Source: Acidobacterium sp.
GTDB lineage: Bacteria > Acidobacteriota > Terriglobia > Terriglobales > Acidobacteriaceae
NCBI GenBank assembly: GCA_003166955.1
Contig: PMUI01000080.1
Location: forward strand, 1 to 64,000
DNA: 64,000 nt
Direction: 5' to 3'
Position numbers and translations under genes: made by a program. The notes under the pieces are model-generated. The model worked only from the letters and a program-made list of their open reading frames with translations. It had not been told where the DNA came from and made no database searches. Of this stretch, positions 1 through 64,000 are shown piece by piece. Numbering within the stretch: position 1 is the first letter of the stretch; each line of letters begins with the position of its first letter.

Positions 1-255
1 ATTCGGAAATCAAGAATCAGACCTAAGGAAACATCCGACGATCCAGAGCCCTATGCGAACCTTCGCCTTTATCGGGAGCCCGATGTGTCGAACATCGAGC
101 GATTAATGCTGGACACTTCGCCCCTTCCTATGGCTGCATTGGCAGGACCGGATCACATCCTGCGCTACGTCAATGCTGCCTTCTGTCGGCTGGCCTTCAA
201 GACTGGAGACGAATTGACGGGAAAGCCCTTCATAGAGGTCGTGCCCTGGGAGGGT
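1..255 (+). pseudogene. PAS-domain protein, partial and truncated
   Basis: The frame is open from base 1, so the N-terminus lies outside the window; an in-frame GTG at 85 is a possible start but the frame is also open upstream of it. The reading resembles the front of a PAS sensor domain (DTSPLPMAALAGPDHILRYVN, then a FCRL segment and GKPFIEVVP), as found in bacterial signalling proteins. The PAS similarity stops near base 250-258. Past that point the same frame runs antisense through an IS110-type transposase and ends at 372. I read this as a signalling gene cut by a mobile element or by a deletion joining the two. The breakpoint is accurate only to a few bases. Confidence 0.55.
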
Positions 256-413
256 TCCATGGCGATCATCCGAGGTTGGGGAAGGGTCCTGATCCAGGCG
301 TCCAGCTCGCGCCGTGTCGAACCGATCCGACCTTCCTGGTGCACACAACCAGCTGCGTCCTTCACGCAATAGCTGATCGTCTTCTTGTGAACATCCAGTC
401 CGATGTAGTACAT
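255..413 (-). pseudogene. IS110-family transposase, N-terminal fragment
   Basis: Starting at an ATG at 413, about 53 residues read MYYIGLDVHKKTISYCV followed by a segment ending RMIAMEP. This is the hallmark start of IS110-family (DEDD) transposases, where the Asp of GLDVHK is the first RuvC-like catalytic residue. After residue 53 the frame passes into antisense of the PAS gene, so the rest of the DEDD domain and the C-terminal serine-containing domain are missing. The protein cannot be active. IS110 elements have no classic inverted repeats, so the outer end upstream of the ATG cannot be fixed from one copy. Confidence 0.75.
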
Positions 414-927
414 GTCGTCTCTGAGGAGCCTCCGAGGTTGTTCTCTGAATCAGCTTGCCCGCTGAGTTCAGCTTTTTGTAACACCTCGCGCTCCTCCTCG
501 ACTTAGCATTCAAACAATACGGACGTTTCCTCAGGCGCACCTGCTCACGCAGCAGATGCGCTCTCCACCTTCCAAATTCGTCGAAGCCCTGTGGCCCCAC
601 TCTTTTGCGGGTCGCGATGAGGACCGTCCTGCGGTTCAGCTCAAAATCTGTAGCTCTGAAACCCCCGCGGAACCGTCGGGAACAACAGAATTCAACAACC
701 TCGATCAAAATGGCTATTGATTCTAAGGCGGTTACCGAGGCCCACTCACCTGCTCCCAAAACATATCAGGTGACTTGTTGAAGGTTGTTGAAGTCTGGCG
801 ATTGTAAGGCATTTGGATTGAGCTATTTAGACAATCCGGCTATTGCTGGTTGTTCCCTGTGGAACTCTGATGCACCGACAGCTACAAAATTGACTACATC
901 GAGGGAACTCAATCAGGCCAATCGCAG
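414..927. other. Region with no confident gene; IS110 5' flank
   Basis: About 510 bases lie between the transposase start and the next gene. I see no convincing coding region. Open frames here give low-complexity, arginine-rich translations without family features. The part next to base 414 is the leader side of the IS110 transposase. In this family that is where the non-coding bridge RNA is encoded, so a remnant could be here, but I cannot identify its loops by eye. Confidence 0.4.
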
Positions 928-2277
928 GTGGTCTCAGACAGGAATTATCATACTGAAATGGGCAATTTGGACATCGTGGCTTCGATTCAGCTGCCGTCTG
1001 TGGCTAGCTCTTCAGCCAATTTCGTCGACCAGCTTACGAAAGCGCTCGGTTTCCCCCGACAGATTCTCGCTAGCGACAGCGATATCGCTAAATCGTGGGC
1101 ACAGCTTCCCGACTTGCTGAATTCGATTCCGCCGGAGCGGCGCGACCCATTGCTCGCACGGATGTGCATCGCGATTTCGGTCGGTTTACTAGATAGCGCG
1201 ATCAATTATGCCTGGAACTCGGCGATGATCGAGCTTCGCCGCAAGGTTCGCGAGTTTGGGGTGTCCGTCGTTACGGAAATCGTTGATGCGCCGTTCAGCG
1301 AAAAGATCCTGATCGAATTGCAGGACAACGAACTGCTCCGGCTATGCCTGACTCTGAATCTTCTGACCGAGGACGGCTACTTCAAGCTTGACCAATCCCG
1401 CGATGTCCGAAACAACTTTTCGGCCGCACATCCGACGATCGGACAAATCAACTCCTACGAATTTGCTGCGTTCCTCAGCCGGTGCATCGAACACGCGCTG
1501 AATAATTCAGCAAATCCAAAGGGTGTCGACGCAAAGACGTTCCTTTCCGCAGTTCGTGGCAATCGATTTGACGAAGCCGTCTTGCAGTACTGGATTACAG
1601 CGCTATCGGCGACTCACGAGGCTCAAAGGGAGTCGCTCATGCTCACCTTGCACGGTATCTACTGCGACTCCTCGATCGGTGAAGAAGGCCGCCTCAATGC
1701 TGTCACTGTAGCCAAGGCATTTGGACCGTCGTTCACGGCCAAGACGAAATCGGAATTGATCGAGCGTCACTTCGGCTACATCTCCAAGAATGATGCCGGC
1801 AGGATCGCGGCTTCACGAGGGTTCTTCAAAGTCCTCGGACTGCTTGATCTGCTCGGCGACTCGGAAAAGCACTCGATCATTGTGATTGCAGCGAAAAAGC
1901 TGATGAACGTCCACCAGGCGTTCAATAACTTCTACAACGAACCTCCTTTCGCGCAGCGGTTATTTGAGATCACTTCGCAACTAGCGGTTCCCGCCACTGC
2001 CCGCGAAGAATACGTCAATTCTGTTGTGACGTGCTTGGTCGGAAACCCCTACGGTACTTCCGATGCGGCTGTTCCTGTTTACATCTCGATGGTGAAGAGC
2101 TTCACGCCCGCAGAGGTCGAGTTCATCTTCCAACTTCTGAAGAAGCCTACCACCCTGAGTACACGCGTCACCGCGTATCCCCGTTGTAGAGAATCGTTGA
2201 AAAACCTGCTGAAGCAGATTGATCCAGCGAGTGTTCCAACCGTCGTGAAGAGCGAATACGACAAATACCTCAAATGA
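928..2277 (+). CDS. HEPN-like protein beside type I RM system
   Basis: A protein of 449 residues from the GTG at 928; an ATG at 958 is an equally possible start, and neither has a strong ribosome binding site. I do not recognise a named family. The sequence is mostly helical, with no signal peptide or membrane segment. Residues 158-170 read RDVRNNFSAAHPT, which fits the Rx4-6H motif (R161, H168) of HEPN ribonucleases, and is followed by more helical sequence. The gene converges on the metallopeptidase that ends the hsdMSR operon, across a 7-bp inverted repeat. HEPN nucleases are often neighbours of type I restriction systems, so a defence role such as an RNase triggered by infection is a reasonable inference. 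An ordinary helical protein is the alternative. Confidence 0.55.
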   Translation: MVSDRNYHTEMGNLDIVASIQLPSVASSSANFVDQLTKALGFPRQILASDSDIAKSWAQLPDLLNSIPPERRDPLLARMCIAISVGLLDSAINYAWNSAMIELRRKVREFGVSVVTEIVDAPFSEKILIELQDNELLRLCLTLNLLTEDGYFKLDQSRDVRNNFSAAHPTIGQINSYEFAAFLSRCIEHALNNSANPKGVDAKTFLSAVRGNRFDEAVLQYWITALSATHEAQRESLMLTLHGIYCDSSIGEEGRLNAVTVAKAFGPSFTAKTKSELIERHFGYISKNDAGRIAASRGFFKVLGLLDLLGDSEKHSIIVIAAKKLMNVHQAFNNFYNEPPFAQRLFEITSQLAVPATAREEYVNSVVTCLVGNPYGTSDAAVPVYISMVKSFTPAEVEFIFQLLKKPTTLSTRVTAYPRCRESLKNLLKQIDPASVPTVVKSEYDKYLK

Positions 2278-2302
2278 CACTCTGCGGTGAAAAGTGTAGC
2301 AA

Positions 2303-2321
2303 GTCGATCTTATTGATCGAC
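2303..2321. terminator. Inverted repeat between convergent genes
   Basis: GTCGATC-TTATT-GATCGAC is a perfect 7-bp stem with a 5-nt loop in the 54-base gap between the convergent stops at 2277 and 2332. Position suggests a bidirectional transcription stop. No strong T-run follows on either strand, so its efficiency is uncertain. Confidence 0.4.
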
Positions 2322-2331
2322 CATGAATCTA

Positions 2332-3063
2332 CTATTCCCGCCAAATCTCATGCGCGAGCGGTGAACCGTTGAGGTCGTCCCGAATGGATCGCCACCGGGG
2401 CATGTGCTTGTCCATGATCGCTACAAACGCGTCGTCGTGATGTCGGACGATGAGATGCACAAGTTCGTGGGCAACGACATATTCTAAGCACTCACTGGAC
2501 TTCTTCGCCAATTCGAGGTTGATCCAGACCCTACGAGCCTCGTGGTTGCAGGTCCCCCACTTCGTCTTCATCCGCTTAATTCCGTAAGCGGTCGCCTGAA
2601 CTCCCAATCGATTCTGCCATTTCTCCATGAGCGGTCCAAGGAATTCTCGCAGTTGGACCCGATACCAGTTTGCCAGCACGCGTTGCCGCTCCTCCACGTC
2701 TGCGTCAGGACGCACATGGAGTTCAATCGTTGCCTTATTCCGGACGATGACGCACTGCTTCTTACACGCATCCGGTATTACGCGGAGCCGGTAGCGGTGC
2801 CCGAGGAAATAGTGACTCTCACCGCTGACCATCTCTCTTGACGATTCGCGCGGCTGGCGCTCGAATTTTAGCTGTTGTCGCTTGATCCAACCAAGCTTTC
2901 CGATGACCGCCAACCGGACCGCGTCGTTGCTGACCCTTAATGGGGCGGCGACACGAACGCGGCCTCCCGGAGGATAGACTCCCAGATGCAGGTTCTTGAT
3001 GTTCTTTCGAACGATCTCAACCTGTAGGCCGGAAATCGTGATGGTGTGTTGATCAGTATTCAT
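2332..3063 (-). CDS. YgjP/SprT-like zinc metallopeptidase (DUF45)
   Basis: A soluble protein of 243 residues with HELVH at 199-203 and further histidines at 208-209, the zinc-binding HExxH arrangement of the YgjP-like (DUF45, M48-related) metallopeptidases. The upstream segment KWGTCN and the N-terminal beta-rich half are also typical of that family. It is the last gene of the restriction operon and overlaps hsdR by 11 bases, so it is probably co-translated with it. DUF45 proteins are common companions of type I restriction systems; their role there is not established, though proteolytic control of the restriction subunit is one idea. Family assignment is firm, function is inferred. Confidence 0.85.
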   Translation of the reverse strand: MNTDQHTITISGLQVEIVRKNIKNLHLGVYPPGGRVRVAAPLRVSNDAVRLAVIGKLGWIKRQQLKFERQPRESSREMVSGESHYFLGHRYRLRVIPDACKKQCVIVRNKATIELHVRPDADVEERQRVLANWYRVQLREFLGPLMEKWQNRLGVQATAYGIKRMKTKWGTCNHEARRVWINLELAKKSSECLEYVVAHELVHLIVRHHDDAFVAIMDKHMPRWRSIRDDLNGSPLAHEIWRE

Positions 3064-6000
3064 TCTGGTTTTTTACCAATTCCAGCGTCTTCGACGTAAG
3101 ATCCTCATCGCCCTTCAAGGCATCCTTGATAGCAAAGCGCACCTTTTTAATTTTGAATGGATTGTTTCGCCAATCATCCTGCCTGCTCTTTCGAACTGCG
3201 AGATCGACCGCGAACGCCAATGGAGCCTCCTTACCGAGGTTGTCGAACAGCGCGCGCTTCCCCGGCGTATCAAGTCCGACGGGATACGATTCTCCAAACG
3301 CTGGATTCACGACCTTCTTTGCGAGCGCGATGATCTGCTCAAGGTACTTCTTGTAGTCGAGCGCCTCCTTCCGCCGCTGCGCAATAAGGGCATCAAGGAG
3401 TTCCGACATCTTGTCATAGTACTTGGGATTCAAAGGCTGTTCGTCGATGATGAGCTTTCGGACGTTGTTTTCAATCGTCTCCGCAGCCGCATCTTTATTG
3501 TTCCTGATTCCCGCCGGAAGCGCCGCCAACGCATCTGCACCTCGCTCAACGATCAGCTGTACCAGCGGAATGTTGTCGAATGAAGCAATCTTTTCGCTCT
3601 CTTCGGCGCGGATATAGTTGTCGATCAGGTGCCGCATAGCGGGCTCGTACATCTTGAGATCGATATAGTCGCCGCTTGCGAGTTTAACTTCCTCGCGCGC
3701 CTTCTCGAACTGTCCGACCTCTGCCTTCATGGATTCAATCTGCGCGGGAGTGAAACCGGCCTCCGGCAGTTCGTTCGCAATGTCTGCAAACGCACGAACG
3801 AGTTCCGCAACCTGTTTATAGAGCGTCAGGCGTTTAGGCTCGTTCTCTTTCAGCTGGTCCGCGTTGCCTGATTCCTTTGCGCAGAAATACCGGAGATGCG
3901 CGGCGGAATCCTTTGGAGGCTCCACTGGCTCACACAGCGCGCGGACCGTTTCCAAAGCGTCTTCTAAACGCTGACGGCCCTTTCCAAGCCGATCCTCAAG
4001 CAGGCCAGCGACGTCTTCCTTATCATAGGCATCGAATGCGCCAGAAGTGTAGTCCTTCACCGCCCCTTCGAGGCTCTTGAAAAGGTCTTTGTAGTCGATG
4101 ATGTAGCCGTAATCCTTATCATCGCCATCCAATCGATTAACGCGACAGATCGCCTGAAAAAGACCATGGTCGCGCATCTGCTTGTCTATATAAAGATACG
4201 TCGCGGGCGGAGCGTCGAATCCAGTGAGGAGCTTGTCCACGACGATGAGGAGTTTTAATTGGCCCGGTTCTTTTATAAACCGCGCTTTCGCTTCCTTCTC
4301 AAAGAGTTCGATCTTGTTGACGGCCGTTTCAGGTTTTTCATTGAACCATTCGGCAAGCATCTTTCGGTAAATATCGAATTGACGCAGCCGCTCGGTGAGG
4401 CCCTCTCCGCTCTCTTCTCCTTTAATCTGTGCGGCGACTGGTTTGTAAGAAGTGACAATCGCACATTTTCCTCTCAGGTCCGTTTTGTCGAAAAGTTCGT
4501 AGAACTTACAGGCCTGATAGATGCTGCCCGAGACAAGGAGTGCGTTTCCGCGCCCACTCTTTAGCCTGTCCCGCGTCGCCATATCCATCAGCACATCGGC
4601 GACGATTTTTTCCAGACGATCCTGGCAGCTGAGGACTTTCTTCATCGTCCCCCATCGCTTTTTCAATTCCGCCTTTGCCAGGTCGTTGAGGCCTTTTGTC
4701 TTTGCCTCAAACCACTGATCGATCTTCGCCTGAGAGGTGATCCTCTGATCGATGTCCCGCGCCTCGTAGCGCAGGTCCAGCACGACGCCGTCCTTCACGG
4801 CTTCATCGAACTTATACGTATGTATGAAACCGCCAAAAACCTCGATGCTTTTCTGCTTGTCAGTCTTCAATAGAGGCGTCCCGGTAAAACCGATGAGCAT
4901 CGCATTAGGGAGGATGGATTTCATCGCTTTATGGAGTTCGCCAGACTGGGTGCGATGACACTCGTCCACAAACACATAGATATCGCCTTTTGCTTTGAAT
5001 CCAGGCGGTAGCGATTTTTTCAACTCCTGAACATAGGCACCAACATCGGGGTCCGAATCATCCCCATCCTTTCCGCCAAATTTGTGAACGAGTGAGCACA
5101 TGAGCCACGGTTCCGCATCATTTAATTTTGCAATGAGGTCTGCCCCACTCGTGGTGCGCTTGATCTCTTCTTTGACCCCTTTGAAAACTCCTTCAATTTG
5201 CTCATCGAGTTCGGTCCGGTCCGTAATGATGAGTATCCGAGAGTTCTTCACGTTCTCATGAATCCACTTGGCAAGCCAGACCATCGTCAGGCTCTTGCCG
5301 GAACCTTGTGTGTGCCAGATGATGCCGCCTTCCCGTCGGCGGACATGTTCTTGCGATGCCTTCACACCAAAATACTGATTGTGGCGGCAAAGCTTCTTCG
5401 TTCCCGAGTCGAAAGCGATGAAATCGTGGATGACTTCCAGAAACCGCTTTTTCTCGCACAGTTGTAACAGCGAACGGTCCAGAAGGTTTTTCTCGTCTCC
5501 GGGCTCCTTCCACGTTAGGTAATACTTCTCCGGAGTTTGAATCGTGGCGTAGCGCAACCCCTCGGTATCGTTTCCTGCCATAACCAGCTGTTGCGTCGAA
5601 AAGAAGTGTTCGATGAAAATCTTCTTCTGATTGTCGAGATTCTGGCGAATACCTTCTGCGACGGACACGATTGACCGCTTTAATTCCAAGACCCCGAGGG
5701 CGATTCCGTTGACATAAAGAACAATGTCGGGACGCTTCGTGTGAGCCGCATCATTCGACCCGGCAATTGTCACCTCTTCGGCGATGGCAAAGTGATTCTT
5801 CTCCGGGTGCTTCCAGTCGATCAGCCAAACGTCTTTCGTATTCTCACTAACATCTGGTTTCACCTTGACGGCGTACCGCAGGAGATCATAGACAACACGA
5901 TTTCGGTCGTAGAGGCTCTTGCTGGTATCGCCAGCCTCTCTTTGGAGCAAGAACAACGCACGGTCAATAATCGTGTCGGCGTACCCGCGATCTTTCAGGT

Positions 6001-6148
6001 AAGCTCGAAGCAAATCGGGCTCGATGTTGCGATTCCCGAGCCGCTCCTCCCAGTTGCCAAGGTAGTCGTAATGAAGCCTGTTTTGAAACAGGGCCACGAT
6101 GCGATTCTGGGTTTTCCGCTCGCGCTGTCCAATGTCGTTCTTGATCAT
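3053..6148 (-). CDS. hsdR: Type I restriction endonuclease subunit R
   Basis: A protein of 1031 residues, the usual length for HsdR. It is the motor and nuclease subunit that, with HsdM and HsdS, translocates and cuts DNA lacking the host methylation pattern. The N-terminal nuclease has the PD-(D/E)xK core: D141 in RPDIVLY, then E155 and K157 in LELK. The superfamily 2 translocase follows, with Walker A THTQGSGKS (K285), a VFVDECHR box near 390 and a GFTGTP motif. The C-terminal helical region contacts the methylase core. The start overlaps the hsdS stop by four bases (ATGA), which supports translational coupling. All key residues are present, so it looks functional. Confidence 0.96.
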   Translation of the reverse strand: MIKNDIGQRERKTQNRIVALFQNRLHYDYLGNWEERLGNRNIEPDLLRAYLKDRGYADTIIDRALFLLQREAGDTSKSLYDRNRVVYDLLRYAVKVKPDVSENTKDVWLIDWKHPEKNHFAIAEEVTIAGSNDAAHTKRPDIVLYVNGIALGVLELKRSIVSVAEGIRQNLDNQKKIFIEHFFSTQQLVMAGNDTEGLRYATIQTPEKYYLTWKEPGDEKNLLDRSLLQLCEKKRFLEVIHDFIAFDSGTKKLCRHNQYFGVKASQEHVRRREGGIIWHTQGSGKSLTMVWLAKWIHENVKNSRILIITDRTELDEQIEGVFKGVKEEIKRTTSGADLIAKLNDAEPWLMCSLVHKFGGKDGDDSDPDVGAYVQELKKSLPPGFKAKGDIYVFVDECHRTQSGELHKAMKSILPNAMLIGFTGTPLLKTDKQKSIEVFGGFIHTYKFDEAVKDGVVLDLRYEARDIDQRITSQAKIDQWFEAKTKGLNDLAKAELKKRWGTMKKVLSCQDRLEKIVADVLMDMATRDRLKSGRGNALLVSGSIYQACKFYELFDKTDLRGKCAIVTSYKPVAAQIKGEESGEGLTERLRQFDIYRKMLAEWFNEKPETAVNKIELFEKEAKARFIKEPGQLKLLIVVDKLLTGFDAPPATYLYIDKQMRDHGLFQAICRVNRLDGDDKDYGYIIDYKDLFKSLEGAVKDYTSGAFDAYDKEDVAGLLEDRLGKGRQRLEDALETVRALCEPVEPPKDSAAHLRYFCAKESGNADQLKENEPKRLTLYKQVAELVRAFADIANELPEAGFTPAQIESMKAEVGQFEKAREEVKLASGDYIDLKMYEPAMRHLIDNYIRAEESEKIASFDNIPLVQLIVERGADALAALPAGIRNNKDAAAETIENNVRKLIIDEQPLNPKYYDKMSELLDALIAQRRKEALDYKKYLEQIIALAKKVVNPAFGESYPVGLDTPGKRALFDNLGKEAPLAFAVDLAVRKSRQDDWRNNPFKIKKVRFAIKDALKGDEDLTSKTLELVKNQNEY

Positions 6149-7386
6149 AGGAGCCTTGTTTTTCCTGTGAGAAGTTTTTGCATCAATCCTTGTTTAATTG
6201 AATTGACCTTGTTACACCTCTTTTCCAACCCGGCGATTTCCGCATCGATGTCTGAGAGTGTGCCAGCAATTGCAATTTGCTCAGGATGCGAAGGTATGCG
6301 AAATGGGAGCTTCAGTAGCGCAGTTTTGGAGAGATTGTATCGAATAGCGCCTTGCCCGAGTGACTTTAGCAGCTTCCTACCTTCTTGGCTCCTGAAATAG
6401 TATGCGAGATAGAGTCCGTCAGCTTGTGCTCGTTGATGAAGTCGAAAGCCAAAACAAAAGCTGTTTAGAAATACATCATGCACCTCATTGAGTAAAACCG
6501 CGCACATCCCCACTTCTTCGGCTGTTTCCGATGAACCGTTGAAGAAGATGTCGCCAACAGCGACTCGGTTCTGACTTTCCGTCGGTGCGATCTCTACCAA
6601 CTCTAGGGCGTTGCAGTCGATTACCACGTTCCCCATGATATTCATGAAGGTTATGTAACGACCACCACCATGACCAAAGTCCTCCTTGCTCTTCCCCGAG
6701 AGACCGCCGAAAGTTGCACCGAAGTCTCCTAGACACCTTACATCCCAGACTCCCCCAAAGCCAGGTAGGCGAATCTTTCCAGAAAGTAATTGATGTGTAA
6801 CGGCTTGTCTGACGTTGCGTTTCTTTTCGAGGACTTGATTTAGTGATTCGATGAGAGCGTCAGTGTCATTGAGTATTCCTGCAATAGCTTTCTGTTCTGG
6901 AAGTGCCGGAAGTGGAATCAAGGTCTCACTGAACTGTGTCTTGTTAATTAGCGGGACAGCTTGCTCTCCAGCGAGTCTTCTGATTGAAGGTGACAAAAGG
7001 CAGAGTGCATAATACAAAAAGTCCGTGTTATATGTAGGTGATGGCATAACAGCGTTTATCTGTTGGTTTGATGTGAGATCAACCGTTGCAACCCCACACT
7101 TGCCGATCGTCGAGCCAATGCAAGTAAACAAAATACTGGACTTGGGAAATCTCCTTGATATGCCAAAGCCGATAGAAGATAGCTTTTTGGCGGTATTCTT
7201 TATCCACTTTGCATCAGACAAGTCCACAGGGCTGACGAATAAGAACTCATCACCATAGAATTCACGATGCGCGGTTGAGGGGGTACTTCCAGTTGAAATC
7301 GAAGCAATCTCTCCGAGTTTCGCAACTCGCCAGTCTTTCGGAATGAGTCCGATCTCGGTTTGTTTGAATCCCTGCTTCATTTCCAT
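6145..7386 (-). CDS. hsdS: Type I restriction specificity subunit S
   Basis: A protein of 413 residues with two target-recognition domains. Each is followed by a conserved helical spacer: LPALPEQKAIAGIL with a following coiled region near residues 165-210, and PSHPEQIAIAGTLSD near the C-terminus. Each target domain reads one half of a bipartite DNA site and directs the methylase and nuclease. The first domain starts with the common GLIPKDWRVAKLGEI signature. It sits between hsdM and hsdR with overlaps of 10 and 4 bases. Both halves look complete, so no phase-variable truncation is visible. The recognition sequence cannot be read from the protein. Confidence 0.94.
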   Translation of the reverse strand: MEMKQGFKQTEIGLIPKDWRVAKLGEIASISTGSTPSTAHREFYGDEFLFVSPVDLSDAKWIKNTAKKLSSIGFGISRRFPKSSILFTCIGSTIGKCGVATVDLTSNQQINAVMPSPTYNTDFLYYALCLLSPSIRRLAGEQAVPLINKTQFSETLIPLPALPEQKAIAGILNDTDALIESLNQVLEKKRNVRQAVTHQLLSGKIRLPGFGGVWDVRCLGDFGATFGGLSGKSKEDFGHGGGRYITFMNIMGNVVIDCNALELVEIAPTESQNRVAVGDIFFNGSSETAEEVGMCAVLLNEVHDVFLNSFCFGFRLHQRAQADGLYLAYYFRSQEGRKLLKSLGQGAIRYNLSKTALLKLPFRIPSHPEQIAIAGTLSDIDAEIAGLEKRCNKVNSIKQGLMQKLLTGKTRLL

Positions 7387-9764
7387 GAGAACCCCATCTT
7401 CGTTAGGTGTGTGTTCACGCGGGTTGAGAGTTCGTTCGCGGCATTCGTGAGGTTTGGGAGTGGCGCATCGTAGCGCTCTGCGAGCTGCTTGATGCGTCCG
7501 GCAAGCGCCTGAGAGACACGATTCAACTCAGCATGGACGACAGAGGATAGAGTGGCTATCCACTTGTCGTCAACGACCAAGGCCTTGATCTCGTCTTTGT
7601 TCAGCTTCCCATACTGTGCTGCGACGTTTACATCCAAAGCCTTTACGGCAGCTTTCATTTTCTTGTTTGCTGCGGCCTCACTTTCAACTAGTTGAAGATA
7701 CTTCCTCAAAAGCTTCCTCTCGTCGCCTAAGTCGGGGTCACTTACGATTTCTTCGAGTCGCGCTTTCACGCTAGCTTTGCTAAGGTTACCTTTGTCGTTT
7801 TTCGCTTCAGCCAGCAGACCGTCCTCGCCACCATGCTCTTCATCGAGTTCCTCAATCTGGCGCAAAATCGCCTCGCGGTCAACCTCCATCTGGTTGATTG
7901 CCGCTTGATCTGCGGCAAAATATCGATTAACAATGAGGGTCGGGGGAATGAGATCGGTGCTTGGATGACCATCAATAACCGCCTTCCAACCCTCTTTGGC
8001 CAACAAATAGACGTCGTCCTGCATCGTCTCAGCCCAATAGTCCATTAGGTGCTGATACACGTCGTACGGATCAACAAGTCTCGCTTTTTGGAAGGTGGCC
8101 AGTAGGTCTTCGGAGAGTTCTTGAATGAGTAACTTGGGCTTAGCTCCAACCTTCATGTCCTTTAGAACCGGCGTCTGAATTGTTTTCCAGTTGGCGAATA
8201 GTCTTGTGACTGATTTGTGAAAAGAAGTGAATTCCGGGTGGTCAAAAATCGTTCCCTTGATTTCGGACTGCGGAACTGTGACGGTCGAGTATTCCTTCCG
8301 GTGATAGGGCGTGAATAACATCGTGCGCAAGGTTGGGAAGACTTTCCAATAACTCTCTAAATCTGCAATATCTCTGTTTGGAAGCCCGCCACGAAGATGG
8401 GCATCGATGTCTTGAATGTCTTCTGGTTCGCTGCTGTCAACGTAGCGCGGAAGATTCAGGTTGAAATCGTTCACTTCTATCTCGGCAACGGGTACCATGC
8501 GCGAATACTTCTGGAGTTCTGTCTGTTTATTGAATACATCGACGATTTTGTGTAGGTCCATTTCTCTAAGGCGGTTCTTGTTACCGTCCTTCAAGAACCC
8601 CTTGCTCGCATCAATCATGAAAATCCCTGTGCGAGCCCCCGCGTTTTCTTTGTCTAGAACAACAATGCAAGCCGGTATTCCGGTGCCGTAAAAGAGATTT
8701 CCTGGAAGTCCAATGATCCCCTTGATATACCCACGACGAATGATCTCTCTGCGGATATCTGCTTCAACATTGCCACGGAATAGCACTCCGTGAGGCATAA
8801 TGATGGCACCTTTGCCCTTGCTCTTCATTGAAGCCAGGAGTTGCAACAGGAAAGCGTAATCGCCATTCTTCTTTGGTGGAACCCCGAACGTAAAGCGTTT
8901 ATATGGATCGTCCCCGGTATTCACGCCGTTCATCCACGCCTTGTCGGAAAACGGCGGATTGGCGACCACAAAATCGAAAGTCTTGAGACCCCCCCTATCT
9001 GTGAAATGAGGACTGGAGAGAGTATTACCTTTCCATATATCGGCGGACGGGCAATCGTGGAGGAACATGTTCATCTTTGCGATTGCCCAGGTCGCGAGAT
9101 CGTTCTCCTGTCCATAAATTGCCAGATCAAGCCCCGCTCTATTTCTTGCCTCATCATGGGCCTTAAGTAAGAGCGATCCGGAGCCGCAGGTCGGGTCATA
9201 AATCGTTTGGGTTTCGCTTCTTGCCTCACCGATCCCGATGACCTTCGCCATAATGCGGGAAACCTCTGCGGGGGTATAAAACTGTCCCTTGCTCTTGCCG
9301 GACTCCGTAGCAAAGTGGCGCATAAGGTATTCATAGGCATCGCCAAGGAGATCGTCCCCTTCGGCACGATTCCCCTTGAAATTCAATTCTGGTTTGTCGA
9401 AGATGCCAACCAGGTTGGAGAGGCGGTCCACCATTTCTTTGCCGCTTCCCAACTTCGCCGGATCGTTGAAATCGGTCTGGTCGATGACGCCCTTGAGGCT
9501 GTTGGCCTCGGCGAGCTTGGCGATGATCTTATTGATCTTGTCCCCAATCTCTTTGTTGCCCTTGAGGGCGACCATGTCGGCGAAGCTCCCGCCCTTGGGG
9601 ACTTCGACCATGGCGTCTTTTTGCCCGGCGTATTTGTCGGAGACATACTTCACGAAGAGCAGGACCAGGACGTAGTCCTTGTACTGAGAGGCGTCCATGC
9701 CGCCGCGCAACTCGTCGCAGCTTTTCCAAAGCGAACTGTAAAGTTCAGATTTCTTGATAGCCAT
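7377..9764 (-). CDS. hsdM: Type I restriction modification methylase subunit M
   Basis: A protein of 795 residues, first gene of the restriction operon. It transfers a methyl group from S-adenosylmethionine to adenine N6 in the site chosen by HsdS. The HsdM N-terminal helical domain (about 5-140) is followed by the methylase core, with DPTCGSGS at 190-197 for AdoMet binding and the catalytic NPPF at 269-272. The protein is about 250-300 residues longer than E. coli HsdM. The extra C-terminal part (about 500-795) is helical, with a stretch rich in Glu and Lys near 640-720 that suggests coiled coil. The ATG at 9764 begins a MAIKKSELYSSLW start typical of the family. Confidence 0.95.
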   Translation of the reverse strand: MAIKKSELYSSLWKSCDELRGGMDASQYKDYVLVLLFVKYVSDKYAGQKDAMVEVPKGGSFADMVALKGNKEIGDKINKIIAKLAEANSLKGVIDQTDFNDPAKLGSGKEMVDRLSNLVGIFDKPELNFKGNRAEGDDLLGDAYEYLMRHFATESGKSKGQFYTPAEVSRIMAKVIGIGEARSETQTIYDPTCGSGSLLLKAHDEARNRAGLDLAIYGQENDLATWAIAKMNMFLHDCPSADIWKGNTLSSPHFTDRGGLKTFDFVVANPPFSDKAWMNGVNTGDDPYKRFTFGVPPKKNGDYAFLLQLLASMKSKGKGAIIMPHGVLFRGNVEADIRREIIRRGYIKGIIGLPGNLFYGTGIPACIVVLDKENAGARTGIFMIDASKGFLKDGNKNRLREMDLHKIVDVFNKQTELQKYSRMVPVAEIEVNDFNLNLPRYVDSSEPEDIQDIDAHLRGGLPNRDIADLESYWKVFPTLRTMLFTPYHRKEYSTVTVPQSEIKGTIFDHPEFTSFHKSVTRLFANWKTIQTPVLKDMKVGAKPKLLIQELSEDLLATFQKARLVDPYDVYQHLMDYWAETMQDDVYLLAKEGWKAVIDGHPSTDLIPPTLIVNRYFAADQAAINQMEVDREAILRQIEELDEEHGGEDGLLAEAKNDKGNLSKASVKARLEEIVSDPDLGDERKLLRKYLQLVESEAAANKKMKAAVKALDVNVAAQYGKLNKDEIKALVVDDKWIATLSSVVHAELNRVSQALAGRIKQLAERYDAPLPNLTNAANELSTRVNTHLTKMGFSWK

Positions 9765-10012
9765 AAGGGGGTTCTTCCGGAAATCGACGGCGCTCCCGAT
9801 CAGGTATTTGAAGATCGAAAAGCGATACTATCAGGTTGATTCTGGATTGACTTAAGTATAGGCAGGAGAATGAGATGCGTAAAGAGCGGCACAAAAGCGG
9901 AAGGTCCATGTTCGCCTTTTCCTCTGACGAGTGCCGCCCTTGGACGGGGCTTCTCCCTTTCCTGCGCATACTTTGGCGGAGCCCGCCCCTGCAACGCCAA
10001 AGACATCGGAGA

Positions 10013-10315
10013 CTAGTGCGAGTGCCGCCTACTGACGGGTGATTGGAGGTGGGATCGCTTACGGCGCGAAAGTGTTAGAGCAACAGCCAATCCAAGGAGG
10101 GCCATCGTTCCGAGCTTCTGCCAAACTGGAAGACCAGACCAAATGTTCACGATGATCGCCGGAAGCATGACGAGAAGTATCGCACTCCCCAAGATAATTC
10201 CGATTCGCTTAAGCCCCTCCCCTAGCTCTATGAGCCGGACCATGATCCCTAACGCGGTCAGGATGAGGCCGAGAATCGCACCGCATTCGACAATTGCGTC
10301 CCATAACTTCAGCAT
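10013..10315 (-). CDS. Small membrane protein, unknown
   Basis: A protein of 100 residues with about three hydrophobic helices (near 10-28, 38-58 and 64-82) and a basic tail (SRRKRSH). No family is recognised. Its start lies 6 bases below the stop of the vWA-like lipoprotein gene, so it is the last member of a three-gene minus-strand operon. A pilin-like or conjugation-related role was considered because of the surrounding mobile genes, but nothing specific supports it. Confidence 0.6.
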   Translation of the reverse strand: MLKLWDAIVECGAILGLILTALGIMVRLIELGEGLKRIGIILGSAILLVMLPAIIVNIWSGLPVWQKLGTMALLGLAVALTLSRRKRSHLQSPVSRRHSH

Positions 10316-10321
10316 GTGTCC

Positions 10322-11083
10322 TCACTTTCCCGCGTCAGTCGCTGCCCGCCCAGAACAGGCCGCAGCCGCTCCAGTGAGCAAGCCCATGCCGTCGATTTGT
10401 ATGTCGGGCCCATGTTCCTGTGCTGCGAAGTAGGTTTCCCAAAAAGCCTGTACCGCCATCTTTCGTCGCGGGGTGAGGGAAGGGAAGTCGACGCTCTCCA
10501 GCCGTCCGAGACACAGGGAGACCCCGTGGACGGGAAGTTCATGTTGGGAGCGCAGGCGAACCGCAAGAGCCCGCGCACGGTCCGGGGTTGCGAGGGAGGG
10601 GTGGGAAACAAAACGATACTGATCGTCATCTTCAAGAAAGTCGCTCACGATGACGAGGTGCCGGTTACTGTTAGTCGGGAGAGAGTCAATCTCCTGCCGC
10701 GCTGAGTCCAGTGTTCCTAATATGTCGGTCCGATAACGTTCTGCGCCGAGTGACGCAACCCACCCTGTGAACTGCGTCCGGGCGGTATCCCGGTACCGCC
10801 GAAGGTCGGCGTCATAGGACTCCCGGGCCGTAGGTGCCCTGAGGCGCAAGATGCGCCCCCCTGCGTCGTTTTCGGCATCCCCGGTGATAGGAATGAGGAT
10901 GAGCACGTCGCCGCGATTCATGCCCTCGATCTGATCCTGAACGGCATGGAGGGCAGCTTTCTCGGCACGGGGCGTGATGCTGAAACTCGTGTCGATAAGC
11001 TCGACCGTGGCGGTCGGGACGCGATTCGAGCATCCCAGGATGAACGCGAAGGGTAACAGTACAGCGAATCTCAGATGGCTCAT
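10322..11083 (-). CDS. Lipoprotein with von Willebrand A-like fold
   Basis: A protein of 253 residues. The N-terminus (MSHLRFAVLLPFAFILGC) is a lipoprotein signal with the lipobox cysteine at 18, so the protein should be lipid-anchored outside the inner membrane. Residues around 30-36 read IDTSFS, matching the DxSxS metal-site (MIDAS) motif of vWA domains, and a later strand HLVIVSDFLEDD fits the vWA core. Such domains bind protein partners through a metal ion. It overlaps the upstream membrane-protein gene by four bases and is followed after 6 bases by another membrane protein, so the three products probably act as an envelope complex. The task is unknown. Confidence 0.7.
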   Translation of the reverse strand: MSHLRFAVLLPFAFILGCSNRVPTATVELIDTSFSITPRAEKAALHAVQDQIEGMNRGDVLILIPITGDAENDAGGRILRLRAPTARESYDADLRRYRDTARTQFTGWVASLGAERYRTDILGTLDSARQEIDSLPTNSNRHLVIVSDFLEDDDQYRFVSHPSLATPDRARALAVRLRSQHELPVHGVSLCLGRLESVDFPSLTPRRKMAVQAFWETYFAAQEHGPDIQIDGMGLLTGAAAACSGRAATDAGK

Positions 11084-12258
11084 CGATGGTCCCCTTTCGA
11101 GAGGAGCCTGAGTGTGGGTTCAGGCAGTTGATTCGCGTGGGAAGATTCCGGTATCACGGCGAACTTCGTATTCTCGCGAGCAAGGTAGCGTTCGTGAGTC
11201 GGGTGAAGCCGGCGATAGTTGAAGAAAAGGAAGAGTCCGAGGCCAGACATTCCGGGGAACAGAAACTGCGCGGGGAACCATGCCTTGGGCATGAAAATGG
11301 CGAGTACGGTTCCACCGATAACGCCAAGGACGCTCTTCCATACAACCGACCACAGGGGCTCGCGGCGAGCGCCGTTCTTTAGGCCGCGATCATAGTAATG
11401 GTTGAAAATCTCCCTCCACTCCCTGCATTCCGCCTCCTTGCGTCGGTCGAATCGCTCAAGAGATTCAGTCTCGGTTTGGATCTGCTTCGGAAGTTCCAAT
11501 TCCGCATTGCGCGAGGTGGCGAATCGCTCCCGCACCCGCCGCCACATCGTGGCCGCGGAGAAATCGCGCCACGCGCAGAGGAGACTGTATGCGCCGATCA
11601 TGGGCGTCGCGAGCGTCGCGATGATGAAGAACACGGCCGCGAGGATCGGATGGGCGGCGAGGAAATCCCCGAGTGGATTTCCAGCGAGACCTGCGGCGAA
11701 GCGCAGCTGATGACCTCGCAGAAGTCCCCAGAAGATGAGGCTCAATACTCCCATGCATCCCGCGACGATGGCTGACCGCTTTTGGCCAATTGTCTTCGCG
11801 TTCACATAATGGAGACCTGCATGTTCAAACCACGCCGTAAAAAGCGCCGCGAACCCTGCGGCCGCGACATACTGGAGAAAAGGATTCGCGATATTCAGGA
11901 TGTCCATCGTCGGCGCGAGAAGAATCGTGTCGACGAGGATGGCGAAGCACCCGAAGACCGCCATGACCATGGCATGGAGGTACGGCGGTGGCGTATCCCC
12001 TAACTCCTTCTTCAGGCGTTGCCAGACGGCTTCGGCCTCCGGACGCTCCTTCCTTACCTGCTCTAACTTGGCCTCAAGCATACGGAGTTTGCGAACTGGC
12101 TCCTCTTTCTCTCGCAGCGTGTCCTGAAGGAAACGGGCCTCGATCTCATCTTTCACCGGCGTGGGATCGATTCCGTGCGCGCCGTGGTAGAAGGCAAGGG
12201 CTTCGAGCTGCTGGGGCTTCCCCTCGCCGTGTCTCATGTTGCTCGTACTGGTCGCCAT
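11080..12258 (-). CDS. Multi-pass membrane protein with coiled coil
   Basis: A protein of 392 residues, not matched to a family I know. It opens with a charged helical segment (about 35-85) rich in Glu, Arg and Lys, probably coiled coil, followed by five to seven hydrophobic helices in two blocks (about 92-225 and 310-350) separated by a soluble charged region. It starts just below an intrinsic terminator, after an AAGGAG ribosome site, so it heads a separate operon of three overlapping genes with the vWA-like lipoprotein and a small membrane protein. Its position downstream of the mobile-element operon suggests cargo or a transfer accessory, without direct proof. Confidence 0.65.
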   Translation of the reverse strand: MATSTSNMRHGEGKPQQLEALAFYHGAHGIDPTPVKDEIEARFLQDTLREKEEPVRKLRMLEAKLEQVRKERPEAEAVWQRLKKELGDTPPPYLHAMVMAVFGCFAILVDTILLAPTMDILNIANPFLQYVAAAGFAALFTAWFEHAGLHYVNAKTIGQKRSAIVAGCMGVLSLIFWGLLRGHQLRFAAGLAGNPLGDFLAAHPILAAVFFIIATLATPMIGAYSLLCAWRDFSAATMWRRVRERFATSRNAELELPKQIQTETESLERFDRRKEAECREWREIFNHYYDRGLKNGARREPLWSVVWKSVLGVIGGTVLAIFMPKAWFPAQFLFPGMSGLGLFLFFNYRRLHPTHERYLARENTKFAVIPESSHANQLPEPTLRLLSKGDHR

Positions 12259-12267
12259 ACATTCTCC

Positions 12268-12305
12268 TTGTATAAAAAGAGGGAGTTGCCCTTAGACAAC
12301 TCCCT
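12268..12305 (-). terminator. Intrinsic terminator of the integrase operon
   Basis: On the minus strand AGGGAGTTG-TCTAAGGG-CAACTCCCT forms a perfect 9-bp stem (12280-12305) followed directly by CTTTTTATA. It lies 5 bases after the stop of the 64-residue gene and just before the ribosome site of the next operon, so it separates the two transcription units. Confidence 0.85.
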
Positions 12306-12310
12306 GTTAG

Positions 12311-12505
12311 TTATTTCGCTTCGAGCACCTTGCGCGCGGCCTGAAGCTTCTCAAGCTCGCGCTCTTCATGGACGAGTTCCTCGCGCATTTCGGCGACGCG
12401 AGTTTCCTGCTTGTTGATCTGCTCTAAGACGATTTCTGCGGGTGTTTTCTTGACCCAGCCTTTGCGGCCTGCGGTCGCTTCTGGTGCTGCCTTCTGCGCT
12501 GTCAT
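12311..12505 (-). CDS. Small coiled-coil protein
   Basis: A protein of 64 residues with an AAGGAGG ribosome site before the ATG. An alanine-rich, basic N-terminus leads into a long amphipathic helix (about 20-63) dense in Glu, Arg and Lys with a heptad-like pattern. No family is recognised. It is the last gene of the mobile-element operon, 48 bases below the 71-residue gene and immediately before an intrinsic terminator. A DNA-element accessory or structural role is possible. Confidence 0.6.
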   Translation of the reverse strand: MTAQKAAPEATAGRKGWVKKTPAEIVLEQINKQETRVAEMREELVHEERELEKLQAARKVLEAK

Positions 12506-12553
12506 GACGCCTCCTTGTGCGCATGGGTTTGGTTGTGAAAGAGCGGACTCCCG

Positions 12554-12769
12554 CTATCTGAGCAGGAGAAGAATGCTGCGAAGCGTGGTGAATTCGGCCT
12601 CGATGCCCGCGAGGGCTCCGAGCGCGCCGAGATGATTCCCCGTGTGGAGGTCACCCTCGACGGTGCGCAGGCGCGCGATGAACTCGCGGGTGATTTCCTG
12701 AGCACGTTCGAGAATTCGCTTCCGGACGGCTTCCTCAACGTCGAGGATGTTGGGTTTGGTGTTTGTCAT
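12554..12769 (-). CDS. Small helical protein coupled to integrase
   Basis: A protein of 71 residues starting MTNTKPNILDVEEAV. Its ATG shares bases with the integrase stop (ATGA, 12766-12769), so it is almost certainly translated by coupling. A longer frame running upstream through the integrase gene is an artefact. The product is one or two amphipathic helices with no recognised family. It could be a regulator or accessory of the integrase, or unrelated cargo. Confidence 0.65.
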   Translation of the reverse strand: MTNTKPNILDVEEAVRKRILERAQEITREFIARLRTVEGDLHTGNHLGALGALAGIEAEFTTLRSILLLLR

Positions 12770-13848
12770 GCGGTTGATTCCTCCGTGGTTTCGGGTGACG
12801 TGGCTGGTTGTGGAGGCAATTTCTCCTCCTCCGCTGCCAGTTGGGTCTGAGCGGCAAGCCACACCTCGAGCTTGCGGATCGCTTCCCGTTTTTCGGGTAG
12901 CTCGATCTGCACGTAACGGTCGTTCACGTCGCGGGAGTGCCGTGAGGTGTGGCCGAGAATTTCGCGACGGACTTCCTGCAGGACGCCGGCAAGCATCATG
13001 CGGGTATTCGCCGTGTGGCGAAGATCGTGGAACCGGAAGTGGCGAATCCCCGCGCGGCGGAGACTTGCCGCCCACGCCGTTTTCACGATCTTGATGGGAA
13101 CGCCTTCGAACGTGAAGACGGTTCCTTTTTGCTTCCGAAAAAACAGTAGGAGTTCGTAGAGGCGCATCGTGAGCGGAATGTCCCGCGCCTCCCCTTCCGG
13201 TGTTTTCGAGTGGGTGACGTGGAGGATGCGATTGTCGAAGTCGATGTCCTCCCAACGTTCAGCGAGGATCTCGCCCCTCCGCATGCCAGTGTCGAGCGCG
13301 CAGCGAATGATCCGCTGGAGGTGGAGCGGCGATTTCGCGACGAGCAGTTCCTCTTCGCGAAAGCTCATGACGGGGCGCTTGGTTCTGCGTTCCCGTTCCA
13401 TCCGAAGTCTCCCCAAGGGATTCGCCGGGATGAGCCGCTCCTCGACCGCCCAATTGAGCACGCGGCGGAGGACCGAGAGATCGCGATTAACGGTTGCCGC
13501 CTTGAGCGTCTTCTTCTCTTCGTAGCGGCGCTGGCGATATTCACGGAGCGCGGCCGGGCCGATGTCCGCCACTCGCATCTCAGAGAAAAACGGCAAAAGG
13601 TGCGACAGGCGGTCCAGCGAGTACGGCGTGCTCATCCCGTTCGCGATGAATCGCGCCGAGAGCTCGCCGAAGGTCATGTCAGGGTTCGCGTGCGGTACTC
13701 GGCGCCGCACGTCGTTCAACTCCTCATGGAACTGTCGTTCGATCGTTTCCGCCTTGCGCCGATTCGACGTTCCGGTGGACTTGCAGTGGCGCACGCCATC
13801 GACATAGATCGATGACCACCACGTCGAATTGCGCTTGTAGAGCGACAC
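12766..13848 (-). CDS. Tyrosine site-specific integrase
   Basis: A protein of 360 residues using the GTG at 13848, which follows an AGGAGG site; longer frames upstream overlap the HTH gene and are unlikely. A beta-rich arm-type N-terminus (SLYKRNSTWW), a SAM-like core-binding domain (about 55-145) and a catalytic domain are visible. The catalytic set is complete: R190 in DTGMRRGE, K215, H274 and R277 in FHDLRH, H300 in LGH and the nucleophile Y312 in NDRYVQ. It should integrate and excise the element. The HTH protein directly upstream is the likely directionality factor. The intact tRNA-Pro gene with a displaced 3' copy elsewhere in the window is a plausible target, though the integrase lies far from it. 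Confidence 0.93.
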   Translation of the reverse strand: MSLYKRNSTWWSSIYVDGVRHCKSTGTSNRRKAETIERQFHEELNDVRRRVPHANPDMTFGELSARFIANGMSTPYSLDRLSHLLPFFSEMRVADIGPAALREYRQRRYEEKKTLKAATVNRDLSVLRRVLNWAVEERLIPANPLGRLRMERERRTKRPVMSFREEELLVAKSPLHLQRIIRCALDTGMRRGEILAERWEDIDFDNRILHVTHSKTPEGEARDIPLTMRLYELLLFFRKQKGTVFTFEGVPIKIVKTAWAASLRRAGIRHFRFHDLRHTANTRMMLAGVLQEVRREILGHTSRHSRDVNDRYVQIELPEKREAIRKLEVWLAAQTQLAAEEEKLPPQPATSPETTEESTA

Positions 13849-13853
13849 GGGCG

Positions 13854-14177
13854 TTACATTCCTCCTTTCTGTTGGCGTTGGAGAATCCACCGCACGACCT
13901 GCGCGCGATAGAAGATCAATTTGCCGAGCCGACCGGACCGCATATGCGGGAGACCCTTCGGCAGGTACGAGTGCCGCACGGTCCACGGCGAGCAGCCGAT
14001 GAGCCGCGCGACCTCGCGGATCGTGAGCGGGTCGCCGAGGGCGTCTACGGACTGCGGGTATTGCTGCGGGTAACGCTGCCCTCGGTCTTCGTGCGAAAAG
14101 CTCAATGAATCTAAGGGCTTCTCGCTCCCTTCGAAACCTGCCTTGCGTACCTCATCTGCATGGCGCTCATTCGTCAT
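13854..14177 (-). CDS. HTH / excisionase-like DNA-binding protein
   Basis: A protein of 107 residues starting MTNERHADE. The C-terminal half (about 50-105) is a MerR/excisionase-type winged helix: DPLTIREVARLIGCSPWTVR, followed by a wing with LGKLIFYRAQVVRWI. Such proteins read attachment-site DNA and steer the integrase toward excision, or act as repressors. It overlaps the zinc-ribbon gene by 11 bases and ends 5 bases before the integrase start, with the AGGAGG of the integrase inside its last codons. The first 45 residues are of low complexity. A purely regulatory role is also possible. Confidence 0.8.
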   Translation of the reverse strand: MTNERHADEVRKAGFEGSEKPLDSLSFSHEDRGQRYPQQYPQSVDALGDPLTIREVARLIGCSPWTVRHSYLPKGLPHMRSGRLGKLIFYRAQVVRWILQRQQKGGM

Positions 14178-14577
14178 CGTTCTGCCTCCGCTTGATCCAG
14201 AAATCCCGGAGCGCTTCCTTCGACCAATCGGGCAGTTTGGACCAGAGCATCCAGAGAACGCCCAGGAGGATTCCGCAGGCGACGGCGAGCTCCCGGACCT
14301 GTGGCGACCGAGCGAGCGCAATGAGGACCGAAAGCGTGGCATAGAAGAGAAGGAGTCCGAGGACAAGCCGCGCCATGAGGGCAAGGAACCTGAGCGCTAT
14401 CGGAATTGCCGGTTGCGGTGTCGAGAGTTCGCGGCTGCCGCAGCGTGCGCAGACCTGTGCCCCGCGCGGGCTTACATGCTGGCGGGGGCAGAGCCGGACG
14501 TCGTAGGTGCGCCCGCAGTGGGAGCAATAGAGGGGTTCGCCCGCCGTCATCTTGCCGCATTGGTTGCAGTACCTCAT
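14167..14577 (-). CDS. Zinc-ribbon membrane protein
   Basis: A protein of 136 residues. The first 50 residues hold cysteine pairs in the CNQC, CSHC and CARC style, which make one or two zinc ribbons. A hydrophobic stretch near 58-115 gives about two membrane helices, and the tail is basic (FWIKRRQNDDE). It overlaps the replication-relaxation gene by four bases (ATGA) and the HTH gene by 11, so it is fixed within the mobile-element operon. No specific role is known to me; docking of nucleoprotein at the membrane would fit its partners. Confidence 0.7.
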   Translation of the reverse strand: MRYCNQCGKMTAGEPLYCSHCGRTYDVRLCPRQHVSPRGAQVCARCGSRELSTPQPAIPIALRFLALMARLVLGLLLFYATLSVLIALARSPQVRELAVACGILLGVLWMLWSKLPDWSKEALRDFWIKRRQNDDE

Positions 14578-15377
14578 CGTGGTTGTTCGAAAAGTGGTTG
14601 GTGATCAATCTCCGTGGGGCGCGACCACACGGGGCCAAAGAATCGTTCGGCGCGCGCGTCATCGAGCACGGCGAACCAGAAAATCTTTGGGGTGATTTCT
14701 GCGACCGCCTCACGGATGAATCGCAGACGACGGGCGGAATCGGCGAGCACGAGAACTCTGAAACGGGCCTGCTTGAATCTCCGGGCGAATCCCCCCGAGG
14801 TGGCGAGCTTCACGTACTGTGTCGCCTTCTCCTTCCAGACCTTGAGCTCCTCCGTGCCGAGATCGACTTCGAGGAATGAGGCGTCGATTCCCTGAGGAGT
14901 CGTGAACTCCACGTAGCCGTCGGGGATCAAACGGAGGTCAATCGCAATCGGCTCGGTGAAGGTCATCCAATTGAGGAACCGAACGCCCTGAATGGGAATG
15001 GGGCGGAACCGCAGATCGCAATACACGTCGTTGATCGTGAGCTGGTGGAGCGTGGTGAAATCGGCGGCGAGCAATTCGTTCTGCCGGTGGCGTGGTCCGC
15101 GGCAGGGAACCCCGATCAGCTGCGCGCCCTTGCGCGAAAGCGCATAGAGGGCCTTCCTTCCCGCTCCGAAGCCGATGAAGAATCTCCTCACGAGCCCAGC
15201 GCGGTAGAGCGCAAGCAGGCGCGTGTTGATCCGGGTGATCGAGGTGAATCCTGCGGCGGGCATCAGATGATCGCGAGTCCCTATCCGCATGAGGAAGAGC
15301 TGCCAGAGGAGTTCGCGATCCCGCGACTGGACGATGAGCCCTTTGCGCGTTTCCCCCGCCCGATTAGTCCCAGTCAT
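14574..15377 (-). CDS. Replication-relaxation family protein
   Basis: A protein of 267 residues starting MTGTNRAGE at 15377; the longer frame upstream is antisense to other coding sequence. The winged-helix beginning (SRDRELLWQLFLMRIGTRDHLM, then RLLALYRAGLVRRFF) and the downstream nuclease-like beta segment match Replic_Relax proteins, which occur on plasmids and integrative elements beside VirD4-type ATPases and are thought to act at the origin of transfer or replication. It overlaps the ATPase gene by 14 bases. No classical relaxase with HUH or tyrosine motifs is seen nearby, so this protein may be the DNA-processing partner. Confidence 0.75.
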   Translation of the reverse strand: MTGTNRAGETRKGLIVQSRDRELLWQLFLMRIGTRDHLMPAAGFTSITRINTRLLALYRAGLVRRFFIGFGAGRKALYALSRKGAQLIGVPCRGPRHRQNELLAADFTTLHQLTINDVYCDLRFRPIPIQGVRFLNWMTFTEPIAIDLRLIPDGYVEFTTPQGIDASFLEVDLGTEELKVWKEKATQYVKLATSGGFARRFKQARFRVLVLADSARRLRFIREAVAEITPKIFWFAVLDDARAERFFGPVWSRPTEIDHQPLFEQPR

Positions 15378-16740
15378 GGAGCGCCTCCTTGGCGTGGCCT
15401 TTGAGGGATTCGCGGCGCGCGGCGATCTCGCGCTCGATCTCGGCGCGAGGCCGGGCATACACGAGGCGGGAACGGTTGAGAAGATCGCGATAGCGGGCGC
15501 GGGGCTCCTCCACGCGGGGCACACATCCCTCGACCCAGTGGTCAGAGCCGCTCTTCACGATGAAGTGCCGCGAAGGAAGGTTCTTGAGCTGTTCGGCGAG
15601 CCCTTTGCCGCCGTCCAACATTTGGGAGATCGTCGCGGCGTCGGCACCGGAGAGCTGGAACGACACATGATTGCCGACCGAGAGGAGCGCCGCGCGCATG
15701 GACGGCGGATATTGGTCCAGGAACTGGTTCGCGGCCACGATGCCGACGCCGAACTTGCGCGCTTCAGAAAGCAGGGTCTCCACATCCGTCGATTGCGAAA
15801 TCAGGTTCTGGAACTCGTCGAGATACACCGGGAAGAAGGTGCGCTTCTCCCGCGTGAAGACGGCGTTCTTGAACACCGTGAAGAGCAGACTCGCGAACGT
15901 GAGCGCCTGACCGCCAAGCTCGCCTTTCGGGAGGTGGGCGATGACCCAGCACTGCCTGTCCATCGCGTCCTTCATGGAGAACGTGGAATGCGCCTGACCC
16001 ACCATGTGACGGAATCTCGGGTCGGCGGTGAAGGCCGACGTTTTATTGAGGACCGGCTCGCGCAGCGTGGCCTTCATCGGCTCGCTCGCCTTGCCGTACC
16101 GGGACTCGAAGTAGTCGCGGACTTCGGCGTTCGGCGTTCGTTCGAGGCACGCCGCCCGGAAGCGGTCGTCGCTCAAGAGAGGCGCAAGTTCGAGGAGGGT
16201 GAGGCCGTTCGCGGAAAGGACAACGATCGAATTGCGGAGAAGTTCTTCGGTGCGTGCGCCGAATTCCAAGTTGTAGCGGCGCTGGAGTATTTCGGCGAAT
16301 TCGGTGCTACGCACGAAGTCCGTGGCGAGGCCTTCGAGCGGATTGAAGCCAACGGACATTTCGGGGTCCGAGGGCGAGAGCACGATTAGCCGTTCGTGCA
16401 ACTCTTCGCAGGTAACCCGTTCCCTCTCGGCGATGGTGCTGAGCATGAACGGCGTGAGGTCGTCATGAAAGTCAATCGCGAAGCCTCCGCGATTCGCCGC
16501 CGCATCCTGTGCTGCGCAATGCTTGATCCAGAAACTTTTTCCGCTCCCCGTGCGCCCTATCACCGCGGTATGGGTCGCGCGGCGGCTCTGGCTCACCGTG
16601 ATGCGTGCTTTCGTCACCTCCCCTTCCACCACACGGAAACCGACCGTGAACGCGTCGGCGGAGTCCTTCGCGGGCCGAGGCTTCCGAGCGCGCACCCAGT
16701 TCCACAAGGCGGCGATGAATTGTTCGAAGAATCTCGGCAT
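15364..16740 (-). CDS. VirD4/TraD-like conjugative coupling ATPase
   Basis: A protein of 458 residues starting MPRFFEQFIAALWNW at 16740. Walker A is GRTGSGKS (K68) and Walker B is VYLDEFQN near residue 320, with a conserved SEARKFGVG segment after it, as in FtsK/HerA-type coupling ATPases that pump DNA into a secretion channel. There is little hydrophobic sequence at the N-terminus beyond a short amphipathic helix, so membrane anchoring may need the zinc-ribbon membrane protein. It heads a tight operon with the replication-relaxation, zinc-ribbon, HTH and integrase genes. No other type IV secretion genes are visible, so the element looks mobilizable rather than self-transmissible. Confidence 0.88.
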   Translation of the reverse strand: MPRFFEQFIAALWNWVRARKPRPAKDSADAFTVGFRVVEGEVTKARITVSQSRRATHTAVIGRTGSGKSFWIKHCAAQDAAANRGGFAIDFHDDLTPFMLSTIAERERVTCEELHERLIVLSPSDPEMSVGFNPLEGLATDFVRSTEFAEILQRRYNLEFGARTEELLRNSIVVLSANGLTLLELAPLLSDDRFRAACLERTPNAEVRDYFESRYGKASEPMKATLREPVLNKTSAFTADPRFRHMVGQAHSTFSMKDAMDRQCWVIAHLPKGELGGQALTFASLLFTVFKNAVFTREKRTFFPVYLDEFQNLISQSTDVETLLSEARKFGVGIVAANQFLDQYPPSMRAALLSVGNHVSFQLSGADAATISQMLDGGKGLAEQLKNLPSRHFIVKSGSDHWVEGCVPRVEEPRARYRDLLNRSRLVYARPRAEIEREIAARRESLKGHAKEALHDWD

Positions 16741-16875
16741 GGCGCGAGTATGGGAGGTAGGCGGTGTGAAATCCGTAACAGATCGCTTGAAGGGGTACTG
16801 CAAGATCACGAAGATTCAACAGCTTATGCCGCAGAACCACCCCGCACATTCCTGTTGACCGTTTTTCCCCACGCG

Positions 16876-17631
16876 TCAGAAGTTCGTGATGAGCACCTCG
16901 CGGAACCGGCGGCCGGCGGCCTTTTGGGCCGTGTACGGCATTTCGATCCCGCGTATCCGGAATGCGCTGAAGAGTTCCCGCACCTCGGGCACGTCGTTCA
17001 GGGACAGCACGAACGACCCCTTCACCCTACCCAGCCGCTCCGCGAGCACGCGGAAATCGTCCGGAGCAAAGTTGAATTTGTAATGGCGGACGCCGTAATA
17101 CGGCGGGTCCGCGAAGAAACACGTCTCCGCGCTGTCGTATTTCGCGAACACCCTCTCGTACGACAGGCATTCGAGCACGACACGCGCGAGGCGGCGATGC
17201 GTCTCTTCGATGAGTTCGGGGAGACGCTCGGGATTGAGTCCCGGAGGCTGGACGATTCCGGTGCGGAAATTCTGCTTGGTCACCCGGCCCGCGTAGCTCG
17301 TTTTCTGGAGGTACAGGAGTCGCGCCGCGCGTTCGACATCCGTGAGCGTCAGGACATCGGTCGCCTTGAGGAGGTCGTAATACCTGCGGCTCACGATGGT
17401 GAAGCGCAGGTAGCGGACGAGCTCCTCGTAATGGCGCTGGGCGACGCGGTAGAAGTTCACGATCTCGTAATCGAGGTCGTTCAGCACTTCAACTTTCGAC
17501 GGGGGCTTCGCGAAAAATACCTGTCCGCCGCCGACGAAGGGTTCGACGTAGGTCGTATGCCGTGGCAGCATCGCAATTATTTGTTTGGCGACGGCGCGCT
17601 TTCCGCCGATGTACGCGAGTGGGCCTCGCAT
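16876..17631 (-). CDS. DNA adenine methylase, D12 class
   Basis: A protein of 251 residues. YIGGKR at 7-12 and VEPFVGGG near 29-36 bind AdoMet, and the catalytic motif DPPYYG is at 175-180. This order matches Dam/DpnM-type N6-adenine methyltransferases. With no endonuclease next to it, it is probably an orphan methylase that marks the element or protects it from restriction. Its upstream region carries a 9-bp hairpin, an AAAGGTCG box and a divided inverted repeat that it shares with the XRE unit, so it is likely to be under the element's own regulator. It is transcribed away from the small CxxC protein. Confidence 0.92.
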   Translation of the reverse strand: MRGPLAYIGGKRAVAKQIIAMLPRHTTYVEPFVGGGQVFFAKPPSKVEVLNDLDYEIVNFYRVAQRHYEELVRYLRFTIVSRRYYDLLKATDVLTLTDVERAARLLYLQKTSYAGRVTKQNFRTGIVQPPGLNPERLPELIEETHRRLARVVLECLSYERVFAKYDSAETCFFADPPYYGVRHYKFNFAPDDFRVLAERLGRVKGSFVLSLNDVPEVRELFSAFRIRGIEMPYTAQKAAGRRFREVLITNF

Positions 17632-17662
17632 CGTGAAGATGGTGAATTCCGGATGATGGTGG

Positions 17663-17693
17663 CGCTTCGAATCGACCTTTGAGGTTCGAAGCG
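17663..17693. promoter_or_regulatory. Hairpin in methylase leader
   Basis: CGCTTCGAA-13 nt-TTCGAAGCG is a perfect 9-bp inverted repeat about 32-62 bases upstream of the methylase ATG. The spacer contains CGACCTTT (17673-17680), which on the minus strand is the AAAGGTCG box also found before the serine recombinase and XRE genes. It could be an operator or a leader-RNA hairpin. Confidence 0.5.
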
Positions 17694-17721
17694 TCCTCTC
17701 ATCCTACGCTCGGAGCACGGG

Positions 17722-17803
17722 ATTCATAGGGGTAGAAAATTGCGCGCGATGCTTCATTGCAGCGTGGAGCGAACGACCTGCGCAACTTTCTATCCCTATG
17801 AAT
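17722..17803. promoter_or_regulatory. Divided inverted repeat, likely operator
   Basis: ATTCATAGGGGTAGAAAAT (17722-17740) faces its near-perfect reverse complement at 17785-17803 (17 of 19 bases), 44 bases apart. The pair lies between the divergent methylase and CxxC genes. The same 16-base core TCATAGGGGTAGAAAA recurs at 20710-20725 before the XRE regulator, which makes it a good candidate for that regulator's binding site. Confidence 0.6.
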
Positions 17804-17832
17804 GCCCCGATGCCGGATGCATACTCATGCGC

Positions 17833-18030
17833 ATGGAACAGGTTGCGGATAAAACGGCGAAGGGAGACGGCGTGGCGTTTGTGAAAGGCTGCCCGGTGTG
17901 CGAACACCGCGATCCCGAGCTCGAACGTGATCTGGAGGACTTCGCGCGGATGCTCTTCGACATCATGCTCGCCGATCAGAAGAAAAGGCGCGGGGATCGG
18001 CAATCAGGCGACATTGACAATGCGTTCTGA
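17833..18030 (+). CDS. Small CxxC protein
   Basis: A protein of 65 residues from ATG 17833; a longer frame from 17740 would cross the inverted-repeat operator and is less likely. It has a single CPVC pair (residues 20-23) and a following acidic amphipathic helix (DPELERDLEDFARMLFDIML). One CxxC could give a half zinc site in a dimer. The family is not known to me. It lies 49 bases ahead of the serine recombinase on the same strand, so the two may be one transcript. Confidence 0.5.
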   Translation: MEQVADKTAKGDGVAFVKGCPVCEHRDPELERDLEDFARMLFDIMLADQKKRRGDRQSGDIDNAF

Positions 18031-18059
18031 TCACTTAGGCTGAAGGAAAGGTCGGTGAA

Positions 18060-18074
18060 ATAAATCAAATTTAT
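18060..18074. promoter_or_regulatory. Palindrome at recombinase ribosome site
   Basis: ATAAAT-CAA-ATTTAT sits 6-20 bases before the serine recombinase ATG. The AAGGAAAGGTCG sequence shared with the XRE leader is just upstream at 18043-18054, and a TTGACA that could be a -35 box is at 18014-18019. A repressor bound here would block translation or initiation; this is inferred from position. Confidence 0.4.
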
Positions 18075-18079
18075 GACGA

Positions 18080-19642
18080 ATGAACGCAGTCATCTATTGC
18101 AGGGTATCTTCCAAGGAACAAGTCGAGGGCACGAGTCTTGAGTCGCAGGAAATTGCGTGCCGCGAGTACGCAGAGCGCAACCGGCTCGACATCGCGCAGG
18201 TGTTTGTCGATAGGGGGGAATCCGCGAAATTCGCTGATCGGCCGCAGCTCCTTGAACTCCTCGCGTTCTGCAAGGATCGGGAGCGGGCGGTAGACCAGTT
18301 GCTCGTGTGGAAGGTGGACCGCCTTGCCCGCAACGTGGGTGATCACTTCAACATAAAGGCGGCGCTCATGAAGTACGGCGTCCGCGTCGTGTCGGTCACG
18401 GAGCCCATCGACGCGAAACCGGAGGGACGACTCCTCGAGACGATCCTCGCGGGGTTCGCGCAATTCGACAACGATGTGCGCGCGGCCCGCACCGTGCAGG
18501 GAATGCGCCGAAAACTTCAGGACGGAATCTATCCGTGGCAGCCGCCGTTGGGATACAAGGGCACCGCCGTGCCCGGAAGCAAAAAGCAGAAACCCGACGT
18601 TCCGGATGAACCCGCCTTCGGGATTCTGCAGGAAGCTTGGATGAGTTTCGCATCAGGCTCGTACACCAAGGCGCAAATACTGCGCTTTCTCACGGGACGA
18701 AAACTCACCACCCGTTCCGGCAGGGCACTCACGAACCAGTTCGTCGATTATCTTTTCGACGACCCGTTTTACGCTGGCATTTTGCGCGATCCGTGGAGCG
18801 ACGACGAACTTCCCGGGAAGCACCTGCCAATGGTGAGCCGGGAGACCTTCGATACGGTGCGGAGCATCATCGCGGGAAGGAACCGGTCGATGCCGCATCA
18901 GACGACGCGCCCCGAGTTCCCCCTGAGAACCTTTGTGCGCTGCGCAAGCTGCGAGCATACCCTCACGGGCTCGTTCTCCCGAGGAAGGTCCAAAACATAC
19001 GCGTATTACCACTGCCATAACCGGCAATGCGACAATCCCGGAAACTATCCCCTCGGCGAAGTGCATGCAGAATTCGCTCGGTTTCTCGCGGACGTTAACC
19101 CGACACCCCACGCGATTGCGCACCTGAAGCGCTGTCTGCGGAAGATCAATGAGCTCGCCGCGGCACAGGTTGACCATCTCCGCCGCACGCGGGAAGCGGA
19201 CGTGCAACGCGCGCGGGAACAGATGAAAGAACTCATCCGGATGAAAGTGGATCGCCTGATCTCGGACGAGGAATTCCAGCGGGAGCGGAAGGTGATCGAG
19301 GGGCGGTCAACGCCGTCGGAACTCCATGACTCGAGGCTCGACGCGGAGCGCGCGGATTCTGTACTCGGCGACCTCGACGCCGTGACGCGGCACCTTACCA
19401 ATCTGCCTGAGACATGGACACAGGTGACGCCTCAATTTCAGCGACGGTTCCAACAAGTGATGATTCCGGCCGGATATTCCGTCGGGAGTGTTGGAACCGC
19501 TTCCAAGGGGCGCCTTCTCTCATTTCTTGGCTCACCTCTGCCCGTAGATACATATTTGGTGCCCCCGGCATGGGAAAGTTGGAACCAATTGGCAAATGAG
19601 GTACAGACCCTCGCGCAAATCTTCCGAGGTTCGGGCATGTGA
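18080..19642 (+). CDS. Large serine recombinase
   Basis: A protein of 520 residues. The N-terminal resolvase domain has YCRVSSKEQ with the nucleophile S10, and VWKVDRLARN with the conserved DR. A recombinase domain follows (about 150-270, PLGYKG), then a zinc-ribbon domain with CASC and CHNRQC near 285-320, a long charged coiled coil (about 345-420) and a C-terminal tail. This is the layout of large serine integrases that join attP and attB without host factors. It is the second integrase class in this stretch besides the tyrosine enzyme, so two elements may be nested or fused. The gene ends just before a 75-base hairpin. Confidence 0.93.
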   Translation: MNAVIYCRVSSKEQVEGTSLESQEIACREYAERNRLDIAQVFVDRGESAKFADRPQLLELLAFCKDRERAVDQLLVWKVDRLARNVGDHFNIKAALMKYGVRVVSVTEPIDAKPEGRLLETILAGFAQFDNDVRAARTVQGMRRKLQDGIYPWQPPLGYKGTAVPGSKKQKPDVPDEPAFGILQEAWMSFASGSYTKAQILRFLTGRKLTTRSGRALTNQFVDYLFDDPFYAGILRDPWSDDELPGKHLPMVSRETFDTVRSIIAGRNRSMPHQTTRPEFPLRTFVRCASCEHTLTGSFSRGRSKTYAYYHCHNRQCDNPGNYPLGEVHAEFARFLADVNPTPHAIAHLKRCLRKINELAAAQVDHLRRTREADVQRAREQMKELIRMKVDRLISDEEFQRERKVIEGRSTPSELHDSRLDAERADSVLGDLDAVTRHLTNLPETWTQVTPQFQRRFQQVMIPAGYSVGSVGTASKGRLLSFLGSPLPVDTYLVPPAWESWNQLANEVQTLAQIFRGSGM

Positions 19643-19672
19643 CTCCCTCTTAGTCGATTTCTATAGATTGAT

Positions 19673-19747
19673 GCCCTCTGGTCGGCCCCTCATGTCGTGA
19701 CGGACGAATCATTCGTCTATACGTCACCGAGGGGCCGACTGGAGGGC
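19673..19747. terminator. Long nested hairpin between convergent genes
   Basis: Arms 19673-19691 and 19729-19747 pair over 19 positions (17 perfect, two G-U in RNA). Inside are GTGACG/CGTCAC (19697-19702 with 19722-19727) and GACGAAT-C-ATTCGTC (19703-19717). It lies between the stops of the serine recombinase and the convergent RNase-H-like gene, so a bidirectional terminator is the simplest reading. Its size and symmetry would also suit a structured RNA or a folded single-stranded recombination site. Confidence 0.65.
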
Positions 19748-20278
19748 TCAATCGGGAATCGAGGATTTACACTCAGCGTTGCCGAGTTCGGTTGTGTAAT
19801 ATGCAACACTGCCTGCAAGAGCATCAAAAATCGCCATCCTTGGGTCTTCCTTTGTCCAGATCTTTCGCTCCGGAGGTAGTTTCCAAGCTAGTTCGGGGAA
19901 TGCTTTGGCAAGTGCTCCGGCGATTTCCCATTTTGATCTCGCATTGTATGAGGCAAATGCTGCGTGTATGGCGTTCCGGCGTAGACGAATGATCCGAATC
20001 GAGCGAGATGCCGCAGCGGATCGAAGCGATCTTGTGATGAATCTTATGGCCGTAATTTTCTCGTTGGCGCTGTGGCTTGGCAAAACAATTACAACGAACG
20101 AGGGGTTTATCCGCGCCAAGAGACCGTCCAGTCGCTTCTTCGCGGATTTCAGCTCGTTTGACCGCTTCCGCTGATAGAAGATCGTCCCCCAATCGAGGAG
20201 ATGGCCCTGCGCATCCAGTGCCGCAAACCCAAGCCAGCGCGCTCGGATAGCGAGTCCGAGCAATCTGACATCACGCAT
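19748..20278 (-). CDS. RNase H-fold protein, RuvC-like
   Basis: A protein of 176 residues. It starts RLLGLAIRARWLGFAALDAQG, which resembles the first beta hairpin of RuvC/YqgF-type RNase H folds, a middle FVVIVLPSH strand, and a late FDALAGSVAYY helix like the last acidic helix of that fold. The first catalytic Asp expected after LLGL is alanine, so nuclease activity is doubtful. It overlaps the XRE regulator gene by 8 bases and is co-transcribed with it. Such a pair could be a repressor plus Holliday-junction-type partner on a mobile element. The fold assignment is by pattern only. Confidence 0.5.
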   Translation of the reverse strand: MRDVRLLGLAIRARWLGFAALDAQGHLLDWGTIFYQRKRSNELKSAKKRLDGLLARINPSFVVIVLPSHSANEKITAIRFITRSLRSAAASRSIRIIRLRRNAIHAAFASYNARSKWEIAGALAKAFPELAWKLPPERKIWTKEDPRMAIFDALAGSVAYYTTELGNAECKSSIPD

Positions 20279-20645
20279 GTTCAGGAAAATCGAACAAAGA
20301 GCTCTGGTCCTCGTTAGCCCGCTCCCATGCCCATTCCAATTTGCGTGCGATCATCGCCCCTATCCGCCCTCGTGCGGTGCTCCGATAACATTCATCGAAC
20401 AGGATGGATAAATGCTCTTCCACCTGTTTCTGCTCCTCTTCGAAGAGTGCAGGGAATAGCTTCCTGATGGGCACCTGGTACAGGGCCTCGTAGCGGAGCG
20501 CAGCGCGCAGGGACGGCACGGAGGTCAGCCGCTCGTGGCGTGAGATTTCTCCACTATGCAGATACCCGAGAATGCGAGCGATTTCCTTGAGACTCATGCC
20601 GGAGCGCTTGCGATGGGAGCGAAGATAGCTCGATGAATGCGTCAT
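20271..20645 (-). CDS. XRE-family regulator
   Basis: A protein of 124 residues with an N-terminal XRE helix-turn-helix (about 5-60: LRSHRKRSGMSLKEIARILGY, then ISRHER) and a helical C-terminal half likely used for dimerisation. This is the phage-repressor type of regulator. It is the first gene of a two-gene minus-strand operon with the RNase-H-like protein. Upstream at 20709-20727 is a copy of the element seen between the methylase and CxxC genes, and at 20674-20685 a 12-base match to the serine recombinase leader. Autoregulation and control of those units is inferred. Confidence 0.85.
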   Translation of the reverse strand: MTHSSSYLRSHRKRSGMSLKEIARILGYLHSGEISRHERLTSVPSLRAALRYEALYQVPIRKLFPALFEEEQKQVEEHLSILFDECYRSTARGRIGAMIARKLEWAWERANEDQSSLFDFPEHA

Positions 20646-20673
20646 TGTGCCAAAGAACCTGTTTGTTTTTTTT

Positions 20674-20755
20674 CGACCTTTCCTTAACTCTAACGAATGG
20701 CTGAGTGACTCATAGGGGTAGAAAAGTGTGTTGGATGCACACTTTCATCAGCTCA
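20674..20755. promoter_or_regulatory. XRE upstream region with shared motifs
   Basis: On the minus strand 20685-20674 reads AAGGAAAGGTCG, identical to 18043-18054 before the serine recombinase. CTCATAGGGGTAGAAAAGT at 20709-20727 repeats the 17.7-kb operator arm. It is followed by ACTTTCATC at 20741-20749, a partial opposite arm, and by the AAGTGTG/CACACTT hairpin at 20724-20744. The arrangement suggests an autoregulatory operator. Confidence 0.5.
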
Positions 20756-20859
20756 TGTGAAGTCATTACGCAGCAAGTCTCGTCCGTTTGTCGGTGAAAT
20801 CGCATCAACTGGCGAGGCGATTGTGGATTCCATTGGGAAACTGTGGGGACTTGCTGTGG

Positions 20860-21027
20860 CTAATCCTCATACACGAGCAGGTAACTCAAGAGAGGGGCGG
20901 GATTCAGAGCGAGGACTACGACAACCGCAAGGATCGCAATAATCGCGTTGACAACCAAAAGCTCAATCAGGGTGAAGCCTGAGGAATGTGATTCAGCAGC
21001 GATACCCGGAGAGCGGCCCGCTTTCAT
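20860..21027 (-). CDS. Type IV prepilin-like fragment
   Basis: A 55-residue frame with an ATG at 21027. Residues 17-40 read GFTLIELLVVNAIIAILAVV, the prepilin peptidase site (cleavage after G17), the Glu at +5, and the hydrophobic helix of type IV pilins and pseudopilins. After ALNPAPLLSY the frame ends, so the globular pilin domain is missing. The N-terminal part resembles short pilin starts of the kind LNPAELL. It may be a truncated relic carried on the island, or an intact mini-pilin. An asparagine interrupts the hydrophobic helix at residue 27, which is unusual. Confidence 0.6.
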   Translation of the reverse strand: MKAGRSPGIAAESHSSGFTLIELLVVNAIIAILAVVVVLALNPAPLLSYLLVYED

Positions 21028-21118
21028 GGTTGGCGATTTACTCTAACTATAACAAAACACCACAATTACCGCTTGAACGTGGCGGGATGAGGCGTAAGAT
21101 ATAAGGGCATAACACTGC

Positions 21119-21724
21119 ATGAAGAAAACAACCATGGCTGGGAATGCCGCCGTTCGTAAACGGCAGCGGTTTGCGAAAAGGGCAGAACGTCTGAGGACGG
21201 AGATCGACGACCTCGAGGAGGCGCTGTTTAGCGTCAACGAGAAAGATCCGGAGCTTCGCTGCAGTTATCTGGAAACGTTTCGCACGGAGATCATGCGGAG
21301 CTTCGTGTTGAGTCTCCATCTCGCCATAGAGGACCTTCTCCGCGCGATCCTCTTCGACTTTGTCGCGCGGCAAAACCGAAGGCTGACCAAGAAGGAGACT
21401 ATCCGGATCGTCAATGATTTGCGCTCAGCCGACCTGATCCATTGGTGCGGGCGACTGAATCTTCTGTCGCCGCGTCACTATGACGCTTTGCTGGAGCTCA
21501 ATCGGATCAGGAATCGCTGCGCCCACCATTGGCTTCTCGATCTCCCCTCTTCGAAGCGCGTCGGCCCGAAAGGCAAGCGAAAACGGATCACGGTTCCCGC
21601 CGTGTCGTATCAGAACAAAAGTCTCTTCGCGAAGCGAACATTCGTCGATGACTTCAGCCCCGTCTATTCGGGTCTGTATCTGAAACTGTTGTTCCGGGTT
21701 TGGAAGATGCAGGGAAAACTGTAA
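21119..21724 (+). CDS. HEPN-domain protein, putative RNase
   Basis: A soluble, helical, basic protein of 201 residues. RNRCAHHW at 131-138 within LNRIRNRCAHHWLL fits the Rx4-6H motif (R131, H136) of HEPN nucleases, and the preceding helices (about 45-115) would form the HEPN bundle. HEPN proteins usually act as metal-independent RNases in toxin-antitoxin and abortive-infection systems, often as dimers with both R and H at the interface. The gene is 6 bases ahead of the next gene on the same strand, so the two are almost surely one unit. The restriction system, methylase and recombinases around it fit a defence cargo. The start at 21119 has no clear ribosome site; ATG 21134 is an alternative. 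Confidence 0.7.
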   Translation: MKKTTMAGNAAVRKRQRFAKRAERLRTEIDDLEEALFSVNEKDPELRCSYLETFRTEIMRSFVLSLHLAIEDLLRAILFDFVARQNRRLTKKETIRIVNDLRSADLIHWCGRLNLLSPRHYDALLELNRIRNRCAHHWLLDLPSSKRVGPKGKRKRITVPAVSYQNKSLFAKRTFVDDFSPVYSGLYLKLLFRVWKMQGKL

Positions 21725-21730
21725 AAAGCC

Positions 21731-22561
21731 ATGATTGACGACCCATCCGAGCAGTTCAAGAAGCAGCTGGAGGAAGCCCTTGCCAAAGGCAGTGGCCCCA
21801 AGGCGGCCCGATTCGCGCTCGCGTGCCTCAGCGGGGCGATCCCGGGTTTCGGCGGCGCCATCGCCGGCGTCACGGCCACATGGTCTGAAAAGGAACAGGC
21901 GGAGTACAACCGGATTTTCGGCGCGTGGCTGAAGCTTCAAGAGGACGAGATTCGCGAGATCGGCATCACGATTTTCGAGATCATGGCCCGCCTTGACCAG
22001 AACGACGAGGAGATCAGAAAGCGCATCGAGAGTCCCGAATACCTGCAGTTGGTCAAGAAATGCTTCCGGGACTGGTCGGCGGCGGAGAGCGAAGAGAAGC
22101 GCCGCCTCATCAGAAACCTTTTGAGCAATGCTGCTGCGACGCGGATATGTTCGGACGACGTGGTGAAGATGTTCATCACGTGGATCGACATGTACTCCGA
22201 AACTCACTTCGCCGTGATCCGGGAAGTGTACAAGAATCCCGGCAATACCCGACAGGAAATCTGGGCGGCAATTCACGGCGCGAGCGTGAGGGAAGACTCT
22301 GCGGAAGCTGATCTATTCAAACTGCTGATTCACGACCTCAGTACGGGGCACGTCATCAGGCAGCACCGCGATGTTGACTACTATGGCAATTTCGTGAAGA
22401 CCCCTCAGCGGAAACGCCCCGGCACGGCAAGCAGGCTCATGGCGTCAGCGTTTGATGATGATAAGGAGTATGAGTTGACCGAGCTGGGGAAGCAGTTTGT
22501 CCATTACACGATGAACGAGATCGTCCCCAAGATCGGCGGCGGAAAAGAGGCTGATTCATAA
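21731..22561 (+). CDS. Glycine-rich-helix protein paired with HEPN
   Basis: A protein of 276 residues, family not recognised. Residues 28-50 (FALACLSGAIPGFGGAIAGVTA) form a small-residue, glycine-zipper-like hydrophobic stretch that could insert into or lie on a membrane. The following helical region (about 52-135) is strongly charged. A winged-helix-like part (about 155-240) with EIYKNPG-type and SAEADLFKLLIHDLSTGHVIRQ sequence comes next and could sense or bind nucleic acid. It starts 6 bases after the HEPN gene. It may be the sensor, the antitoxin, or a membrane effector of a two-gene defence module. The function is inferred from context only. Confidence 0.6.
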   Translation: MIDDPSEQFKKQLEEALAKGSGPKAARFALACLSGAIPGFGGAIAGVTATWSEKEQAEYNRIFGAWLKLQEDEIREIGITIFEIMARLDQNDEEIRKRIESPEYLQLVKKCFRDWSAAESEEKRRLIRNLLSNAAATRICSDDVVKMFITWIDMYSETHFAVIREVYKNPGNTRQEIWAAIHGASVREDSAEADLFKLLIHDLSTGHVIRQHRDVDYYGNFVKTPQRKRPGTASRLMASAFDDDKEYELTELGKQFVHYTMNEIVPKIGGGKEADS

Positions 22562-22625
22562 CAATGAAAGTTGATGAAGACAAATGATTCCTCGCGTTCC
22601 CCTCTCCGGTGGAATCTATTGCGAT

Positions 22626-23819
22626 TCATCGTTTTGGCGCGAGAACTTCCTTCCATGGATTGTCGCGCCACGGAACCGGTCGTTCGTACCAGCCGGAGCT
22701 CGGTTCCCAGATGCGCAAGCTTAGCGGTTCATTCAACTCCGGGCACTCATCCCAGGGATGGGAGATCGCGCCGCTCTTTTCGAGGTCGTCGTGGATGAAT
22801 TCATGGTTGCCGCTCGGAAAGACATAGCGGGGTTCTAGATTCTTTGCGAAATGGTATCGAAAGTGGGCGCCTCCTTCTCCCGTTTCCACTTCGATAATGA
22901 CGCCGTCCCGATGTTCTGTTATATGCAGTGCATGGCCATAGGGTCTCTTGCGGGCGCGGATTAGTTCTGTTGTCGGGAAAAGGATGTACATGCGTGGTTG
23001 GCCAGTCGGCGAATTCGCGAAGCGATAAACGAGCCGTTCACCGGAAACTGAGGTAGCGGAAGGATCGTACGCTCCGAGCAATGCCGCGAAAGCCCGATCG
23101 AAATCGTTGTTTTCACCGCACACGAGGAGAAAATCCCCTTCAGGCAAGGTGACCGGACACACGCCTTCGACAAAGCCAGCGTTCGCGAGATGTACTGACG
23201 CCGTGCCGTTCGCCCGGATGCGCAGTACGCACCCCGCCCAACCTGCATCATTGCCAAGAGCTGCCCATATGGCTTGTTCTTTTCCATTGGTGGCCACCGC
23301 GACATGCTTGAAAGTCCACGCGCGTTCGAATGGACGCCCATCTCTCTTGAGAAGGGGCGGTTCGGCCTCAAGCTGCCAGACGATCTTGCCCTCTGCCGAG
23401 AAGTAAAAAAGGATATCAGGAGTGCTTGCCGAGAGGAACCGTGCAGCAAACAGGACTCCTCGCTCGCCTGTTTTCTCAAGATCGACGATGCGGAGCCGCC
23501 ATTCCGTTTCTTCGGGGCGATACTCCCTAAGTGCGTGTGGGAACTCGTGAGACCAAAGGAGGCGCTCCTGTTTGTCAAGGACAGTGAGCGTTGAACTGCT
23601 GATCAATACGTGTTCAATACCACCCTTGAGCCAAGCGTCGAGCGCGCGCTTGCTTGCGAGGATGGGTGCTTTTTCGGAGCGACTCACCAGCGTCAAGATC
23701 GGCAGGTCCCGCTTCTTCCACCAACGGTATGCGGTCTTCTCGCTACAACCGAGATACACACCGATATCCTTCCAGCCCTTGAGAATGTCGGTATTTCCTG
23801 TCTGGCGGGCGCGCTTCAC
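22626..23819 (-). CDS. HTH protein with beta-propeller-like C-terminus
   Basis: A protein of 397 residues from the GTG at 23819, chosen because GGAGG lies at the right distance; longer frames start inside the upstream region. The N-terminal 60 residues hold an excisionase-type helix-turn-helix (ILKGWKDIGVYLGCSEKTAYRW) that should bind DNA. The rest is beta-rich with repeated LLW, IVWQLE and AIWAAL segments, consistent with a propeller or beta-sandwich. HTH proteins with this plan are numerous in Acidobacteriota. No ligand is known. It sits between the HEPN pair and the receiver gene, and transcribes against both neighbours. Confidence 0.65.
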   Translation of the reverse strand: MKRARQTGNTDILKGWKDIGVYLGCSEKTAYRWWKKRDLPILTLVSRSEKAPILASKRALDAWLKGGIEHVLISSSTLTVLDKQERLLWSHEFPHALREYRPEETEWRLRIVDLEKTGERGVLFAARFLSASTPDILFYFSAEGKIVWQLEAEPPLLKRDGRPFERAWTFKHVAVATNGKEQAIWAALGNDAGWAGCVLRIRANGTASVHLANAGFVEGVCPVTLPEGDFLLVCGENNDFDRAFAALLGAYDPSATSVSGERLVYRFANSPTGQPRMYILFPTTELIRARKRPYGHALHITEHRDGVIIEVETGEGGAHFRYHFAKNLEPRYVFPSGNHEFIHDDLEKSGAISHPWDECPELNEPLSLRIWEPSSGWYERPVPWRDNPWKEVLAPKR

Positions 23820-24182
23820 TTCGGCAATTCCTCCCGTGCAACCGATTCTGTTTCGGTCATGTCCGCAAATGTCCGATCTTCGGTCAAGAAAACTGGGGTC
23901 CAATAGTAAAAGTATCCCCGGAGCGGTGTAGGAACCGCTCCGGGTACCGCAATGATCCGCGGTAGGCGCTCACCTGTCGGACAGGCGAACACCTCACGCG
24001 CCACCATCACTCGGCGGATGGCGCTATCGTGCAGTACCGCCTTAATTCTGCATCAGATAGCGGCTCTGTCAAGGTGCCCGGGCTGTATCCGTGGGTGTGG
24101 GGCGCGTAGAGATCGCTGAATCCATCCAGATAGCCCTATCGTGGCGAAGCGCGGTGCTGTTGCGCGCCCCCGAGGGTTCTCT
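23820..24182. other. Intergenic region with strong palindrome
   Basis: About 360 bases between divergent genes. CCCGGAGCGGT-6 nt-ACCGCTCCGGG at 23917-23944 is a perfect 11-bp stem about 100 bases upstream of the HTH gene start. It is not followed by a good T-run on the plus strand and has only GATACTTTTACT on the minus strand, so it could be an operator or a weak terminator. A 64-residue minus-strand frame (23816-24010) overlaps the HTH start by four bases but has no recognisable features. Confidence 0.45.
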
Positions 24183-24506
24183 ATGGATCGGATTCTCATT
24201 ATCGACCGCGACCCAGACCACGCAGAAGCGCTCATGGCGTCGCTTTGCCGCGCGGGTCGATCCATCGAGACGTGCTCGGACGAACGCATCGCCTTCGCGA
24301 TTCCCAACGCAAATCAGATCGATGTCTTGATCGTGGTCCCGCCTGGACGCTCCTCGTGGAAGGAACAGGTACGGGAAATCCGCACGGCCCTCAAAACACG
24401 GTTCAATCGACCGGCGGTGTTATGCGTGCTCCGGTGGGCGCCCCAAGGGCCCGCCGACCGCCTATTTGGTGACTCTCTGGGCGTGGAAGTGCAGCATGAA
24501 TACTGA
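24183..24506 (+). CDS. Pseudo-receiver domain protein
   Basis: A protein of 107 residues starting MDRILIIDRDPDHAEAL at 24183. The first strand and acidic pocket look like a response-regulator receiver. The position of the phospho-acceptor Asp at the end of the third strand reads IDVLIVVPPG, with no aspartate, so it is probably not phosphorylated. It overlaps by 11 bases the next gene, which has a winged-helix end. Receiver and DNA-binding parts that are normally one protein thus appear split in two genes. An extended N-terminus is possible but lacks support. Confidence 0.55.
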   Translation: MDRILIIDRDPDHAEALMASLCRAGRSIETCSDERIAFAIPNANQIDVLIVVPPGRSSWKEQVREIRTALKTRFNRPAVLCVLRWAPQGPADRLFGDSLGVEVQHEY

Positions 24507-25041
24507 CGCTCGTTATCTTCGCCTCGCAGTTGCGGTCGATTACCTGATTGCGAAGCGTCAGTCGTCGTTCGTACGCCCGCGCCTTGTCGTCGTGCATGGC
24601 AACTGCCGGCACGAAACGGGGTGCCTTCCCGGCGAGAGCATTGAAAGCGCCCACCTGCAGTACCCCTCGCCAGAAGTAACCGTTCCCGTTCGGCTCTCTC
24701 ACGCGGGCCTAATTGTCTGCGACTGCATGGTGCGATTTCATCACACGCCTCTCAGTATCGGGCGCATCGAACGCCTCCTTACATCCGACCCCTTCTACCG
24801 GTGCCTCGGCGCGAATTCATTCGGACAGATTGAGGATGCGCCAAAGTTCACACGTCCGTCGCTCAGGGTCTATGTCGCACGGCTGCGGGAACAGATCGCC
24901 AAGGCCATGAGGGAAGGCGGATCACTGGTTTCTGCGGAAGACGCGCTCGTGTCTGAAGCGACAGACTCGAACGTGATGGTGCATCGTATCAATCTGCCGG
25001 TTGAGATCATCCACCGAGCGGTGAAGCTAATGAGATCTTAG
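24496..25041 (+). CDS. Winged-helix DNA-binding protein, OmpR-like tail
   Basis: A protein of 181 residues starting MNTDARYLRL; a start at 24466 would add ten residues. The middle region RIERLLTSDPFYRCLG and the segment RPSLRVYVARLREQIAKAMRE resemble the recognition part of OmpR/PhoB winged helices. The N-terminal part holds cysteines and histidines (HGNCRHETGC, CDC) with no clear fold. It is coupled by overlap with the pseudo-receiver gene, so they probably form a two-protein regulator. The family assignment is tentative. Confidence 0.5.
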   Translation: MNTDARYLRLAVAVDYLIAKRQSSFVRPRLVVVHGNCRHETGCLPGESIESAHLQYPSPEVTVPVRLSHAGLIVCDCMVRFHHTPLSIGRIERLLTSDPFYRCLGANSFGQIEDAPKFTRPSLRVYVARLREQIAKAMREGGSLVSAEDALVSEATDSNVMVHRINLPVEIIHRAVKLMRS

Positions 25042-25080
25042 TTGAACGCTGGCTGCCTACAAGTTGGAGAAATAGCCGTC

Positions 25081-25329
25081 ATGTATCGGATCGTCACGGA
25101 AGAGAAGAACGTGGAAGGGATCAAGGCGGCGCTCGCTGCCTTTGATCTCGATTTCACGCTGTTCCGTGGCATTGGGTCATGGAGAGGCAAAGAAGAGCGG
25201 AGTGTGGCGGTCGAGCTTGATCGCGTTTCGCGGGAAACAGTGGAGGATGTCGCCCGCAGGATCAAAGCCATGAACGATCAGGAAGCAATTCTCTTGCAGG
25301 AATTCCCAACAAAGACAGATATAGTCTGA
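25081..25329 (+). CDS. Small conserved-looking hypothetical protein
   Basis: A protein of 82 residues starting MYRIVTEEKNVEGI with GGAG nearby. The pattern of two strands and two helices (FDLDFTLFRGIGSWRGKEERSV, then a helix) suggests a small alpha-beta fold. No family is recognised. It follows the winged-helix gene by 39 bases on the same strand and is the last gene before the tRNA-Pro repeat. Confidence 0.55.
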   Translation: MYRIVTEEKNVEGIKAALAAFDLDFTLFRGIGSWRGKEERSVAVELDRVSRETVEDVARRIKAMNDQEAILLQEFPTKTDIV

Positions 25330-25845
25330 ATCGTCTGGATCATCCGTTCACAGCTTCTTTGCAATAATCCACCCAGCTGGGACCCCGTGAAGGCGGCGAC
25401 TATCGAAGCCCCTTGAGAACGATGACCGCTACAAAATCGACGACACCTGTGTAGCGGCAAAAAGCAGATGCATGGCCGGGATCGGCTGCATCTCTCGAAT
25501 GATCAATGGCTTGGAATGGTCGGGGCGGAGGGATTCGAACCCCCGACCCTCTGCTCTGGACCCCTCCCGATTCGGAAAGGTTATTACGAACTAAGGCCGA
25601 GCCGAAGCTGCGGAAAGTCGGGTGTCAATGGTAACTTACGAAAGTGTCGCTATTCCAGTTACCACGCATAGATACATCTGAGCGGCACCTTATCAAGATT
25701 CTTTTGACATTCACCGAGGCTGGCGGTACCCTGCGGCTCACAATCAACTGTGAGGTTGTCTCTCTCGTCTCATCAGGTCTGCTTTAGGGTAAGGGCAGTG
25801 ATGGTAGGTCTCACCGCTTCTTGCACCACCGCAAGGAGGCAAGCG
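25330..25845. other. Gene-free stretch around the attachment copy
   Basis: About 515 bases without a supported gene. It holds the partial tRNA-Pro copy and, after it, a TA-rich run that leads to the RHS gene. A 67-residue frame through the repeat, beginning with the familiar GAEGFEPPT sequence, is an antisense translation of tRNA and not a protein. Confidence 0.6.
25424..25556. repeat. Displaced 3' half of tRNA-Pro (attachment-site copy)
   Basis: Bases 25511-25556 are identical to 31431-31476, the 3' half of the intact tRNA-Pro from the anticodon stem to the CCA end plus its downstream flank. A further 85-90 bases upstream match the flank of the intact tRNA imperfectly (around three quarters by eye). 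After CTGCTC the two diverge. This is the footprint left when an element integrates at a tRNA gene. Confidence 0.8.
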
Positions 25846-28800
25846 ATGGCTCGACGCATCCTCTCGTGCTTTGCAATCGTCTTTCTGTTCGCCACCATTT
25901 CCGCCCATTCACAAGATTACTATTGGACAAACAGTTGGGGCGGCACCGGTACGGATATCGGCAATGGCGTCGCGACCGATTCCTCGGGAAATGTGTACGT
26001 AGCGGGATCAACGACGAGCTTTGGCGCGGGCGGGCAGGACGTACTGCTGCTCAAGTATGGCCCGTCGGGAAGCCTATTATGGGCGAGAACGTGGGGTGGA
26101 GGGAGCAACGACTTCGCCAACGCGGTTCTGGTTGGTTCTGACGGCAGCATCTACGTCGCTGGCGCGACAGAAAGCTGGGATGCGGGCTGGTATGACATTC
26201 TTGTGCTCAAATTCGACACCAATGGCAATATCGTGTGGGCACGGACATGGGGAGGGTCGAGTTTCGATGTCGGATACGACCTTTCGTTTGACCAGAGCGG
26301 TAATTTGGTGATTGCAGCGGAATCATACAGCTTCGGCAATGCCGTCGTGCTCCTGAAGATATCCCAAAGCGGGACGGTGCTCTCCGCCACTACATGGAAG
26401 GGACCCGCCACGTACGACTCCGGCTATTCGATCACCGTCGACACGAACGGAAACATAATCATCACTGGTACGAGTTGGGATTACAGCGTCTATCCCAATC
26501 ACAATACGATCCTGGTGCTGAAATTCGATAGTTCCGGAAGATTCCTTTGGAATAGAAATTGGGCGGGGCCGAGCGAAGATGAGGCATTCGGCAGAAAGGC
26601 TGTACGTACCGACGCTTCGGGAAACATTTATATCGCGGGGCACACATCGCCGTCATGCAGTACAAGCGACTTCACGCAATGCAAATTCAATACCCTTCTT
26701 CTGAAGATCGATCCCAACGGCAATTTCCTCTGGGCGCGTCAATGGGAAGGAAGCGGTTCGGAAACTCCGGGCGGCCTTTGGCTTGATTCGAACGGGCATC
26801 TCTACGTCGCGGCGACTACGACAAGCTTCAACGGCGGATTGCAGTCTGCATTCGTTCAGGAGTATGACGGAAACGGCAATGTTCTATTGAGTGAGTGGAA
26901 TTTGGGGAACGGCGCATCGGGGTACAACAGCTTCACTAAAGCCAGCTCAGATATGTTGGTTGCGACCGGTTTTGGCCCGAATGTCTTTGTCGATTGGCAA
27001 ATTGCCGCGGATAGCGAAGCGTCCGTTTCCGGTAGCCTCACTACACCGGCCAGTGCGGTGAACACCGTTACGGGCACGGTCGGAACAATCTTACTTTCGT
27101 CAACGAACCAAACGGGCGTGTCGGCAACGGGTGGCGGGGGGGCTGACGTGTTGACCGGGAAATACCTCTTCGAAGGCGCCACGGTGATTCCGCAACCAGC
27201 TCCTCCCGTTGCCGGAAGTGGGGCTCCTTCGAATAACTCCACGTCGGGATATTCTCAGGAACCGATCAATACCGGAAACGGAAACTATTTTTATCAACAC
27301 GCTGATTTTGCCATTCCCGGCCGGGGAATCCCGCTCACTTTTGAGCGGTCTTACAACTCTATCGACAACTTCGCAGGGCCGTTGGGAGCAAACTGGAATC
27401 ATGCATACGACGTCTTGCTGGGCCAGACGGCGGCGGGAGTGGCGACCATCCGCTGGGGCGACGGGCATGGCGAAGCATATACCTTGACGAGCGGGGTCTA
27501 CGTTCCGCAAGCCGGCGTGTACAACACGCTGGTTGCCAACGCAGACCAGACGTTCACCTTGACGCTGAAGAACCAAACCCAATACCTCTTCTCGCCTGTT
27601 GGCAAACTCACTGCCATTCAAGACAAGAATGGAAACGTGGCAGAGCTCGCCTACGATGGCAACGGAAATCTCGTCACCGTTACCGCTTCGGGAGGGCGCA
27701 GTCTGGCTCTGGCCTACGACGGTCAGGGAAGGATCGTAAGCGTCACCGATCCGATCGGCCGCACAGAGAAATATGTGTATGACGCAGCGAACGATCTACT
27801 GAGCACAACCGACCCGATTGGCGGGGTCACGACCTACGGCTATGACGCCAACCACCACGTGACGCAGATCACGCTGCCCAACGGGAACACGCTGCTCAAG
27901 AATGCGTACGACATCCAAGGGCGAGTGATATCTCAAACGAATGGCCGGGGATACACGTGGAAATTCGCGTACAACACGCCGAATTCCGGGCAAACAACCA
28001 TCACCGACGCGCGCGGTGGGGTAACCGTCCATACGTACGACAGTTCTCTGCGCATCGTGGGCATCCTTGACGCACTCGGCAACACGACGACGTACACGTA
28101 CGACGCGGACAACAATCGCGCGAGCGTCACGAACCAGAACGGGAAGACGACCGCATTCGCCTACGATGCGAATGGCAACGTCACAAGTGCGACCGATCCG
28201 GTGTCGAACAAGACGGCCTTCACCTATGACGCGAACAACGATCTCCTGACGGTGACGAACCCGAAGGGCAAGACGACCAGCTTCTCTTACGATTCGCACG
28301 GCAACCTTACCAGCATTCAGGATGCCCTCAACGATAAGACCGCGTTGGCCTACGATTCTCTTGGCGAACTGACCGGCAGAACCAATGCACTGGGAAACAC
28401 AGCAACCTTCAGCTACAGCGCAACCGGCGACCTAACCGGCATCAAGGACGCGCTGGGCAATTCGACAATACTGGCCTACGATGGCGATGGGCGGCTCACC
28501 TCAGTCACCGATCCGAACCTGCATACGGCGACTTCCGCATATGACGCGCTCGGACGCCTGACCACGGTCTCCGACCCTCTAGGCAACCAAACCAAGTTTG
28601 CTTATGACGGCGTCGGCAATCTGTTATCGGTCACTGACGCGAACGGGCATAAAACAGCGTACACGTATGATGCGGTGAACAATTTGGTCACCGTGACCGA
28701 CGCTCTTGGACACGTGACGAAATACTCGTACGACGCGGACAATAATCGTGTCGGATTCACAAATGCAAAAAGCAACGCATCCACGTACCAGTTCGACGCG

Positions 28801-30666
28801 CTCAATCGGCTCATCAAGACCATCGATCCACTCTCCTTTGCGACGGCATATAACTACGACCCCGTGGGGAATGTGATCGCCTTTACCGATGCCAAGGGAC
28901 AAACGAACCGCTTCGCGTATGACGCGCTGAATCGGCTTCTTTCCATCGCCTACGCCGACGACCAGAGTGTGGCGTACAGCTACGATGCCGACGGCAACCG
29001 CACCAGCATGGCTGATTGGACGGGAACCACGGCATACACGTACGACGATCTGGACCGGCTGGTTTCCGTGGCCTTTCCGGGGAACAAGAGCGTGTCGTAT
29101 ACCTACGACCCGAACGGTCGTAGAGCTTCGCTCACGTATCCCGACGGCAGAGCGGTGGGGTACGGTTATGACGCCGACGAACGGCTTTCAACGGTGTCCG
29201 ACTGGCTTTCGCACGCCACGCACTACACGTACGATCCGGCAGGCAATCTCACGTCGGCCCGGTACCCCAACAAAGCCGGAATCACTTTCGCCTATGACGC
29301 CGCGAACCGGCTGATCAGCGTTGCGAACGCCGTCGTTGGCCCAGGCCTCACCTTCAACTACACCCTCGACCCGGTCGGGAACCGCACGAAGGTAACGGAG
29401 GCCGGGATCCCCACGCTGTACGGATACGATGCCCTCAACGAACTGACGAGCGCCCAGACCGGAATACTGAGAATGTCTTGGACCTACGATGCTGTGGGCA
29501 ACCGCCTCACCGAAACGCTGCCCCTCGGCGCCATCAAGTACAGCTACGATGCCTCGGATCGGATGCTCACGGCGGGCACGCAGACGTACACCTACGATGC
29601 CGACGGCAATGAGACCTCAGTGGCGGACTCTTGGACGCGTTTGAAACGGACCTACACGTTCAATGCCGCGAACCGTCTCGTCTCCGTGGCTGGTGCTGGG
29701 CTAACCAGTTCATTTGTATATGACGGAGACGGTAACCGGGTGAGCCAGTCTGCTGGAGGCGTGACGCAGACCTACATCAACGACATTGGCGTCGCCCTGC
29801 CAGTAGTGCTCCAAGACGCCTACAATGTCGGTGCTCCCAGCAGCTATGTCTACGGCCAGAATCTGATCGAATCCCTGCAAGGCCGCGACGACGATTTCTA
29901 CCAATACGACGGCCTCGGCAGCGTGATTCAGTTGACGGACGCAGCCGGGAGACCGGAATGGTCGTACCTCTACGATCCCTGGGGAAACTCGATCCTTCCC
30001 GCACCGCCTATGAATCCGTTCATGTTTGCTGGACAGGCGCTCGATCCAGGAACGGGCCTCTATTACCTGCGCGCCCGTTATTACGACCCGATGGTCGGCC
30101 GGTTCTTGGCGCGAGACCGAGCTCCCGCGATTCTGACGTTGCCAACAAGCGCGAATCGCTATGCCTACTCATTGAACAGCCCCACGCGTTTCACCGATCC
30201 GACGGGTCTCCTCACGTTCGCGGTCGGCGTGTCTGGTACGGCAGCGGTCCTGAGCGGACTTGAGGCAAATATGTTGCTTGTGTTTGATGACAAAGGGAAT
30301 CGTGCTTTGGAACTCGACGTTGGGCCGCCGGTTGGAATTGAGGCCAGTATCGGAGCCGCTGTCATTCTGACCAATGACAGCACCATTTTTCAAACCGAAG
30401 GCCGGAGTTTTTCAGTGGGCGGCAGTGTCGAGGCCGGGGCATTGGGGGCGGGGTATAGCCTGCTTTTCTCGGGTGGCAACTACAACGGGGTCTCCGCGAA
30501 CATCGGGGTCGGCGCGGGTGCATCGGTCGCATCGTTCACGACGGGCTCGCTCTTGCTTGTGAATTCTCCCCTGCTCGACCTCTTTCCGAGCCAGCCATTC
30601 TTGTCGTGGTCGGAGGTGCAGAACTTGATAGATGCCGCGAACCCGAGCATCTCTAGTGCAAAATGA
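25846..30666 (+). CDS. Secreted RHS/YD-repeat protein
   Basis: A protein of 1606 residues. The ATG at 25846 has AAGGAGG six bases upstream and begins a signal peptide (MARRILSCFAIVFLFATISA), so longer frames are rejected. Residues about 25-385 are SBBP-type propeller repeats (WGG...D..GNVYVAGST). A DUF6531-like segment follows near 470-505 (IPGRGIPLTFERSYNS), then some 25 YD repeats (about 585-1350) and the RHS core near 1374-1428 (GLYYLRARYYDPMVGRF). The last 165 residues are glycine- and serine-rich alternating strands, unlike the usual toxin tips. RHS shells enclose C-terminal toxins or present surface ligands. The gene lies between the two tRNA-Pro copies, which points to horizontal gain. 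A convergent membrane protein overlaps its end. Confidence 0.9.
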   Translation: MARRILSCFAIVFLFATISAHSQDYYWTNSWGGTGTDIGNGVATDSSGNVYVAGSTTSFGAGGQDVLLLKYGPSGSLLWARTWGGGSNDFANAVLVGSDGSIYVAGATESWDAGWYDILVLKFDTNGNIVWARTWGGSSFDVGYDLSFDQSGNLVIAAESYSFGNAVVLLKISQSGTVLSATTWKGPATYDSGYSITVDTNGNIIITGTSWDYSVYPNHNTILVLKFDSSGRFLWNRNWAGPSEDEAFGRKAVRTDASGNIYIAGHTSPSCSTSDFTQCKFNTLLLKIDPNGNFLWARQWEGSGSETPGGLWLDSNGHLYVAATTTSFNGGLQSAFVQEYDGNGNVLLSEWNLGNGASGYNSFTKASSDMLVATGFGPNVFVDWQIAADSEASVSGSLTTPASAVNTVTGTVGTILLSSTNQTGVSATGGGGADVLTGKYLFEGATVIPQPAPPVAGSGAPSNNSTSGYSQEPINTGNGNYFYQHADFAIPGRGIPLTFERSYNSIDNFAGPLGANWNHAYDVLLGQTAAGVATIRWGDGHGEAYTLTSGVYVPQAGVYNTLVANADQTFTLTLKNQTQYLFSPVGKLTAIQDKNGNVAELAYDGNGNLVTVTASGGRSLALAYDGQGRIVSVTDPIGRTEKYVYDAANDLLSTTDPIGGVTTYGYDANHHVTQITLPNGNTLLKNAYDIQGRVISQTNGRGYTWKFAYNTPNSGQTTITDARGGVTVHTYDSSLRIVGILDALGNTTTYTYDADNNRASVTNQNGKTTAFAYDANGNVTSATDPVSNKTAFTYDANNDLLTVTNPKGKTTSFSYDSHGNLTSIQDALNDKTALAYDSLGELTGRTNALGNTATFSYSATGDLTGIKDALGNSTILAYDGDGRLTSVTDPNLHTATSAYDALGRLTTVSDPLGNQTKFAYDGVGNLLSVTDANGHKTAYTYDAVNNLVTVTDALGHVTKYSYDADNNRVGFTNAKSNASTYQFDALNRLIKTIDPLSFATAYNYDPVGNVIAFTDAKGQTNRFAYDALNRLLSIAYADDQSVAYSYDADGNRTSMADWTGTTAYTYDDLDRLVSVAFPGNKSVSYTYDPNGRRASLTYPDGRAVGYGYDADERLSTVSDWLSHATHYTYDPAGNLTSARYPNKAGITFAYDAANRLISVANAVVGPGLTFNYTLDPVGNRTKVTEAGIPTLYGYDALNELTSAQTGILRMSWTYDAVGNRLTETLPLGAIKYSYDASDRMLTAGTQTYTYDADGNETSVADSWTRLKRTYTFNAANRLVSVAGAGLTSSFVYDGDGNRVSQSAGGVTQTYINDIGVALPVVLQDAYNVGAPSSYVYGQNLIESLQGRDDDFYQYDGLGSVIQLTDAAGRPEWSYLYDPWGNSILPAPPMNPFMFAGQALDPGTGLYYLRARYYDPMVGRFLARDRAPAILTLPTSANRYAYSLNSPTRFTDPTGLLTFAVGVSGTAAVLSGLEANMLLVFDDKGNRALELDVGPPVGIEASIGAAVILTNDSTIFQTEGRSFSVGGSVEAGALGAGYSLLFSGGNYNGVSANIGVGAGASVASFTTGSLLLVNSPLLDLFPSQPFLSWSEVQNLIDAANPSISSAK

Positions 30667-31204
30667 GACCGACCGCCGCCGTCGTAACGGCAATGCAGGT
30701 TGCGATTAGAATCAGTTTGAGGATTGTTCTCACTACTCGTTTGTTCTGCGCGCGCAGGTTGTTCAATGACGGGTCGTTCTCACTAGGAGCTGCACTGGCC
30801 ATTGTCCAATATTGCCAGATCGACGGAGCAGCGATCATGTAAAGAGGAGACGGCAGTACGATTAAAGTGAGGAATAGAAAAAATGATAGCTTAGGCGCGA
30901 AGACTAGGCTCAAGATTAAAGCTGTGATCGCACACACTGGAAAGAGCCGCAAGAAGATTATCAAGCGTAAATTAATTCCGATCGCCAAGTACTCTTTCGG
31001 TTGTGTTTTTGCCAAATAGATCATAACCTTGAGATCGTTTAAGTAACTAAACGCGCCCCACGCCATTAGGCAAAGGAAGACAAAGCAAAACTCTAACTCT
31101 GAAAGCAGTAACAACCAAATTGCGATGGCGGGAATCACGGCGAATGTTATTTGAGTTATACCTTCAGGCGGGAGACGCTCATTGCGCTGTCCAAATTCAT
31201 TCAA
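30653..31204 (-). CDS. Four-helix membrane protein next to RHS gene
   Basis: A protein of 183 residues with about four to five hydrophobic helices (near 18-35, 38-58, 85-105, 110-130 and 160-182). No family is recognised. It overlaps the RHS gene tail by 14 bases on the opposite strand. RHS toxins are usually followed by a same-strand immunity gene, so this arrangement does not fit the standard plan, but a membrane-located immunity or anchor protein remains possible. Confidence 0.55.
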   Translation of the reverse strand: MNEFGQRNERLPPEGITQITFAVIPAIAIWLLLLSELEFCFVFLCLMAWGAFSYLNDLKVMIYLAKTQPKEYLAIGINLRLIIFLRLFPVCAITALILSLVFAPKLSFFLFLTLIVLPSPLYMIAAPSIWQYWTMASAAPSENDPSLNNLRAQNKRVVRTILKLILIATCIAVTTAAVGLILH

Positions 31205-31436
31205 GCATGCATGCTGACAATGTCAAGGGCCTGTTTTGGCAAAATTGCCACTGATTTCCATGTTGGCGATTCGAAGAAAATCCCAGACGACGCGTTGACG
31301 GAAATTCCGATAAGAAATGCAATTTGAAAACCGACGAGGGCGTGACAGCTACAAAGTCATCGACACCGATGTAGCGGGAAAAAGCAGATGCGCGACCGGA
31401 ATGGTCGGCATCGATTGAAATATCAATGAGTTGGAA

Positions 31437-31513
31437 TGGTCGGGGCGGAGGGATTCGAACCCCCGACCCTCTGCTCCCAAAGCAGATGCGCTACCAGGCT
31501 GCGCTACGCCCCG
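31437..31513 (-). tRNA. tRNA-Pro (TGG)
   Basis: A complete cloverleaf of 77 bases. The acceptor arms CGGGGCG/CGCCCCG are at 31441-31447 and 31507-31513, with TTCGAATC in the T loop and an anticodon loop CTTTGGG, giving anticodon TGG. CCA is encoded (31437-31439). Its 3' half is duplicated at 25511-25556, so it is the intact copy at one end of an inserted segment. Confidence 0.95.
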
Positions 31514-31559
31514 ACTGATGAAATTGTAGCGTAGGGTGATGGCGGGTTGGGCGGCTTCC

Positions 31560-31775
31560 AGAGTTGCACAAGACGGTTGATCCACACGAAGAAAATGTGC
31601 TCAGGGGCTAAAGCCCACTTCATTTGGCGACGCTTACGGCACGAACTCGTGCCCTGACACGGAGCGTGCTTCAAGGGGCACTGGGATTTTCGGTGGGGGG
31701 ACTGTAAAAGTAGGTCCCTCCGCTCCTCCTTCGACGAGCTGTGGTCGCCAGGGCTCGGTCGGGATGACAAAGAGG
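31560..31775. repeat. Intergenic repeat-like sequence
   Basis: The gap holds GGGCTAAAGCCC (31606-31617) and a long run ending GGTCGGGATGACA near 31758-31770. Both resemble interspersed non-coding repeats familiar to me from Acidobacteriota genomes. With one copy in the window I cannot show that they repeat. Confidence 0.4.
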
Positions 31776-31776
31776 T

Positions 31777-32313
31777 TCAGAGGCGGTGGGCTATCCATAT
31801 AAGGATGACGAGCAGGACGATGACGGGGGCGATGAGGATGGCCAGCACGCCGGCGAGGAGGGTTGCGAGGTAGGCGTAGTCGCGCCAGGTGTGGCGGTGC
31901 GGCTGGCGGAGGTGACGCGTCATGAGCTGATAATTGCGGCGGTTCGCTTTCCAGGCGATGTCGAAGATGTCGCCGAAGACGGGGATGGATCCGATGACAA
32001 CTTCGAGGCCTATGTTGACCATCATGCGGACGAGGGTGATGTATGGGACGCCGCGGATCCAGGCGGCGAGAACGATGACGAAAGAGGCGAGGCCGGCGAG
32101 GATGTCGCCGAGGCCGGGGATGAGGCCGATGAGGCCGTCGAGACCGACGCGGATGGGGGTGAAGGGGATGCGGAACCAGTCATCGAGAAGGTGCGCGAAG
32201 AAGTCGATGTTCTCGTCGGAAAACCATCGCTCGGCGCGCTTGCGGAGGGTGAGGGGAGCGGGCGCGGAGGAGGTTTCGGGCGGGAGGACTTCGGGTTTTA
32301 TGGGCTCCGGCAT
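31777..32313 (-). CDS. DUF4112 membrane protein
   Basis: A protein of 178 residues from ATG 32313; a start at 32379 would abut the tRNA-His gene and is less likely. The two characteristic stretches are LLDDWFRIPFTPIRVGLDG with LIGLIPGLGDILAGLAS, and IGLEVVIGSIPVFGDIFDIAW. They define DUF4112 proteins, which have three or so membrane helices and an unknown role. The last helix is followed by a short basic end. It is transcribed away from the tRNA. Confidence 0.85.
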   Translation of the reverse strand: MPEPIKPEVLPPETSSAPAPLTLRKRAERWFSDENIDFFAHLLDDWFRIPFTPIRVGLDGLIGLIPGLGDILAGLASFVIVLAAWIRGVPYITLVRMMVNIGLEVVIGSIPVFGDIFDIAWKANRRNYQLMTRHLRQPHRHTWRDYAYLATLLAGVLAILIAPVIVLLVILIWIAHRL

Positions 32314-32379
32314 TGAGGTTTGCGATGCGCGCGCGGCGCGAGAAGGCTGTGGGGCCAATGCTACAATCAGAGTTGGCAT

Positions 32380-32453
32380 GGCGGCTATAGTTCAGCGGCA
32401 GAACGCCTGACTGTGGCTCAGGATGTCGTGGGTTCGATCCCCACTAGCCGCCC
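32380..32453 (+). tRNA. tRNA-His (GTG)
   Basis: The cloverleaf starts with the extra G-1 (32380) typical of tRNA-His, opposite C73 (32453). The acceptor arms are GCGGCTA and TAGCCGC, and the anticodon loop CTGTGGC gives GTG. CCA is not encoded. Confidence 0.93.
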
Positions 32454-32492
32454 CAATTATTGGCCTGCGGGCGCTTCGCGCGGCGTACACCC

Positions 32493-33239
32493 ATGACAAA
32501 TCAGCTAGAGCAAGGTGCAAACAGCCGGGTGTTTGTGGGCTGCTCGGGGTGGGCTTATCCGACGTGGAAGCCGGCGTTTTATCCGGAGAAGCTGGCGTCG
32601 AAGAAATTCCTGGAATATTACGCGACGCGGCTGAATTCCGTTGAGGTGAATTACACCTTCCGGAGTTTTCCGCGGCGGACTGCGATTGACTCGTGGCTGG
32701 CGCAGACGGGCGCGGATTTTCGATTTTCATTTAAGGCTCCGCAGCGGATTACGCATTTTCAGCGGCTACAGGATTGTGGGCCGACGCTGGAGGCGTTTGC
32801 GGGGGCTCTGCAGCCGGTGGTCGATGCGGGAAGGCTGGGGCTGGTGCTGTTTCAGCTGCCGCCGAATTTCAAGGCGGATGAGGGACGGCTGGCGCAGTTT
32901 CTGGCCGATGCGAAGGCTTGCCGGTTCCGGATGGCGTTTGAGTTTCGGCATGTGTCGTGGTTCGACGCTGCGATTTACAAGCTGCTGGAGCGGCATGAGG
33001 CGGCGCTGTGCGTGGCGGAGAGCGATGAGCTGGAGACGCCGGATGTGCCGACGGCTCCGTTTCGTTGTTATCGGCGGCGGAAGACGGAGTACAGCGAGGC
33101 GCAACTTGCCGAGATTACGGCGGGGCTGCGAGAGCGCGCGGCGAAGGGCGATGTGTTCGCGTACTTCAAGCATGAAGAGGAGCCTACTGGGGCTCTGTGG
33201 GCGGCTTCGGTGCTGGCGGCGGTGCGGGGCGCTTTGTGA
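32493..33239 (+). CDS. DUF72 (YecE-like) protein
   Basis: A protein of 248 residues starting MTNQLEQG; the upstream extension is out of character. VFVGCSGWAYPTWK, FYP near 35-38, FLEYYATRLNSVEVNYTF and the later FEFRHVSWF are the landmark segments of the DUF72 TIM-barrel family. These proteins are common, soluble and of uncertain biochemical role. The stop overlaps the GTG start of the YheT-like gene (GTGA), so the two are translationally coupled. Confidence 0.85.
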   Translation: MTNQLEQGANSRVFVGCSGWAYPTWKPAFYPEKLASKKFLEYYATRLNSVEVNYTFRSFPRRTAIDSWLAQTGADFRFSFKAPQRITHFQRLQDCGPTLEAFAGALQPVVDAGRLGLVLFQLPPNFKADEGRLAQFLADAKACRFRMAFEFRHVSWFDAAIYKLLERHEAALCVAESDELETPDVPTAPFRCYRRRKTEYSEAQLAEITAGLRERAAKGDVFAYFKHEEEPTGALWAASVLAAVRGAL

Positions 33240-34342
33240 TTGCGGCTGTGACTCCGGGGCTGAATGAGGAAGGGGATTGGCTGACGCAGTTTGTTCCGCG
33301 GCGGTGGATGCGGAATGGACATTTGCAGACGCTGGCGGGGAATTTTCTGCCGCGGCGGCTGACGCTGCCTGAACCGGAACAATTGCTGGTGGAAGTGGAG
33401 GGACCGGTTGGCGGATACGGGCCGAGCCGGGTGCTGTGCCATTGTCACTGGCAGGCGCGCGAGGTGCGGCGGCAGCGGCTGACATTGGTGCTGGTGCACG
33501 GGCTCGAGGGATCGTCTGAATCGAAATACATCGTGGGGAACACGGCGCGGGCGCTGGCCGCGGGGCTGAATGTGGTGCGGATGAATATGCGCACCTGCGG
33601 CGGGACGGATGAGTTATCGCCGACGATTTATCACTCGGGGCGATCAGGCGATGTGGGGCGAGTGGTCGAGGCGATTGTCCGCGAGCAGGGGATTGAGGCC
33701 GTCGCGCTGATCGGGTATTCGATGGGCGGGAATTTGGTGCTGCGGTGGGCGGGGGAGGTGAGTGAACCACCCCACCACGCCAGCGGCGGGCGCGTCGGGG
33801 GCCCCGGTGGGAATCCGCCGGCGGTTTTGAAGGCTGTCGTCGGAGTTTCGCCGCTGATGGATCTGGCGGCGTCGTCGGCGGCGCTGCATCGGATACAGAA
33901 CCGGATGTATGAGCGGCACTTTTTGAGGTCGATGCTGGCGCGGGTGCGGCGGCGGATGGTGTTGTTTCCGGCGATTTATGCGGATGCACCGGTCGACCGA
34001 ATTCACACCATGCGCGGATTCGATCATGAGATTGTGGCGCGGTACGGCGGGTTTAGGGATGCGGATGACTACTACTATTCGGTGGCGAGCTCGAAGTATG
34101 CAGGGGCGCTGCGGCTGCCGACGCTGATTGTGCATGCGCTGGATGATCCGTTTATTCGGATGCTGCCGGAGACGCGGGGGGCGCTGATTGAGAATCCGCA
34201 GGTGACGTTTGTGGAGACGCAGCATGGCGGGCACTGTGCGTTTCTGGCCGCGGCCAAGGCGGATGACGGGCGGTGGGCGGAGCGAATGCTGCTGGAGTTT
34301 TTGATGCGGGGCTTTTCTGGCGAGGCTGGGCTTGGAGGCTGA
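33236..34342 (+). CDS. YheT-like alpha/beta hydrolase
   Basis: A protein of 368 residues from the GTG at 33236, which overlaps the upstream stop as GTGA. LVHGLEGSSESKY, NMRTCGGTDELS and the nucleophile elbow GYSMGGN are the core of YheT/ABHD-type hydrolases; the final GGHCAF supplies the catalytic histidine. The N-terminus (RWMRNGHLQTL) is also typical of the family. The substrate is not known and esters are likely. A stretch rich in Gly and Pro (about 180-200) inserted after the elbow helix is unusual and may be a local expansion. Confidence 0.88.
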   Translation: MIAAVTPGLNEEGDWLTQFVPRRWMRNGHLQTLAGNFLPRRLTLPEPEQLLVEVEGPVGGYGPSRVLCHCHWQAREVRRQRLTLVLVHGLEGSSESKYIVGNTARALAAGLNVVRMNMRTCGGTDELSPTIYHSGRSGDVGRVVEAIVREQGIEAVALIGYSMGGNLVLRWAGEVSEPPHHASGGRVGGPGGNPPAVLKAVVGVSPLMDLAASSAALHRIQNRMYERHFLRSMLARVRRRMVLFPAIYADAPVDRIHTMRGFDHEIVARYGGFRDADDYYYSVASSKYAGALRLPTLIVHALDDPFIRMLPETRGALIENPQVTFVETQHGGHCAFLAAAKADDGRWAERMLLEFLMRGFSGEAGLGG

Positions 34343-34904
34343 CTGGGCGGCGGAGGTGGGCGCGGGGCTGCCGGGGGTTGAGGCGGACTGGGCGGGGTTT
34401 GTCGATCTGCGGATCAATCCTTTTCGGCTGAGCGAAATTGCGGAAGCGAGCGAGTATCCCGCTTTGTGGGAGATGCTGGTCGATCTGAACGATACGTTCT
34501 CGCGGGTGTTTTCTGTGAAGTGTGATGTGTGGGCGTTGGGGGCGGAGGAGATTGATCCGCTGGAGTTTGATTGCGTGGCGAGCGGGAAGATCGCCGGAAT
34601 GGCTTCTTATATCGATATTGTTTTGCGGGACGATTTCCTGTTGACGGCGTTCGCCTGGCACGAGCGGTGGGCTCGGGCGGCAGTGGACAGGTTGCGGGCG
34701 TCGCCGCTGCGCGCGGGCCGTGTGGATCTGGTCATTCGCGCGGCGCGGGCAGGAGGCCGGGAGGGGTTTGGGATCACATTGTACGCGGCGGGTTGCGGAG
34801 CGGATACACAGGCGGCGCGGGGGGCGTGGGAGGGGATTTTGCGGGCTGGGGTGGCGGCTACAATGGAGACGGTACCACCGGGGGCGAGTAGCTCAATCGG
34901 ATAG
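34332..34904 (+). CDS. Hypothetical protein running into tRNA-Arg
   Basis: A protein of 190 residues with a TTG start at 34332 that overlaps the YheT gene by 11 bases. It resembles a compact alpha-beta fold (ADWAGFVDLRINPFRLSEIAE and later LVIRAARAGGREGFGITLY), but no family name is offered. The stop falls inside the tRNA-Arg gene, so the last eight codons are shared with the tRNA. This is possible but unusual; an earlier natural stop may have been lost. Confidence 0.6.
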   Translation: MEADWAAEVGAGLPGVEADWAGFVDLRINPFRLSEIAEASEYPALWEMLVDLNDTFSRVFSVKCDVWALGAEEIDPLEFDCVASGKIAGMASYIDIVLRDDFLLTAFAWHERWARAAVDRLRASPLRAGRVDLVIRAARAGGREGFGITLYAAGCGADTQAARGAWEGILRAGVAATMETVPPGASSSIG

Positions 34905-34958
34905 AGCACCGGCCTTCTAAGCCGGGGGTTGTGGGTTCGATTCCCGCCTCGCCTACCA
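34882..34958 (+). tRNA. tRNA-Arg (TCT)
   Basis: Cloverleaf with acceptor arms GGGCGAG (34882-34888) and CTCGCCT (34948-34954), anticodon stem CCGGC/GCCGG with loop CTTCTAA giving anticodon TCT, and TTCGATT in the T loop. CCA is encoded (34956-34958). The 5' 23 bases overlap the end of a protein frame. Confidence 0.94.
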
Positions 34959-35100
34959 TTCCTCAGGATAAGAGATGATGCGGTGCCCACTCGAGCCAAA
35001 ACAGGGCCTGAATGGGCTAGTCGGCCGTCACTGGCACTTCAGGGGCTGAATTGACATTGCACGCTTCACTAATTCTTCAGTGGCTGTATTCATGCCAGGA

Positions 35101-35559
35101 TCAAATGAGGTCTTTGCTCTGCGATGTGGAGGCGGTGATGGTGACGGAGTTTTCGGAGCGGAGAGCGTTTTGGACTAATCCGGCGGGGAAGGATTTTTCG
35201 AGGGCGCGGAGCTGGGAGGCGGTGAGGGCGGGGGCTACGATTTCGACGTGAAAATCGCCGAAGTGAAGCTGGCGGCCGGAGGGCTGGGTTTCGATGCGAA
35301 TTTCGAGTCCTTTGGCGGAGAGGCCGCGGGCGGCGAGGTACTGGGCAACCTGCTGACCGACGCATCCGCCGAGAGAGGCGAGGAGGAGCTCGGCGGGGGA
35401 CATGCCTTGGTCGGTGGCTCCGTCTTCGGTGGGCTGGTCGAGCAGGACGCGATGGTGGCGCGCCTCCACGGTGAAGCGAGCGCCACAGTTGTGCTGTAAA
35501 GCGATCTTCAAAACGGGGTCCCCTGGCTGACACTGATGGGAAAGCAAGTTGCGGGCCAT
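35101..35559 (-). CDS. OsmC/Ohr-family protein
   Basis: A protein of 152 residues. The segment MSPAELLLASLGGCVGQQVAQYLA holds the conserved helix and resolving cysteine of the OsmC family, which reduces organic hydroperoxides with two reactive cysteines or binds thiols. A second cysteine is near the start (HQCQPG or HNCGARF), so the exact redox pair cannot be fixed by eye. A TTG at about 35511 is an alternative start. The gene is transcribed against the tRNA-Arg region. Confidence 0.82.
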   Translation of the reverse strand: MARNLLSHQCQPGDPVLKIALQHNCGARFTVEARHHRVLLDQPTEDGATDQGMSPAELLLASLGGCVGQQVAQYLAARGLSAKGLEIRIETQPSGRQLHFGDFHVEIVAPALTASQLRALEKSFPAGLVQNALRSENSVTITASTSQSKDLI

Positions 35560-35716
35560 CCCCGGAATATTTGGAAAAACACTGAAAAGGCGCGGAGTGC
35601 GGGTTTACCCAAGGGCGGGAGCTGCGCGAACAGGCGCGAAGGGGACGGTAGCTGCGTGAAATGACCCAGGTGATGCGAGGCGCGGGCGGGCGCGGGTACA
35701 CTATCAGCCTGTCGCG

Positions 35717-38494
35717 ATGAAGAAACCGGATTCCAGCAAGGAGTCGAGCGCAGGAGCGCGCGTGGCCAGGGGCGGCGCGGGCGGGTCCACGAGCGTACCG
35801 AAGAACGGACCGAAGAGCGGGTCGACGAGCGGGTCGACGAGTGGGTCGACGAGCGGGTTTGCCGAGCCGCGGGTGGAGGTGCTGCGCGCGCTGGTCGATA
35901 ACCTGGACGAAGCGGTGGTGGTGCTGGGTCGCGATGGCGGCGTGCAGTTTGCGAACGCGGCGGCGGAGCGGCTGTACGGGATCCGTTCTGACGGTCCGGG
36001 GATTGCAGGGTGGAGCGAGGCGTACAGGATCTTTTTGCCGGATCGGCAGACGCTTTGGCCGGCGGAGGATTTGCCGGGGGCAGTGGCGCTGCGCGGACAG
36101 ACTGTGGAGGGGGAGCAGTATGTTCGGCCGCCGGGGGCGGCGCAGGGGTACTGGATCCTGATGCGGGCGCGGCCGCTGTTTGGAGCGAAAGGCGAGGTGG
36201 AGGGCGCGCTGCTGGCGTGGCGCGATATTTCCGAGGAGAAGCGGACGGCGGAGAACCAACGGCGGCTGCTGGCGATTGTGGAGAACACGCCGGACCTGGT
36301 GACCCTGACGGATCCAACGCTGAAGACGAGCTTCATCAATCGCGCAGGGCGGGAGTTGTTGGGGCTGAGCGAAGCGGGCGAGGTGCGGACGTATCCGGTG
36401 TTCGACACAGAGTACGAGAACCAGCGGGAGGTGTTCGACGGGGAGATTCTGCCGGTGCTGCTGCGCGGGGAGCCGTGGACCGGGGAGTTCCGGCTGCGGC
36501 ATGCGCGGACGGGGCGGCCGATCGCGGTGGACATGCGGGCGTTTGGAATTTTTGGGCCGTATGGGCAGCTGCTGGGGTTCGCGGGGATCAGCCGTGACAT
36601 TACGGCGCGGCAGCAGGCGGAGGAGGCGCGGCAGCGGCTGGCGTCGATTGTGGAGTTTTCCAACGATGCGATTATCAGCGAGTCGCTGGAGGGGTTGATT
36701 ACAACCTGGAACCGGGGCGCGGAGCAGATGTTCGGATACACTGCGGCGGAGGCGGTGGGGCAGCCGATCACGCTGCTGGCGTGGCCTGGATATGAAGACG
36801 ATATGCGGGAGCTGCTGCAGCGCATCGGCAGGGAAGACGCGGTTGAGCACTACGAGACGCTGCGGCGGCACAAGGACGGGCGAAGCCTGGTGGTGTCGCT
36901 GACGCTGTCGCCGGTGCGGGATGATGCGGGGAAGCTGGTTGGGATTTCGAAAATAGCGCGGGACATTACGGAGCAGAAGAAGCAGGAGGAGCTGGGGCAA
37001 CGGCAGGCTCAACTGCTGGATCAGGCGTACGAGCCGATGCTGGTCCGGGATCATCAGGATCGGATTACGTACTGGAACAAGGGGGCGGAGCGGCTGTACG
37101 GATGGACGGCGGCGGAGGCGGTGGGGCGGGTGAGTCACGAGCTGCTGCAGACGACCTTCGGTGAGCCGCAGGAGGAGATTGCGAAGACGCTGGAAAGCGA
37201 TGGGCACTGGGAGGGGGAGGTGCTGCACCGCACGCGCAAAGGGCAGCGAGTGATGTTGCTGAGCCGGTGGATCCGCGAGCTGGGAGTGGCGGAGCCGCAC
37301 GTGATGGAGACGAATGTCGACATGTCGGAGCGGGAGCAGCGGCTGGCGGCGGAGGAACAGACGCGGCTGGAGCGGCGCTTCCGGCAATTGCTGGAGGCGG
37401 CGCCGGACGCGATTGCGGAGGTATCGGCGGATGGCAGGATCGTGATGGTGAACCGGGTGGCGGAGGAGATGTTCGGGTACGTGCGCGATGAGCTGCTGGG
37501 GCAGTCGGTGGACGTGCTGGTTCCGGACGCGATCCGGCACACGCATTACCGGCATCGGGACAGCTATCTGGAGCATCCGCGGACGCGGCCGATGGGGACG
37601 GGGCTGGAGCTGCACGCGAAGCGGCGGGATGGGTCGCTGTTTCCGGTGGAGATCAGCCTGAGCCCGATCCAGACAGAAGGCGGAATCCACGTGACGGCGG
37701 TGATTCGCGACGTAACGGAGCGGAAGCGCGCGGAGACCGAGGTGCGGCGGCTGCAGCAGCAGTACACGGCGGAACTGGAGGCGCGGAACCGGGAGATTGA
37801 GCGGGCGAACCGGCTGAAGAGCGAGTTTCTGGCGAGCATGAGCCACGAGCTGCGGACGCCGCTGCACACGATCATCGGGTTTGCGGAGTTGCTGCAGGAG
37901 GACGCGCTGAGCGAGACGCAGCAGCGGTTCGTGGGGCACATTCATCGCGACAGCGAGCATTTGCTGGAACTGATCAACGATGTGCTGGATCTGAGCAAGA
38001 TTGAGGCGGGGCAGCTGGTGCTGAGGCGGGAGGTTTATCCGCTGGCGCAGAGCGTAGGCGAGGCGCTGGATGCGATCCGGCCGGGCGCGACGGCGAAGGG
38101 GATCCAGATTGAGGAGTGGGGGGAGCGGGACTCGCTGGTGGATGCCGATCCGCTGCGGGTGAAGGAGATGCTGTACAACCTGCTGAGTAACGCGGTGAAG
38201 TTCACGCCGGAGGGGGGCAAGGTGTGGATCGAGATGACGGGAGAAGCGGGATTTGTGCGGGTGACGGTAGGGGATACGGGGGTGGGGATTCCGACGGAGG
38301 AGCAGGAGAACATCTTCGACAAGTTTTATCAGGTGGGGAACACGACGCGCGGCGTGAGGGAGGGAACGGGGTTGGGGCTCTCGATTACGAAGGAGCTGGT
38401 GCAGATGCATGGCGGGTGGATGGAAGTGGACAGCGCGCCGGGGCAGGGAAGCCGGTTTACGTTTACGCTTCCCACGGCTGTTGCGGGGTTGTAG
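35717..38494 (+). CDS. Multi-PAS sensor histidine kinase
   Basis: A protein of 925 residues with a serine/glycine-rich N-terminus containing a short GSTS repeat (about 35-50), then four or five PAS domains (roughly 55-680) with PAC-like ends such as GFAGISRDITARQ and GISKIARDITEQ. The HisKA domain carries H710 in ASMSHELRTPL, followed by HATPase boxes: N-box LLSNAVKF near 824, GDTGVGI near 853 and GTGLGLSI near 883. There is no membrane segment, so a cytoplasmic sensor of a small ligand or redox state is likely. The single-domain response regulator 86 bases downstream is the likely partner. Confidence 0.9.
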   Translation: MKKPDSSKESSAGARVARGGAGGSTSVPKNGPKSGSTSGSTSGSTSGFAEPRVEVLRALVDNLDEAVVVLGRDGGVQFANAAAERLYGIRSDGPGIAGWSEAYRIFLPDRQTLWPAEDLPGAVALRGQTVEGEQYVRPPGAAQGYWILMRARPLFGAKGEVEGALLAWRDISEEKRTAENQRRLLAIVENTPDLVTLTDPTLKTSFINRAGRELLGLSEAGEVRTYPVFDTEYENQREVFDGEILPVLLRGEPWTGEFRLRHARTGRPIAVDMRAFGIFGPYGQLLGFAGISRDITARQQAEEARQRLASIVEFSNDAIISESLEGLITTWNRGAEQMFGYTAAEAVGQPITLLAWPGYEDDMRELLQRIGREDAVEHYETLRRHKDGRSLVVSLTLSPVRDDAGKLVGISKIARDITEQKKQEELGQRQAQLLDQAYEPMLVRDHQDRITYWNKGAERLYGWTAAEAVGRVSHELLQTTFGEPQEEIAKTLESDGHWEGEVLHRTRKGQRVMLLSRWIRELGVAEPHVMETNVDMSEREQRLAAEEQTRLERRFRQLLEAAPDAIAEVSADGRIVMVNRVAEEMFGYVRDELLGQSVDVLVPDAIRHTHYRHRDSYLEHPRTRPMGTGLELHAKRRDGSLFPVEISLSPIQTEGGIHVTAVIRDVTERKRAETEVRRLQQQYTAELEARNREIERANRLKSEFLASMSHELRTPLHTIIGFAELLQEDALSETQQRFVGHIHRDSEHLLELINDVLDLSKIEAGQLVLRREVYPLAQSVGEALDAIRPGATAKGIQIEEWGERDSLVDADPLRVKEMLYNLLSNAVKFTPEGGKVWIEMTGEAGFVRVTVGDTGVGIPTEEQENIFDKFYQVGNTTRGVREGTGLGLSITKELVQMHGGWMEVDSAPGQGSRFTFTLPTAVAGL

Positions 38495-38580
38495 GATGGC
38501 TGCATCGCTCCCCAGAGCCAGATCATCTGAAAAGCCGGTGTGCTCGCGTCGTTGCGAATTGCTGAAGCTGAGTGCGCATA

Positions 38581-39000
38581 ATGTCTGCTTCTGTAGAAAA
38601 ACCTCTGATTCTGATTGCGGACGACCGGCCGAGCAGCCGTGAGTTGCTGCGTTTGGTGCTGGAGCGCGCGGGATATGCGGTTATCGAAGCGGAGGATGGG
38701 GAGCAGGCGCTGGATCGGGCGCGGGGCGGGAATCCGGATTTGATTCTTCTGGATCTGCAGATGCCGGGGCTGGATGGTTATGGGGTGCTGGCAGCGCTGC
38801 GGAGCGAGGCGCGATTCGCGCATTTGCCGGTGCTGGCGCTGACGGCGAGTGCGATGCGCGGGGACCGGGAGCGGATTTTGGAGGCGGGGTTCACGGATTA
38901 TCTGGCGAAGCCCGCGGGGCCGGAGGTTTTGCGGGAGACTGTGGCTCGGATGCTGAAGGATGCTGCGGATCGGGCGCTGGAGCGGGAAGAGAGCGCTTGA
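38581..39000 (+). CDS. Single-domain response regulator
   Basis: A protein of 139 residues starting MSASVEKPL at 38581; a GTG nine bases earlier is possible. LILIADDRPSSRELL gives the acidic pocket, LILLDLQMPGLDG the phospho-acceptor Asp, LALTAS the conserved Thr/Ser and DYLAKPAGP the Lys. With no output domain it resembles DivK/CheY-type phosphate carriers. It follows the PAS kinase on the same strand, which suggests a two-component pair, possibly passing phosphate on to another protein. Confidence 0.88.
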   Translation: MSASVEKPLILIADDRPSSRELLRLVLERAGYAVIEAEDGEQALDRARGGNPDLILLDLQMPGLDGYGVLAALRSEARFAHLPVLALTASAMRGDRERILEAGFTDYLAKPAGPEVLRETVARMLKDAADRALEREESA

Positions 39001-39050
39001 GGGCTGCGGTCGAGGTCTCAGAGCGTCGCGTCTCTTGGTGACGATAGAAC

Positions 39051-39520
39051 CTACTGCATATCGGGTACCCACCATGGCATGGGTCGTGCCCAAAACACAA
39101 TCTCCCCTGGGCGCGCCGTGGCTGTGTGGTGTCCACATGTATCTCCGGGGACGTATCCGTTTGCCTGCACATCTGCAACTTTGATTCGTCGCATCGGGGG
39201 ATCATTGGATCGATGTAGGCGATCCGGTACGGCTCGCTGTCAGATTTTGGCCCCCCGAGCAGCAGAAATTCCTGAGTGCCGGGTGTGAGGGGTAGGACTC
39301 CAACGCCACGGTCATCGACCACAATTACTGAAGACTCCAGGTCCGTCACCGACTTGACGGTGATTCTCCTGTTGCCCATCGGCTTGCTGCTTTTGCCGTT
39401 GATCAATCTGATCTTTAGCGTCTGAGCTGCTACGGGCCGGCAGAAGGGTGCCGCGATGGTGAACAGCAGGCCGACTGCTGCTGCCGTCGCTATGGAATGG
39501 GCCATCCTAACGCGGATCAT
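39051..39520 (-). pseudogene. Secreted protein gene with one frameshift
   Basis: The ATG at 39520 overlaps the stop of the NtrC-type gene (ATGA). The first about 107 residues are a signal peptide (AAAVGLLFTIAAPFCRPVAAQ) and a beta-rich part with GKSSKPMGNRRITVKSVTD. At the run of five C on the minus strand (39196-39200 on the plus strand) the reading should shift by one base. The other frame then continues to a TAG at 39051 and ends GEIVFWARPMPWW, which looks like a natural family end, and the total length then fits a protein of about 156 residues. One missing C in the run would explain it, as a real mutation or a base-calling error. The unshifted frame runs into the response regulator gene. 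Confidence 0.65.
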
Positions 39521-40911
39521 TGCAGGAGGCCGTACTTTTTCATTTTGTAGCGTAGGGCGTCGCGGCCTATGCCTAAAGCTCGGGCGGCCTGGGATTGATT
39601 GCCCTGCGCTTTTTCCAGTGCACTGGCGACGAGCTGGCGTTCGTGTTCGGCGAGGGGCGCGTCTTCGGCGATCGCGACGGAGTGCGCTGTCGGTTGCGCC
39701 GGCTCAGGCGCGTGTCCGGCTGCGGCGGCATGCGGTGCGGGGTCGGCGGGCGGAGTGAGAGCGGGTTCGGCGAGGACGACGGGGAGATCGGCGACGTCGA
39801 TTTCTGCGGACTCGGCCATCATGGCGGCGTGGCCGATGGCGTTTTCTAGTTCGCGAACATTGCCGGGCCAGGGGTGGCGCTCGAGGACGAGGCTGGCGCG
39901 GGGGGTGACGCCGCGGATGTGTTTGCCGAATTGCTGGGAGAATTTCGCGACGAAGTGCTGAATGAGGAGGGGCAAATCTTCTTTGTGCTCGGCGAGGGAG
40001 GGCACGTCGATTTCGACCATGGCGAGGCGGTAGTAGAGGTCTTCGCGGAAGAGGCGGTCGGCAACGGCCTGGCGAAGATTGCGGTGGGTGGCGGCGATGA
40101 CGCGGACGTTGACGCGGCGCGACTGGAGCGAGCCGACGCGCTGAATCTCCTGGTTCTGGAGGGCGCGGAGGAGCTTGGCCTGGGTGGCGATGGGCATGTC
40201 GCCAATTTCGTCGAGGAAGAGGGTGCCGTCGTTGGCGGCTTCGAAGAGGCCAGGCTTATCGCGATCAGCTCCGGTGAATGCGCCGCGGACGTGGCCGAAG
40301 AGCTCGCTCTCGAAGAGGGTTTCGACGACGGCAGAGCAGTTGAGGACGACGTACTGGCCTTTGACTGCGCTGCGCGCGTGGAGGGCGCGGGCGACGAGAT
40401 CTTTGCCGGTGCCGGTGGCGCCCTGGATGAGTGCGGAACGGTAGTGGGGCGCGATGCGGCGCATGCGGGCGAACATCTGGGCCATGCGCGGGCTGGAGCC
40501 GATGATGCCTTCGAATTCGGAGTCGGAGCCGAGCTGCTGACGGCGGCGGGCGTCTTCAATGAGGCGGCCGACGCGCTCGCGCAGGATGGGGAGGCGGATG
40601 GGCTTCTCGAGGTAGTCGGCGGCGCCGTTGCGGATGGCCTGGACCGCGGTTTCGGTGGTGTAGTGCGCGGTCATGAGGACGACGTCGGTGGCGGGGGCAA
40701 TTTCCATGATGCGGTTGAGGACGTCGAGGCCGGACATCTCGGGCATGACGAGGTCGGTGAGGACGAGCTGCGGGTGGTGCTGGCGGATAAGGTCGAGCGC
40801 TTCGGTGGGACGCGATGCGGTGTGGATGATGACACCTTCGCGGGCCAGGGCCGTGGAAAGGAGATCGAGGCTGCCTGGGTTGTCATCGAGGATGACGATG
40901 GAGATGTCCAC
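39517..40911 (-). CDS. NtrC-family sigma-54 response regulator
   Basis: A protein of 464 residues from GTG 40911; longer frames continue into the divergent gene. The receiver has D9-D10 and D53 (LTDLVMPE). The AAA+ domain has Walker A GATGTGKD and the GAFTGAD loop that contacts sigma-54, so it activates RNA polymerase carrying sigma-54. The C-terminal Fis-type helix-turn-helix ([20 protein letters not shown]) binds enhancer DNA. Between them is an alanine/proline-rich linker (about 375-410). The phosphorelay partner is not adjacent on this strand. The next gene, across a 40-base gap, is divergent. Confidence 0.93.
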
Positions 40912-40951
40912 AGGACAGGGTACAGGGAACAGCGCTTCGGTAGACTGGCGG

Positions 40952-41221
40952 GTGGCTCGGAATTTGTACATTCTGGCGGGTGTGCTGCTGCTGTTTGCGG
41001 TGGTGTGCTTCGCGATGTCGCTGACGCCTGGGCGCATGCAGCCTGCATTGCCGGCGAATGGGACGCTTTGGAAGACGACCGCTTTGTTTCTGACAGTGGG
41101 CGGGCTGATGGTAGCGCTGCTGGGGGTGATGACGGCGATGTTCGAGCAGGTGGATCGGCGGAACGAGGAGCTGCGGGAGAGGCGGCGCGGGCGGCGTGGG
41201 ACTGATGCTGGCGACAGATAG
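40952..41221 (+). CDS. Small two-helix membrane protein
   Basis: A protein of 89 residues from a GTG at 40952; the longer upstream frame is antisense to the NtrC gene. Residues 4-24 (NLYILAGVLLLFAVVCFAM) and about 44-62 are membrane helices, followed by an arginine-rich cytoplasmic tail (QVDRRNEELRERRRGRRG). The family is not recognised. It is divergent from the sigma-54 activator, so its promoter faces that of the regulator. Confidence 0.6.
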   Translation: MARNLYILAGVLLLFAVVCFAMSLTPGRMQPALPANGTLWKTTALFLTVGGLMVALLGVMTAMFEQVDRRNEELRERRRGRRGTDAGDR

Positions 41222-41266
41222 AATGAAAGGAATGCGCAGGCGGGTTCCAGGAAGAAGCTAACAATT

Positions 41267-41644
41267 ATGTATGAAGTAACGGTGGAGCGCGGGTTTTCGT
41301 CGGGGCACTATCTGAGGAACTACAAGGGGAAGTGCGAGAATCCGCACGGGCATAACTACAAGGTGCGGATTACGCTGTGCGGCGAGACGCTGGATGGCGC
41401 GGGGCTGCTGCTGGATTTTCGCGATCTGAAGCAGGTAATGAAGCCGGTGATCGAGAGGATCGATCACCAGATGCTGAACGAGCTGGAGCCTTTCACGGAG
41501 ATCAACCCGTCGGCGGAGAACCTGGCACGGTATTTCTACGACGAGACGAACCGGCAGCTGAGCGCGATGACGAGCGGGCGGGTGCGGGTTAAGGACTGCA
41601 CGATCTACGAGACGGACACGACGACGGCGACGTATTACGAGTAG
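41267..41644 (+). CDS. queD: 6-carboxytetrahydropterin synthase
   Basis: A protein of 125 residues, normal for QueD. Zinc ligands H14, H27 and H29 and the catalytic C23 are all present (FSSGHYL and CENPHGHNY), with ERIDHQMLNEL and YETDTTT downstream. The enzyme turns dihydroneopterin triphosphate into 6-carboxytetrahydropterin, the second step to 7-deazaguanine (queuosine) bases. queE lies 150 bases downstream on the same strand, so the pair acts in one pathway. queC and the others are not in the window. Confidence 0.93.
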   Translation: MYEVTVERGFSSGHYLRNYKGKCENPHGHNYKVRITLCGETLDGAGLLLDFRDLKQVMKPVIERIDHQMLNELEPFTEINPSAENLARYFYDETNRQLSAMTSGRVRVKDCTIYETDTTTATYYE

Positions 41645-41674
41645 CGGCGAGCGGGGAACCGGAGTTCGGCAAAG

Positions 41675-41785
41675 ATGGAGAATCATTATTGGCTGGGGCT
41701 TGCGTGCGGAACGGGCCTGATTATTCTGGTAGCGGTGTTTTCGTTTTTTGTGTCGCGCGCGGCTTCGCGGAACAAACAGAAATGA
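41675..41785 (+). CDS. 36-residue single-helix protein between queD and queE
   Basis: A short frame starting MENHYWLGLACGTGL with a hydrophobic helix (about 6-28, ending FSFFVSR) and a basic tail (AASRNKQK). The pattern of a single membrane anchor with positive tail is typical of real small membrane proteins. It lies in the 150-base gap between queD and queE in the same direction. No family is known and conservation would decide it. Confidence 0.45.
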   Translation: MENHYWLGLACGTGLIILVAVFSFFVSRAASRNKQK

Positions 41786-41796
41786 AGTGATGGTCC

Positions 41797-42477
41797 GTGT
41801 ATCTGATCGAAATTTACAAATCTATCCAGGGTGAGTCGAGTTTTGCCGGGGTCCCGTGCATTTTTGTGCGGCTGGCGGGGTGCAATTTGCGCTGCGCGTG
41901 GTGCGATTCGGAATATACGTTCACTGGCGGTTACAAATTATCAGAGGATGAGGTAGTGGCGGAGATTGAGAAGCTGACGCCGGTGCGGCTGGTGGAGTTC
42001 ACCGGGGGCGAGCCGTTGCTGCAGGAGAAGGAACTGGTGCCGCTGATGTCACGTCTGCTGGGATTGGGTTACGAGCTGATGGTCGAGACGAGCGGGGAGC
42101 GGCCGCTGGAGCGAGTTCCGAGCGCGGTACACAAGATTGTGGATGTGAAGTGTCCGGGCTCGGGCGAGGCGGGAAGCTTCCGCTTGTCGAATTTGGAATG
42201 TCTGACAGAGCGCGACGAGGTGAAATTTGTAATTGTGAACCGTGACGATTATGAATTCGTGCGGGATTTCATTCGAGAGCATGGAGTGGAGCGGCGGGCC
42301 GGACAGGTGCTGTTGTCTCCTGCGTTCTCGAAGACGCCGTCCGGGGAGCGGAGCACAGCGAATTGTCTGCTTGATCCGAGGGAACTGGTGGAGTGGATGC
42401 TGGAGGATGGGGTTCCGGGCCGGTTGAGTTTGCAGATTCACAAATATGTTTGGGAGCCGTTGAAAAAGGGCGTTTGA
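41797..42477 (+). CDS. queE: 7-carboxy-7-deazaguanine synthase (radical SAM)
   Basis: A protein of 226 residues with a GTG start. C29, C33 and C36 (GCNLRCAWC) bind the 4Fe-4S cluster, and the early YKSIQGESSFAGVPC segment plus VEFTGGEPL are characteristic of QueE. The enzyme rearranges 6-carboxytetrahydropterin into 7-carboxy-7-deazaguanine. The signature spacing CX3CX2C fits this family. It is two genes downstream of queD. Length and motifs are complete. Confidence 0.94.
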   Translation: MYLIEIYKSIQGESSFAGVPCIFVRLAGCNLRCAWCDSEYTFTGGYKLSEDEVVAEIEKLTPVRLVEFTGGEPLLQEKELVPLMSRLLGLGYELMVETSGERPLERVPSAVHKIVDVKCPGSGEAGSFRLSNLECLTERDEVKFVIVNRDDYEFVRDFIREHGVERRAGQVLLSPAFSKTPSGERSTANCLLDPRELVEWMLEDGVPGRLSLQIHKYVWEPLKKGV

Positions 42478-42572
42478 GGGTACCTTCTTTAGCGTTCAGC
42501 GCTCAGAACTGCGGATCGCGTACAGCGTTCAGAAGTGTGCCGCGATTGCTCCGGGACTGAAGGCGGACGTGC

Positions 42573-45235
42573 TTAGTTCACCTTGACGGTTACGGCGGTG
42601 GTTTGGGTTAGGTTGCCGGATGTGCCAGTGACGGTGGCGGTATAGGCGCCGGGTGTTGTCCCGCCCGAAGGTGGAGGCGAGTTGGAGCTACCGCCGCCGC
42701 CGCAGCCGACCGCTGCCACTGCGAAGAGAATTACAAGTCCGGCTAGGAATCCGCGCCAGCTACGCCGACGTGCAAGAACGCCGAGGAAGTAGAGGATGGC
42801 GAGAGCGACTCCGCCGCTGGGTGCGAGGAAGCGGAAGGGGGACTCGAGTGCGCTGCTGGTCGCCGCTGTGCTGTTCACCGTGAGGGTTGCGGTGGCTGCC
42901 GTGGCGCCTGCGATGGTGACGGGCGAGGGCAAGCTGCAGGTGACCGGGTGGACTGCATTGGCCGGGCTCGCGGTGATGGCGCAGGCGAGGGTGATGGCGC
43001 CGATGAATCCGTTGGATGGGGTCGCGGTGGTGGTTGTGGTGTTACCGGTGGAGTCGCCAGCGGTGACCGTGATGTTGCTGGTATTCGTCAGGGAGAATGT
43101 CGGAGTGGGTGCCTGCGTGACGGTGACGGTTGCTGAACCGGCGGCACTGTTGTAAGTGGAGGAACTGGAGGAGTCCGGCGTGTAGGTTGCGGTTAGCGTG
43201 TCGGAGCCGGTGGCGAGCAATCCGGCCAGGATGTTGATAGTCGCCGAGCCTGCGGTCAAGGTCGTAGCTGGCGAAGTGTAACCGCCGCCGGTCAGCGTGA
43301 AGGAGCCGGTGGGGGTTGGATTGCCGGAACCGCCGCTGAGGGCCACGGTCACGGAGAGGTTTTGCGCGGTGGTGATGTTGGTTGCGGAGGGAGTCACCCT
43401 GACGGTTGGCATTTCGGTCGGTGTGACCGTTACCACGGCTGTGCCTGAGGCGCTGATATAAATTGAGGAACTGGTAGTGTCGGGCGTGTAGGTTGCGGTC
43501 AGGAGATAAGTTCCGATCGCCAGCGACCCGGGCGTGACCTTGATCGTGCCGATCCGCCGCTGAGCATTGTAGCCGCCGAAGTGTACCCCCCACCGCTCAG
43601 CGTTACCGAGCCGGTGGGGGTGGGTGTCCCGGCCACCGTCACTGTTAGCGTCAAACTCTGAGCAGTTGTGATGCTGGTTGTAGGGGGTGCGACAGTTAGC
43701 GTCGGCGCGCTTCTCCCCGCAGTCGTCACCGTGATCTCGGCTGCCCCGGCTGCTATCTCGTAGTCACTGTCACCTGAGTATGCGACCTTGAGCGTGTCTG
43801 TCCCGCTCGGCAGCGATCCACTGGGCACGATAATCGTGCCGTTGCCGCCGGTCAGAGGGGCAGCGGCAGAAACGTAGCTACCGCTGGTCAGCGTGACTGA
43901 GCCAGTGGGAATCGGATCGCCATTGCTGCCGTTTACCGCTGCGGTTACTGCGAGCGATTGCGTCGACGCGATGCTGGAAGGGGACGGAGTTACGAGCACA
44001 GCTGGAGCGGTTTGGGCAGTCTGACCTGGGCCACCATAACGAACTGCGCCAAAGTTCGAGTGGTTGATCATGTCGTAGTAGCTTACCTGAGTAATCGAAC
44101 TCGTGAGTTGCTGTTCCCGGTAGTAATAGGTCCACTGGCTGACGTTGACATCACACAAAGTCGACAAGGTCGCCGCTGTTGAGTTTTCAGCGAATTGCCC
44201 GTTTCCCATTTGGGTGAGAGGTGGAATACCTTCGCTTGATGCAACCTCGCCGTACCATTGGATAACTTCAGATTGTGTGAAGGTATCGCTCCAGACCGAA
44301 TCGTTGATGTAACCCAGCCACTGATCATTGAACCAAGCCCACCAGGCACCCTGAAAGTGCACCCAGCCAGCGTAAACTTGTTGACCGAGTAACTGGGAGA
44401 GGTCCATCCCTGGATACCAGGTATTGCTGTATTGATTCCAATCGCAGGTGTCATAACAGGTTTGGGCGGCATCAACCCAGTGATAGACAAAAAGGTGGGG
44501 ATTGTTGTCTCCCCATTGTTGGGGTGAGAGGCTGAAGCCCATCTCAACGTCGTCGAGGCTGCTACTGGCTCCCTCGACAGCAATCTCGGCAATCGAATGA
44601 TCGCCCCCGCCTCCGCTGACCACTGCCGGAGATTCGATTTCGATGGTCATGCCGCCGCCATCAGCCAGAAGCGATTCGGCCGCAGCGGCGTAATAGAAGC
44701 ACGAGCCATACCATGCCACCCCATTGCAAGGGGGGCTGGTGGAACTCACGACAGGAATCTGTGTTTGCGCCGAGTGGTCGCTCGGTTGGTAAACTTGTGC
44801 GAACGAGAGCAATAGATTGTTATTAACAAAGTTGTTTGGAAGCGCATGGGCAGGGCCTGGGGCTCTATAGGAACCGATAAGTGGATTACCTTTGATGAAG
44901 TACTGGGTGCTGTGAGAGAGCGGGATGGGGACGAAACCCTCGGGGCAAAGCGGCTTTAGGTCCTGAAGCGGAGGATGAAATTGTGAGTTTTCGCCCAGAG
45001 ACTGCAACGAGGGTGGAAGCAATGCAGGGGGCGTCACCGCGGAGGTGCGCGACTCGCATGTGAACCCGGTGGAGTTATAGGGGAGCTGTAAAGAAGCGGG
45101 AACAGACGGGCCGTTTGCTTCCTGACTTGGGACGGAGGATTCGGGCGAAGTCTGCGCCTGAATCGTTGCGGCGGCGATCCAGACTAAGACGAAGGACCGG
45201 AAGGCGATCTTCGGGAAACGAAAGGAGAAATACAT
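42573..45235 (-). pseudogene. Neprosin-like surface protein with Ig repeats, frameshifted
   Basis: From ATG 45235 the protein has a signal peptide (SFVLVWIAAATIQAQ), a region around 160-400 resembling the neprosin (DUF239) fold (GGDHSIAEIAVEG, HLFVYHWVDAAQTCYD, YAGWVHFQGAWWAWF), and Ig-like repeats of the Big_3 type (TPTGSVTLSGGGYTSA). Near 43547 one base is missing: the frame from 45235 hits a stop at 43499, while the second frame (to 42573) carries on the same repeat seamlessly. The end has a hydrophobic helix (GVALAILYFLGVLA) and a CGGGG segment, an anchoring pattern seen in Acidobacteriota. Neprosin-like enzymes cut after proline, but activity cannot be judged here. Either sequence error or true decay is possible. 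Confidence 0.75.
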
Positions 45236-45748
45236 CTTGCGCACGTGATTCGATCGTCCTGAGTCTCCGTGAAATTTCCGGAGCAAAGATCGCCGCCGAT
45301 TTCGCCGGGACACACGACACCAACGGCTCCCGTAAAAAAGCGACACACAAAAGCGCAAGGCACGAATAGTCATCTTTTGACAGCTTTGATCGTTTGCCGC
45401 AGTATAGGTGTCCGTGCGCTACCTGGGCAACGACAAACGCCTGCTACAGAGAGGCTGGATTTCTGGAAAGAGATTGCCGCCCAGGTGGGGCGCGAGGTGC
45501 GAACCGTCACTACGCCAGCCGGCCGAGCGGCGAGCGGCCCGAGGTGATCCGATTCTCGCTCAACGACAAGGGTTTTGCCAGCCGTCATCTGTCGGAGTTC
45601 AGCAAGTTTTCGGGGCGCATCGGTACGTGGGTTGGCGTGACCCCGGATGATTCGATCCTGTGTCTCTACGTAGTGAGCGGGCATGAGATTTATCGACTCC
45701 GTACTGCAGCCGCTGAGTTGCGCGCCCGGGGTGGTCAGAAGGGCTTGC
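45236..45748. other. Gap with remnant of a regulator-like gene
   Basis: About 510 bases without an intact gene. In one plus-strand frame the last part reads VIRFSLNDKGFASRHLSEF followed by GTWVGVTPDDSILCLYVV and EIYRL. This resembles the end of acidobacterial HTH/propeller regulators, whose final segment reads as a weakly GLTPD.SPLLLRD-like stretch. The upstream half switches frames and lacks a start, so I treat it as a degraded relic. The frame closes across the start of the aldolase gene. Confidence 0.35.
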
Positions 45749-46393
45749 ATGACACGAGACGAAGTGCCTGGCGTTGTCCAGGAACACCGGTTGATCGCCA
45801 TCCTCCGCGGAGACTTCCGCGGTCGCGAAGTTTCGCTGGCTCGTGCTTTGCTCGAAAGCGGCGTGCGCGCCCTTGAGGTCTCAACCGTCTCGCCCGAGTA
45901 CGCGCTGGTGATCCGCCGCATGGCGGATGCGCTCGGACCTCAGGTCGCTGTTGGCGTAGGCACGGTTCTGAACACGGAGCATGTCGCCGCGGCCGCAGAC
46001 GCGGGCGCGTGCTTCATGGTCGCGCCGAACACGAATGCCGCGGTGATCGCGAACGCGCGCGACGCAGGTCTGGCGGTTTTTCCCGGAGCTTATAGTCCGA
46101 CCGAAATTCTCGAGGCAATGGAGTGCGGCGCAGACGCGGTGAAGCTGTTTCCGGCCGTCACCCTGGGCCCGGATTATGTGCGCGCTCTTCGCGGTCCGCT
46201 TCCCGGCGTGCGTCTCATTCCAACCGGCGGCATCAACTTCGAGAACATCTCCCGCTATTTCGAGGCCGGCGCATGGGCGGTCGCTGTGGGCTCCGAATTG
46301 GTGCGAAGCGACGAGTCCGATCTGGACGGCTGGGCCAATCTGCGCCAGCGCGCCCGGCGCTTTGTCGAGCTGGTTCCCAAGAGAAACGCATGA
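45749..46393 (+). CDS. KDPG/KDPGal-type aldolase
   Basis: A protein of 214 residues starting MTRDEVPGVV; the longer frame is not supported. RLIAILRG, LEVSTVSPE, VGVGTVLN, the Schiff-base segment AVKLFPA and PTGGIN are the conserved strands of Eda/DgoA aldolases. They split 2-keto-3-deoxy-6-phospho sugar acids into pyruvate and glyceraldehyde-3-phosphate. Because the next gene is a 2-dehydro-3-deoxygalactonokinase with an ATGA overlap, the galactonate-type substrate (KDPGal) is more likely than KDPG. The two make a coupled catabolic unit. Confidence 0.92.
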   Translation: MTRDEVPGVVQEHRLIAILRGDFRGREVSLARALLESGVRALEVSTVSPEYALVIRRMADALGPQVAVGVGTVLNTEHVAAAADAGACFMVAPNTNAAVIANARDAGLAVFPGAYSPTEILEAMECGADAVKLFPAVTLGPDYVRALRGPLPGVRLIPTGGINFENISRYFEAGAWAVAVGSELVRSDESDLDGWANLRQRARRFVELVPKRNA

Positions 46394-47409
46394 GCACGAT
46401 CGAACCTTTGTACCTGGTGGACATGGGCAGTACGCGCTGTCGCGTGTGGTTGACGGAGAACGGGCGCTGCTGGGCGCGGGCATCAGCAGATTTTGGGGTT
46501 CGCGATGTAGCCAAGAGTTTGCCTGTCCCAGTTTTGCGGGAGCGGCTGGATCGTCTCATGGCAGAGGTGGGACAAATTGGGCTGCAAGCTGGAATTCCGA
46601 CTTTGCCCAGATACGGCATTGGCGCCGGCATGATTACCTCTGCTCAGGGTCTGCTCGAAATTCCTCACGTCGCGGCGCCTGCGGCTATCATCGACCTCGC
46701 GCGACCTATGCAGGCGATTCGTGTCGGCGCATCCTGCGATGTGACGCTGTTTCTTGTGCCGGGCGTGAAAACGGCGGCACGGGGTTCCGATGTGGAGTCG
46801 GCTCTGCTCTCCGATATGATGCGCGGCGAGGAAGCTCTTTGTATCGGTCTGCTGGCTGCAGGACATGCCAGGGCGCCGGGCGCCGTTCTGAACCTTGGCT
46901 CTCACTGGAAATGGATCTTCGTCGATCGCGAAGGCCGCATCGCCGGAAGCCGGTCGAGCCTAACCGGCGAGATCATCCACGCGGTTCAGTCGCAGACGCT
47001 GCTTGCCTCAGGGTTGCCGCAGATGCGCCCCACATCGCTCGACCCCGAGTGGTTCGCCCTCGGTCGTCGCGAATATCGCCGCTCCGGTGTGACCCGCGCC
47101 TTGTTTTGCATCCGGTTGCTCGAGCAGGCGGAGCAGGGCGACGAATCTCAGCGGCTTGCTTTTCTCTACGGCGTGTTCCTTCAGGCCGATCTGGAAGCCT
47201 TCCAGAGCAACGACGCTGGCCGCGAACTGAGGGAAGTCAGCCTCGTCGGTCCGGCCTCGCTGGCCTCTGCCTGGCAACGCATGCTATCGGAATCTGACCT
47301 CCGCGTCACCGTGGTCTCCGAAGAGCAGCGCGATGACGCATTCCTCCAGGGTCTGACGACTATCTACGAGGTGGCCAGGCGGGAGGGACTTCTTCCATCA
47401 GCCCCCTGA
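46390..47409 (+). CDS. dgoK: 2-dehydro-3-deoxygalactonokinase
   Basis: A protein of 339 residues; ATG at 46390 overlaps the aldolase stop (ATGA). LYLVDMGSTRCRVWL is the start of DgoK-type sugar-acid kinases. Segments such as GAGMITSAQGL, PGVKT and GSDVESAL in the middle and LNLGSHWKWIFVD with SLTGE later match the family. It phosphorylates 2-keto-3-deoxygalactonate for the aldolase. The 3' end overlaps the convergent permease gene by 50 bases. All expected parts are present. Confidence 0.9.
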   Translation: MSTIEPLYLVDMGSTRCRVWLTENGRCWARASADFGVRDVAKSLPVPVLRERLDRLMAEVGQIGLQAGIPTLPRYGIGAGMITSAQGLLEIPHVAAPAAIIDLARPMQAIRVGASCDVTLFLVPGVKTAARGSDVESALLSDMMRGEEALCIGLLAAGHARAPGAVLNLGSHWKWIFVDREGRIAGSRSSLTGEIIHAVQSQTLLASGLPQMRPTSLDPEWFALGRREYRRSGVTRALFCIRLLEQAEQGDESQRLAFLYGVFLQADLEAFQSNDAGRELREVSLVGPASLASAWQRMLSESDLRVTVVSEEQRDDAFLQGLTTIYEVARREGLLPSAP

Positions 47410-48730
47410 TTCCGCCGTCCGCGGCTCCGTAAGTCCGCTCGGGGGCTCCTTCAGGGTCCACCGCCAGCCATAGCATTCCACCCGCAACGCACAGAGCCGC
47501 GCTTACAACAAAGGAAGTAGTCCACCCAAATCGATTGGCAATGGCCGGAGTGAGAGAAGCGGTAATGGCGCCGCCCAGCTGGCAGCCCATATTCATGACG
47601 CCGGAAAGCGAGCCGGCACTCTCTTTACCGAGATCCGCACTGACCGACCAGAAAGAACTCTGCGAGACATAGAGCGCTCCGACGCCGCCGGCAAGAACAA
47701 CGGTGGCCAGCGCAAGGCTTGTCACCTGGGTTCCCAGGGCGATGAACAACCCACACAGGGTCATGGCCACGCACGCCAAGCCGCATCGCCCCACGCGCTT
47801 GCCAAACCTTCGCGTCAGCCAATCGCTGATCCAGCCGCCCAGGGGCGCACCTATCCCCATAGCCAGGAAGGGAAGCGAAGTGTAATAAGAGCTTTGTCTC
47901 AGGCTCAAGCCTCTGACGGCGCTCAGGTAGATAAAGAACCAACTGAAGAAGATATAAGTTACGTATCCATAGGTGAAGTAACTCAGGGTCATCGCCTGAA
48001 CGTTACGGTTGCCCACAATGCTGGACCACGACAGCCTTTGAATCCCCGGTCCGCACTCGTGGGTAGAGGGATCGGCGCGGATGAACGCCTTCTCCTCCGC
48101 GGATGCCCACGGATGCTTGGCGGGAGAATCGCGGGCGATGGCAAACCATACCAGGCCTGCGGCAACACCGGCCAGGGCGCTAAGCCAGAACGATGCGCGC
48201 CAGCCATAGTGCAAAAGGACAAGTGTGATAACAGGCGGTGTAACGGCGGCGCCGAAACCAACGCCTGCAAAGATGATGCCGTTCGCGATTCCTCGCTCCG
48301 ACGACGGTATCCATCGGGAGACCACGCAATTCGTCGCTGGATAGACGACGGCTTCACCAGCACCAAGTAAGAATCGAATCGCAATGAGGCAGGGAATCAG
48401 CAAAGCCAGATGAGCTGAGACAAGGGTGACCGCCGCCGAGAAGACGCCCCACCACAGGACACCAAAGGCAAGAGCGAGACGCGGGCCCACACGATCGGCG
48501 AGACGGCCGGCCGGACCCTGAAAAAACGCATATCCAAGAACAAAGGCACTGAACACCCAGCCGAGTTGAATGTTGTTTAGATGAAACTCCTTCGCAATCG
48601 CTTGGCCGGCAATCGAAATGTTGACGCGATCCACGTAGGCAATGGCGCTCAGGACGAACATCCAGAAGACAAGAATGCCGCGCAAACCGAAGAGCGGCAG
48701 ACCGGCGTGCTTGCTGGCAGACTCGTTCAT
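47360..48730 (-). CDS. MFS sugar-acid transporter (ACS family)
   Basis: A protein of 456 residues from ATG 48730; the longer upstream frame is unlikely. Twelve membrane helices are visible, with DRVNISIAGQAI after helix 1, and GRLADRVGPRLA between helices 2 and 3 as the MFS loop motif. The anion-cation-symporter branch (ExuT, GudP and galactonate permeases) carries hexuronates and aldonates. The aldolase, kinase, GH79 and DapA-type genes around it fit import of an uronate or aldonate. Substrate is inferred from context. Confidence 0.88.
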   Translation of the reverse strand: MNESASKHAGLPLFGLRGILVFWMFVLSAIAYVDRVNISIAGQAIAKEFHLNNIQLGWVFSAFVLGYAFFQGPAGRLADRVGPRLALAFGVLWWGVFSAAVTLVSAHLALLIPCLIAIRFLLGAGEAVVYPATNCVVSRWIPSSERGIANGIIFAGVGFGAAVTPPVITLVLLHYGWRASFWLSALAGVAAGLVWFAIARDSPAKHPWASAEEKAFIRADPSTHECGPGIQRLSWSSIVGNRNVQAMTLSYFTYGYVTYIFFSWFFIYLSAVRGLSLRQSSYYTSLPFLAMGIGAPLGGWISDWLTRRFGKRVGRCGLACVAMTLCGLFIALGTQVTSLALATVVLAGGVGALYVSQSSFWSVSADLGKESAGSLSGVMNMGCQLGGAITASLTPAIANRFGWTTSFVVSAALCVAGGMLWLAVDPEGAPERTYGAADGGIRGLMEEVPPAWPPRR

Positions 48731-48777
48731 GCTGCTATCGCCTCCGTTCCGCGCCTCTGCGCGATGTAACTTGCGAG

Positions 48778-49707
48778 CTACTTGTTTTCTCGAGCAATCA
48801 GCTTTTGGACGATTGCCTGGATGCATTTCTGTTGCTCTGCGGAAAGCGGTGATACAAACGGCGGAATAGCACCCGTCTTCGCGATGCCTGCTAGTTCTAC
48901 CGCGTGATGGAGCACTCGCGCTGGACCCCACTGATCGCGCCTGTCTTCGAGAGGGAGAAAGTGCTCGCGCAGTTGCTCAGCATGGTTGAAATCCCTGCGC
49001 TCGCACGCGGCGAAAACTGCCGACGACTGGGAAGGGGCGATGCATCCCGAGCCGGTGGTAAATCCTGGGAGTCGCCAGTCGCGCAAATGAATGACGGCTG
49101 GCCTTTCACCAATGCCGCTGATGACTTTGCTGCGATCTACTCTTTGGAGAAGCGCTTCCAGATAAGGATCGATCCTGGGATCCTGACGAACGACTGCGTA
49201 TTTGATGCCGATGCAGAGCCCATCATCGACTAACTCACCCAACATATCCAGGTCACGCTCCGGATCGCTGCCGAGATTGGATTCTTCTTTGATGTAGGCA
49301 ATAATGCGGGCTCCTGAGGCTTCGACGAATTCTCGCAGGCCCTGACGGATCCCGGTCGGATCACGCGGATCTCCGCAGGGAAGCACCATCACGCATGAGA
49401 CGCCAAACCTTCGCAGCAGAAGAGCCTGATCCATCAGCCGGCCGAACGAAGGACCGGCACTTACGATGAACCATATCCCGTCGCGCTGGATGTGGTTCAG
49501 CCATTCGAGAACCTGCTCATATTCGCGCAATGTTACATGGTAGAAAAATGCATTGCCGCCGTAGATCAATCGGCTGATGCCGGCTTCTGTAATGCGATGT
49601 ACGATTCTGGCGTTTTCGTCAAAGTCGATGCTTCGGCGGGGGTCCGCCGCGCGCGCCAACGGAGGAACCGCGAATACTCCATTCAGTGTGATGTTCTCCT
49701 GCATCAT
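48778..49707 (-). CDS. DapA-family lyase/dehydratase
   Basis: A protein of 309 residues of the dihydrodipicolinate synthase/N-acetylneuraminate lyase superfamily: GVFAVPPLAR, LIYGGNAFFYH and the Schiff-base Lys in GIKYAVVRQD near 195. Members of this family include 2-keto-3-deoxy-glucarate or galactarate dehydratases and KDG aldolases. In this locus, next to an ACS transporter and a KDGal kinase, a sugar-acid lyase or dehydratase is most likely. It is 61 bases below the GH79 stop and 47 bases above the permease start, all on the minus strand. The exact reaction cannot be set from the sequence. Confidence 0.82.
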   Translation of the reverse strand: MMQENITLNGVFAVPPLARAADPRRSIDFDENARIVHRITEAGISRLIYGGNAFFYHVTLREYEQVLEWLNHIQRDGIWFIVSAGPSFGRLMDQALLLRRFGVSCVMVLPCGDPRDPTGIRQGLREFVEASGARIIAYIKEESNLGSDPERDLDMLGELVDDGLCIGIKYAVVRQDPRIDPYLEALLQRVDRSKVISGIGERPAVIHLRDWRLPGFTTGSGCIAPSQSSAVFAACERRDFNHAEQLREHFLPLEDRRDQWGPARVLHHAVELAGIAKTGAIPPFVSPLSAEQQKCIQAIVQKLIARENK

Positions 49708-49768
49708 TCGTGTTCCCCTGAACAGCTCATTGAAAGCAGAGCGTGATTCAGTTGTGTGGCTGCGTGTC

Positions 49769-51232
49769 TCACAGGATTATCCCGTCAAACTCCAGCAGGA
49801 GTGCGCTGGCTCGCGGTACTACGAGCTCTGTGCGAAGGCTGGGCGACGACCATGCGGGGCGCCACTCGACCTGGGAGACCGTCTGGCCGCCCAGCGTTAC
49901 ATCGGTTGTGCTACCGACACCGGGAGCTACCATCGTGATCTCGCGCGAAGGCCGGTGTAACACGTCATCCCCCAGTTTCAGGTGAAGGTCGTGACCCACA
50001 TCTTTGTTCAGAATCGCGAGCGCCAGTCGTCCTTCAGGGTTGATGCATGCATAGGCCGTCGCATTTATTCCCCCGGCGTCGAGTTTGCATGGAACGAGCG
50101 AACCAGAAGCGAATGCGCGAAAGACAAGCATGCCGTAATAGAGGGGGCGCACCTGGAAAGGAGCGCTGCCGCCCCCTGCGATCGGGGTGTAAAAACCTCG
50201 GCCGCCTCCGTGAAGATTGACGCCGGAGACGCCGAGCTGAGCCAGGAGCAGCATGAAGTCGGCGCCCCAGAGCGCGGAGGCAAACGCATCGCTCACCCCC
50301 GGCTTGCCGCCGTTGTAGCACGAATTTCCCTCGGCCATCCGGTAGGGAAGATGGATAGAGCGGCCGACCGCAACAAGATGCTGCATGCTCTTTTTAAGCT
50401 CAGGACCGGGGTGCAAGAGGTGAGCTATGTCGGAGTCCGGGCTTTCCGGCGGGCCCTCCGCATAGTAATGGCTGGTGAGAAGGCAGATCCCGGTGGCTTG
50501 CCTGGCAAATTGATCGACCCAGCTAATTTGATCTGTAATATCCGGCCCCGCGAGGGGTGCGTCCGGCGTGCGCCGGTGAATCGCAGCGGCGAATCTCTGC
50601 CATTCCGCAAAATAGTCAGCGTAATTGTAAGTGGATTTCCGAATGTCTCTCGAAAACAGGTCCGGCTCATTGCCCATCTGCAGAGCTTTTAGCCTCGGAC
50701 CGAGTCTCTTCACGACATAGGCAGCCTCGTCAGCCGCAGTTTCTGGGGAGCCATGGCCGAGATCGAGGCCATAGATCGCCGTCCAGCCGGTCGCATCGAG
50801 AAATCCCCTGAGTTCGTCGATGGCCGTCTCCGTAACAACCGCACGCACGGTCGAGCCCTGTCCGTTATCAGGGTTGGCCGGCTCGCTCCAGGATGGAGCT
50901 CGTGAGATCTGCTCTTGCTTCCAGGTGTCGTAATCGCTCGTGCTTCCGCCAATCCGCAGCACGCCGCTGGATCCGAGTTGTCGTACCAGAGCGACCAGCG
51001 ACTTGTTCTCCCGGGAAAAGTATCCTGGATGGGCAAGTTGCGCCGACTCATAACTCAGTCCGGCAAAGTCGGCAGGCAGCGGAATGCGCGGCGCGGAAGT
51101 ATCCAGCGAGAGGGTCGCGGCTTCAACGTGAGTATTCTGCGCTGCCAGTGTGCGTGGCGTGTTTTGGAGAAGGTATGTCGCAGCACAACCGGTTATGAAA
51201 CTGCGGCGATCGATGATGTTTCTTTCTGTCAT
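49769..51232 (-). CDS. GH79 beta-glucuronidase
   Basis: A protein of 487 residues with a Tat-type signal (RRSFITG, then a hydrophobic part ending LAAQ), so it acts in the periplasm. ADFAGLSYES, LRIGGSTSD and the acid/base E189 in QMGNEPDLF, plus nucleophile E301 in RMAEGNSC, match retaining family 79 enzymes such as the Acidobacterium capsulatum beta-glucuronidase. It would release terminal glucuronic acid from glycans, which the downstream permease and aldolase could use. The C-terminal beta-sandwich is complete. Confidence 0.9.
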   Translation of the reverse strand: MTERNIIDRRSFITGCAATYLLQNTPRTLAAQNTHVEAATLSLDTSAPRIPLPADFAGLSYESAQLAHPGYFSRENKSLVALVRQLGSSGVLRIGGSTSDYDTWKQEQISRAPSWSEPANPDNGQGSTVRAVVTETAIDELRGFLDATGWTAIYGLDLGHGSPETAADEAAYVVKRLGPRLKALQMGNEPDLFSRDIRKSTYNYADYFAEWQRFAAAIHRRTPDAPLAGPDITDQISWVDQFARQATGICLLTSHYYAEGPPESPDSDIAHLLHPGPELKKSMQHLVAVGRSIHLPYRMAEGNSCYNGGKPGVSDAFASALWGADFMLLLAQLGVSGVNLHGGGRGFYTPIAGGGSAPFQVRPLYYGMLVFRAFASGSLVPCKLDAGGINATAYACINPEGRLALAILNKDVGHDLHLKLGDDVLHRPSREITMVAPGVGSTTDVTLGGQTVSQVEWRPAWSSPSLRTELVVPRASALLLEFDGIIL

Positions 51233-51307
51233 TTGGGCTGGTCACCTACCCGCGAAATGCGCAAAACATTTGCCCCCGCGACAACCGGACTGTCTTGGGG
51301 CTGGGCC

Positions 51308-53272
51308 TCACGACGTCAGAACCGCTTCCAATTCAACGTGGATCTCCTCGCCCGGACGCATCGGAACGATGACGGGCAGGCACTCGAACCCGGGAATCAG
51401 GTTGAAGGTTCTTTCCTTCGGCAATGTTTCGAAGCCGCCGGGGGCGCTCGTGCGAACGATAAGGCTGCCTTTCGGCTTCGAAACGCGAATCGAAGCGCGG
51501 TCACCCTGTTCTACGTGCTCATCGCTTCGCGAAATAACGGGAAGAACGAACTGCAGCTTTCCGGCCAAGGCGGGGGGCGCGGTCGCAGAAGCATGGATCT
51601 GCACCAGCGATTCCGTCACGCGGTAGATCATGTGATACCGCACGCCGCCCGTGGGTACCGGTACGTGACTCGCACTCAACAGACGGCCCTGTGCGTCAAA
51701 CAGGACCTCGTTGCGCAGGTGGGTCACTTTGAGCACCGCTTGAAAATCGCTGAAGCTCGTGTATGTTTCCGCTTTGGTGACGTACTCGACACGTGGTGTT
51801 AGCGGCATGTGGGGGGCGTCGATAAATCCCTGCTGGTTCGGCGCCTCGATTAATTCGTACTCGGTCATGCTGGCGGTGAGAATTGGTCCGAGTTTCTGAT
51901 GGAACAGCAGAGACAGCGAGCCACCGGTGACGTGGCCATCCTCTTCTCCAGGCTCTTTCCAGTCGTATTCTGTCACCGTGGCACGCCATGGCCCCACCGC
52001 AGCCAGATGAGTACCCACCTCCGGAAATGATTTCAGGCCGTAAGGCTCATCACGAGGAAGGGAAACCCGCGCCTCCGGTTCAGGATGTTCGTCATGGTCG
52101 AGCACCGTTGTTAGCGCTTTGGCATGGGTGAACGCGTGGTGGAGGCACGGCAGATCTCCGTGAATGAAATAGTCCGGTCCTCCGTAGAGCAGGCCGTTCT
52201 GGGTGCACGCCGCCATCATCTCCACATTGCGCTGCGCAATCTCCCGGAAGCGTGGATCGTACTTCGCCAACAATATGTATGCGGGATGGCACCCATCGCT
52301 TGTCCGGCTTCCCCACCAGGTCCACTTATAGTTCCGGCACCCCCAGCTGTTATCCCATCCACCGTCCGGGAGCATAAACTCCATGTGGGATCGCATAGCA
52401 GTAATGGTGTGTTCCAGTACTTCCTGATCGGCGGTCAGGGTGGCATACAAAGCCAGGCCGGGCAGGGATTCTTCGACGTTATAGCCAAGGTCGACCGGCC
52501 GAAAGCCCTTTGGGCTAAGTTCGCGGATGGGGTGCCCTTCTCCGTAGATCAGATGATTTGGTCGACTTATATAGTCGAGGCAGGTGTGAGCCAGATTTCT
52601 TGCTCGATCGAGATATCGCGGCTCGCCCAGTACCTGGCTGCAGAGAGCAAAACAATAAGTAGAGGAGGCCGGATAGTTGATATTTCCCGTCTCAATGGTG
52701 ATAAACCCATCGAGAAACTTCACCGCTCGCGCCAGACGGTCGGTCCAGCGCTGCCGAGTGCCGGGGTCGAGCAGCGATCCGTAATGATGCAGCGCCTCGG
52801 CAATGGCGACGGCGCGGAAAACGGTGATTCCCTGCCAGTCCTGGAGGCTGACGTCGTTAACCCAGCTACCGTCGGATCGGCTCACCTGCCGTTCTGACCA
52901 GTCATAGACCAGTTGCGCGCCTTGCAGGTACTTCGCGTCTCCCGTCGCGTGCGCCATATGCAGGAGGGGATAGACGGCATCGGAGCAGCGGCCGTGGATG
53001 AGCGCGCAGGCTGGGCAGAGAAAGCCGCCGACCAGGGCTGGGTCATTGGGTTCTGCTATCTGGTGCTCCAGCAATCCATCGCACCAGGCCTTTACCAGGC
53101 GGGCGTAGAGGCTGACACCGGCGGGCGCTTCCTGGGCGGAGACGCTGGCGTCCTCGTTTGCAAGGAGCGAAGAGGGGAAGAGGCTGCGCGCGGCCAGTGC
53201 GGTTGCTCCGGCCGCCGACAATCGCAGGATCTCGCGCCGCGAAATCTCCCTGCAAAATCGATTGTTCGCCAT
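51308..53272 (-). CDS. Tat-exported alpha/alpha-barrel protein
   Basis: A protein of 654 residues from ATG 53272 (the longer frame upstream is unsupported). MANNRFCREISRREILRL is a twin-arginine signal. The next about 400 residues are helical with repeated aromatic and His/Tyr-rich segments (DGGWDNSWGCRNYKWTWWGSRTSDGCHPAY), consistent with an alpha/alpha-barrel of the kind found in polysaccharide lyases and glycoside hydrolases; the remainder is beta-rich. No family name is certain. Its neighbours suggest action on an uronic-acid-containing glycan. It is divergent from the TonB receptor gene. Confidence 0.65.
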   Translation of the reverse strand: MANNRFCREISRREILRLSAAGATALAARSLFPSSLLANEDASVSAQEAPAGVSLYARLVKAWCDGLLEHQIAEPNDPALVGGFLCPACALIHGRCSDAVYPLLHMAHATGDAKYLQGAQLVYDWSERQVSRSDGSWVNDVSLQDWQGITVFRAVAIAEALHHYGSLLDPGTRQRWTDRLARAVKFLDGFITIETGNINYPASSTYCFALCSQVLGEPRYLDRARNLAHTCLDYISRPNHLIYGEGHPIRELSPKGFRPVDLGYNVEESLPGLALYATLTADQEVLEHTITAMRSHMEFMLPDGGWDNSWGCRNYKWTWWGSRTSDGCHPAYILLAKYDPRFREIAQRNVEMMAACTQNGLLYGGPDYFIHGDLPCLHHAFTHAKALTTVLDHDEHPEPEARVSLPRDEPYGLKSFPEVGTHLAAVGPWRATVTEYDWKEPGEEDGHVTGGSLSLLFHQKLGPILTASMTEYELIEAPNQQGFIDAPHMPLTPRVEYVTKAETYTSFSDFQAVLKVTHLRNEVLFDAQGRLLSASHVPVPTGGVRYHMIYRVTESLVQIHASATAPPALAGKLQFVLPVISRSDEHVEQGDRASIRVSKPKGSLIVRTSAPGGFETLPKERTFNLIPGFECLPVIVPMRPGEEIHVELEAVLTS

Positions 53273-53617
53273 GGGGGGCCATACTATGCCAGTTCGAGCT
53301 TGGAAGCAACATTCGGCGGGAGCAATTATTTCATAAATAAAGCAATATATCCGAAAATACCGGAAAAACAAGGATTCTGATTGACACCCGATAAGAATAG
53401 GTGCCATAGTGGCGAGAATTCCGCCTTGAATGTGCACGACCGGCAAAGCAATCGTCAGCGAAATTCAGAAATTCCTTCCGGTAACCCAGGCGGTCATCCC
53501 GGGAGCTAAGCGGTATGCGCTGCAAACAGCTGCTTAATTCCGTGAAGGATTTGCAGCGTGGTTGCCCAACGAGAGCAAGACCCGCGTTCCGCGGTCTCGA
53601 AGGAAAGGACAAGCGAC
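53273..53617. promoter_or_regulatory. Divergent control region of the glycan locus
   Basis: The 345-base gap holds TTATTT-CAT-AAATAA (53326-53340), a perfect 6-bp inverted repeat. The overlapping 17-mer at 53330-53346 (TTCATAAATAAAGCAAT) matches 62554-62570 at 15 of 17 bases. TTGACA at 53381-53386 and CATAGT at 53405-53410, 18 bases apart, would make a promoter toward the receptor. It is a candidate operator for the ROK regulator. Confidence 0.5.
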
Positions 53618-56600
53618 ATGAAAAATGAACAGAGTGGACCGGGGCCCCGATCGGAATATCGACTTTCTGCGATCTCAGCCATTCCGAGATTTCTTGTCCG
53701 TGGGCTCAAGTGCGCGGTGCTCGTTTTCTTTCTCGCTGTTGCCGCGACTTCGGTTTTTGCAAAGGTCACTGGAAGTATCTCCGGAACGGCGCGCGATCCG
53801 CAGGAGGCTGTCGTTCCTGGAGTGAGCGTCCAGCTTCGCAATCTTCAGACCGGTGTCATCCAGACCACCACTACCGACTCGGCCGGTTTCTATAGCCTCC
53901 CCGCCGTGGACGTCGGTACCTACGAGATCACGTTCCAGAAAGCCGGCTTCGCGCAATTCAGCGAGACCAACCTCGTTATCAATGTGGACACCAGCCTCAC
54001 CGTCGACGCCGATCTGAAGGTCGGCAGCGCCCAGGAACACGTCACCGTCACCTCATCCGCGGTCCGTGTGGATACGGAAACGAGCCAGATCGGCGAAGTG
54101 ATCGGCCAGAAGGAAATGACCGACCTGCCGCTGAATGGCCGCGCCTTCACCGACCTTCTCCAACTCCAGCCGGGCGTCGTACCGATCTCGACGTCGCAGT
54201 ATGGCGACCTGCAGCCCTCCAGCTACCAGGACAACGGCCTGCTCTCCATGGGTGGCGCCCGCGACATTAACAGCGGCTTCATGGTCAACGGCGCTAACGT
54301 CGTCGAAGGCGATGGCGGGGGAACGACCATGGTTCCCAATCTCGATTCCATCGGCGAGTTCCGCATCATCACCAGCAACGCGGGCGCGGAGTATGGCAAC
54401 TATGCCGGCGGACAGGTCAATGTCGTCACCAAGTCCGGAACCAACGAGTTTCATGGCGACGTTTTTGAGTTCCTGCGGAATACGGACCTGGATGCGGCGA
54501 ACTTCTTTGGGGGTCCCCGCCCAGTTTGGCATCAGAATCAGTTTGGCGGCACGTTCGGTGGCCCCGTTCTCCGCGATAAGACTTTCTTCTTCGTCGACTA
54601 CCAGGGCACGCGGCTGAACATTGGCGACCCGACCGGCAACGTCCTTGTGCCGACGGCTGCGGAAAGAACGGGAGACTTCTCCTCGTCCGACGATGAGAGC
54701 ACCCTCGAAGGCGCGGCTGTCAACGGCACCTACTGGGCCAGTCTTCTGAGCAACCGCCTGGGTTACACCGTCACAGATGGGGAGCCGTATTACACGGCCG
54801 GATGTACGAGTTCATCGGTTTGCGTCTTCCCCAATGCCGTCATTCCAAAGGCAGCGTGGGACCCGGTTAGTCCTAACATCCTTTCTCTCATCCCACAGGC
54901 CAACTCGGGTATCTACTTCAACACATCCGTAAATCCGCAAACTATCCAGGACGATAAAGGCGGACTCCGCTTCGACGTCAATACCCGCAGGGGCCAGATA
55001 TCTGCCTACTATTTCGACGACCCCTGGAACAACGTATCGCCCTACGACAACAGTGACGGCTCCAATGTCCCCGGCTTCCCCGACACCTCAGTGGGCAGCG
55101 CCAAACTGGCCACTCTCGGTCTTGCCACTACTCTCAATGCGACCACTGTGAATCAGTTCACCGCCAGCTTCTTCCGCAACAAAAACATCGCCGGCTCCAC
55201 TAAGAGCGGTCCCTCCCTCGCCTCTCTCGGATTCGCCTCGCCGCAGAACGGCGGCATCGCCCAGCTCACCACCCAGTTCGAGAACTATCCCACCGTCCTG
55301 TTCAACAACTACACCGTCGGCCCTCCCGAATCGCGCCTCGCGCAGCTCAATGACACCTACCAGGTCCAGGACGACTTCACCAAGGTGATCGGGAACCATT
55401 CGCTCAAGTTCGGCGCTGACTACCACTGGGATCTGATCGGTTTCTCCCGCGCGAACATGAAGCTCTACTTTCAGTTCTACGGTGGCGAAACCGGCATCGA
55501 CTTAGCCGACATGTTGCTCGGCGCCCCCGACTCCTATTTCCAGGCCACACCCGCCTCTGTCGACCTTAGAAACTTCTATACCGGCGCTTACGGAGAAGAC
55601 AGTTGGCATGTGTCGCGCAATTTCACCTTGAATTACGGGCTGCGCTGGGATGTGGATCCCTACTGGGCTGCCGCAAAAGATAACGAACCCGTGCTGATCG
55701 CCGGAAAACAATCGGCAAAGTTTCCCACCGCTCCTCTGGGCTACGACTTTCCCGGAGATCCCGGCATTCCGCAACACATGGCCAACATCCGCTGGAACGA
55801 CTTCGGTCCCCGGCTCGGTCTGGCGTATTCGCCCGATTTCTCCTCCGGCTTCCTGCACTCGGTCTTTGGCGACCACGGCAAGAGCAGCATCCGCGCCGGC
55901 TACGGCCTCTACTACACCAACATCGAGGGCTCCTCCGTCTACAGCTTCTCTGCCGCGCCCTACGGCTTTCACTACACCCCTCCGGAGCCGCCGCTGTTCT
56001 CCATGCCTTTCATCAGCCGGTCCGACGGCACCAACAATGGCCAGCGCTTTCCTCTGCCTCCGCCCACCTCGAACGCGAACATTAACTGGGCCGAATTCGA
56101 GCCCATCTCCGGCATCCGCAGCCCGTTGGTGGACTCGCCCAGTCCCTACTCCGAGCACGTCGATCTATCCGTACAGCGCCAGGTTGCCACTAACACCGTG
56201 TGGACCGTCGACTACGTCGGCACCTTCGCCCACCATTTGATCCTCAACGCCGACAATAACCCCGGCAATCCGGCGCTGTGCCTTAGCCTGAGCCAGGCCA
56301 GCGAGGTCATGCCCGGCACCTCGAGGTGCAAGCAAAATGGCGAAAACAAGATCTACTCTCCTGCTGCTGGTGGCACCGTCAATGGCACCCGCGCGCCCTT
56401 CGGTAATCTGTTCAAGGGCAACGGCGTACAGCTCGACATCGGCAACTCCGGTTATAATGCCCTCGAAACCACCCTTCGCCAGGTCAGCGGACGCCTCTCT
56501 ATTCTGCTGAGCTACACCTACAGCAAGGCTATGGACAACGGCTCGGGATTCGGCGAACAGGTCATTCTCTATCCCAACGGCAAAGTCCTTGCCCCTCGCG

Positions 56601-57211
56601 CCCTGTCCCTTTACGACATGACGCATAACTTCTCCGGCAGCTATACCTACGAGCTTCCCTTCGACGAGCTGGTCAAAAAGAGCAATCAGCTAACCCGGGG
56701 CTGGAAGCTCTCCGGAATCTCGGAGTTCACCACTGGCCTGCCCGTGACTCTGTACGAGATGGACGACAACTCTCTGCTGGGCAGCACCAACAACAGCGGC
56801 TACTTCGGCTCACCGGATCTCCCGGTCTTCACGCCGGGCAAGATCTTCCAGGACAGAAATCCGCGGGACAATCAATTGAAGGGCGGGTCTAATGGCTTAC
56901 CCCAGTATGCCTGGTTCAATGTCAATCTCTTCAGCCCCGAGCCACTCGGCCAAATCGGCAACTCTTCGCGCCGTTTCTTCCATGGCCCGGGCATCGACGA
57001 CTGGGATATGTCTCTGCTCAAGGACGTGAAGATTGCGGAGAGCAAATCCTTCGAGTTCCGCGCGGAGTTCTTCAACGTGTTCAACCACGCGCAGTTCCCG
57101 AGCGCCTTCGGGACTGACGGCAATCTTAGCGACGGCCCTGGTGCCTTTGGCTTCGTCACCAGCGTCGCCGATCCGCGCATCGGGCAAGTTGCGCTGAAAT
57201 TCCTCTTCTAA
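53618..57211 (+). CDS. TonB-dependent receptor, Oar-like
   Basis: A protein of 1197 residues from ATG 53618, with a signal segment (LVFFLAVAATSVFA near 34-48). A carboxypeptidase-regulatory-like domain follows (about 49-140: GSISGTARDPQEAVVPGVSV), then the plug domain (EMTDLPLNGRAFTDLL, GVVPIST, FRIITSNAGAEYGNYAGGQVNV) and a long beta-barrel ending RIGQVALKFLF with a terminal aromatic residue. These outer-membrane receptors import large substrates with energy from TonB; in Acidobacteriota they are linked to polysaccharide loci. The surrounding glycosidases suggest oligosaccharides with glucuronic or related acids. Confidence 0.92.
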   Translation: MKNEQSGPGPRSEYRLSAISAIPRFLVRGLKCAVLVFFLAVAATSVFAKVTGSISGTARDPQEAVVPGVSVQLRNLQTGVIQTTTTDSAGFYSLPAVDVGTYEITFQKAGFAQFSETNLVINVDTSLTVDADLKVGSAQEHVTVTSSAVRVDTETSQIGEVIGQKEMTDLPLNGRAFTDLLQLQPGVVPISTSQYGDLQPSSYQDNGLLSMGGARDINSGFMVNGANVVEGDGGGTTMVPNLDSIGEFRIITSNAGAEYGNYAGGQVNVVTKSGTNEFHGDVFEFLRNTDLDAANFFGGPRPVWHQNQFGGTFGGPVLRDKTFFFVDYQGTRLNIGDPTGNVLVPTAAERTGDFSSSDDESTLEGAAVNGTYWASLLSNRLGYTVTDGEPYYTAGCTSSSVCVFPNAVIPKAAWDPVSPNILSLIPQANSGIYFNTSVNPQTIQDDKGGLRFDVNTRRGQISAYYFDDPWNNVSPYDNSDGSNVPGFPDTSVGSAKLATLGLATTLNATTVNQFTASFFRNKNIAGSTKSGPSLASLGFASPQNGGIAQLTTQFENYPTVLFNNYTVGPPESRLAQLNDTYQVQDDFTKVIGNHSLKFGADYHWDLIGFSRANMKLYFQFYGGETGIDLADMLLGAPDSYFQATPASVDLRNFYTGAYGEDSWHVSRNFTLNYGLRWDVDPYWAAAKDNEPVLIAGKQSAKFPTAPLGYDFPGDPGIPQHMANIRWNDFGPRLGLAYSPDFSSGFLHSVFGDHGKSSIRAGYGLYYTNIEGSSVYSFSAAPYGFHYTPPEPPLFSMPFISRSDGTNNGQRFPLPPPTSNANINWAEFEPISGIRSPLVDSPSPYSEHVDLSVQRQVATNTVWTVDYVGTFAHHLILNADNNPGNPALCLSLSQASEVMPGTSRCKQNGENKIYSPAAGGTVNGTRAPFGNLFKGNGVQLDIGNSGYNALETTLRQVSGRLSILLSYTYSKAMDNGSGFGEQVILYPNGKVLAPRALSLYDMTHNFSGSYTYELPFDELVKKSNQLTRGWKLSGISEFTTGLPVTLYEMDDNSLLGSTNNSGYFGSPDLPVFTPGKIFQDRNPRDNQLKGGSNGLPQYAWFNVNLFSPEPLGQIGNSSRRFFHGPGIDDWDMSLLKDVKIAESKSFEFRAEFFNVFNHAQFPSAFGTDGNLSDGPGAFGFVTSVADPRIGQVALKFLF

Positions 57212-57275
57212 CCAGGCATGCCGCGGGTCCGTCCAACACGGACCCTCGGCCGACTCAGGACACTTGTCTCCTGAC

Positions 57276-58751
57276 TTAGAAACTGGACCCCTGCGCGACG
57301 AGCAGCAGGACCCAGTCGCCATCGCCGTTACTTTCGTTGACCTTGCCGGGAGGTGTGAAGCGCCGCTGGCCCGAGTTCGCGAAGGGTCCGCCGGGGATGG
57401 CGATGTAGGCGCCATTCACGGGATCGAACCAGCGGGCGTTTGCCGGTGCCTTCAAACTCGCCATGTTCACGCTGATTTCCCGGGGGGTGGGCATGTATGC
57501 CACCACGACCGACCCGTCCTCCGTGCGCGAGGCAGTGCAGAAATCCATCTTGCTGGCGCGGTCCTTTTCATGTCCCGGGGTACCGAACCCGGCTGTGACC
57601 ACGGTGTGATCCTGATCCGGAACCAAATCCTGCCAGGGCAGGGCAGAGAAGAAGCTGTGCCAGAGCATGAGCTGGGTTACCCCGACGGTATCGACAAAGT
57701 CCTTCCATCCCGACATAAAGTCGTCGGTATAGTTATTGCCATACATTTGACCTTTCCCACCGCTCAGCATTGCCCAGTATCCCTGGCGTCGCAGTACAGA
57801 CGGAGTTCCGTACTCATCGGGCCAGTTATCCGCCATGTCATAGTGGCCCTCGAGCAAAAATGTAGGTGCGACGGGAGACTGATTGTAGCTGTGCCACATC
57901 TGCAGGTAGGTTGGGTAATAAGTATAGGTTGCGTTAAGTGACAGGAGCGGTACCCATGCCGGGTCATCGAAGGAAGAACTGGCATTTGTATTGAGCTCGA
58001 TCGTCTGCATCTGGTCCGGGGCTGCGGATTTGATGCCTTTGGCAACGGCCAAAACTACCTCATCCCTCCCGGGGTTATCCCAGTGGTCAAAATCGTTTCC
58101 GTTGAGCCAGACGATGTTGTTGAAGTGCCCGTAACGTCTGCCCAGGTACTGCCCATACGCAAAGCAAGCCGCGGCACCGTTGTTGAGCAGGGTAGGGACC
58201 CACTGCCCGGTTTCGACAGGATCGAGAAAGACTGTCATGCCATAAGCGGCTGCCAGATTCAGCATCTGATCGACACGGGCGAAATAGGCCTCGTTCGGTG
58301 TAGAAAGATCGTAGTGAGGCGTATCGTTGCCGGCGGCAAGGTGGCCCGTAAATGGTGAGATGCCATCGTAGGTAGCTCCGTCTTCCCGGGTCCAGCCGTG
58401 ATAGGGGCCGGCATTCAGGACATCGATCCAGAGCGAGTTGAAGCCGTGCGCTGCGCGATCCTCCATAAATCGTGCCGCATCGGCGGTGGATATCTGGGTG
58501 ACCATGGTTTGCGGATCGTCACCCACGATCAGAAAAGGAATGTTGTTCCGATCCACCAGATAGCGCCGGTTGGCGCTGATCTTCAGCGGATAAGCATGGG
58601 ACGCGGCGGTGACGGAAACCGTGACCGGGACCGCGGTCTGGGCGAATGCCAGGGATGCCGCGGGCAGCATCAGGACGCCGGCAGCGCTGGCTAGTATTCG
58701 GCTAAGAGATGCACGGGCCATGGATGTGTGCTGAGTCAACTCTGTTTGCAT
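57276..58751 (-). CDS. DUF4038 glycosidase-like protein (GH140-like)
   Basis: A protein of 491 residues with AGAGG before the ATG at 58751 and a signal (RILASAAGVLMLPAASLAFAQ). NRRYLVDRNNIPFLIVGDDPQ and RFMEDRAAHGFNSLWIDVL mark the DUF4038 TIM-barrel group that includes apiosidase-like enzymes. Acidic residues in WLNGNDFDHWDN and LLEGHYDMAD are good catalytic candidates. The end (about 400-490) resembles the Collagen_bind_2-type beta domain (WFDPVNGAYIAIPGG). It would act on a side chain of a plant-type polysaccharide in the periplasm. It is transcribed toward the TonB gene. Confidence 0.8.
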   Translation of the reverse strand: MQTELTQHTSMARASLSRILASAAGVLMLPAASLAFAQTAVPVTVSVTAASHAYPLKISANRRYLVDRNNIPFLIVGDDPQTMVTQISTADAARFMEDRAAHGFNSLWIDVLNAGPYHGWTREDGATYDGISPFTGHLAAGNDTPHYDLSTPNEAYFARVDQMLNLAAAYGMTVFLDPVETGQWVPTLLNNGAAACFAYGQYLGRRYGHFNNIVWLNGNDFDHWDNPGRDEVVLAVAKGIKSAAPDQMQTIELNTNASSSFDDPAWVPLLSLNATYTYYPTYLQMWHSYNQSPVAPTFLLEGHYDMADNWPDEYGTPSVLRRQGYWAMLSGGKGQMYGNNYTDDFMSGWKDFVDTVGVTQLMLWHSFFSALPWQDLVPDQDHTVVTAGFGTPGHEKDRASKMDFCTASRTEDGSVVVAYMPTPREISVNMASLKAPANARWFDPVNGAYIAIPGGPFANSGQRRFTPPGKVNESNGDGDWVLLLVAQGSSF

Positions 58752-58787
58752 CTTCTGACCTCTGTGCTGTCGTGGCTGGCGAGCGGG

Positions 58788-60071
58788 TTAGTGTTCCTGC
58801 AGCTTCGCAACTTCGGACCCGGCGAGCAAAAATCCACCCACTCCGAAGTTATAACTGGACTGAGGAAGATAGTGTTCTGGGGACTCATCGGTCTGTTGAA
58901 TATTCCCCAGTCTCCCGTCTGCATAAATCTCGTTGAGCATGCCGCGCCAGGCATTGGCAATTACCGGCAGGTAAGTCGCGCGATCGAGGACCCCATGATT
59001 CACGCCCCACGCCAGACCAAACGTGATCAGCGATGAACCGGAAATCTCCGGCTGCGGATAATCCGCAGGCTCGAGCAGGTCGGAGTGCCACAACCCATTC
59101 TTCGGATCCTGCAGGGAGGCGAGCGCCACGGCCATTTCCTTCATCTGCGTCTCATAACGGGCGCGATCCGGAAAATCCTTCGGCATGTAGTCCAGGGTCC
59201 GCGCCAGGCCGCCCATCACCCACCCATTTCCGCGCGACCAGAAGATAGGCTTCCCGGCCGGGTCCATGACGCCGATATAGATTTTGTCGCGGTAAAACAG
59301 GTGGTAGTGCTCGTCGTACATCTTGTCGTAAACCTCCCACCAATGCTGATCCGCATACGCCAGATACTTTGGGTCGTGCGTTGCCGCGGTCATCCGCGCC
59401 CACATCGGCGGTCCCATGAACAGGCTGTCGCACCACCACCACAGCTGCTGGAACTGATCGCTCGGCGGCATCGGCTGCGGCGTGTTGAACAACCCCTCCA
59501 GTGCCTTGCGCGTCGGCTCGATCTTCTCCGGCTTCGGATCGAGGAAGTAAAGCTCCAGGTATGTCTGTGCGATCGCCTGATCGTCGTTGTCCGGCCATCC
59601 TCGGTTCACACGGTCCTCGACGCCCATCTCCCAGTGATATTTCTCCGCCATCTTCTCCATCGCATCGCGATAGCGCGGGTCGTTCATTTCGCGCGACGCG
59701 GCCATGAATCCCATGTCCAGTACGGCCCACGTCCAGACAGGATTCATGTACGGCTCGGCTCGCTTGAGCTCCCAGTTCGCCACTTTCCGCATCGCCGCGT
59801 CCACCGCCGCACGGTCGAGGGCAGGGGAGAGGTTCGCTTTAGGACCGGGGTCTTTCGGGATATCGCCGAAGTGATGCATGAGGATGTCTTCGTCGATTCC
59901 GGCCTGCTCCTCGGAGCTGATATGCGATGACGTCGGGATTCCGTTCCCCGAATTCGTTTGCGGGTGCAGAGTTCCTCCGGCCAGCGTGAGCGCAACCAGC
60001 GGTAGCCAGATGCGCCGGCACCTTGCGAAAGAATCCATTCGAGATGAGCGGTCGTCGAACTCCCGAATCAT
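58788..60071 (-). CDS. GH105 unsaturated uronyl hydrolase
   Basis: A protein of 427 residues from ATG 60071, with GGGAGG just upstream and a signal peptide (IWLPLVALTLAGGTLHPQ). VWTWAVLDMGFMAA, the WWWCDSLFMGPPMWARM segment with the catalytic-type Asp, FWSRGNGWVMGGLAR and PEISGSSLITFGLAWGVNHGVLD mark the GH105 (YteR/YesR) family of unsaturated rhamnogalacturonyl hydrolases. They split the unsaturated uronic acid made by polysaccharide lyases. The pairing with GH79 and a TonB receptor supports breakdown of uronic-acid-rich glycans. It faces the ROK gene across a gap with a perfect palindrome. Confidence 0.9.
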   Translation of the reverse strand: MIREFDDRSSRMDSFARCRRIWLPLVALTLAGGTLHPQTNSGNGIPTSSHISSEEQAGIDEDILMHHFGDIPKDPGPKANLSPALDRAAVDAAMRKVANWELKRAEPYMNPVWTWAVLDMGFMAASREMNDPRYRDAMEKMAEKYHWEMGVEDRVNRGWPDNDDQAIAQTYLELYFLDPKPEKIEPTRKALEGLFNTPQPMPPSDQFQQLWWWCDSLFMGPPMWARMTAATHDPKYLAYADQHWWEVYDKMYDEHYHLFYRDKIYIGVMDPAGKPIFWSRGNGWVMGGLARTLDYMPKDFPDRARYETQMKEMAVALASLQDPKNGLWHSDLLEPADYPQPEISGSSLITFGLAWGVNHGVLDRATYLPVIANAWRGMLNEIYADGRLGNIQQTDESPEHYLPQSSYNFGVGGFLLAGSEVAKLQEH

Positions 60072-60544
60072 CGTTCCTCCCAGTCTTTTACTTCTCTTTG
60101 ACGCACGGGGCAGAGGTCTTCTCGCGGCTTGGAAGAGCATTCCGGAACGGCACACGCGTGGTACGTCGTGGCGGTATCGGCGAGATTGCCCGAGCGGACA
60201 TGGTATGCCAGTCCGATTCGGGAAAGCAACTCGAAAATTGGGCGATTGTTTCAACAGTGAAACAACTGCAGGGTATGAGGAAGACTTCGCAGCTCCTTGA
60301 TTGATGATGGCGGCAATCGATGGAGTTGTTGCGAAGCTTACCGCCCCATTCTTTTTATTGGCCTTTCAAGCAGTTTGTAGTATGACAATAGACAGGCGTC
60401 AGCCAACAATCGGTGGTCTCGGGTAGCTCCTCGCAGGCCGGCAGAGTTCTTGATGATCCTGCGGATCGCCGGTTTGAAGGTGGGGAGAGTCATGTGAGCT
60501 GCGCCCGGCACGATCCCTGAATGATTACCCCGGAAAGCTGCAAC
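60072..60544. promoter_or_regulatory. Divergent control region with 20-base palindrome
   Basis: Between the GH105 and ROK genes, TTGTTTCA-ACAG-TGAAACAA (60247-60266) is a perfect 8-bp inverted repeat about 175 bases upstream of the GH105 start. It has the size and symmetry of an operator. I see no gene in the rest of the gap. Confidence 0.55.
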
Positions 60545-61888
60545 ATGCCGGCAAAAGTATCTCGATTGGGCAACGACCATGGTTCGGAAAAGCCGGACCA
60601 GCGCGACCTCGCCATCCTTCGACTCATCCACTCCGGGTCTAATTATTCGCGCCTCGACCTGGCGCGTAAGACCGGACTCAGTCCGGCCCTCATCACCAGT
60701 ATCGTGCGCAATCTGATTGGGCTGAAGCTGGTGAATGAAGCGCCCGCCGTCTCGTCTTTGGTGGGCAGAAAGCCGATCCCCCTCGAAGTGCGGGCGGACG
60801 CCGGCTATCTGATCGGTGTGGACATCGGCTCGTTCTATTCGCACGTTGTGATTGCCGACATGAAGGGCCAGGTTATTCGCAGGGAGCAGATCGAAACCGG
60901 CATTCCCGATGGACGGGTGCGGGTGCTGCAGCGGGTTTTCGACTGCGTGCACCAGACCATCGCGGCTTCGAAGGTGAACCGGGAGGCGATTCTGGGCATG
61001 GGGGTCGCCCATTCCGGCGTCATCGATACGGAAAAGGGACTGGTCCTGTCTTTTCCGCGACCAGGCCAGATGGCGCAGTGGAAGAATGTGCCTCTGCAGG
61101 CGATCTTCGAAGATGAATTCCACCTCCCGTGTCTGCTCGAAGACAGCGTGCGTACCATGGCAACAGCGGAGCGCCACTTCGGACTGGGGCGCGAGGTGGA
61201 TGACTTCCTCTTCATCGAGGTGGGCATGGGCATCGGCGCCGCCATTTTCGTGGAGGGAAAACTCTATCGTGGGGGTGGCGGCAAAGCCGGCGAGTTTGGC
61301 CACATTACCGTGGATGAGAACGGGCCGCTCTGTTCGTGCGGCAACAACGGTTGTCTGGAAAGTGTGGCCTCCTGTGCTGCGATTATCCAGGCGGGACGGC
61401 TCGCCATAGAACGAGGCGTGGATTCGAGGATTCGCGAACTGGCCCGCGGGGATCTGAGCCGGATCAGCATCGAAGTGATCGCGCAGGCGGCCGCGGAAAA
61501 TGACAGCCTCGCGTATCGCGTTCTTCAGGAAGCCGCGACGTACATCGCGCGCGGGCTGGCGGACCTGGTGAATCTGCTGAATCCGCGCCAGATTATTTTT
61601 GGTGGCGCGCTATTTCGGACCGCTCCGCAACTGCTCTCCGATCCCCTCAGGCGCATCATCCGCCAGCGATCCCTAGAGAAGTCGGCGAACGACGTGCAGC
61701 TGCGCATCTCCCCGCTGGGTGCGGAGGCGGGAGCGCTGGGAGCGGCACGCATGATCGCGGTTCGTGCGCTTGCCGATCTCCACAGGCGCGCGGTCAGCCA
61801 TCCAGAACAGATTGCGGCGCCCGACCTCACCGATGCGCCCTCTCGCGGGGACACGCCGGCTGAGTCCGCGCGCGGTCGCCTGATCTGA
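60545..61888 (+). CDS. ROK-family transcription regulator
   Basis: A protein of 447 residues from ATG 60545, which has GGAAAG upstream; an ATG at 60521 lacks a ribosome site. The N-terminal winged helix (about 12-70: RDLAILRLIHSGSNYSRLDLARKTGLSPALI) binds DNA. The ROK domain has GYLIGVDIGSFYSHVVIADMKG for the nucleotide, and the zinc motif CSCGNNGCLESVAS. NagC/XylR-type ROK proteins release DNA when a sugar binds. It is set among glycosidases and is likely to repress this locus; palindromes at 53.3, 60.25 and 62.55 kb are candidate sites. Confidence 0.9.
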   Translation: MPAKVSRLGNDHGSEKPDQRDLAILRLIHSGSNYSRLDLARKTGLSPALITSIVRNLIGLKLVNEAPAVSSLVGRKPIPLEVRADAGYLIGVDIGSFYSHVVIADMKGQVIRREQIETGIPDGRVRVLQRVFDCVHQTIAASKVNREAILGMGVAHSGVIDTEKGLVLSFPRPGQMAQWKNVPLQAIFEDEFHLPCLLEDSVRTMATAERHFGLGREVDDFLFIEVGMGIGAAIFVEGKLYRGGGGKAGEFGHITVDENGPLCSCGNNGCLESVASCAAIIQAGRLAIERGVDSRIRELARGDLSRISIEVIAQAAAENDSLAYRVLQEAATYIARGLADLVNLLNPRQIIFGGALFRTAPQLLSDPLRRIIRQRSLEKSANDVQLRISPLGAEAGALGAARMIAVRALADLHRRAVSHPEQIAAPDLTDAPSRGDTPAESARGRLI

Positions 61889-61905
61889 GGAGGGCGTGCC
61901 GCCGG

Positions 61906-62511
61906 ATGCCAGAGCTTAGGTTTTCGATTTCGACGTGTTCTGGCGGACACGGAACCGCTGATTTGGAAAGCCTGGCTCGGATCCTCGCGGCGCACGAGAT
62001 TCCTTTCACCTGGGACGGTTATTGCCGCCTCGGGCGTGGTGTGACGGACGTACAAATGCTGCGCTCGCTACCGCCCCTGCAGTCCAACCCTGTGCTGCTG
62101 GCCAGCCTGCAGAACGAAATCGCCGCTCAGCAGCAACTTGTGCTCCACTGGTCGTCGCAGCGCTCCCCCATCCCAGCCGAAACTGCATCGATGCTCCGTG
62201 GCTTCAGTGGGTTCCGGATTGGCCTCGTCACCAGTTCTCCTCGCTCGCACGCGGAGCCTTTGCTCCGCGCGGCGGGAATCCTTCCCTGTTTCCGTGCGCT
62301 GGTCTGCGGCGGCGACTGCGCTCGTCACAAACCCCATCCCGAACCCAACCTGCTGGTAAGGGAGCGGCTGGGTGTTGACTGGGGCCTCGCCTTCGAGGAC
62401 TCTGACGCGGGCCTGGCGAGTGCTAAGGCAGCCGGTTTTACCGCTGTTCGGGTGGGAGATCCGAACTACCTTCCTGGGATCGTTGCGGCGAGCTTGGGTA
62501 ACGTGACCTAA
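61906..62511 (+). pseudogene. HAD hydrolase with garbled motif I
   Basis: From ATG 61906 (201 residues) the central and C-terminal parts are good HAD features: TSSPRSHAEPLLRAAGI, LVCGGD, the Lys in HKPHPEPN and FEDSDAGLASAKAAG. The start should hold the nucleophile DxDG, but the reading frame gives FSISTCSGG instead. In other frames the expected pieces appear in order: VFDFD, then VLADTEPLIWKAW, then LARILAAHEIPFTW in frame. Three one-base losses within about 80 bases restore the correct frame overall, so the gene stays open but motif I is lost. Either sequence error or a decayed gene is possible. A beta-phosphoglucomutase-like role would fit the locus. Confidence 0.65.
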
Positions 62512-62553
62512 TGGGGTTCGAGCCTCCGCAAAGGGCAATTTTGATGGGTATAC

Positions 62554-62570
62554 TTCATAATTAAAGTAAT
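62554..62570. promoter_or_regulatory. Motif shared with the TonB receptor region
   Basis: TTCATAATTAAAGTAAT matches 53330-53346 at 15 of 17 bases. It lies 216 bases upstream of the DegT-family gene and 43 bases after the HAD stop. A shared operator for the locus regulator is the obvious idea. Confidence 0.45.
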
Positions 62571-62722
62571 TAACGGTGAAAACGCCGCAGATTCGCAAGA
62601 ATAAGCATTGACTGGAAAACAATTCTCTGCCAGATTGGACTCTGCGTTACGCCTTGGCTGAGAACTGATCCAGATCCGCACCGTTTTGGGAAGCGCGCGC
62701 GCTATGTTGTTGGAGGGACGAA

Positions 62723-62773
62723 ATGGCAGTCCACCGAATGCCGGGTTCCGTCCGGCAGAGGAGTTTTCAATGA
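62723..62773 (+). CDS. Possible 16-residue leader peptide
   Basis: A frame MAVHRMPGSVRQRSFQ follows GGAGGG by five bases and its TGA overlaps the ATG of the next gene (ATGA). The arrangement suggests translational coupling. It may be only a chance frame, since it has no recognisable signal for attenuation. Confidence 0.35.
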   Translation: MAVHRMPGSVRQRSFQ

Positions 62774-64000
62774 AGGTTGCAACGGAACCAAAGCATCAGG
62801 AATCCCGACACGCCACCCTGGCCCTCCACGGAGGAACGCCGGTGCGGTCGACCCCGTTGCCGCTGGAATTTCCCGGTGTCCACCACATGGGCGAAGAGGA
62901 AATCGAAGCGGCGGTGCGCGTTCTGCGCAGCCGGTCGCCGTTCCGCTTTTACGGCGTCGATCTGCAGGGCGAGGTGGAGGGGTTCGAGTCGGAATTCACA
63001 GCGTTCGAAAACGTCTCCCACTGCCTGGCGCTGACCAGCGGAACAGGCGCGCTGCACACGGCTTTGGCTGCGCTCGGGGTCGGTCCTGGCCAGGAAGTCA
63101 TCGTGCCCGCCTACATGTGGGTTTCCGTGGTCGCCGCGGTGGTCAATCTCGGTGCGATTCCAGTGCTCGCCGACATCGACGACACGTTCTGCCTCGATCC
63201 GGCCTCGGTTGAAGCGAGGATCACGCCGCGGACCTCGGGAATCATTGCTGTGCATATGAGCGGCGCTCCGGCCGACGTTGAGGCCATCGCGGCAGTGGCT
63301 CGCCGCCACAGTCTCTTTCTGCTCGAAGACTGCGCGCAGTGCGCCGGCGGCAGCATTGACGGCAGACGGGTGGGCAGCTTCGGCGACATCGGAATCTTCA
63401 GCTTCCAGATGAACAAGAATATGACCAGCGGCGAAGGCGGTTGCCTCGTGACGCAGAGCGAATACCTCTATCAGCGCGCATTTGCCGTTCACGATACGGG
63501 GTATGCCCGCGACGCTGCCGGCCGGGCCATGTACGACAAGCTTGAATACTGTTTGTGGGGGCGCGGATATCGCCTCGATGAAATGCGCGCGGCCGTCCTG
63601 CGGGTGCAGCTGCGCAAGCTGCCGCAGATCATCAGCAAAATGCGCGCCAGCAAATATCGCTTTCGCGAAGCCCTCCGGCGCTTCCCTCAGGTTCAGCTGC
63701 GCAGGATCGTCGATGAGCGCGGGGACACAGGCTGTTTCTTCCTGACGACCTTTGCTGCTCCCGAGCTGGCGCGCGCAGTGAACCGTGCGCTGCGGGCCGA
63801 AGGCATTGTCACCTTCAGCCAGGGGATTAATGACGTTCTCATGACCGAGTGGGGTCTTCACCTCTACTACAACATTCCCAGCCTCGTGCAGAAAACCGGC
63901 ATCGACAAGCGCAATTCTCCGTGGTCGCTTGCGGAGAACCAGGGTTCGCGCACCGAGTACGGCAAGGGCACATGCCCGCACGCAGACAGTCTGTTTGAGC
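62770..64000 (+). CDS. DegT/DnrJ/EryC1/StrS-family aminotransferase, partial
   Basis: At least 410 residues, open at the right edge of the window. GAGGAG precedes the ATG at 62770. FYGVDLQGEVEGFESEF, LALTSGTGALHTALAAL and the segment LLEDCAQCAGG are typical of the PLP-dependent DegT family. The internal-aldimine Lys is likely the one in FSFQMNKNMTSGEGG. These enzymes aminate ketosugars or form related PLP-dependent products. Its place beside the glycan locus could mean an amino-sugar pathway or a separate function. The end is unseen, so full length and partners remain open. Confidence 0.87.
   Translation, partial: MKVATEPKHQESRHATLALHGGTPVRSTPLPLEFPGVHHMGEEEIEAAVRVLRSRSPFRFYGVDLQGEVEGFESEFTAFENVSHCLALTSGTGALHTALAALGVGPGQEVIVPAYMWVSVVAAVVNLGAIPVLADIDDTFCLDPASVEARITPRTSGIIAVHMSGAPADVEAIAAVARRHSLFLLEDCAQCAGGSIDGRRVGSFGDIGIFSFQMNKNMTSGEGGCLVTQSEYLYQRAFAVHDTGYARDAAGRAMYDKLEYCLWGRGYRLDEMRAAVLRVQLRKLPQIISKMRASKYRFREALRRFPQVQLRRIVDERGDTGCFFLTTFAAPELARAVNRALRAEGIVTFSQGINDVLMTEWGLHLYYNIPSLVQKTGIDKRNSPWSLAENQGSRTEYGKGTCPHADSLFE

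Follow-up and report, generated by a model that had tools for sequence, protein, structure and literature searches.

HEPN ribonucleases are recognized by the signature R-x4-6-H, in which the residue after the arginine is polar (N, D or H), as set out in the accessible part of PMC3710099. The members of this class that come closest to one of the two genes described here are the HepT-like (PF01934), DUF4145 (PF13643) and Abi_2 (PF07751) proteins and HepS. Abi-alpha (DUF4393, PF14337) of Enterococcus faecalis prophage 6, a protein of 272 aa, is a one-gene system that leads to premature lysis of infected cells, and in the accessible part of the report its authors only speculated on holin or membrane effects (PMC6356687). 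P4-like satellites also carry anti-phage genes, for which a hotspot between psu and int is described in the accessible part of PMC9122126. Additionally, the PADLOC library contains PDC-S54, a candidate single-gene defence for which our literature search found nothing and which proved to be a recurrent neighbour of the second gene considered below.

The window analyzed here is the whole stretch of 64,000 nucleotides in which two adjacent genes, A and B, had been read as a two-gene defence or toxin-antitoxin cassette. In our reading, to which we give a probability of about 0.5, A and B are two independently evolving, probably anti-phage genes that reside in a mobile island, and not a co-evolved cassette.

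The gene pair and its island

Inspection of the sequence confirmed both open reading frames, their coordinates (Table 1) and the spacing of 6 bases that separates the stop of A from the start of B on the same strand; given this gap, the two genes may be co-transcribed in the window genome. The restriction-rich mobile setting proposed for them was also found, since type I restriction-modification genes, a D12 methylase and two recombinases could all be located. Neither of the two window proteins reached a Pfam cut-off or matched any NCBIfam or PADLOC model, and B belongs to a widespread family without a name.

Other features of the island were observed around the pair. The sequence CATAGGGGTAGAAA occurs three times (one copy with 1 mismatch) at sites that flank the serine recombinase and an overlapping gene pair; a search of the full 64 kb that allowed up to 2 mismatches found no further copy, and 0 of 100 shuffles gave three. 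These copies are possible recombination or operator sites. The overlapping pair encodes an HTH regulator with a weak match to PADLOC RmrA (1.7e-4) and a protein of 176 aa, for which the match is Tex/YqgF-like and likewise weak (0.15). Just upstream of A, a 55-residue ORF reads GFTLIELLVVNAIIAILAVVV and then stops; we take this sequence to be type IV pilin N-terminus-like, and the ORF reads like a pilin remnant or a very short pseudopilin. A large RHS-repeat protein (1638 aa) with beta-propeller repeats is encoded about 3 kb downstream of B.

Table 1. Coordinates of genes, protein segments and other features in the window
Feature	Coordinates	Strand	Basis
Type I restriction-modification genes	3053-9764		
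Tyrosine integrase	12766-13986		
D12 methylase	16876-17631		
CATAGGGGTAGAAA, three copies	17725-17738; 17787-17800; 20711-20724	+; -; +	
Serine recombinase	18080-19642		
Overlapping pair, HTH regulator and 176 aa protein	19748-20645	-	
55-residue ORF, pilin-like start	20863-21027	-	
Gene A, predicted HEPN-type protein, 201 aa	21119..21724	+	ORF and seven-member family
R-x4-H motif RNRCAH, A residues 131-136, predicted RNase active site	21509..21526	+	Sequence, family invariance and motif rule in the accessible part of PMC3710099
Gene B, glycine-zipper/helical/winged-helix protein, 276 aa	21731..22561	+	63 distinct copies, alignment and model
B glycine-zipper-like hydrophobic stretch, residues 28-50, family consensus LAALGSIPWVGG	21812..21880	+	Alignment and hydropathy
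B helical middle, residues 53-136, with NLLSNAA stretch aligning with Abi_alpha-type proteins	21887..22138	+	Model and profile comparison
B C-terminal winged helix, residues 140-262	22148..22516	+	Predicted structure and fold comparison
RHS-repeat protein	25750-30666	+	

Gene A as a putative HEPN ribonuclease

The family alignment of A comprises the window protein and six full-length relatives (n = 7), one of which is 68% identical to the window protein and five of which are 19-32% identical. Residues E28, L51, E52, R60, L74, N128, R131, N132, H136 and F175 are invariant in all seven members. The proposal that RNRCAH represents a HEPN motif is upheld by this alignment, as R131, N132 and H136 are kept in 7/7 members and correspond to the Rx4-6H motif with a polar residue after the arginine. 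The upstream acidic residue of HEPN proteins has candidates in E28 and E52 (7/7), neither of which shows the typical Ex3[KR] spacing in the window. Since these two glutamates and R131, N132 and H136 persist down to the most distant member at 19% identity, it is very probable that A represents a HEPN RNase; the observed basis for this prediction is the conserved R-N-x3-H together with the upstream acidic residues.

A is like the described HEPN RNases in its R-N-x3-H, in a conserved Asn before the motif and in the invariant upstream Glu, but it lies below the cut-off of every HEPN model and forms a separate family with, so far, seven full-length members, the window included. Below the Pfam cut-offs, its relative L011 matched DUF4145 at 0.012 and HepT-like at 0.06, and the window protein matched Abi_2 at 1.9. 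With hhalign, the A profile gave an E of 0.0082 against a DUF4145 set and 0.06 against a HepT set, and its best PDB match, which spans the motif at a non-significant E of 0.19, was HepS (9oij), presumably a HEPN protein itself; a literature search on HepS returned nothing relevant. A further difference from these RNases is that A has no MNT partner beside it in the window.

At E <= 0.001, A was detected in 7 of 300 genomes of the window's family (own included, two of the 7 only in part), and a single-protein query of wider samples found it in 2/297 phylum genomes and 1/200 class genomes; tblastn against plasmids and phages gave none. The closest relative (G480), from the same family as the window, is 70% identical over 187 aa and is located between two opposite-strand ORFs on a contig of 5.7 kb. 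In G007, of the same genus as the window, a relative with 31-32% identity is followed by an AIPR gene. A 16-residue match in L002 was dropped because no ORF of at least 60 aa spans it on its strand.

Architecture, spread and possible kinship of gene B

The alignment of B consists of the window copy and 51 other loci, duplicates and partial copies having been excluded (L001, L004-L009, L047, L057, L059, L060, L064-L066 and L070); its 52 sequences share 26 invariant residues, and the start codon of B fits the closest full-length relative. Residues 28-50 (FALACLSGAIPGFGGAIAGVTAT) are hydrophobic, with a best 19-residue Kyte-Doolittle mean of 1.62, and across the family the mean at this stretch ranges from 0.99 to 2.19 and is at least 1.6 in 36 of the 52 members. 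The glycine-zipper-like hydrophobic stretch of the original prediction is supported, and by its hydropathy it would be a borderline membrane helix. A structure prediction from the 52-row alignment (mean pLDDT 79.3, pTM 0.74) replaced a poor model built from 5 sequences (pLDDT 61, pTM 0.37). In the winged helix, the 10-residue pLDDT means are 88-97, with a dip to 74 and 67 across the loop at residues 221-240, and in VIA comparisons residues 120-272 superpose on winged-helix proteins, mostly MarR-type (the best match is a MarR protein with Z 10.1 over 84 residues, rmsd 4.5). The winged-helix-like character suggested for the second half of B is therefore borne out by both predicted structure and fold comparison; as the fold is common, and is shared with the MarR-type transcription factors, the match indicates a winged helix and not a function. 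A typical DNA-reading helix is not net acidic. The turn and predicted recognition helix of B (residues 186-206), by comparison, carry a net charge of -1 to -3 in 52/52 members, with 0 to +6 for the wing; on this crude charge measure, taken without a MarR control, the acidic recognition helix may argue against ordinary DNA reading. Foldseek of the model against PDB and BFVD gave no match at E <= 0.001, and a PDB profile match to TenA (E 0.0004, under the usual threshold) was judged to be due to chance; it covers only the helical residues 29-113.

Including the window, B is represented by 63 distinct copies, of which 56 cover at least 200 of the 278 model positions; the fragments L066 and L159, above the E threshold of 1e-5, are left out of this number, and copies that are near-identical but not contained in one another (e.g., L067/L068) are counted apart. 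The genome-contig scan yielded 54 loci and the viral scan, with an alignment as query, 4, which together with the loci from genome searches reduce to the 63 distinct copies; a single-sequence query of viral contigs found none, as did tblastn against plasmids or phages. B occurs in 7/100 relatives and 14/339 family genomes (own included), where several copies are fragments or contain stops. The labels in the B tree belong to ten phyla. The closest full-length relative, 69% identical over 271 aa, comes from a contig binned as Parcubacteria, a label that is uncertain because metagenome bins may hold foreign contigs; the window copy groups with it and with copies from Pseudoalteromonas and Fusobacteriaceae (support 100/100), apart from nine rows labelled Acidobacteriota. 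A putative fusion in G841 (638 aa open frame) was rejected: by eye, the frame overlaps an ffh-like gene and B makes up its end only. A PADLOC scan over the 52 members matched 11 families with one member each (best E 0.0036). In titles and abstract openings, the literature on the combination of HEPN, Abi, winged helix and glycine zipper held nothing linked to B.

The relation of B to Abi-alpha was examined at several levels. The Pfam model Abi_alpha matches residues 88-169 of the window protein at 15.5 bits, below the cut-off of 29 (E 0.018), and in a scan of the family 2/52 members match it at E <= 0.1 (best 0.00076). Taken alone this match carries little weight, because unrelated-looking models score on a par (HNH_repeat 0.00058, DHH_CID 0.0009); in the same scan the winged-helix model F-93_WHD matches 5 members. 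A search for Abi_alpha-type proteins in 396 genomes of the phylum gave a match in 10, of which 8 exceeded the cut-off. The sets built from them cover 7 of the 9 places that exceeded it and 3 of the 4 that did not, with L080, L091 and L095 omitted. In hhalign, where each E-value is that of a single comparison, B matched the seven members over the cut-off at 0.0033, the ten-member set with the three below-cut-off proteins added at 3e-5, L097 and L094 together at 9.8e-6, L097 alone at 3.3e-5 and L094 alone at 0.016, whereas the controls (five column shuffles and reversed B against the ten- and two-member sets) gave 0.16 or worse. The better values depend on the below-cut-off members, mainly L097, in which a SIPWVGG-like stretch and the NLLSNAA helix are aligned with B. 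L097 and L094 themselves match the Abi_alpha core at E 0.054 and 0.0034, and the chain of kinship is for that reason suggestive. The L097 protein (1375-2109, minus strand; Abi_alpha match 6.2e-5, below the cut-off) has a B-like VPFIGS stretch and may bridge B and Abi_alpha.

B and Abi-alpha are similar in size (276 and 272 aa), both are found as single genes and their LL-NAA helix regions align. On the other hand, the consensus SIPWVGG and REDS-EADL motifs are B's own and B stays below the Pfam cut-off. Among described systems B appears closest in action to Abi-alpha, with modest and indirect support for kinship, and an Abi-like single-gene action, unproven and somewhat short of an even chance, would be the likeliest mechanism.

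Partners, neighbours and competing readings

A adjoins B in 1/63 distinct B loci, that of the window; in 48 of the 63 the sequence extends for 1 kb or more to either side of B. B was not found near any of the six full-length relatives of A, where the sequence covered runs for 1.9 kb or more downstream in all six and, on the upstream side, for anything between 0.4 kb (G007) and several kb; this includes the whole contig of the closest relative (G480). Conversely, no A was found beside the closest full-length relative of B. The window's genome is the only one listed as both A-positive and B-positive, in samples (300 and 339 genomes) that may differ in composition. The histories of the two genes also differ, as A has its nearest kin in the window's own family while B branches away from the Acidobacteriota rows. 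Of the original prediction, the HEPN RNase, the glycine zipper with winged helix and the mobile setting are supported; the defined two-gene system is not, because homologues of the two genes occur mostly apart, and a conserved A+B cassette is very unlikely. A tempting two-gene system without support is replaced by a testable one-gene family, B.

The 6-base gap and common strand might also be explained by a true two-gene defence system that came together only recently in the window's lineage; A would then be the RNase effector and B its sensor or adaptor, a part open to exchange. A comparable arrangement is found in a Desulfosporosinus bin (L056), where a co-directional DUF4145 gene of the HEPN class lies 194 bp upstream of B (3533-4192, E 1.5e-37), and in the viral contig L070 (4050-4709), with the same B; the two make one distinct locus and are the only B loci with a DUF4145 gene, none having a HepT-like gene. 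A few other neighbours of B look nuclease-like and fit the same idea, namely an HNH-like protein in L025 (E 0.0062, below the cut-off) and, as judged by eye, the PDC-S54 C-terminal half present at L058 and L036. Such a system remains unlikely, however, since no second A-B pair exists among the 62 other B copies and the 70% relative of A persists on a contig without B. The separate occurrence of each gene also makes it highly improbable that A is the toxin and B the winged-helix antitoxin and autorepressor of a type II toxin-antitoxin system; gene order, short gap and MarR-like winged helix would suit this explanation, but the net acidic residues 186-206, on the crude charge measure given above, may speak against it. 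In L013, a 308 aa downstream gene was considered as HEPN for its RDMTHH string and rejected for want of a Pfam HEPN-family match.

A different partner is suggested by PDC-S54, which matched 9 of the 150 B-neighbour proteins scanned (186 listed; best E 3.3e-129); the next 24 PADLOC families listed (of 272) match 2 proteins each, and no enrichment is claimed from these counts because they have no background set. In 7 loci its N-domain is no more than about 1 kb away from B, and L013 adds a weak further match (8/63 B loci). In five of the seven (L003, L032, L043, L057 and L061) the N-terminal half stands alone (185-226 aa), as against 0/4 complete copies elsewhere; the comparison was chosen after the pattern had been seen and omits the partial copy L145 (Fisher one-sided 0.045, two-sided 0.061). 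The C-terminal half is presumably nuclease-like, as read by eye from its GKTDI...AECK pattern, though the full-length L058 protein had no Pfam match. As the N-terminal half is often alone beside B and is usually joined to the half read as a nuclease, B might replace the latter and act in trans as effector. This we also consider improbable, given the small numbers, the variable orientation of the domain relative to B, its absence from the window genome and its distribution among 100 relatives, where only 1 of the 6 domain-bearing genomes also has B. A broader proposal of equally low probability is that B is a phylum-crossing plug-in immunity module with interchangeable partners, which would be HEPN-type genes in the window and Desulfosporosinus and the stand-alone PDC-S54 half elsewhere; if so, its glycine-zipper membrane part or its winged-helix sensor would serve several otherwise unrelated defence proteins. 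Finally, the winged helix and the neighbours, which vary and are in many cases ordinary genes, could point to an accessory regulator or mobile-element gene unrelated to defence; the patchy cross-phylum spread, the finding that several genomes carry B in fragments or in broken form and the repeated proximity of the defence candidate PDC-S54 render this unlikely.

The preferred reading, two independently evolving genes, has against it the same gap and common direction, which suggest co-expression in the window genome; A and B would then share the island and perhaps a transcript, and each is found without the other elsewhere. In this reading A would be a HEPN-fold, metal-independent RNase that cuts RNA when infection triggers it, and B a stand-alone abortive-infection-type protein whose winged-helix half may sense or bind a partner or ligand and whose N-terminal glycine-zipper helices may act on the membrane, which was among the options considered by the Abi-alpha authors. 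For B, the observed basis is its architecture, its patchy multi-phylum spread, satellite-like loci and the nearby defence candidates. If B protects alone, a widespread abortive-infection family missed by the 2023 PADLOC library would be added. As for the satellite-like loci, a megablast of L067 DNA found no E. coli genome carrying it; in L041, L067 and L068, a primase-helicase gene directly precedes B among the called ORFs. We take this gene to be of the P4 alpha type, and in L067, the one scanned, it has Pfam zinc-ribbon, Toprim and D5-type domains.
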